Origin: Clostridia bacterium
GTDB taxonomy: Bacteria > Bacillota_A > Clostridia > Oscillospirales > QAKW01
NCBI GenBank assembly: GCA_017396865.1
Contig: JAFQKO010000145.1
Location: 1-26,449 of the forward strand
Direction of reading: 5' to 3'
Length of the DNA: 26,449 bases
Part shown: positions 1 through 26,449 of the stretch, in pieces
Numbering within the stretch: the stretch's first letter is position 1
Layout of the letters: every line of letters begins with the position of its first letter
Position numbers and translations under genes: made by a program
Notes under the pieces: model-generated
The model's database searches: none
Told to the model about the DNA's origin: nothing
The model's input: only the letters and a program-made list of their open reading frames with translations

Positions 1-300
1 CAAGGGTAAAACGGCGTAACACCGTACGATGGGATGAAATGAGTTGTTTGCGGAAAATCCTTTGTTTTCAACGGTTTTAGAACGTTTTACTTCGTTTTGA
101 GAACAGCCAACAATATCTTAAAAAATCGTGCTATTCAAATTCAAGTTTATCGGTCAGTTATATTATAGCGTAACTTGACTAACAAATAAAGAGAATATTT
201 AAAAACACCCGAAGTTTTAAGAAATACGGGAGTTTTCGTACTTTTTTGTACTGTCCTTTGGAGTACGACTCATAAGCATCGGATTTTTTATTATTTTTTA
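1..300. other. Gene-free AT-rich left edge
   Basis: No gene is supported here. A short frame open from the left edge (bases 3-80, about 25 codons) could be the tail of a truncated plus-strand gene, but it resembles nothing I recognise. The rest is AT-rich with stops in all frames and only short imperfect inverted repeats around 240-275, none followed by a convincing T-run. I see no clear terminator for the minus-strand gene ending at 301. Confidence 0.5.
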
Positions 301-615
301 TTATTTCTTCTTTCCCAAAGACCCGTCGGTATAATACGCAATATAGCGCTTGGTGCCCACGTTAAGGCAGATGCCCGAAAGGTTCATCAGCTCGCCGCCC
401 TTGATCTCCTTAATGGGATGGCGGAAAAGGATCTTATTCTCGCAGGAGATGATCAGCTCATCCTCCGCCACGCTGAAGGCGCCGTTTCTGCCCAGGATCC
501 GCTCCTGATAGGTGGCGGGATCCCGTTCCGAAAAGATGGAAACCCCGCGCTTATCCAGCTTACGCAGCAGGGCGGTATTTTCGTCGGTTATCTTTTTCTT
601 TTTGAAAAGACCCAT
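301..615 (-). CDS. Small hypothetical protein (104 aa)
   Basis: I do not recognise this protein. It is small and soluble, with a basic start (MGLFKKKK), no signal peptide and no membrane segment. The body looks like a short mixed alpha/beta fold: a polar stretch containing FSERDPATYQERILGRNGAF, then several short beta-type strands ending YIAYYTDGSLGKKK. A PH-like or similar small beta fold is possible but unproven. The ATG at 615 is chosen over the in-frame TTG at 618 because it overlaps the upstream gene's TGA by one base (TGATG), an arrangement typical of translational coupling. It is the second gene of a two-gene minus-strand unit with the CBM9-like protein, so the two probably act together or share regulation. 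Confidence 0.6.
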   Translation of the reverse strand: MGLFKKKKITDENTALLRKLDKRGVSIFSERDPATYQERILGRNGAFSVAEDELIISCENKILFRHPIKEIKGGELMNLSGICLNVGTKRYIAYYTDGSLGKKK

Positions 616-1220
616 CAATCCAGCACCCCTTCACCGAAGAATTGGGGCAGGTGGAATTCGGGGGTGGGGCTTTCGATCTTGCTCCACATCCCAAAATACA
701 TCTGCGGGGTCTTTTCACCGCAGGCATAGAAGTTCAGCCGAACCCGATCGCCCTTTTTCAGCGGAGCCTCTTTTCCGTAGAGCTCCTGCAACGCCGCAAA
801 GGGGATGGTATAGTTGATCTCCACCCCCTTACCGGGACGGATGACGGTATAAACGTCCATTTTGGGCTTGAGCCGATCCACCACCGATTCACGGCCGTCC
901 CGCGCGGGGCCCTTGCCGATCACCATGTAGCCAAGGGAATTACATTCAAAATTCAGATAGGCAGGATCGCCCACACCCGCGTAGGGCGCAAGGAAGAATT
1001 CCAGGCAGTTATCCTCCCAAACGTTGCCGTCGTCCTTAAGGGCGTAAACGATCGGCTCTTTAATTGCCGCCGTCAGCCGCACCCGCAAGGCGGTCTCATT
1101 ATAGCAAACGTAAAAGGCGGCCTCCGGCTCGCAACCGTTATCCATCCAAAGATAGGTATCGATCTTGCCGCTCGGCTCGCTCGGTAATTTTAAATCCTTT
1201 TGATAGGGAATTTTTAACAT
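615..1220 (-). CDS. CBM9-like carbohydrate-binding domain protein
   Basis: A 201-residue protein made almost entirely of one domain resembling the family 9 carbohydrate-binding / DOMON-like beta-sandwich. Seen: an early strand with LWMDNGCEPEAAFYVCYN, the motif VWEDNCLEFFLAP about a third of the way in (the family's W-x-D-x-x-E/LEFF signature), then YLNFECNSLGYM, a region like IPFAALQELYG, and a C-terminal RLNFYACGEKTPQMYFGMWS. The end, PTPEFHLPQFFG, matches the usual closing F-H-x-P-x-x-F-G of these proteins. There is no signal peptide, so it should be cytoplasmic, unlike most CBM9 domains attached to secreted xylanases. The start at 1220 has the Shine-Dalgarno GAGGTGAG and lies just inside a strong promoter; an in-frame Met at 1268 is upstream of that promoter and is rejected. 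Sugar binding is inferred from the family; the ligand is unknown. Confidence 0.75.
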   Translation of the reverse strand: MLKIPYQKDLKLPSEPSGKIDTYLWMDNGCEPEAAFYVCYNETALRVRLTAAIKEPIVYALKDDGNVWEDNCLEFFLAPYAGVGDPAYLNFECNSLGYMVIGKGPARDGRESVVDRLKPKMDVYTVIRPGKGVEINYTIPFAALQELYGKEAPLKKGDRVRLNFYACGEKTPQMYFGMWSKIESPTPEFHLPQFFGEGVLD

Positions 1221-1239
1221 TTTACTCACCTCGATCTCT

Positions 1240-1268
1240 ATTATAATAAATCTTCTTTCATTTTGCAA
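1240..1268 (-). promoter_or_regulatory. Promoter of the CBM9-like gene
   Basis: On the minus strand there is a -35 TTGCAA (1263-1268), a 17-base spacer and a perfect -10 TATAAT (1240-1245). The expected transcript start near 1233 leaves a short leader carrying the ribosome site GAGGTGAG for the ATG at 1220. It overlaps the divergent apbE promoter. Confidence 0.7.
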
Positions 1269-1284
1269 TCGTCTGTGTTAAAAT
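1256..1284 (+). promoter_or_regulatory. Candidate promoter of the apbE operon
   Basis: On the plus strand TTTCAT (1256-1261), 17 bases, then TAAAAT (1279-1284) preceded by TGT, giving an extended -10. The expected transcript start near 1291 excludes the ATG at 1283 and supports the ATG at 1304. It overlaps the divergent promoter on the other strand, so the two units may compete or be co-regulated. Confidence 0.5.
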
Positions 1285-1303
1285 GTTTACGGGAGTTGAA
1301 AAA

Positions 1304-2284
1304 ATGAGACGAATTTTATCTTTAATTCTTATATTTATAATACCGCTGACCCTCGGCGGCTGCCAAAAGCAGATGACCGAGCAGCATTTCTTCGCCATGG
1401 ATACGGTGATGACCCTGCAGCTCGACACCGCTGACCCCGCCCTCTTCGCCCTCTGCGAGACCGAGGTTTCGCGGCTGGAGGGGCTTTTCAGCGTAACCAT
1501 CGAGGATAGCGAGATTGCGCGGCTCAATCGAGGCGAGCAAGCCTCCCTTTCCTCCGATACCCGCACCGTTTTGCAAAAGGGGCTTGCCCTCTCGGCCGAG
1601 ACTGAGCAGGCCTTCTGCCTCAGCCTTTATGCAGCGAGCAAGCTTTGGGATTTCGGCGGCGAGCCGCGAATTCCCACCGCCGCAGAGCTGGAGGCAGTGC
1701 GCCCGCTGATCGACGATACCTCCCTGATGCTCGACGGCTCAACCTTTCTGATGCCCAAAAACGTAATGCTGGATCTGGGCGGGATCGCCAAGGGCTACGC
1801 CGCCGATCGGCTGGCCGCCCTGCTGGCGGAAAACGGAGTGGAGCACTATTTCCTCTCCCTCGGCGGCAACGTGCAGGTGGGCGGCGGCAACCCCAACGGT
1901 GAGCCGTGGCGGGTGGGAATCGCCGACCCGCAGGGCGGCGAATACGTCGGCATCGTTACCCTCACCGACGGTGCGGTGGTCACCTCGGGCGGCTACCAGC
2001 GTAACTTCACCCAAGACGGAAAAACCTACCACCACATCCTCGACCGCGCCACCCTTGCCCCCGCCGATAGCGGCTTGCTCTCGGCTACCGCTCTCGCGGC
2101 CGACGGCACCACCGCCGATGCCCTCTCCACCGCCTTCTTTGTGATGGGTGAGGAAGCGGCGCTGCGCTACTGCGCCGCCCACGAAGGCATCGATTGTATT
2201 CTGATCACCGCCGATCATCGGGTGGTGACCAGCAACGGCTTGAACTTCACCCTTCATAATACGGAGTACACCTATGAAAAATAA
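1304..2284 (+). CDS. apbE: FAD:protein FMN transferase (ApbE family lipoprotein)
   Basis: ApbE attaches FMN from FAD covalently to a threonine or serine of target flavoproteins outside the membrane. This copy is 326 residues, normal for the family. It starts with a lipoprotein signal, lipobox LGGC with Cys20. Family motifs are in order: FFAMDTVMTL (29-38), the flavin/metal loop LDLGGIAKGYAAD (156-168), SLGGNVQVGG (185-194), WRVGI (202-206), HHILDRAT (243-250) and the metal-binding ADGTTADALSTA (266-277). The ATG at 1304 is chosen because GGGAG lies nine bases upstream and a promoter ends at about 1284. It overlaps the next gene by 11 bases. The natural target is not in the window; NusG_II and Gx partners downstream suggest an Rnf-type or extracellular electron-transfer flavoprotein. 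Confidence 0.93.
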   Translation: MRRILSLILIFIIPLTLGGCQKQMTEQHFFAMDTVMTLQLDTADPALFALCETEVSRLEGLFSVTIEDSEIARLNRGEQASLSSDTRTVLQKGLALSAETEQAFCLSLYAASKLWDFGGEPRIPTAAELEAVRPLIDDTSLMLDGSTFLMPKNVMLDLGGIAKGYAADRLAALLAENGVEHYFLSLGGNVQVGGGNPNGEPWRVGIADPQGGEYVGIVTLTDGAVVTSGGYQRNFTQDGKTYHHILDRATLAPADSGLLSATALAADGTTADALSTAFFVMGEEAALRYCAAHEGIDCILITADHRVVTSNGLNFTLHNTEYTYEK

Positions 2285-2642
2285 ACATCATTTTATCTAC
2301 GCAGGGGTATTTTTGATCATTATTATACTTTGCGTAATCGGCATTCTTTGGAATAACAGCCGCACCGACCAACGCTACGCCGAAATTTATCAGGACGGCA
2401 AGCTGATCGAGCGAATCGAATGGGCCACGCTGGACGGGCAGGTTACGGTTGCGGTGGGCAACGGCAACGTGGTATGTGCCGACCGCGAGGGCGTATGGAT
2501 GCAGCATGCCGACTGCCCCGATCAGCTTTGCGTTCAGCAGGGCAAGATCAAGAGCGGCAATCTTTCCATCATCTGCCTGCCCAATCGGGTAACGGTGACC
2601 TTGACCGCCGATGCGGAGGAAGTGGACGGTGTGGCAGGATGA
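2274..2642 (+). CDS. NusG domain II-containing membrane protein
   Basis: A 122-residue protein with one N-terminal membrane anchor (about residues 8-27) and an outward domain of the NusG_II type. The conserved core is visible near the end: a C-x-x-x-x-C pair in CPDQLCVQQG, then IICLPNRVTVTL. These small proteins nearly always sit next to ApbE and Gx-type membrane proteins in Firmicutes. In Listeria the equivalent pair (EetA/EetB) is placed in flavin-based extracellular electron transfer; that is family knowledge, not shown here. It starts inside the end of apbE (11-base overlap) and its TGA overlaps the next ATG (ATGA), so translation is coupled through the operon. The two cysteines after the TM could form a disulfide or redox site. 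Confidence 0.85.
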   Translation: MKNKHHFIYAGVFLIIIILCVIGILWNNSRTDQRYAEIYQDGKLIERIEWATLDGQVTVAVGNGNVVCADREGVWMQHADCPDQLCVQQGKIKSGNLSIICLPNRVTVTLTADAEEVDGVAG

Positions 2643-3130
2643 AAACGAAAAAGCTTCTCTTTTTAGCGGTTTTGGTGGCGATGGGCTGCGGTCTCTTTGT
2701 TTTGGAGAGCCTGCTCCCGCCCATTGCGGCGATCCCCGGCCTGAAGCCGGGGCTGGCCAATATCATTACGCTGCTGGCGATCGTTTGGTTCGGCAAAAAG
2801 GAGGCGGGGCTTTGCCTGCTCTGCCGCATCGCCCTCTGCTCCCTCTTTGCGGGGCAGGCGGTTTATTTTCTGTATAGCTTTGCGGGCGGCGTCTGCTGCT
2901 ACCTTGTTTTGTGCGTCAGCGGCAGGGCACCCCTTTGGGCACGCAGCGCCATGGCCGCCATCGCCCACAACGTGGGGCAGGTTTCCGTTGCCGCCCTGCT
3001 GACAGGCACATTTTCCGTCTATTGGCTCTTGCTTTATTTGGTGATCGGTGCTATAATAAGCGGTAGCATCATCGGCGTGGCGGCAGAGATCCTCACCCGA
3101 CGGTTAGACCATTTTTCCAAAGGAGTTTGA
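2639..3130 (+). CDS. Gx transporter / heptaprenyl diphosphate synthase component I-like membrane protein
   Basis: A 163-residue multi-pass membrane protein with roughly five hydrophobic segments. The family signature is plain: an early LESLLPPIAAIPGLKPGLAN followed by IITLLAIVWFG, and later AMAAIAHNVGQVSVAALLTG. This is the Gx transporter family, named in databases as heptaprenyl diphosphate synthase component I, a label inherited from a Bacillus assignment; the structure is closer to the substrate-binding membrane subunit of ECF transporters. The ATG at 2639 overlaps the previous stop as ATGA, and the longer open frame upstream is rejected. With apbE and the NusG_II gene it forms a cassette probably handling quinone or flavin chemistry at the membrane. 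Confidence 0.83.
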   Translation: MKTKKLLFLAVLVAMGCGLFVLESLLPPIAAIPGLKPGLANIITLLAIVWFGKKEAGLCLLCRIALCSLFAGQAVYFLYSFAGGVCCYLVLCVSGRAPLWARSAMAAIAHNVGQVSVAALLTGTFSVYWLLLYLVIGAIISGSIIGVAAEILTRRLDHFSKGV

Positions 3131-3133
3131 ACT

Positions 3134-3676
3134 ATGCCAGAATTGGGCGGATTACGCGAATTGCCGGATATTAAGGCATTGATTTTGTTTTTATTAAAAG
3201 AGGCCAACTGCGTTTTGAAAGAAGGCCAGCTCACCGATATCATCATGGCCGACGGCCTGGTGGAATACTTCGACTACGCCCAGAGCGTTGAGGAGCTGCT
3301 GATCTCGGGCCTGATCGATATCGCCTCGCTGGAGGAAATGAGCAGCTATCGCATCACCAAGCGGGGATTGGAGGTAGTGGATGAGTTTGAAAAGACCCTC
3401 CCCCATAACGTAAAGGCCACCACCCTCATTGCCCTGAAGGAAGGGCTGAAGAAAAAGCAGGACGAGGAGGATATCCGCGCGGATATCGAGCAATCCCGCA
3501 GCGGCTTCACTGTAACCTGTACGGTGCGGGAGGCGGGCGAGATCATGTTCTCCTGTAAGGTGCTGCTGCCCGACCGCAAGGCGGCCTTCTACGCCGCCGA
3601 ACGCTTCCGTGAAAACCCCAGCGCCTACTATCAAAAAATCATGGAACTGATGCTGGACGAAAACCCGTTTCAGTAA
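3134..3676 (+). CDS. DUF4364 family protein
   Basis: A 180-residue cytosolic protein of the DUF4364 family, found as a single copy in many Clostridia; its role is unknown. The N-terminal half looks like a winged helix (IKALILFLLKEANCVLKEGQ through YRITKRGLEVVDEFEKTLP), suggesting DNA binding or a regulatory function; the C-terminal part is a compact alpha/beta region ending FRENPSAYYQKIMEL. The start has AGGAG nine bases upstream and follows the Gx gene by three bases, so it is the last gene of that operon, closed by a perfect hairpin. Its last 25-36 codons recur twice as fragments at 6484-6592 and 14603-14677, making this gene's 3' end the apparent target of repeated insertion. Confidence 0.82.
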   Translation: MPELGGLRELPDIKALILFLLKEANCVLKEGQLTDIIMADGLVEYFDYAQSVEELLISGLIDIASLEEMSSYRITKRGLEVVDEFEKTLPHNVKATTLIALKEGLKKKQDEEDIRADIEQSRSGFTVTCTVREAGEIMFSCKVLLPDRKAAFYAAERFRENPSAYYQKIMELMLDENPFQ

Positions 3677-3710
3677 AAAAATCGCTTAGGCAAACGCCTA
3701 AGCGATTTTT
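3677..3710. terminator. Perfect bidirectional terminator
   Basis: A 15-base perfect stem (3677-3691 with 3696-3710) around the loop AAAC, rich in GC in the middle and ending in five T on the plus strand and five T on the minus strand. It serves both the DUF4364 operon from the left and the TIR gene from the right. Confidence 0.9.
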
Positions 3711-3717
3711 AATTCAA

Positions 3718-6387
3718 TTAACCCAATTCAATCCACAAAGCGGGGCGGACGGCAAGATCATCATCGTCGCCGTAGCAGCCGAACTCATAGACGTCGCCGT
3801 CAGTATCGACAAAGGCGGCATCATCCTGAATGTAACCGGGCGACCGCAGCCACCACAAGCAGTTGTCGTTGTAGACATCCGCTCCATTGGCAACTGCATA
3901 ATCCGTTGGCTCACACTGTCTTGCGCTATCGGAACTAAAATATTTATTCGCCTCCGTGATGCTAAGCAAGAACACTTGATCCTGCGTTGCGTTGCCGGGA
4001 TCTGTGCTGTATTCAGGATTTTCATCTGCCGACACCGTAACGGTAGGAATCATAGCCTTTTCGTCAGCAGAAAATGCAACATCCATAAAGGAACTGTTTA
4101 ACCATGATCGCAAGGAGCAGGTCTCCCAAGTAACGACTGTTAAGCTTGTATTATACGGCTGGCAATCGAGTGCATTTTTACTGAGCACCAATGCCTTTCC
4201 ATCCTTGACCTCAAGCACCTTCCATTCAATCATTTCAGCGCCGTTAGACGTATCATTATCCTGCTCATAATTGCCAAAATAAACAATTTCTCCGACTTTC
4301 GGGTCTTTCAATGAATCAGCTATTTTTTGCTCTATTTTTTGCTCTGTTTCTTCAATTTTTTCCTCGCTGTCCCTATAATCGATTATCGTTTCAAAGGCAG
4401 CAATTGCTTCTTGATATTTTTCGCTCTCTAAATAGCTGATCGCTTCATCATATGTAGCGGCAGCGCGACACTCCTCGATCATCTCTTGATCGTTTAACTC
4501 TTGAAAGAGGGCAATCGCACTATCGTATTTCCCGTCCTCCATCAATGCAACCGCTTCGTTATACTTTAATACTGAACTCAACATAATAACAACCAACACC
4601 AAAACAGCGATGGCTACCGCGCTCACAAGGCCAATAATGCGGGCTCGTTTTGCTTTCCGCGCCGCCTCGATCCTTGTTTTTTCCACTTTTTCTCGGCATT
4701 CCTGCGCGAGCTGATCGGCATTTTTCCAGCCGGCAACCGATTCAAAAAGCGCAATGGCATCCTCATAGCCCTCAACGGTCTGATACTTCATTTCGGAAAT
4801 GCCACGCTTCAAAACGTTATCCTTATGTAACAGCTCCGCCCGCTCATAGCAATCCTGCCGCCGTGCTTCGGAGTCCTTATACGAGCCGAGACGGCCGAAC
4901 AGCTGCGCAACGTGCCTGATCTCTGCCTCGGTGGAGGCATTTTGCATGGCACTACATACATCTTTGTAGGTCTGCTCCAGCAGCTCCTCATGTAACCGCT
5001 CCACCTGCTCATAACATTCTTGCTGCCGCGCCTCGGAATCCTTATACGAACCGAGGCGGCCGAATGTCTGCGCAGCATGCACGAACTCTGTCTCGGTGGA
5101 GGCATTTTGCATGGCACTACATGCATCTTTGTAGGTCTGCTCCTGCAACGCCGCCTCATTCCGCTTGACAATATGGGTGACGCATTCAACCAGCATGGTT
5201 TTCAGCGCCTTATCGCCGAAACGAAACGTCTTTTGATAGTTGTTGCTGCCGTCGAAGGGCTCTTTGCAATCCCGCAGCTCCTCCTGATTATGCACCCGCA
5301 GCTCGGCCATCAGCTTGCAAAGATAGGCCTCGGCGCATTCGGGATCCTGATTTAATACCTGCTCGCAGAATTCATCGGCCCGCTCCCAATCGCCGTCCTC
5401 CAAAAAGAGATGGATTCGCTTCAACAGCGGTGCGATATTCACCGCACCGTTTGCGGCAGAGGACTCTGCCCGCACGGCGGTCTGCGCTGCCGCATCCTTG
5501 CCCATCACCTTTTTGACACCGCGCACCAAATCATTAATAAAGCCGAGCTTTGCCATATCCTGCGCCTGCAGATGAGCAAACTCCTCGGGCAGCTCATAGG
5601 GATCCATCTCCCGATAGCAGGGGATCAGCAGCTTGGAGCGATCCTTCTGCATGATCTTCAGATACCGCGACCATTCATTGCGCACCCAAACGGCGTTGAA
5701 ATATTCGGGCTTGGTGCCGATTGCCAGCATCACCTTAGCGCTGTTCAGCGCGGCGAAAATGATCGGCTCATAGGCCTCGCCCAGCTTTCCCTCCAGCGTA
5801 ATGGCCGCATAAAAGACCTTAAAGCCCTCTTGGGTAAGCTGGTAATAGATCTCGTTTGCCAGCACGCTGTCCTGCGTACGGTGCCCCTCGGCATCGGTTT
5901 CTTTATAACAGATAAAAACGTCGTAGGTTTCCTGCCGCTGCGCCAGCGCAAGGATCTCCCGCTGAATGCGGTCGATCTCCGCCGCCTGCTGCTCATAAAT
6001 CGCCCGACGGCTCGGATCGGCGTTGGCCAACGCCGCCTTATAGTCCTCATCGGCGATCACCGAATCATAGGAGGCGCGATGGCAGGTGGGGATCTTTTGA
6101 AAGGTAACGGGGTCATCCACGTATTCAATGCCGTAGCGGCAGAGGATCAGCCCCCAATAGGCCTCCGACTGGGTGGAATCGGCCTGCACGATCTTTTCGT
6201 ATATCGCCTCCGCTTTATCGAATTCGCCCTTGATCCGAAGCAGATTGGCACGGTTAAAAAGATTCTTTAAGTTTTCATCCATCGACTGCGGAACAGTCTG
6301 CTTGGTGCCGCAATAGATGCATTCGGCAACGGCAGTTCCCGCAAGAACCTCCAGATCACCGCCGCACATTTTGCACTTAAACAACAT
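3718..6387 (-). CDS. Membrane-spanning TIR protein with zinc ribbon, TPR-like repeats and DUF6273
   Basis: An 889-residue multidomain protein. In order: a zinc ribbon (C5, C8, C23, C26); a TPR-like helical pair (about 38-90); a TIR domain (about 154-255) starting YDVFICYKETD, with GFKVFYA and a helix AVWVRNEWSRYL whose E238 is the likely NADase glutamate; helical repeats (315-570) including two 55-residue units (416-470, 471-525); a basic stretch KTRIEAARKAKRAR and one membrane segment (about 583-605); a second TPR-like part (608-665); and a C-terminal DUF6273 domain (about 697-889), of the type often found on Clostridial cell-surface proteins (GEIVYFGNYEQD, CLWWLRSPGY, AVRPALWI). The positive-inside rule puts the TIR in the cytoplasm and DUF6273 outside, so it reads as a receptor. 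The start has AGGGG and a consensus promoter. TIR proteins often make NAD-derived signals or deplete NAD in phage defence; no Thoeris ThsA or other partner lies nearby, so the role is open. Confidence 0.85.
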   Translation of the reverse strand: MLFKCKMCGGDLEVLAGTAVAECIYCGTKQTVPQSMDENLKNLFNRANLLRIKGEFDKAEAIYEKIVQADSTQSEAYWGLILCRYGIEYVDDPVTFQKIPTCHRASYDSVIADEDYKAALANADPSRRAIYEQQAAEIDRIQREILALAQRQETYDVFICYKETDAEGHRTQDSVLANEIYYQLTQEGFKVFYAAITLEGKLGEAYEPIIFAALNSAKVMLAIGTKPEYFNAVWVRNEWSRYLKIMQKDRSKLLIPCYREMDPYELPEEFAHLQAQDMAKLGFINDLVRGVKKVMGKDAAAQTAVRAESSAANGAVNIAPLLKRIHLFLEDGDWERADEFCEQVLNQDPECAEAYLCKLMAELRVHNQEELRDCKEPFDGSNNYQKTFRFGDKALKTMLVECVTHIVKRNEAALQEQTYKDACSAMQNASTETEFVHAAQTFGRLGSYKDSEARQQECYEQVERLHEELLEQTYKDVCSAMQNASTEAEIRHVAQLFGRLGSYKDSEARRQDCYERAELLHKDNVLKRGISEMKYQTVEGYEDAIALFESVAGWKNADQLAQECREKVEKTRIEAARKAKRARIIGLVSAVAIAVLVLVVIMLSSVLKYNEAVALMEDGKYDSAIALFQELNDQEMIEECRAAATYDEAISYLESEKYQEAIAAFETIIDYRDSEEKIEETEQKIEQKIADSLKDPKVGEIVYFGNYEQDNDTSNGAEMIEWKVLEVKDGKALVLSKNALDCQPYNTSLTVVTWETCSLRSWLNSSFMDVAFSADEKAMIPTVTVSADENPEYSTDPGNATQDQVFLLSITEANKYFSSDSARQCEPTDYAVANGADVYNDNCLWWLRSPGYIQDDAAFVDTDGDVYEFGCYGDDDDLAVRPALWIELG
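4926..5143 (-). repeat. Tandem 165-base duplication inside the TIR gene
   Basis: Two neighbouring 55-codon units encode almost the same sequence, EQTYKDxCSAMQNASTExE followed by FGRLGSYKDSEAR and a C-Y-E motif. Stretches of DNA around 4932-4980 and 5097-5145 are nearly identical, so the duplication is fairly young or kept alike by conversion. Copy number may vary between strains. Confidence 0.75.
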
Positions 6388-6420
6388 TCTTATATTTCCC
6401 CTTTTGTGTTCTTGCTCTTT

Positions 6421-6449
6421 ATTATATCAAAGAACTTCTCATATTTCAA
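6421..6449 (-). promoter_or_regulatory. Promoter of the TIR gene
   Basis: Minus strand TTGAAA (6444-6449), 17-base spacer, TATAAT (6421-6426): a near-consensus housekeeping promoter, followed by the ribosome site AAGGGG before the ATG at 6387. The 16 bases at 6417-6432 recur exactly at the -10 region of the rhamnosidase gene. Confidence 0.75.
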
Positions 6450-6456
6450 CAAGTTT

Positions 6457-6486
6457 CTAAAGCAGCAGAGGCCGGAGCTGTTTGCC
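6457..6486 (-). pseudogene. Fragment of a dpaB-like 3' end
   Basis: Read on the minus strand these bases give GKQLRPLLL and a stop, against GKQLQPLLL and a stop at the end of the intact dpaB at 21545. Fourteen bases (GGAGCTGTTTGCCC on the plus strand) match exactly. The fragment starts eight bases beyond the TIR promoter and is cut off at GCCC, where the DUF4364 fragment begins. It cannot be expressed. Confidence 0.7.
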
Positions 6487-6592
6487 CGACCGCAAGGCAG
6501 CCTTTTATGCCGCGGAGCGCTTCCGCGAAAACCCCGGCACCTACTATCAAAAAATCATGGAATTGATGCCGGACGAAAACCCGTTTCAATGA
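6484..6592 (+). pseudogene. DUF4364 3'-end fragment, copy B
   Basis: The last 34 codons and stop of a DUF4364 gene, aligned without gaps to 3568-3676. I count eight synonymous codon changes, three amino-acid changes (S to G, A to T, L to P) and a TGA in place of TAA. The frame is intact to its stop but has no start; on the left it is joined to a dpaB-like end. The excess of silent changes indicates divergence while under selection as a working gene. Confidence 0.85.
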
Positions 6593-6655
6593 AATCGATA
6601 AAAGAGCCAAGACGACAACTTCGTCTTGGCTCTTTTTATAGCTTTATTTGGAAAG
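6592..6655. repeat. Identical 64-base block, copy 1
   Basis: Bases 6592-6655 are identical to 14677-14740. The block runs from the stop of the DUF4364 fragment through the terminator into the last four codons of the dockerin gene. Similarity continues on both sides into the DUF4364 fragment and the dockerin coding end with scattered changes. Confidence 0.9.
6600..6638. terminator. Terminator of the dockerin/GH78 operon
   Basis: A 15-base stem, AAAGAGCCAAGACGA with its complement, around a short loop, followed by T-runs on both strands. It lies just past the stop of the dockerin protein at 6644 and is identical to the one at 14685-14722. Confidence 0.88.
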
Positions 6656-7957
6656 CAATTTCATTAAGCGCAGAGCGTCGGCAAGGGTAATCTTGCCATC
6701 CTCATTGAGGTCGGCGATCGTTTGATCGATCTCACCGTTGCCGTTGAGGCTCTGCAACAGAGTGGAAACGTCGGCGGTGTTTGTCAGAAAATCCCCGTTA
6801 AGATCATAGAGCGCACCGTTGTTCTCCAGCAGTTGATTCAGCGTAAGAGCGTTTTCCGCGGCAGTACGCCAATTGGAGGTAACCGGCTCCACATAGAGCA
6901 TTCCATCCTCCAGTTCACCGACAGTGAACGGGTTAATTTTCGAAAAGTCGTTATAGAACAGCACCGTACCATCGGCGGCGGTCAGCTTGAGATTATCGTA
7001 ATAGGCGCTGTCGCCGTCCGAGATCATATGACGAAAACCGATCTTTCCGAAGTGGACAAGATTCGAAGTAAACTCGCCAAGCAGGGTATCGTCTATCGTT
7101 ACGGTGACAGTGGTACCGACGGCTTTGAGCGTAAAATGATAGGTCTTTCCCACCTCGATGGTTGCGGATGCGTTCAACGGGAAGGAATTGGCCTCATTGA
7201 TAGTCGAAAGAATCCGAACATTGCCCGCACTGCTGCTTACCAGAACGCACAGATAATCCTTTGCATCCATAGCGGAGAAAATCAACCCCGCAGAATTACC
7301 CTCCAGCTTCATATCAAATTCAAGGGTGTAGTCGCCGCAGTAGCCGGTATGATTTTTCTTGAGTTCATCGATCGTGCGAAGGCCCATCGTCACCTTGCCC
7401 GCGTTGCAGAAGGCACCGACATGCAACATTCCGTCGGTGGTCAGCGTACCGACACCGAAGGGGTTTCCCGCCGAAAAATCCGTCTCATAGAGCACGGTTC
7501 CGTCGGCGGCGGTGATCTTCACATCATCATAATAGGCCGAATCAGCATCAGAGATCATATGGCGGAATCCGAATTTATCCAGACAAATGGCACTATCGGT
7601 GACGCTGCCGGCCAGCTGCTGATCGACATAGACCGTGGCGGTGGTACCTTCCACTACGATCTTCACGGCATAGGTGTCCGTTTCCGCATCATAAGCGGGA
7701 TTCGCCGCCGTCATTACACGTCCCACCGAACCACCGCCGGATTTAATGATCGTAACATTGGCACCGCTGTTGTAGAACTGCACGAAAAAGAAATTCGTAT
7801 TATCCACACCGGCAAACACAAAGCCGTTGGTTTTGGAACCATCAAGACGGATGGTATATTCCAGCGTATAATCGCCGGAAGTATCGGCGGCATGGGCGGG
7901 AACAGCAAGCAACATCATAGAAATGACAAGAAGTACGCTAAAAATTCTTTTAAACAT
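6644..7957 (-). CDS. Secreted non-catalytic dockerin protein with two LamG-like domains
   Basis: A 437-residue exported protein: signal peptide (residues 1-23, ending VPAHA), two similar beta-sandwich units (about 27-185 and 207-365) and a C-terminal dockerin (about 384-437). The units share GFRHMISDxDSAYYD followed by TAADGTVL and a closing DFSxxNPFxVG. They look like concanavalin-type carbohydrate-binding domains (LamG or the related DUF1080/GH16-like fold), but I see no catalytic motif. The dockerin shows two calcium-loop repeats, DLNGDFLTNTADV and [20 protein letters not shown]. The same unit occurs three times in the rhamnosidase upstream. The ATG is preceded by AAAGGAG, and only 21 bases separate it from the rhamnosidase stop, so the two are co-transcribed. 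Likely role: a binding module held by a cohesin next to the enzyme. Confidence 0.8.
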   Translation of the reverse strand: MFKRIFSVLLVISMMLLAVPAHAADTSGDYTLEYTIRLDGSKTNGFVFAGVDNTNFFFVQFYNSGANVTIIKSGGGSVGRVMTAANPAYDAETDTYAVKIVVEGTTATVYVDQQLAGSVTDSAICLDKFGFRHMISDADSAYYDDVKITAADGTVLYETDFSAGNPFGVGTLTTDGMLHVGAFCNAGKVTMGLRTIDELKKNHTGYCGDYTLEFDMKLEGNSAGLIFSAMDAKDYLCVLVSSSAGNVRILSTINEANSFPLNASATIEVGKTYHFTLKAVGTTVTVTIDDTLLGEFTSNLVHFGKIGFRHMISDGDSAYYDNLKLTAADGTVLFYNDFSKINPFTVGELEDGMLYVEPVTSNWRTAAENALTLNQLLENNGALYDLNGDFLTNTADVSTLLQSLNGNGEIDQTIADLNEDGKITLADALRLMKLLSK

Positions 7958-7978
7958 GGTATTATCTCCTTTTAAAAT

Positions 7979-10900
7979 TTATTCCGAAAGCAGCTTCATC
8001 AGGCGGAGGGCATCCGCAAGAGAAACCTTTTCATCCAGGTTCACGTCGGCGGCCACCGTATCGATGGCAACATTACCGCCGTTAAGATATTTCAAGAGGA
8101 CGGTAACGTCGGCCGCATTGGTCTCGCCATCGTTGTTCAGGTCGATACCGAGATCCTCGGGCTCGGTTTCGGGCTCCGCCAGGATCGGGTGGGTTTCGCC
8201 CTGCAGCATATTAAGGGCAGCGGCTACCGTACCGTCTGTAAAGGCGGCGGCTTCGGACGCAATCGTTCCGTTCAGGGCGGCCGCCGTGCCCGCACCGCTG
8301 CTCAGATAATAGCAATCGGTCGTTTTTGCCGCGGAGGCAGAGCCATAGCGAGCGATAGAATGGGATAAACCATCATGATTGATCAGCAGGAGCGTACCCA
8401 TATGATAGCTATCACTGATAACCGCCGCGTTCTCTCCGCTTTGCCCCCAGGAGCAAAGACCGGCAACATTTGTCTTACCGATCACCACGCCGACATTATA
8501 GCTATGATCGATGGAGCTTGCATGGCGGGCATTACCTGCGATTCCGGCCACTCCGTCCACACCCGAGATCGCCATCACCCTCGCTTCATTCCAGCAATCA
8601 ACGATCACCGTTCCGCCGTCGGCATAGCCAACAAGACCGCCGACAACGTTAGGACCGGTCACGCTGCCGGAGACACCTAAGTTTTTGATTACCGCGCCGT
8701 TGGTATAATTAAAAATACCCACGCCGGTCGCACTTTCGACGATATTCACGTTTTTCAGCATATGATACTGACCGTCAAAGGTACCTTCAAAGGCGGCGGT
8801 GCTGTAGCAACCTACGCCCTTCATGGCAAAGCCCTCGAAATCCAGGTCGCAGGTCAGGGTTACTGTCTTCCCTGCGAAGGTCTCGCCGCTGTTTACTGTC
8901 GCGGCGAATTGCAACCATTCGGCAACAGAGGAAATGGCGATCCTCTCCCCGACGTAGCTTCCCGGCGTCAAAAAGGCTGCTTTAGCCTCCTTCAGAGCGT
9001 TCATATGAGTTTCAGTCTCCGCAGCGGTATAACGACCGCCTTTCAGATACTCCGAAGCAGCTGCGCAGGCCTTCGCAAGATCATCGGTATCCTCAAAATG
9101 CTTCTGATAAAAAACAAGGTCCGTATCATCCAGTTCCGATTCCAGCCCGCGCACATCCCCCTCATCGGTCAACGTACCGGTAAAGGTGTATGTACCGCTT
9201 TGAATCTCAAAGACATTGCCGCTCTGCGTTACGCAGGTCATATCGTCCACATCAGCAACGCCGGGGGCATAGACGGTGGCATATGCGTTAGCGGGGACGG
9301 TAACCGTCCACGTGTAGGAATCACCGTTCAAATCCCAATGGCTGACGATCTTTCCGTAGGCACTGTCGTAGGAGGCGTTCACAGACTCCAGCGCGGAATT
9401 GATCTCCGGCGCCAAGACGATGTGATGATAGCCGGGATCCTCGATATCCGCCTGAATACCCGCCATATACTCAAACATCCACTCCACAATTGCGCCGTAG
9501 GCATAATGGTTAAAGGAGTTCATGGTGGAGCCGTGCTTGGATGCAAGCTCGGACATTCCCACGCCGTCGATCATTCCGTTCCAGCGCTCCCAAATGGTGG
9601 TAGCACCTTTAGAGACAGAATAACCCCAAGAGGGATATTCCGTTTGCTGAACCAATGCGTAGACCACGTCGCTGTGCCCATATTTGCTGAGCATCGGAGC
9701 CAGCGCGTTAACGCCGAGGAAGCCCACCGAAAGTTTCATGCCGTTTTCTTTGACCTTTTCGGCCAGACGGTCTGCCACCCGCTGCTCCAGCGCCTCATCC
9801 ATCAAAACATTCGAATAAAGAGTAAGGGCGTAGGCGGTTTGAGTATCGCCGACCATGCGGCCGTCGGAGCTGAAAAGTTCCTGCTTATACTGATCGGAAA
9901 GCTCCCGAAGAAGATTTCGATAATAGACAGCGTCCTCGGCCTTGCCGAGAAGTTCAGCCACCTTTGCGATCCGATCCAGCGAAAGGGCAAAATAGGCGGA
10001 GTTTGTGATTAAATAGGGGGTACTGTCCGTTGCAAGCCAATCGCCAATGGAGGAGCCGCGGATCATCAGGTTTCCGGTAGAAGCATAGCCCGCCTTAGCC
10101 AGGCGATTGGTGATCCAACTCTGCATCGAAGCATAATTCTCGCGGAGAATACCGATATCTCCATAGGTTTCATACAGCGTGTAGGGGATCGTAATGATTC
10201 CGTCTGCCCAACCGGGCGTACCGCCACTTCCGCTCTTCCCGCTCGAGGTGCTCGGCGCCGTATTGGGAACACCGCCTCCCGAGCCCTGCTCATTGGCAAG
10301 AATCTCCATAAAATGGTCCAGAAAGGCTTCAATATCGCTGTTGTATACCGCCGCACCGACAAACACCTGCGTATCGCCCGAAAATCCCAACCGCTCATCC
10401 CGCTGGGGGCAATCGGTAGGAACGGCGAGATAGTTGGAGAGCTGACCCCACAGCGCGTTGCTGTAGATCTGATCCACCAGATCATCGGAGGTCTCCAAAG
10501 ACGAGGTCACCTCGGTAAGGCTGCTCCACACCACGCCGATCAGATCGGAAAGCGAGGGCTCATACCCTAAGCCGCTGACCTCCACATATTGGAAACCATG
10601 GAAGGTAAAAGCGGGCGTATACGTAACGGTACCGTCTGCGCCGAAGATATAGTAGTCGGTGGCGAAGGCGGTGCGGAGATTTTCGGTAAAAAGCTGACCC
10701 TCCAGCTCGCCGTCGTATTCATTATAAAGGGCTTCGCCGTAGCGCAGGCGGACGGTTTGACCCGCTACGCCGGTGGCCTTCAAAGTAACGACGCCTGCGA
10801 AGTTCTGACCCATATCGAAGATATAGGCATCCTCCCCTACCTTGGTAACGGTCTTGGGGGTGATGGTATCATACACCTGAACGCCGGTATTGCTTTGCGC

Positions 10901-13504
10901 CTGCCAGATTACGGTTTTTAAATTCACATTGGTACGGAAACTTGGATCTGTTGCCGAAACAGCATTTTTCCAATCCGCATCCTGAAAGCCGACGGTATTC
11001 CAGCCGGGCTGCTCGCGGGAAGCGTCGTAGGTCTCGCCGTTGAAATTATCGGTAACAAGATAGGGGGATTCCGTGCTGACCTGCCAGCTTTCATCGGTCA
11101 CCACCGTATCGGTGGTACCGTCGATATAGGTAATCAACAGCTGCCCCTTAAAGCCAACGTCGATTCCGTAGTATTGATAGTTGCAATCACCCTCACCTAC
11201 ATGACCGGCATACCAGCCGTTGCCGACCACCGCGCCGATGGCGTTATCCCCGCTTTGCAGCAGCTCGGTCACGTCATAGACCTGATATTCCAGCACGTCA
11301 TAGTATTTGGTCCAACCGGGGGCAAGCTGTTCGGTGCCCACCGCCTGACCATTGATATAGGATTCATAAACGCCCAATGCGGAAGCATACAGCCGCGCCG
11401 ACGCAACCTCTTTTTCTACCTTAAATTCTGTGCGGAACAAGGGTGCGCCCTTCTGCTCCACATCCCGCATATGCAGGCCGGTTCTCTTCAGGTAAAGAGT
11501 GCCCGCTTGGGTGCGGCCGGTGCCGAAAGGATCGGTATGGTCATTAAAATCCGCTTCGATCAGCACCTTTCCGTCGGCGGTCAACCTATAGTTATCGTAA
11601 AAAGCAGCTTCGCCCTCTCCCTTGGAGTGGCGGAAACCCACCTGACTCAGGACGGACAATGCATGAGAGCGACTGTCCACCAGCGTATCATTCAGATAGG
11701 TTTCAATATGCTGATTGGAATAGACCACGATTTTCAGTCGATGCCAATCATTGCGTTCCGCCCACGGAATGACTGCGGAAACATCCACATTCTCCAGGCA
11801 GGACGCGCTGCCACCGATCACCGCATGGGGACGCAGATAAACCGTTTCGGTGGCCTTTCCCATCGAAAGATTCAACTGCCAGAACAACAGATTGCGGGCA
11901 TCGCTACCGCCGAAGGCCACGCTGCCGGCAACCGACTCCACCTTCAAATCGGTTTCGATGGTATACAGCACCTCGCCGTTAGCGGAACTGTTTTCGCCCT
12001 GTAATTTCAACGATTCATAGGTACTGATCGCGCGGCGCTCCGAAAGGGGGGGAACAAGCAGTCTGCCGTTTTCAACCGTACCGACGCCGAAGGGGTTTCC
12101 GTCGCTGAAGTCAGTTTCATATAACACCGCACCCTCGGAATCGGTGACCTCGATATGATCATAGTAGCCGCTCTCCTGATCGTCGGTTGTATTGAAATGA
12201 CGGAAGCCCAGCACGCCGAAGGCGATCGTGCTGTCGGTTACACTCCCCAGCACGATTTCGTTCACGCTGACGGTAGCGGTGGTACCGACCACATCGATCT
12301 GCACCTTAAATGTATCCTCAATCGTTCCGTCGAAGGTCCAACTTCCCAGCGATCTATCACTGCCGCCGTTGCAACGGATCACCTGCGCTTTCATCGGATT
12401 TGATTTTGCATTCAACTGAACCGCCACATTATTATTGACGTCGGTCCCGGCGAAAATAAAGCCTGCAGCATGGTTGGCGATCTGCACCTCGTAGCGCACA
12501 GTATAATCACCGGAATACCGAAAACCGGCATTTTCATTTTCCAGCATCTCCTCCAGCGACCAGATCGAATCCGCAATCCGCCAGTTGGAGGTAATCGGCG
12601 GAACATAGAGTTGCCCATCCGTTAGCGTACCGACGCCGAAGGGGTTGGCAACGGAAAAATCGTTCTGAAGCAGTACCGTACCATCAGCCGCCGTGATCTT
12701 CAGATCGTCATAATATGCACTGTCGCTATCCGAGATCATATGGCGAAAGCCAAACTTCCCGAATCCCAGCGCAGAATCGGTAAATTCGCCCAGCGTTGTA
12801 TCATTCAGATAAATCGTTCCGGTGGTTCCGACCAATTTGATTTTGATTTTATAAGAAATATCCTTGGAGATCGCCACCGTCGGTTGGAGCAGAAAGGTGT
12901 TTGTGGCGTTGGAGGTTTTCAGAACGCGGATTCCCTTACTGTTAGCACTGTTCATCAAAACTGAATAAAACGTATTGCTGTCTGCCGCGGAAAAGATAAA
13001 GCCCGCCGCCGTTCCGCTGAGCTTAAAGGTATATTCCAGCGTATAGTCGCCATCATAGAATTCCTTGGATTTTTCCACCGCGCTGATCATCTCGGCGGTG
13101 AACTCCTTTGCAGGATCAAAAAAGGCGGTTTCGAAAACCGAGGAAGCGGAGCGGGACGCACCGCTTTCATTCCAGACGGTGACCGTCCAATCATACGCGG
13201 TGGTGGAAACGAGAGTTTCGCCCGCATAAGCGGCAGAGCAGGCATCGCTTTCCACCTTACCGCTATCCCAAACGGTGGTCTCACCTTTTTTTACAACAAC
13301 TTGAAAAGCGGTCTGCTTAGCACCGCGATGAGACGCCTCCATCCGCCAGGAAAGGGTCGGATTTTGCGCATCTACATTCAACGGTGCCGTTAATGCATTA
13401 CATTGCAGATCCGTCACCGACCAATCGGTGGTTTCTGCCATAACCGGAAAAGCACCCAAAAGCATTGCTATCATAAGAAGAATACTCCACATCCTTTTTT
13501 TCAT
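7979..13504 (-). CDS. Giant dockerin-bearing alpha-L-rhamnosidase (GH78)
   Basis: An 1841-residue exported enzyme predicted to release alpha-L-rhamnose. Order: signal peptide (1-23); the rhamnosidase N-terminal Ig-like domain (about 27-130); three LamG-like units (about 149-305, 324-490, 508-675); the rhamnosidase N domain (about 688-860, ARLYASALGVYESYINGQ); the beta domain (860-1000); the six-hairpin catalytic domain (1000-1345) with DCPQRDERLGFSGD (1031-1044), which holds the conserved acidic cluster, and TTIWERWNG with the likely base E1306; the C-terminal beta domain (to about 1440); a helical linker; GLUG-type repeats (about 1520-1710); and a dockerin (about 1785-1841). A plain GH78 is about 900 residues. 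The start has AAAGGGG seven bases upstream. The target is probably a rhamnose-containing glycan such as pectin; that is inference. Confidence 0.92.
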   Translation of the reverse strand: MKKRMWSILLMIAMLLGAFPVMAETTDWSVTDLQCNALTAPLNVDAQNPTLSWRMEASHRGAKQTAFQVVVKKGETTVWDSGKVESDACSAAYAGETLVSTTAYDWTVTVWNESGASRSASSVFETAFFDPAKEFTAEMISAVEKSKEFYDGDYTLEYTFKLSGTAAGFIFSAADSNTFYSVLMNSANSKGIRVLKTSNATNTFLLQPTVAISKDISYKIKIKLVGTTGTIYLNDTTLGEFTDSALGFGKFGFRHMISDSDSAYYDDLKITAADGTVLLQNDFSVANPFGVGTLTDGQLYVPPITSNWRIADSIWSLEEMLENENAGFRYSGDYTVRYEVQIANHAAGFIFAGTDVNNNVAVQLNAKSNPMKAQVIRCNGGSDRSLGSWTFDGTIEDTFKVQIDVVGTTATVSVNEIVLGSVTDSTIAFGVLGFRHFNTTDDQESGYYDHIEVTDSEGAVLYETDFSDGNPFGVGTVENGRLLVPPLSERRAISTYESLKLQGENSSANGEVLYTIETDLKVESVAGSVAFGGSDARNLLFWQLNLSMGKATETVYLRPHAVIGGSASCLENVDVSAVIPWAERNDWHRLKIVVYSNQHIETYLNDTLVDSRSHALSVLSQVGFRHSKGEGEAAFYDNYRLTADGKVLIEADFNDHTDPFGTGRTQAGTLYLKRTGLHMRDVEQKGAPLFRTEFKVEKEVASARLYASALGVYESYINGQAVGTEQLAPGWTKYYDVLEYQVYDVTELLQSGDNAIGAVVGNGWYAGHVGEGDCNYQYYGIDVGFKGQLLITYIDGTTDTVVTDESWQVSTESPYLVTDNFNGETYDASREQPGWNTVGFQDADWKNAVSATDPSFRTNVNLKTVIWQAQSNTGVQVYDTITPKTVTKVGEDAYIFDMGQNFAGVVTLKATGVAGQTVRLRYGEALYNEYDGELEGQLFTENLRTAFATDYYIFGADGTVTYTPAFTFHGFQYVEVSGLGYEPSLSDLIGVVWSSLTEVTSSLETSDDLVDQIYSNALWGQLSNYLAVPTDCPQRDERLGFSGDTQVFVGAAVYNSDIEAFLDHFMEILANEQGSGGGVPNTAPSTSSGKSGSGGTPGWADGIITIPYTLYETYGDIGILRENYASMQSWITNRLAKAGYASTGNLMIRGSSIGDWLATDSTPYLITNSAYFALSLDRIAKVAELLGKAEDAVYYRNLLRELSDQYKQELFSSDGRMVGDTQTAYALTLYSNVLMDEALEQRVADRLAEKVKENGMKLSVGFLGVNALAPMLSKYGHSDVVYALVQQTEYPSWGYSVSKGATTIWERWNGMIDGVGMSELASKHGSTMNSFNHYAYGAIVEWMFEYMAGIQADIEDPGYHHIVLAPEINSALESVNASYDSAYGKIVSHWDLNGDSYTWTVTVPANAYATVYAPGVADVDDMTCVTQSGNVFEIQSGTYTFTGTLTDEGDVRGLESELDDTDLVFYQKHFEDTDDLAKACAAASEYLKGGRYTAAETETHMNALKEAKAAFLTPGSYVGERIAISSVAEWLQFAATVNSGETFAGKTVTLTCDLDFEGFAMKGVGCYSTAAFEGTFDGQYHMLKNVNIVESATGVGIFNYTNGAVIKNLGVSGSVTGPNVVGGLVGYADGGTVIVDCWNEARVMAISGVDGVAGIAGNARHASSIDHSYNVGVVIGKTNVAGLCSWGQSGENAAVISDSYHMGTLLLINHDGLSHSIARYGSASAAKTTDCYYLSSGAGTAAALNGTIASEAAAFTDGTVAAALNMLQGETHPILAEPETEPEDLGIDLNNDGETNAADVTVLLKYLNGGNVAIDTVAADVNLDEKVSLADALRLMKLLSE

Positions 13505-13528
13505 TCAAAAACCCCTTTCGATATCTTA

Positions 13529-13558
13529 TTGACTTTATTATATCAAAGGTGCTATAAT
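13529..13558 (+). promoter_or_regulatory. Promoter of the araC-type gene at 13.6 kb
   Basis: TTGACT (13529-13534), an 18-base spacer and TATAAT (13553-13558). It overlaps the divergent rhamnosidase -10, so binding of polymerase or regulator at one would affect the other. The expected transcript start near 13565 puts the short frame at 13576 inside the leader. Confidence 0.65.
13537..13542 (-). promoter_or_regulatory. -10 element of the rhamnosidase operon
   Basis: A perfect TATAAT on the minus strand inside the 16-base sequence at 13533-13548 that is shared with the TIR promoter. The expected -35 position holds only T residues, so the promoter is probably weak alone and helped by an activator, presumably the divergent AraC protein. 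Confidence 0.5.
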
Positions 13559-13575
13559 AAAAAAAGAGGTCATAA

Positions 13576-13650
13576 ATGGACAATTTATATTACGATCACG
13601 GCAAGAAGGAGCATACAATTGGAGTTACAATATCCGTATTATCTGAATAG
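13576..13650 (+). other. Short leader frame or frameshifted start of the AraC gene
   Basis: A 24-codon frame starting ATG with AGAGGT five bases upstream, encoding MDNLYYDHGKKEHTIGV and six more residues. It overlaps the TTG start of the AraC gene by 32 bases in another frame. Removing one G at about 13621 would join MDNLYYDHGKKEHTI to ELQYPYYLNSGW in the AraC frame, giving a protein of about 303 residues. So this is either a leader peptide coupling translation or a one-base frameshift (real or from sequencing). Confidence 0.5.
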
Positions 13651-14485
13651 TGGTTGGACACTAGAGTTAAAGAGCCACAAATGCATGTTGCTCTTATGCG
13701 ATAGTCCATTTGCCACGCCGCACAATCATTCTGACCGATTTGAGATCGGCTATGTATTAGAAGGAGAAATCGATCATACCATTCACGGTAGCTGCACGCG
13801 GCTGTTCAGTGGGGACTACTACTTTGTCGATCTCGGGGTGACCCACAGCTACACCAGCAGGTCGCAGGTCAAGGTTTTAAATTGTATCTTTTTTGCCGAG
13901 GCGATTGATCCCGCCTTCAAACACTTTACCACTTTTTCTCAAATTGCCAACAGCCCGGTTTTTCTCTTTTCAGGCAGTCATCTTTCCCTACTGAACCAGC
14001 CATACTTCCACGATGAAGACGGCGTTCTGCTCGCGCTGTTGCAGCAGATCCATAGGGAGATCCGGCAAAAAAAGATAGGTCATCATCACATGATCCAAAA
14101 TCTAATCCAGCAGATCGTGATCCATCTGATCCGTGCAGATAGCAATACGCAGGAAATTCCCGATCAACAGCCTTTTTTCAAGGATGCTCTTCAGCTGATC
14201 GATGAATGCTCCGGCAATATCAGTTTGCAGGAAATCGGCAAGCAATTGAACTATTCTGCCGATCACATCGGGCGATTGTTCAGGGAAAAAATGCATATTT
14301 CTTTCACTGAATATATTCAGAGGATCAAATTATCCCGAAGCTGTACCTACCTTTCGGATACCGATTGGAGCATCGCCAAAGTGGCCGAGACGGTGGGATA
14401 TCAGAACGTACAGTTTTATCATCGGTTGTTCAAGCGTTATTATTCCATGACCCCTTTGCAATATCGAAAGCGTCGCAAAAAGTGA
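13619..14485 (+). CDS. AraC-family regulator, divergent from the rhamnosidase operon
   Basis: A 288-residue regulator. The N-terminal half is a cupin-like sensor domain (about 1-150) with TPHNHSDRFEIGYVLEGE and a ligand-pocket type SGDYYFVDLGVTHSY. The C-terminal 100 residues are the double helix-turn-helix of AraC/XylS proteins, with ISLQEIGKQLNYSADHIGRL as the first and SIAKVAETVGYQNVQFYHRL as the second, then the usual MTPLQYRKRR end. The start is taken as TTG at 13619 because AAGGAG lies seven bases upstream; a start at ATG 13576 would need a frameshift. Divergence from the rhamnosidase with overlapping promoters makes it the likely activator of that operon, responding to rhamnose or an oligosaccharide (inference). 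A strong hairpin terminator follows at once. Confidence 0.85.
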   Translation: MELQYPYYLNSGWTLELKSHKCMLLLCDSPFATPHNHSDRFEIGYVLEGEIDHTIHGSCTRLFSGDYYFVDLGVTHSYTSRSQVKVLNCIFFAEAIDPAFKHFTTFSQIANSPVFLFSGSHLSLLNQPYFHDEDGVLLALLQQIHREIRQKKIGHHHMIQNLIQQIVIHLIRADSNTQEIPDQQPFFKDALQLIDECSGNISLQEIGKQLNYSADHIGRLFREKMHISFTEYIQRIKLSRSCTYLSDTDWSIAKVAETVGYQNVQFYHRLFKRYYSMTPLQYRKRRKK

Positions 14486-14518
14486 AAAAGATCCGAGAAA
14501 AAATCCTCGGATCTTTTT
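14485..14518 (+). terminator. Terminator of the AraC gene
   Basis: Stem AAAAAGATCCGAG with its complement CTCGGATCTTTTT around an A-rich loop, ending in five T. It begins at the last base of the AraC stop codon. Confidence 0.85.
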
Positions 14519-14522
14519 GTTT

Positions 14523-14566
14523 TGACACCTCATCCGTCAGCCTTCGCCCACCGGAGAAGGCAAAAC
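14523..14566. repeat. Possible remnant of a dispersed intergenic repeat
   Basis: The stretch CACCTCATCCGTCAGCCTTC, continuing to GGAGAAGGC, resembles the start and end of a short hairpin-type repeat that I recall as common between genes of gut Clostridia. The middle is missing. There is no second copy in the window to compare, so the call rests on memory of the family. Confidence 0.3.
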
Positions 14567-14602
14567 TTACTCGTTCAATGGCTTCATCAGCCGCAGGGCA
14601 AG
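14567..14602 (-). pseudogene. Fragment of a dockerin gene 3' end
   Basis: On the minus strand these bases read LALRLMKPLNE and a stop, against [10 protein letters not shown] or [10 protein letters not shown] at the ends of the three intact dockerins in the window. The fragment is cut at its inner side exactly where the DUF4364 fragment begins. It points to a further dockerin gene once present here and now lost. Confidence 0.7.
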
Positions 14603-14677
14603 CGTTTTCGCGAAAACCCCAGCGCCTACTACCAAAAAATCATGGGACTGATGCTGGACGAAAACCCGTTTCAATAA
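14603..14677 (+). pseudogene. DUF4364 3'-end fragment, copy C
   Basis: The last 24 codons and stop of a DUF4364 gene (RFRENPSAYYQKIMGLMLDE and the end), aligned without gaps to 3602-3676. I count five synonymous changes and one amino-acid change (E to G). It has no start; on the left it is fused to a dockerin end read on the other strand. Confidence 0.85.
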
Positions 14678-14740
14678 AATCGATAAAAGAGCCAAGACGA
14701 CAACTTCGTCTTGGCTCTTTTTATAGCTTTATTTGGAAAG
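14677..14740. repeat. Identical 64-base block, copy 2
   Basis: Identical to 6592-6655; it again joins a DUF4364 fragment stop, the terminator and the final codons of a dockerin gene. Perfect identity including the hairpin loop suggests recent copying or gene conversion. Confidence 0.9.
14685..14722. terminator. Terminator of the GH95 gene
   Basis: The same 15-base stem and loop as at 6600-6638, lying just beyond the stop of the GH95 gene at 14729, with T-runs on both strands. Confidence 0.88.
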
Positions 14741-17700
14741 TAATTTCATTAAGCGCAGGGCATCGGCAAGGGTAAGCTTGCCGTCGGCATTGAGATCGGC
14801 GAGGTCCGCATTGATCTCGGAATTGCCGTTGATATTCTGCAAAATCGCAACGATGTCGGTGCTATTGACGGTGCCGTCAAGATTCACATCGCCCGTCGCA
14901 AGAGCGGTCAGCGTTGCATCGGATTCAAAAACCTTAGTGATCAACGCTTCGCTCGTCAGGAAGGTTCCGTTCAGGAACCAGCCCTTTGCGAGGAGTCCGA
15001 TCTCATCCCCGATCAGCAGACCCTCTGCATCGGTATAGTACACATCGCTGCCAAGGGTGATCGCATAGACGGGAGCGCCTTCCGCAATCATCGGCATATT
15101 CTTCTGCACCCAATTTCCGGATGTCTTCAAAGTATAGGCCAGCTTACCGCTTTCAATGTCGGCGGCGGTCTGACCGACGTAGTTGTTTTCCTGCACCGCA
15201 GTCGGAGCATTGACATTGCCGACTGCGACCGCTTCGTCGGTATAGCAGTTCTTCATGGTGAAGGCGGTGGTGATCCCCGAACCGACCAAACCGCCGAAGG
15301 GGTTCAGCGTACCGCCGGTATAGGTATTATTATAAGCGCCGCAGTTGAGAACAGACGTATTGACCGACTCGCCGAGGATGCCGCCGACGGAATAGACCCG
15401 AATGTTATTTTCAACGGTTAGGCTGTTGCCCCAGGTATAGCAATTCTCGATGAGGCAAGCGGCACCACGGTTTTTACTTGCGATGAAGCCAATGTTATAG
15501 ATGTTTCCGCCGGCCTTAACCGTAATAGAACTGCCGTTTACAGTACAATTCTTAATGGTAAAGCAATCGGCGTTCGACGCAGTTTGACCGACAAGAATCC
15601 CGCAGCCGCTGTAGGAAGATGTAAGCGTACTGTCTTTGACGTGAACGTTATCGATCAGACTTGTAGTACCGTAAACATATCCGACAACCACCGCACCGTA
15701 ATTCCGATTGGCAGTAACCGCAGCCTTCTCCACGGTCAGATTTTTCACCGTACCGCTGAGGCAGGAAAACATTCCAGAATCGTTGACGCCATCGGTAATC
15801 ACGTAATTGGAAATCGTCTTATTTTGCCCGTCGTAAGTACCTTCGAACCGGATTTTTTCTCCCACGCGAACGTTGAGATATTCCGACATATCGATATCCG
15901 CGGTCTGCAAAACGGTTTGAGAAGCAGTCATTCTGCCGTTGTTCACCCGCTCTGCAAAAATCACAAAATCCTCGGCGGTAGAAACAGACAGTTTTTCCAA
16001 ACCGCCGTAATAATAATTACCGGCAATGCTTACAGAAGGATAAACCTCACTTTGTACCAACAACTTGGCCGCTGCAATCAACGCATCACAGTCCTCTGCA
16101 TTTTCAATCGCATCGTTAAAGGCAGCAAAGGACTCTGCGGTAAAGTACTTGGCATCCAAAACAGCAGCATCGTTTCGCAGAACCGGCGCCCATCCCGCCT
16201 CATAGGATGCGCTGTTATGCACCGCCATCCCGGCCATAAATTTCGCAATATAAGGAGCAAGGATATCATATCCTTCTTTGTTGGGGTGTACCGTATCCGG
16301 CAAATAAGTCTTCGTTTTGACCATCAAGGCCTCGTTCAATGCAGAGTCGTCGTACATATTATAGAAAGCGACACCCCACTTTTCACAGATCTTTTCTGCC
16401 TCCACGATATATTCCCGCATAAGCGTATCGTCAACACTTGAATTCCCCGGGACCCTGAAGTTCATCAGATAACCGATCGCCGCCGTATCTCCGTAAAGTT
16501 CAATCGCCGTGCTGAACGTTTGCTCCAATGCGCCGGAATAGGTTCTGACGTCAAAATCATCTGGATCGAAAGAACTGCTGATTTTTCCAACAGGGGTACT
16601 TTCACCGGCATCGTTGATTCCGCCATGAATCATTACGTAATCAAAATCTTCATCCGCATGATTCAAAAGTTGGGTGACGATCCGCCCCCAATTCACCGCA
16701 TTGCTTCCGTAAGAAGAAACCGTATTGCCGCGGATTCCTGCATTTACATAGGTCATGTTATATGCATTGGCAATGCGTCCGCCCCAGCTGAGTCGATTAG
16801 AGGAATCGTCCCCGGAACCATAAGTAATAGAATCCCCTACATAAAGAGCGCTTTTTCCTTCCAGCACGGAATAATCAACCGTTTGCTGCTCAAAGGTCAG
16901 GGTATAGACTTCATCTGCCTTGGCGGCGAACTCGATGGTATCTGCGGCCAAAGCGGTGGTCTCCACCTTGGCACCGTTGGAATCGGTGACGGTGGCCTTG
17001 CTGATGTAGCTGCCCTTCACCTGCAGGGCTTCATCGGCGGTACCGACAGCGAGGGTAGCGGTTGTGGGAGCACCGTTGCTCCAGGCAACGTCTACCCCGA
17101 TATTGCCGCGGGCACGCAGACCCTCAATCGAGCCTTCGCTCCAAACAGACGGCAGAGCGGGCAACAATTCAATGGCATCGCCCTGGCTCTGCAACAGCAT
17201 CTCGGCCATACCTGCGGTTGCGGCGGTATTTCCCTCCGACTGAAAGACATCAATGCTGGTCGATGACCTGCAAAGCATATTATAATAAGTTCCAATGGAA
17301 AGCGTATTTATCAATTGGTCATAAGCCCGCTCTCCATCTTTAATTCGGGCCCAAAGATTCATCATCCAGCAAATCGAGAGCGCCGCATTGCGTCCGTCAC
17401 CTCTGGTATTCAAGGTGTTTTTGATTGCCTCGATGTAGCAATCCTGCTCCTCGCTGACCCCAACCGCCAGTTCTGCTCCGGGATACAGACCGTAGAGGTG
17501 GTTAATATGGAAAAACCTATTGTCACCGGTTACGTCAATCGTAACTTCGTCCTTCCATTCCTGGAACTGACCGCCTAAGCCAACGGAATAGGCAGGCAGG
17601 CGTGCCAACGATGCTTCGATCTCTGCCAGACGTGGATCATCCTCGACCCCCAGCACCTCGGCAGCGGCCAAGGTATTGGTGAAAAGTTCTCGAATAATTG

Positions 17701-20464
17701 CAATATCCTGGGTGCATCCCAAAGAGTAGGTGCCGTGCTCAGGCGAATAGGAGGGGCTGGTCACCAAAGTACCATCCCGCTCATCCTCCACCAGATTATC
17801 TACCCAGAAGATGGCTGCGCCGATCAAGGTGTCCCAGTTTTCCGCTAACTGCTCCTTATCCATGCTGAACTGATACTGCTCCCAGATATGCTGGCAAAGC
17901 CATGCCGCACCCACAGGGAAATAGAAGGCATTGGAGGTGGCAGGGCCGGTATTGGCCCAGATGTTATTTTCATGGTAGAGGGTCCAGCCGCGGGCGGCAG
18001 TTTTATTCTCACCCTCACCGGAATAGTGGTAAAGCTGCGCTGTTTCGGTACCCCGTGCCACCTGGGCATTGATATAATCGATCAACGGCTGATGACACTC
18101 CGCCAAATTGGTGGTTTCTGCCAGCCAATAGTTCAACTGGATATTGATATTGGTATGATAATCGCAATTCCAGATGGTGTTCAACCCTTTTGCCCAAATA
18201 CCCTGCAAATTGGCAGGCAGGCTTCCCGCACGGGAGGAGGAAATAATCACATAACGACCGAATTGGAAACGAAGCATCTCCAAATATCGGTTTTCATCAT
18301 CTGTATTGGTGCCGGCGGCATAACCTGCCAGCAATTCATCGGTCATCTTGTCGGGTTCTGCTACGTTGAAATCCAAACTCATCCGATTAAAAAGAGCAGC
18401 GTAATCTGCAATATGAGCGGCTTTTTGCTCCTCATAATCTCCGGCGGCAGCAGCCTCCACCCGATCGCGAACTGCGATCAAAGGATCCTCGTCCTTGAAA
18501 AAGTCGTAAACGCCGCTTTGCGCGCAGTCCTGCTGATAATTGGTGCCGGCCGAAATATAAAGAACGGCCTCCGTAGCATTCTCCAGCAAAAGCGTATCAT
18601 TTTGCGCCGTAACCGTTCCATCGGTCACAACCTTGATCAGCCCTGCAAATTTCAGGCACTCCGCTTCTTTTTGATCGGGAGGAGAGCCCGTAATAATCAA
18701 GGTATCCCCCTCAGCCTTAACCGTTGCTTTGGTTTGAGGCGTGTTGAGTGCAATCCGCTTGGTCAACTTGCCCTCTTCCGATGCAGTGAGCTTCACTGCC
18801 ATAAAGTTTCCCGGATTGCTCACAAAGTATTCGCGGGTATAATCCACACCGCTATCGGTATAAGAAATATTTGCCACAGCCGTGCGAATATCCAGCGAAC
18901 GGCTGAAATCCATGACATTGGATTCGGGGGCTTCGCTCTTGGCATAAAGCACCTGCTCCGGCGTCGTTAACCCCATTTTGATCTCACCGATCTCAATGCC
19001 CCATGCAGTTTTTTGGTTCACCGGATCGATTCCTTCGTTTTCGAGAAAACTGAAGCGATAGTAGGAATAACCCACAGGCTCATCCAACGTAAAGGTATTG
19101 GTAGCGGTAGAACCCCTGCTCGCCGCACAGTCCCACGTCACGTTCGTCTGCGTATCCAGCGGTGTCCAATCCGTACCGTTCTCTGAGCCGTAGAGGATCC
19201 AAGAGGTGGGACAGCGGCCTCTCCATTTTCCATCGTGGCCGCTGGTGATGCTGTAAGTACCCAGCACTTTCACTCCGTTGAATGTCAAATCAAGATTGGT
19301 GGGGCGGACATCATTGGTACCCCATGTATTGCCGCTGGCGGTGAACCAACCGTTTGCAATTGCAACACTGCCGTCAAAAACCTTTTTGACATCATCGTTC
19401 GTTTTGCAATTATAAGTAACATCTACCAACCCAATATTCTCGGCATAAGGATGAAGGGTCAGCTCTGCCATTTCAATTCCCCACGCCTTCGATCCATTTA
19501 CGGGATCGATTCCCTCGTTGTCGGTAACACTCAATTTATAATATTGATACGCTTTCGAATTGGTGGTCCAAAAGGTTCGGGTCGCAGTCTGCCCGGATTT
19601 TGCCTCGCAGTTCCATTCTATTTCAGAGCGAGTATCCAATGTAATCCAGGTCTCACCATCCTCAGAACCCAGCAGAGAAAAAGCAGTGGGGCAACGGCCG
19701 CGCCATTTTGCATCATGCCCGCTGGTAATGGTATAGCTACCAACAGCGTAGGGCTTTGAGTATTCCATTACCACTTCAGCAGGGCGCACATCATTGGTGC
19801 CCCATCCATTGCCGGCGGCACTGAACCAACTGCTGGCGGAAGAAACAATTCCATCAAAAAGAGTATTGACACTGCTGGTCGTTGCACAATTTGTTGAGCT
19901 TGCAATCAGAATGGGATCTGTATCATCAAAGATCAAGACCTCACCCAGCTCCTGATATACACCGAAATTGGTTTTTTCGCCCTTAAGCTTACTGATAATT
20001 GTATCCAATTCAGAGCCGGAACCGGGCTTCAGCTCGGCAGGATAGTCAGAAGTGACCAATTCCCCGGTTTCAGGATCGATATAAGCAGCGTTATTCTCGC
20101 TGAATTCATTCATCGCATCCTGAAGTAGCTCTCGGGCTGTTTCAAGATTCTCCCAGTTTTCTTCAGCGGTCGTTTCGCTATGTCCGCCATCGTAAGCCGC
20201 ATTAGCCCCCGGGCCGCCGGACCAAAGAGAATGCTCATTGAGCATGATACGATCCTTCTCGGCGGTGCCATAAACAGAAGCGCCAATAAAGCCATTGCCC
20301 ATAACAAGACTTTCCTGCTCCCAATCATCGCCGCCTTCATCGTAGATCAAACGCAAAGGAATCTGATCGCCGCTCTCCGCGGCAGCCGAAGCTTTTAAGG
20401 ACATAGGCAACCCTCCCAAAGTCAAACTGATCATCATAACGATCGAAAGTATTCTTTTTTTCAT
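14729..20464 (-). CDS. Giant GH95 alpha-L-fucosidase/galactosidase fused to SGNH esterase and dockerin
   Basis: A 1911-residue exported enzyme. Order: signal peptide (1-28); GH95 N-terminal beta domain (about 35-182, [27 protein letters not shown]); two F5/8C-like domains inserted into it (about 184-340 and 341-497, sharing GTNDVRP and [13 protein letters not shown]); the rest of the beta domain (from 518); the GH95 catalytic barrel (about 680-1100) with [11 protein letters not shown] (N772, N774), SPSYSPEHG (acid E909) and FQSEGN (E1077 where the family base is usually Asp); a closing beta domain; an SGNH/GDSL hydrolase (about 1202-1413) with GDSI (S1212), GGIND and DTVHPN (D1390, H1393); a helical linker; GLUG-type repeats (about 1490-1760); and a dockerin (about 1857-1911). 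The start has AAAGGAGG. Predicted job: remove alpha-L-fucose or L-galactose and also acyl esters from one glycan. Confidence 0.92.
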
Positions 20465-20487
20465 AGTAACATGCCTCCTTTGATTTT

Positions 20488-20493
20488 ATTTTA
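20488..20493 (-). promoter_or_regulatory. Candidate -10 of the GH95 gene
   Basis: TAAAAT on the minus strand preceded by TGC, an extended -10, about 25 bases before the ATG and its strong ribosome site AAAGGAGG. No good -35 is present, as expected for an activator-dependent promoter. Confidence 0.4.
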
Positions 20494-20575
20494 GCAAAAG
20501 AAAAATGAATGAAAAACAGACAAATCACCTCTCTTTGGGTATATTAGTATTTTTTATAACGGATATTTCTTTTCT

Positions 20576-20598
20576 TCTTATAAGAGATATGGTAGAAT
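20576..20598 (+). promoter_or_regulatory. Candidate promoter/operator of the second AraC gene
   Basis: TAGAAT (20593-20598) preceded by TGG forms an extended -10 ahead of the AraC gene. A perfect ten-base palindrome TCTTATAAGA (20576-20585) sits between it and the -35 position and could be an operator. Confidence 0.35.
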
Positions 20599-20618
20599 CA
20601 AAAACAGGAGATGATATT

Positions 20619-21470
20619 ATGAAAACCTCTAAAATCAAACAAATCTTTTCCGTTCCCTATATTCATGTTTATTTCAGCGAGCAGACCCCGGCTCACTCCT
20701 GGTGGCTGACCGAGTTAGGCGAGGATTTCTGGAGCGGAGCTTATACCTTCGACTGCGATTCAATGTTCCTTATGACCGAAGGAGAATATTACCTGACTCT
20801 CAGGGGAAAATGCCGTTGCGTCCGTCCCGGGCAGCTTTGCTATATTCCTGCAGGAACTTCTCTCGAGCGGCATATCAAAAAAACAGGGTCGGTGCGGTTT
20901 TACTACACCCATTTTGATCTGTTGTTTGGCTCGCAGCCTCTCTCTTCGCATTTTTCCATTCCCACTGTCACAACCCTTACCGACACCACAGAAGCGACTT
21001 CGCTTTTCGAGGTGTTGAAAGAATGCTATAGAAATCCGACCTCTCCCGAATCGGTATTTCGGGCCAACGGTGCTCTTTTGCAGCTGATTGCGTTGTTGCT
21101 TAAAGAAAGCGGTGCCACCCTTAATCCCACTGAAGAAGATGCCCCAAATTCCATGCAGGCGGTGATCCGGCATATCCATACCAATCTGAATCGCACCATC
21201 ACCGTGGCTGAACTGGCTGAGATCGCCGATTATAGCCCCAAATATTTTTCAAAGATCTTCCGTCAATGCTTCAATCTTCCTCCGCAGGAGTATATCACCA
21301 AAATTAAAATCAATCAGGCCAAAAAACGCCTGCGCGAAACCCGCCTGTCCGTCGCTGTCATCGCAGAAGAACTCGGTTATTGCGATGCTAACTACTTCGC
21401 TAAGATCTTCAAACGCAAAACAGGTGTTTCTCCCATTCAATACCGCAAGACCGCCCGTCACCGAATATGA
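20619..21470 (+). CDS. AraC-family regulator, divergent from the GH95 gene
   Basis: A 283-residue regulator. The N-terminal cupin-like domain carries FLMTEGEYYLTLRGKCRCV and a GQLCYIPAGTSLERH segment. The C-terminal double helix-turn-helix is clear: ITVAELAEIADYSPKYFSKI, then LSVAVIAEELGYCDANYFAK, and VSPIQYRKTARHR at the end. The ATG at 20619 is chosen because AGGAG lies eight bases upstream; the longer frame from 20505 has no ribosome site and would span the promoter. It diverges from the GH95 gene by 154 bases and is the probable activator of it. It is only distantly similar to the other AraC protein here, so the two modules likely sense different sugars (inference). Confidence 0.87.
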   Translation: MKTSKIKQIFSVPYIHVYFSEQTPAHSWWLTELGEDFWSGAYTFDCDSMFLMTEGEYYLTLRGKCRCVRPGQLCYIPAGTSLERHIKKTGSVRFYYTHFDLLFGSQPLSSHFSIPTVTTLTDTTEATSLFEVLKECYRNPTSPESVFRANGALLQLIALLLKESGATLNPTEEDAPNSMQAVIRHIHTNLNRTITVAELAEIADYSPKYFSKIFRQCFNLPPQEYITKIKINQAKKRLRETRLSVAVIAEELGYCDANYFAKIFKRKTGVSPIQYRKTARHRI

Positions 21471-21471
21471 A

Positions 21472-21501
21472 AAGCGACCGAGGCATATACTTCGGTCGCT
21501 T
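21472..21501. terminator. First hairpin between convergent genes
   Basis: Stem AAGCGACCGA with complement TCGGTCGCTT. There is little T-run on the plus strand and a short one on the minus strand; it may help the stronger hairpin that follows. Confidence 0.5.
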
Positions 21502-21507
21502 CAGACC

Positions 21508-21546
21508 AAAAAACCTGCCCGAAACTCTGTTTCGGGCAGGTTTTTT
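21508..21546. terminator. Strong bidirectional terminator
   Basis: A 17-base perfect stem, AAAAAACCTGCCCGAAA with its complement, around the loop CTCTG, with runs of six T on both strands. It ends the AraC transcript from the left and dpaB from the right, overlapping the dpaB stop. Confidence 0.92.
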
Positions 21547-22117
21547 ATAATAGCAGCGGTTGGAGCTGTTTGCCCTTGAGGGCGGCCTCCAGCGCGGCGG
21601 GGATCAGCGAAAAATCCGCCACGCAGGAGCGGGGCTTATGCTCCACGTCGTCCTGACGGTAGGGAACGAAATAATAGTTCTTTAAGCCCTGCAACGCGCC
21701 GATATTCTTCGCGCCGCCCTGCAGAGCGTCGTTGGTGGAAAGGGCGATCAAGATCGGTTTATCATTGCGCAGGGTGGATTTCACCGCCATGGTGACCGCC
21801 GTATCGGTCACCCCAAGCGCCAATTTGGCAAGGGTATTGCCGGTGCAGGGCGCAACGATCAGCGCATCCAGCAGCTTTTTCGGGCCGATCGGCTCCACCT
21901 GCGGGATGGTATGCCAAATTTCATGGCCGCAAAGCCCCTGCAGCCGCTCGCGAAAATGGGCGGCAGTACCAAAGCGGGTATTGCTCTCATAAACGATCGG
22001 CGACATGATCGGCACCAACCGATACTGCCCCGAGAGGGGCTGCAAAGCATCCAGCACCTGCGAAAGGGTGCAAAAAGAGCCGGTGAGGGCAATTCCGATC
22101 TGCAAAGGCTCAACCAT
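21545..22117 (-). CDS. dpaB: Dipicolinate synthase subunit B
   Basis: Subunit B of the enzyme that makes dipicolinic acid, the calcium chelator of the spore core, from a lysine-pathway intermediate in the mother cell. The 190 residues match the flavoprotein-like fold of the family: IGIALTGSFCTLSQV at the start, IMSPIVYESNTRFG, a pair APCTGNTLAKLALGVTDTAV, and ILIALSTNDALQGGAKNIG. The length is normal. The start has AAAGGAG and overlaps the end of dpaA by eight bases, the standard arrangement of the two subunits. Its 3' end is also present as a ten-codon fragment at 6457-6486. Confidence 0.93.
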   Translation of the reverse strand: MVEPLQIGIALTGSFCTLSQVLDALQPLSGQYRLVPIMSPIVYESNTRFGTAAHFRERLQGLCGHEIWHTIPQVEPIGPKKLLDALIVAPCTGNTLAKLALGVTDTAVTMAVKSTLRNDKPILIALSTNDALQGGAKNIGALQGLKNYYFVPYRQDDVEHKPRSCVADFSLIPAALEAALKGKQLQPLLL

Positions 22118-22904
22118 GGCGTTCCATCTCCTTTAAAATGTATTCACCGATGACCGCGGCAGCGGTTTCGGGGCAGTATTTGCCGGGCAGGCTCGCTCCG
22201 TCACAGACCCGTAGCCCCATTTTTTTCGCCTCATCCCCATCAAAGCCATAGGGGGCAGAGGCCAGCTCGATCAGCACCGCCTCCCGCGGCAGCATCGCCA
22301 GCCGCTCCCGATCCAATACCTGCGACGGCACGGTATTCAATACCAGCCGATACCGATGATAGGGTACGTCCTCATAAAGCATTCCATCGCAGCCCAACGC
22401 ACGGCAGAGCGCAATCGTTTCCTCCCGCCGCGCCGCGACGGTGACCTTAGCCCCCAAGGCTTTGAGCTTCAGCGCCAAAAGGCGGCCGATCCTGCCGCCG
22501 CCCAACACCAAAACAGGGCTACCCGCCAAGGCAAAGGGCGTTTTGCTGATGGCCAACGCCAACGCGTTTTCGGCGGTCAGGGCGGCGTTGGCGATCAAAA
22601 CCTCCTCGGCGCGGTAATAATCTATAGCACTGCGCGGCGCATAGCCCGGCAGCATCCCGCCGAAGATCATCCGACCGCGAAATTGCTCGAATGCCTCCCG
22701 CAATGCAAGCTCCTGCGCCACCATCGGTGCATGGAGCCGCTCTCCATCCTTGGTACAGGGCAGCGGCAACACCAATACGTCCGCGCCCCAACGGGGCGGC
22801 TGATCGCCGCCTAAGTACGAGGCGGTTACCGTGAACCCCCGCCTGCGAAGAAAGTCGGCCAGCAAAAGCTGCCGCCCATCCCCGCCCATAATATGAAATT
22901 CCAT
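22110..22904 (-). CDS. dpaA: Dipicolinate synthase subunit A
   Basis: The NAD(P)-binding subunit of dipicolinate synthase. The N-terminal part (FHIMGGDGRQLLLADFLRRR) and the Rossmann loop VLVLGGGRIGRLLALKLK (about 131-148) are typical, as is the closing LPGKYCPETAAAVIGEYIL. At 264 residues it is somewhat shorter than the usual 290-300. The ATG at 22904 is preferred over those at 22910 and 22922: AAGGAG lies nine bases upstream, and a sporulation-type promoter motif at 22927-22935 would place the transcript start after 22922. Co-transcribed with dpaB and expected only late in sporulation. Confidence 0.92.
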   Translation of the reverse strand: MEFHIMGGDGRQLLLADFLRRRGFTVTASYLGGDQPPRWGADVLVLPLPCTKDGERLHAPMVAQELALREAFEQFRGRMIFGGMLPGYAPRSAIDYYRAEEVLIANAALTAENALALAISKTPFALAGSPVLVLGGGRIGRLLALKLKALGAKVTVAARREETIALCRALGCDGMLYEDVPYHRYRLVLNTVPSQVLDRERLAMLPREAVLIELASAPYGFDGDEAKKMGLRVCDGASLPGKYCPETAAAVIGEYILKEMERHG

Positions 22905-22926
22905 ACCCATCAACTCCTTCATACCT

Positions 22927-22935
22927 TATCGTATG
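22927..22935 (-). promoter_or_regulatory. SigmaK-type -10 motif before dpaA
   Basis: The minus strand reads CATACGATA, an exact match to the CATANNNTA form known for sigmaK promoters, 22 bases before the dpaA start. The AC expected at -35 is not clearly placed. In Bacillus the equivalent operon is sigmaK-dependent, which fits. Confidence 0.45.
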
Positions 22936-22949
22936 AAAAAGTCAAAAAA

Positions 22950-22978
22950 ATGCCACAGATTCGTTGAATCTGTGGCAT
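22950..22978 (-). terminator. Terminator of the dnaD-rsmI operon
   Basis: A 13-base perfect stem (ATGCCACAGATTC) around the loop GTT, followed on the minus strand by seven T. It starts five bases after the rsmI stop and separates that operon from dpaAB. Confidence 0.88.
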
Positions 22979-22982
22979 CTCA

Positions 22983-23819
22983 TTATTTTTTCATAACTTC
23001 ATTATAAATCTCATTTTTTGGCACGCCGCGGTCGGTGGCGGCGGCCTTGATGGCCTCTTTTTTGGTCATGCCGATCTCCACGTAGTAGTCCACGTGGGCG
23101 CTGACCGAAAGCTTTTCCCAAAACTGCTCGGTCTGCGGCGCATCCTGCGCCCCCTCCACCACCACGACGTACTCGCCGCGGGGGTCGGTTTGCTCATAAT
23201 GGGTGATCATTTCGCTGATACTGCCCTGTTGCACCGTTTCATGGAGCTTGGTCAGCTCACGGCAGAGGGCGATCCTACGGTCGCCGAGCTGCTCCAGCAG
23301 GTCGGCCAAAAAGGCACGCAGGCGCTGGGGTGCTTCATAAAAAATCTGGGTCTCCTTGGCATAGCGCACCGCCTCCAATTGGGTGCGGCGCTCCTTTTTC
23401 TGCGCCGAAAGAAAGCCCTGAAAGGTAAACTTCGCCGTCGGCAATCCCGAAAGCACCAGAGCGGCGATCAGCGCACAGGGGCCGGGGATCACCGAAACGA
23501 GATAGCCCGCCTCGCCGACCAGCTTGACCAGATCCTCGCCGGGATCGCTGATGCCGGGCATTCCCGCATCGCTGACCAACGCTCCGATCTCCCCTGCACG
23601 TATTTTTTCGAGGATCTCGGGGCCACGCTCCCGCTTATTATGCTCATAATAGCTGATCAACGGTTTTTTGATGCCCAGATGATTCAGCAGCTTTAAGGTA
23701 TTGCGGGTATCCTCGGCGGCGATAAAATCCACCGACTCCAACACCTCACGGCAACGGGGCGAAATATCCCCCAGATTGCCGATGGGCGTACCCACCAGAT
23801 ATAAAACAGGCTCGCTCAT
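22983..23819 (-). CDS. rsmI: 16S rRNA (cytidine(1402)-2'-O)-methyltransferase
   Basis: RsmI methylates the 2'-OH of C1402 in the decoding centre of 16S rRNA, using S-adenosylmethionine. The 278 residues show the family's features in order: LYLVGTPIGNLGDIS at the start, AAEDTRNTLKLLNHLGI, LVSDAGMPGISDPG, VIPGPCALIAALVLSGL, FTFQGFLS, IFYEAPQRLRAFL and CRELTKLHETVQQG. The C-terminal tail (TKKEAIKAAATDRGVPKNEI) is the usual small helical domain. It starts four bases inside the end of the TrmN6-like gene, with GGAGG upstream, and ends the operon. Confidence 0.95.
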   Translation of the reverse strand: MSEPVLYLVGTPIGNLGDISPRCREVLESVDFIAAEDTRNTLKLLNHLGIKKPLISYYEHNKRERGPEILEKIRAGEIGALVSDAGMPGISDPGEDLVKLVGEAGYLVSVIPGPCALIAALVLSGLPTAKFTFQGFLSAQKKERRTQLEAVRYAKETQIFYEAPQRLRAFLADLLEQLGDRRIALCRELTKLHETVQQGSISEMITHYEQTDPRGEYVVVVEGAQDAPQTEQFWEKLSVSAHVDYYVEIGMTKKEAIKAAATDRGVPKNEIYNEVMKK

Positions 23820-24565
23820 TGCTTGCGTTTCCTCCGATAGATCTTCAATAATTCGTCCGTCATCTCGTGGTCTTCCCGATGGAGGATCAAGGTCGGCTCG
23901 ACGGTCAGCTCCCGCTTGCTGTGCAGGATTCCCTCGGCCAACACCAAGGCGGGGCGCTCCCCCGCATGGGTTTCCACAAACCGAAGCCGCGCAGGCGCAA
24001 AGCCATACCGCTCCATCAGCCCAAGCAGCTCCGGCAGGCGAAAGGGGCGATGCACCATCGCCAGCCGCCCGCCGCTTTTCAGCAGATAGGCGGCACCCTT
24101 GATGATATCCTCCAGCGTACAGGCCACCTCACGGCGCGCCAGCTCCCGATGGGGGTTTTGACCCAAGATCCCCCGCCCCAGCGGCTCATAGGGAGGATTG
24201 ACGGTCACCAGATCATATTGCCCCCGCTCAAACAGGTCGGGGATATTGCAAACGTCCCCCTCGATAACGGCAAAGCGGTCGGCGCAATCGTTCTCGGCGC
24301 AGGACCGCTCCATCAGACGGCAGAGATAGGGCTGCAGCTCCAGCGCCTCGGCGCGATCCAAATCGCCCCGCGCCATCTGCATAAAGGGGACGATCCCCGT
24401 GCCGCTGCAAAGGTCGATCGACCGCTCGCCCTTTTTGGCGCGGGCAAAATCGGCCAGCAACACGCCGTCTGTTCCGAACCGAAAAAATTTACTGTTTTGC
24501 CAGATGCACCAGCCGCCGAGCTGCAGATCGTCGAGGCAATCAAATTGGGAAAGGTCGTTCATCAT
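23816..24565 (-). CDS. tRNA1(Val) A37 N6-methyltransferase-like protein
   Basis: A 249-residue class I SAM-dependent methyltransferase of the TrmN6/YfiC type, which in E. coli methylates A37 of tRNA-Val. Seen: the entry motif FRFGTDGVLLADFA (29-42), the SAM loop DLCSGTGIVP (51-60) and the catalytic NPPY (123-126) that marks N6-adenine methylation, followed by LKSGGRLAMVHRP. The family label in Firmicutes is mostly by similarity, so the exact RNA is uncertain. Its start overlaps the DnaI-like stop (ATGATGA) and its end overlaps rsmI by four bases, a pairing often seen in Clostridia. Confidence 0.86.
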   Translation of the reverse strand: MMNDLSQFDCLDDLQLGGWCIWQNSKFFRFGTDGVLLADFARAKKGERSIDLCSGTGIVPFMQMARGDLDRAEALELQPYLCRLMERSCAENDCADRFAVIEGDVCNIPDLFERGQYDLVTVNPPYEPLGRGILGQNPHRELARREVACTLEDIIKGAAYLLKSGGRLAMVHRPFRLPELLGLMERYGFAPARLRFVETHAGERPALVLAEGILHSKRELTVEPTLILHREDHEMTDELLKIYRRKRKQ

Positions 24566-25506
24566 TTTCCCTCTTTAAAGGCCTTGATCCGCAGATCCTC
24601 GCCATAGAAATAACAATAGGTAAAATGACCCAGCAGGCGGGAAACCACCCGCTCGTCATAGGCCTTTTGGATGCCCTCCAGATTCAGGTTGGTGGAAAAA
24701 AGCATCGGCTTGGCGGTGCGGATGCGCTGATCCATCAGGTCGGTCAGCGTAGCGGTGGTATAGGCGGTGCGGCTCTCGGTACCGAGATCGTCGAGGATCA
24801 GCATATCGGCCTCAAAGAACTGATTCAACACGCCCTCCTCATCCTTAAAGCGGGCAGCCTCTACCCTGCGGGCAAATTCCGGCGCGCTGATATAGATAAC
24901 GCTCTTGCCGCGCTCCAACAGCGCACGGGCGATGGCGGTGGAAAGATAGGTCTTGCCCAACCCCGTTGCACCCACGAACAGCAGGCTCTTATCTTGGCTG
25001 TCAAAGGTCTCCACGTACCGCTTGCAGGATTGATACAGCCGCTTCATATTCTCCCGCGGAGAGAGCAGGTTATCCACCGGCTCGGTGGAAAACAGCGACA
25101 GATCGAAATTCTCAAAGGATTGATCGGTGAGCGCCTGCTCCAGATTGGAGGATCGGAAATTGGCGGCGATCAGCTCTCTGCGGAAGCATTCGCAAACGCC
25201 ATCCTCTCCCATGCCGGTATCGTTGCAAAGCTTGCAGCGGAATTTCGGCTCGAAATCAGCGCCGATCTCGGCAAGAAACGCCGCCCGCTTTTGCTGGAGC
25301 GCCTCCAGCTCGGCCTTGGCGGCCTCGGCAGCCTCCTGCCGCAGCATGGCGGCGCAATAGCGACTGCCCAGCTCGGTGATCTGCCGATCCATCTCCAAAA
25401 GGGCGGGATAATCCCGATAGACCTGCTCGCGGCGCCCCTCCGCTTCCCAGACCGCTTCGGCACGGCGGGCGGCAAAGGCGGCCCAAAGCTGCGCGTGATT
25501 ACTCAT
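24562..25506 (-). CDS. DnaI/DnaC-like helicase loader ATPase
   Basis: A 314-residue AAA+ ATPase expected to load the replicative helicase at origins or restart sites. The N-terminal helical part (1-85) probably binds the helicase; it is followed by a zinc-binding cluster (C91, C94, C105, C107 in CKLCNDTGMGEDGVCEC). The ATPase has Walker A GATGLGKT (179-186), Walker B LILDD (236-240), a sensor STN (271-273) and candidate arginine fingers R286/R290. The arrangement matches DnaI of Bacillus. It starts eight bases inside the dnaD-like gene, with GGGAGG upstream. IstB transposition proteins share the fold, but the zinc cluster and dnaD neighbour argue for the loader. Confidence 0.9.
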   Translation of the reverse strand: MSNHAQLWAAFAARRAEAVWEAEGRREQVYRDYPALLEMDRQITELGSRYCAAMLRQEAAEAAKAELEALQQKRAAFLAEIGADFEPKFRCKLCNDTGMGEDGVCECFRRELIAANFRSSNLEQALTDQSFENFDLSLFSTEPVDNLLSPRENMKRLYQSCKRYVETFDSQDKSLLFVGATGLGKTYLSTAIARALLERGKSVIYISAPEFARRVEAARFKDEEGVLNQFFEADMLILDDLGTESRTAYTTATLTDLMDQRIRTAKPMLFSTNLNLEGIQKAYDERVVSRLLGHFTYCYFYGEDLRIKAFKEGK

Positions 25507-26413
25507 GATTATTTCCTCCCTGCATCATGCCGATGCCCATCTTCTCCAGCTCCGAAAGGCCGGAATGCTGCTTTCTGCCGGTATCCACCGGCTGCTGATC
25601 CTGAATATCGGCAACGGTCTTATAGCCCAGCTTGCCCCAATCGGTCAGCATCTTATTCATGTAGGCAAAGCTCATCTGCCCCTTGCGATCCATGCAACGG
25701 TTATAGGCCTCCAGCATCAGCTCCTCGGTCAGCCCCAGCTTCTGCCACGCGGCGATCATCTCACGCTGCTTGGCCGAGAAATTGGTGCGTACCCCGAAGG
25801 CACGCGCCAGGCGGGTCTCCAGCGAGCGCTGTTCCTCCAGCGCGCGGATACGCTCCTCGGCCAGCTCGAAGGTGTTGATGCCGTTATCATACCAATCCAC
25901 CGATACCGTTTCCATATACCGATAGGTGAATTTATCAATGCTGTTGCAATAGGCGGCAAGCTGAACGATCATCTCATGGGAAAAATGCAGATTCTCCGCC
26001 ATGTTATAAAAGAGCGAGACCATCAAGGAATTGAGCATCTTGCCGGTAATACGGGAGATCTCGGCGATCATGCCGCGGAAATCCTCGCCGGTCTCCTCCA
26101 GAACGATGGTAGGCTGCACCCGAGGCAGTTCCTTGGTCTGCACCGTTTTGACCGCCGTTACCAGCCGCAGCTTACCCTGCTCGATGGCAAACACCCGCTC
26201 CTTGACCCAAAAATCAACGGCGGGCGCCACCTCCTCCTCTGCAAGATTGCAAAAGGAGGCGATCTCCTTTGCGGTATGGGCCAGCTTATCAAAGCGCATC
26301 AAAAACAGCAGTACCTTCAGCTGGGCGGCGGTGGCGATGCCGATATACTGATCCACCACCCGCACCGGTACGGCCACGGATTGTATTCTTGTTTCTTCAA
26401 ATTGATAGTTCAT
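25499..26413 (-). CDS. DnaD-domain primosome protein
   Basis: A 304-residue replication initiation or restart protein of the DnaD/DnaB family. A winged-helix part lies near the N-terminus (about 25-90, AAQLKVLLFLMRFDKLAHTA), followed by two DnaD-type domains (about 115-190 and 205-275). The second contains SFAYMNKMLTDWGKLGY, which fits the family's YxxxIxxxW signature with Met in place of Ile. With the helicase loader gene next to it, it should form the primosome loading pair. The start has AAGGGG five bases upstream and follows a -10 at the window edge. It heads the four-gene operon ending with rsmI. Confidence 0.9.
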   Translation of the reverse strand: MNYQFEETRIQSVAVPVRVVDQYIGIATAAQLKVLLFLMRFDKLAHTAKEIASFCNLAEEEVAPAVDFWVKERVFAIEQGKLRLVTAVKTVQTKELPRVQPTIVLEETGEDFRGMIAEISRITGKMLNSLMVSLFYNMAENLHFSHEMIVQLAAYCNSIDKFTYRYMETVSVDWYDNGINTFELAEERIRALEEQRSLETRLARAFGVRTNFSAKQREMIAAWQKLGLTEELMLEAYNRCMDRKGQMSFAYMNKMLTDWGKLGYKTVADIQDQQPVDTGRKQHSGLSELEKMGIGMMQGGNNHE

Positions 26414-26441
26414 AAAATCCCCTTAAAGCGTATATATAGAC

Positions 26442-26447
26442 ATTATA
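26442..26447 (-). promoter_or_regulatory. -10 element of the dnaD operon
   Basis: A perfect TATAAT on the minus strand 28 bases before the dnaD-like ATG. The -35 lies beyond the right edge of the window. Confidence 0.45.
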
Positions 26448-26449
26448 TA

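Follow-up and report, generated by a model that had tools for sequence, protein, structure and literature searches.

Introduction

Integrative islands are known to stack at one target. Genomic islands of the Islander type are bounded by a regenerated target gene and a displaced fragment (PMC4383910). Comparable layouts have been described for rhs genes, in which C-terminal displacement leaves orphan 3' regions strung downstream of the intact gene (as cited in PMC5361080), and for the T6SS effector-immunity arrays of Vibrio cholerae, in which incoming alleles displace the old part and pieces of it are kept downstream; the authors of the latter study propose a mechanism akin to homology-facilitated illegitimate recombination, HFIR (PMC5361080). 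In HFIR, as described for naturally competent bacteria, a homologous anchor on one side is combined with a short-microhomology joint on the other, 3-10 bp in most cases, and the products have generally lost a stretch of resident DNA comparable in length to the insert (PMC3240628).

Here we describe a locus in a window of 26,449 bases, the whole stretch of DNA that was analysed, from a bacterium with enzymes for the degradation of plant fibre, in which the 3' end of a DUF4364 gene occurs three times. It resembles HFIR in having a short-microhomology joint (5 bp at the joint termed B below). Unlike HFIR products, which generally show such a loss (PMC3240628), it appears to have kept the resident site, and the anchor is not visible. 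The displaced pieces are reminiscent of the T6SS arrays. What those arrays retain, however, is complete immunity genes with a possible remaining protective function, whereas short tails of a housekeeping gene are found here, and the retained cargo consists of enzymes and a TIR protein (PMC5361080). Compared with the Islander-type islands, our locus has no integrase and no fixed core, and its far end at joint B is a chromosomal neighbour gene. The DUF4364 tail looks like an anchor only, unlike the rhs tip; to our knowledge DUF4364 does not carry an exchangeable tip. By its origin the arrangement looks like the result of recombination with the DNA of relatives, and not like a mobile element or a defence island.

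The DUF4364 gene, its displaced 3' ends and the cargo

The following features were identified (domains by Pfam; copies A, B and C by repeat search, blastn and codon comparison):

3134..3676, + strand, intact DUF4364 gene, 180 aa (PF14277, 1.3e-35); its 3' end is copy A
3567..3678, + strand, copy A, 3' end of the intact DUF4364 gene
3677..3710, 34-nt terminator-like palindrome between DUF4364 and the convergent TIR gene (self-inverted blastn match and sequence)
3718..6387, - strand, TIR gene, 889 aa, with TIR_2, TPR repeats and a C-terminal DUF6273
6483..6594, + strand, copy B, displaced DUF4364 3' end
6644..7957, - strand, dockerin protein, 437 aa (Dockerin_1, Laminin_G_3)
7979..13504, - strand, GH78 alpha-L-rhamnosidase with dockerin, 1841 aa
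13619..14485, + strand, AraC-type regulator 1
14603..14679, + strand, copy C, displaced DUF4364 3' end
14729..20464, - strand, GH95 enzyme with GDSL esterase and dockerin, 1911 aa
20619..21470, + strand, AraC-type regulator 2

The three same-strand 3' ends had been reported in a first-pass annotation and were confirmed by repeat search and blastn. The content that it had given for the intervals was also found, namely the TIR gene only between A and B, and the genes for the dockerin protein, GH78 and AraC between B and C. Copies A and B are 89% identical over 112 nt (blastn, E 8.7e-37), copies A and C 92% over 77 nt (E 6.3e-26). The displaced ends have no common core breakpoint: aligned to copy A, B begins at 3567 and C at 3602, 35 nt apart (blastn), and it is possible that the start of C reflects erosion.

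In a homologue search with the DUF4364 protein, 45 of the 47 matches were homologues of 182-185 aa, the nearest being P0001 (93% identical) and P0002 (87%). In the collection of papers searched, none mentions DUF4364. The TIR protein had been proposed as a possible defence gene. This proposal found no backing in the databases, and no known defence system was recognised: PADLOC gave no match, NCBIfam only Thoeris ThcB4 far below its cut-off (22.3 bits, cut-off 220), and the PDB sequences only a weak TPR match. As noted before, no integrase is visible; neither an integrase nor a recombinase was found among the 18 window proteins scanned with Pfam. An IstB-type match at 24562-25506 sits in a DnaC-like gene outside the region.

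Divergence and kinship of the tails

The codon counts given earlier hold. Over 36 codons, A and B differ by 8 silent sense codons, a silent change of the stop codon and 3 replacements; over 25 codons, A and C differ by 5 silent codons and 1 replacement. We simulated decay with one branch neutral and one constrained, the latter set at 0.05, under four transition biases. Replacements as few as those between A and B were obtained in 0/968 to 14/980 retained runs, and as few as those between A and C, run on 24 of the 25 codons, in 5/1544 to 51/1491. Silent changes dominate beyond the expectation for a decaying duplicate, suggesting that the copies were probably working genes in sister strains.

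A tree placed A, B and C in one clade against six relatives with a support of 0.974. Moreover, all three have a stop codon after NPFQ, which occurs in none of 45 near-full-length homologues. The single clade and the common early stop point to close kin as the source, so that import, if any, would have been from sister strains. Of the earlier view that the copies are imported, once-working genes, the part concerning import is consistent with the silent excess, whereas a source in a foreign lineage does not agree with the single clade and the common stop. Clustering of B and C with the DUF4364 gene of this genome, which had been named as evidence against import, was found in part, in that the three copies form one clade with respect to the six relatives.

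The joints of tails B and C

The sequences to the left of both tails were compared with the ends of the surrounding genes:

6457..6487, - strand, dpaB', truncated 3' end of dpaB with stop, GKQLRPLLL* (comparison with the intact dpaB end)
6483..6487, TGCCC, 5-bp microhomology common to dpaB and DUF4364 at joint B (junction strings)
14523..14547, probably part of a short repeat that is scattered through genomes of the order (multi-copy, individually weak matches)
14567..14602, - strand, dockerin', truncated 3' end of a dockerin gene, LALRLMKPLNE* (comparison with intact dockerin ends)
21545..22117, - strand, intact dpaB, dipicolinate synthase subunit B (NCBIfam NF006161, 232.7 bits)

The gene dpaB is the native right-hand neighbour of DUF4364, being directly adjacent and convergent in L001 and L025. 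Left of tail B its 3' end is found in antisense, so that the displaced tail is fused to the end of another gene. The piece is identical to the intact dpaB end at 24 of 31 nt, with 4 silent codons and 1 replacement, and was the best of 42,840 gene-end comparisons at 6457-6487 (next best 18/31). In plain blastn the dpaB tail found dpaB' only at E 0.001 and an unrelated internal piece in L022 at E 4e-4, which speaks against the stacking of segments preferred below; the matching stop codon, frame and place nevertheless strongly suggest that the piece is a dpaB end. The chance of a microhomology of at least 5 bp at joint B is about 0.005.

Left of tail C there appears to be an antisense dockerin 3' end, for which the case is less strong than for dpaB'. 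It matches the dockerin end of the GH78 gene at 23 of 33 nt, that of the GH95 gene at 21 and that of the 437-aa protein at 19. The value of 23 was reached by none of 20000 mononucleotide shuffles, and the GH78 and GH95 ends were the best of 61,880 gene-end comparisons (21/31). This reading emerged from a control gene-end scan and not from a prior prediction. A 6-nt gap and changed residues relative to the intact ends count against stacking, and a search by pattern for the same type of dockerin end in the loci examined found none. Microhomology is not definable at joint C because there is no parent sequence for its left side. We also considered a dispersed repeat as the origin of the left side of C. 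This was rejected, as recurrence is limited to about 25 of 88 bases and the individual matches are mostly weak (query bases ~5-29, mostly E 0.001 to 1).

At both joints a convergent gene (dpaB, dockerin) contributes its last 30-36 nt and DUF4364 its last 75-111 nt. Both lie at most 36 nt from a stop codon, which would not be expected of random breakpoints and counts against stacking. That the convergent 3' ends at this site are a recurrent, non-random joining point, with recombinase-free stacking preferring convergent ends and terminators, is a tentative idea that we regard as doubtful.

The DUF4364-dpaB site in relatives

DUF4364 and dpaB are convergent neighbours in four of the six close relatives. 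The site between them is empty in G001 and G005, contains a methyltransferase in G006 and four genes in G007, and comprises 17.9 kb in the window. As had been suspected, the locus downstream of DUF4364 is a variable insertion site, with empty and variously filled states. No DUF4364 tail better than E 0.02 was found in the G006 and G007 loci.

Displaced tails were sought more generally in 481,924 bases, comprising the window (26,449), contig C29 and parts of contigs C27 and C5 of G007 (391,638) and the loci L001, L023, L024 and L025. For each ORF of 120 aa or longer, the 150 nt at either end were compared, and matches elsewhere than in the ORF itself were recorded if they reached 40 nt and 80%. 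The four loci gave no 3'-end match at all. The G007 list (42 3'-end and 46 5'-end matches) was judged by reading its stronger matches, without a formal filter; these showed no clear core-gene tail beside cargo and were mostly between neighbouring paralogue-like ORFs. Displaced tails as a general habit were rejected, there being no further clear case among the matches read.

Origin of the arrangement

The order in the window is DUF4364-TIR-dpaB', then DUF4364'-dockerin/GH78/AraC-dockerin', then DUF4364''-GH95/AraC-dpaB. With moderate confidence we favour serial stacking by means of DUF4364 as anchor and a non-homologous joint (HFIR or an equivalent). Between the convergent core genes DUF4364 and dpaB there would be a tolerated cargo site, to which alleles of the site from closely related strains may have been added in tandem and without replacing each other. 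From a resident state DUF4364''-GH95/AraC2-dpaB, the segment DUF4364'-dockerin-GH78-AraC1-dockerin' would have been added first and the segment DUF4364-TIR-dpaB' second. On the left every incoming piece would restore a whole DUF4364 gene; on the right it would be joined without real homology, the incoming convergent gene 3' end (dpaB' or dockerin') meeting the resident DUF4364 3' end, which would become the displaced tail. The most likely route would be a RecA crossover in or upstream of DUF4364 and a microhomology joint at the far end, possibly with small deletions later. The tails, the fused gene ends, the microhomology at B and the empty or differently filled sites of relatives are observations; the route, the sister-strain source and the order of events are deduced from them.

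Stacking is suggested by the same type of joint found twice (dpaB' to tail B via TGCCC, dockerin' to tail C), by the native adjacency of DUF4364 and dpaB in relatives, by the silent excess in the tails and in dpaB' and by the missing integrase. Against it, no donor genome for the inserted segments was found and the homologous anchor side is unseen. No loss of resident DNA is visible between DUF4364 and dpaB, unlike in most published HFIR products, and as a hint on DNA uptake the ComEC domain (PF03772) was found in only four of the six close relatives, whose genomes may be incomplete.

Exactly the same joints would arise if a whole DUF4364-cargo-dpaB segment had been added by homologous recombination, either as a tandem duplication with the allele of a sister strain or from a circle closed between dpaB and DUF4364 with one crossover, and the redundant dpaB and DUF4364 copies had then been deleted to short ends. 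Tandem duplications made by transformation have been described (PMC3784515). Such a course accounts for the shortness of both fused gene ends and for dpaB' ending just before the promoter-like site of the TIR gene (6449-6421), but it needs more steps, and the relatives examined show no intermediate at their DUF4364-dpaB sites; we consider it possible, though rather unlikely. Insertion of integrative elements that use the DUF4364 3' end as target, substituting their own copy and leaving the displaced one at the far side, as first proposed for this locus, would produce an intact gene, cargo and same-strand displaced ends as in islands with a regenerated target gene (PMC4383910). Even if the integrases had been lost later, this is improbable: none of the 18 proteins is an integrase, the tails start 35 nt apart, and the piece abutting tail B comes from the chromosomal neighbour dpaB. 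In addition, DUF4364 relatives in mobile records (9 phage, 2 plasmid) reach identities of only 30.3% and 28.2% at best, and there were none among 27 pattern matches in IMG/VR viral contigs. The lack of an integrase, of a common breakpoint and of mobile records with the target-gene end led us to reject an integrase-type insertion.

Old duplications within one genome, with fragments B and C decaying in place, would agree with the clade of A, B and C and with the stop after NPFQ. The replacements are, however, too few for neutral decay, the three different cargoes are left unexplained, and dpaB' and the resident dpaB are separated by 7 differences in 31 nt, most of them silent; simple duplication is disfavoured by the silent excess and is improbable. 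An assembly or amplification artefact joining strain variants has to be considered for a window that comes as a contig outside the whole genomes examined. The 5-bp overlap at joint B is too short for joining by an assembler, both joints are alike in form and the flanking genes are full-length open reading frames, making an artefact the least probable of these explanations.

If serial stacking is true, plant-fibre enzymes and a TIR gene can accumulate at one harmless spot when relatives' alleles are added and not swapped, with no visible mobile element. If the joining point is also non-random, fibre-degrading bacteria would keep the cargo alleles of several strains side by side without swapping them. 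Any genome can be screened for the scar, an antisense convergent-gene end fused to a displaced anchor-gene tail, and such a screen would show what share of cargo was gained in this way.

Similarity of the B and C flanks

The similarity between the surroundings of B and C extends beyond the DUF4364 tail, the regions 6516-6757 and 14601-14842 being 88% identical (blastn). This region includes a terminator present in two copies:

6600..6636, 37-nt palindromic terminator, copy 1 (repeat search, blastn)
14685..14721, 37-nt palindromic terminator, copy 2, identical to 6600-6636 (repeat search, sequence comparison)

From the DUF4364 stop to the dockerin stop all 51 bases, including the terminator, are the same in B and C. 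Within the dockerin gene, the final 45 bases agree at 42 positions. Since the intergenic sequences are identical although the tails differ by 12%, a later exchange is probable. On contig C29 of G007, two adjacent genes are 93% alike over their last 142 nt, one of them overlapping a dockerin-type match; similar dockerin ends, as beside B and C, may therefore be usual in the group.

Displaced DUF4364 ends and the gene ends joined to them

The first-pass annotation had described three same-strand copies of the DUF4364 3' end, and these were recovered both by a repeat search and by blastn. The copies, together with the sequences to the left of the two displaced tails, are as follows.

3567-3678, plus strand: copy A, DUF4364 3' end inside the intact gene
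6457-6487, minus strand: dpaB', ending GKQLRPLLL*, directly left of tail B and matching the end of dpaB
6483-6594, plus strand: copy B, DUF4364 3' end (89% identity, E 8.7e-37)
14567-14602, minus strand: dockerin', LALRLMKPLNE*, left of tail C and resembling a dockerin gene end
14603-14679, plus strand: copy C, DUF4364 3' end (92% over 77 nt, E 6.3e-26)
21545-22117: intact dpaB, ending GKQLQPLLL*

Each displaced tail is fused to the 3' end of a different gene lying in antisense, dockerin' being the weaker case. At joint B, dpaB' agrees with the end of intact dpaB at 24 of 31 bases, with four silent codons and one replacement. The match has its stop codon in register and terminates at the joint. 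When the ends of 17 genes of the window were set against the 93 bases to the left of joint B, 42,840 comparisons in all, it ranked first (24/31, next 18/31), and for one fixed place the binomial figure is 1.4e-9. By plain blastn the dpaB tail matched the window with an E value of 0.001 only, and an unrelated internal match in L022, a locus from a relative, reached 4e-4 in the same kind of search; the case for dpaB' therefore rests on its frame, stop codon and place. The sequence TGCCC is common to dpaB' and DUF4364 at this joint (chance of an overlap of at least 5, about 0.005).

At joint C, dockerin' was aligned with a two-residue gap to the counterpart end of the GH78 protein (13 letters, not shown). 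It matched 23 of 33 bases of the GH78 gene, 21 of GH95 and 19 of the gene for the 437-aa protein, all three encoding dockerin-bearing products, and none of 20000 mononucleotide shuffles of this piece reached 23. The GH78 and GH95 ends also topped all 61,880 comparisons left of C (21/31). Of the two identifications this is the weaker. Between dockerin' and the regulator gene AraC1, positions 14523-14547 are probably part of a short repeat that is scattered through genomes of the order (e.g. G015, G032, G061, G088 and G135), the single matches being mostly weak.

To the right of the tails, B and C are identical at 51 of 51 bases from the DUF4364 stop to the dockerin stop (6593-6643 and 14678-14728), a stretch that contains a 37-nt palindromic terminator, and at 42 of the final 45 bases of the dockerin gene, whereas the coding tails agree at only 66 of 75 bases (12% difference). 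Since the flanks are more alike than the tails, a later exchange seems likely, and the pattern suggests that it, or a conversion, ran through the terminator and the end of the dockerin gene. Dockerin gene ends may undergo homogenisation in this group. In the relative G007 two neighbouring genes (contig C29:169250-174463), one of which overlaps a dockerin-type match, are 93% identical over their last 142 nt.

The DUF4364-dpaB site in relatives

A single-protein query of the genome collection recovered one relative, whose locus L001 (68% identity) has DUF4364 and dpaB as direct convergent neighbours. The family that this genome belongs to is represented by 12 genomes, among them G001; 10 of these match DUF4364 and all 12 match dpaB. 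Among the six close relatives (59-72% identity) the gap is empty in G001 and G005, holds one methyltransferase gene in G006, and in G007 carries MFS, metallo-beta-lactamase-fold, pyrophosphatase and rubrerythrin genes. In G008 the two genes lie about 3 kb apart and point away from each other, and in G004 they are on separate contigs. The four distant relatives (31-33%) have them on different contigs, except G010, where about 113 kb separates them. In the G006 and G007 loci no match to a displaced DUF4364 tail scored better than E 0.02. Because it is empty or differently filled in relatives, the site is variable, which supports the earlier suggestion of an insertion hotspot downstream of DUF4364; stacking, the tandem addition of cargo alleles between DUF4364 and dpaB, was found in the window only, among the loci examined.

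Source of the copies

Recounting confirmed the earlier codon counts: A and B differ by eight silent sense codons, a changed stop codon and three replacements (36 codons), A and C by five silent codons and one replacement (25 codons). B and C differ by five silent codons, the stop included, and four replacements (25 codons). Were B or C a decaying duplicate, roughly half of the divergence should have arisen free of constraint. Simulations let one branch evolve neutrally and set the other at 0.05, over transition biases of 1 to 8; replacements as few as observed occurred in 0/968 to 14/980 retained runs for A-B and in 5/1544 to 51/1491 for A-C. As simulated decay so rarely yields so few replacements, the copies would have diverged mostly as working genes.

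The three copies form one clade (support 0.974, 72 nt) against the six relatives. In all three NPFQ is followed by the stop. The 45 near-full-length homologues, the 93% and 87% identical ones included, all run on for a few residues; the remaining two hits, of 47, are short and their ends are unrelated. The clade and the common early stop count against a distant source. Sister strains of one narrow group would fit both these features and the silent excess.

Proposed mechanism

An incoming piece would pair within DUF4364 or upstream of it, and its far end would be linked to the 3' end of the resident DUF4364 by a non-homologous joint. This would yield a restored DUF4364 and new cargo, then a truncated end of the neighbour gene that came in with the piece, then the old tail. 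The window arrangement would follow from two such rounds, C being added before B because of the nesting. Serial addition at the DUF4364 side is the simplest account, and stacking explanations as a family carry most of the weight. Within this family the largest share goes to homology-facilitated illegitimate recombination (HFIR), whose anatomy is that proposed here; HFIR joints mostly show 3-10 bp of microhomology (PMC3240628). A smaller share falls to duplication of the whole segment followed by deletion, or to a circle with one crossover, either of which would leave identical scars. Against stacking and HFIR count that in the window neither the anchor side nor a deletion of resident DNA is visible, that both joints are oddly near stop codons, that the B and C flanks are more alike than the tails, that dockerin' is short and changed, and that a ComEC domain was found in only four of the six close relatives.

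The layout is like that of integrase-bearing islands, but the window shows neither an integrase, among 18 proteins scanned, nor a fixed breakpoint, and the integrative element considered in the first-pass annotation was not borne out. The nearest natural parallel is the T6SS immunity arrays of V. cholerae, where successive incoming alleles are described with old parts retained and an HFIR-like route is proposed (PMC5361080). Among the matches listed in the open-access literature on HFIR, DUF4364, island accretion and dockerin/cellulosome transfer, no description of the DUF4364-dpaB site was found. The case is instructive yet ordinary in kind, and its double scar makes the mechanism testable.

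The TIR gene

A defence function had been considered for the TIR gene. PADLOC gave no match to its product and NCBIfam only a sub-cutoff match to ThcB4, which lends the idea no support; the gene may or may not act in defence. By Pfam the product comprises TPR repeats, a TIR_2 domain and DUF6273, and inside the gene a 165-nt tandem duplication (85%, 4820-5149) adds one 55-residue repeat. The protein or part of it is matched in 49 of 147 genomes of the order, in several at many places. The N-terminal TPR-TIR half (about 400-460 residues) has relatives (loci L043-L054) at several places per genome, no more than six candidates being scored in each, and these often lack a matching C-terminal part; G014, G031 and G100 have 6-7 matched places each, not all of them separate genes. 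Judged by these matches, the TIR family appears to be modular and expanding, and it gives no PADLOC match here.
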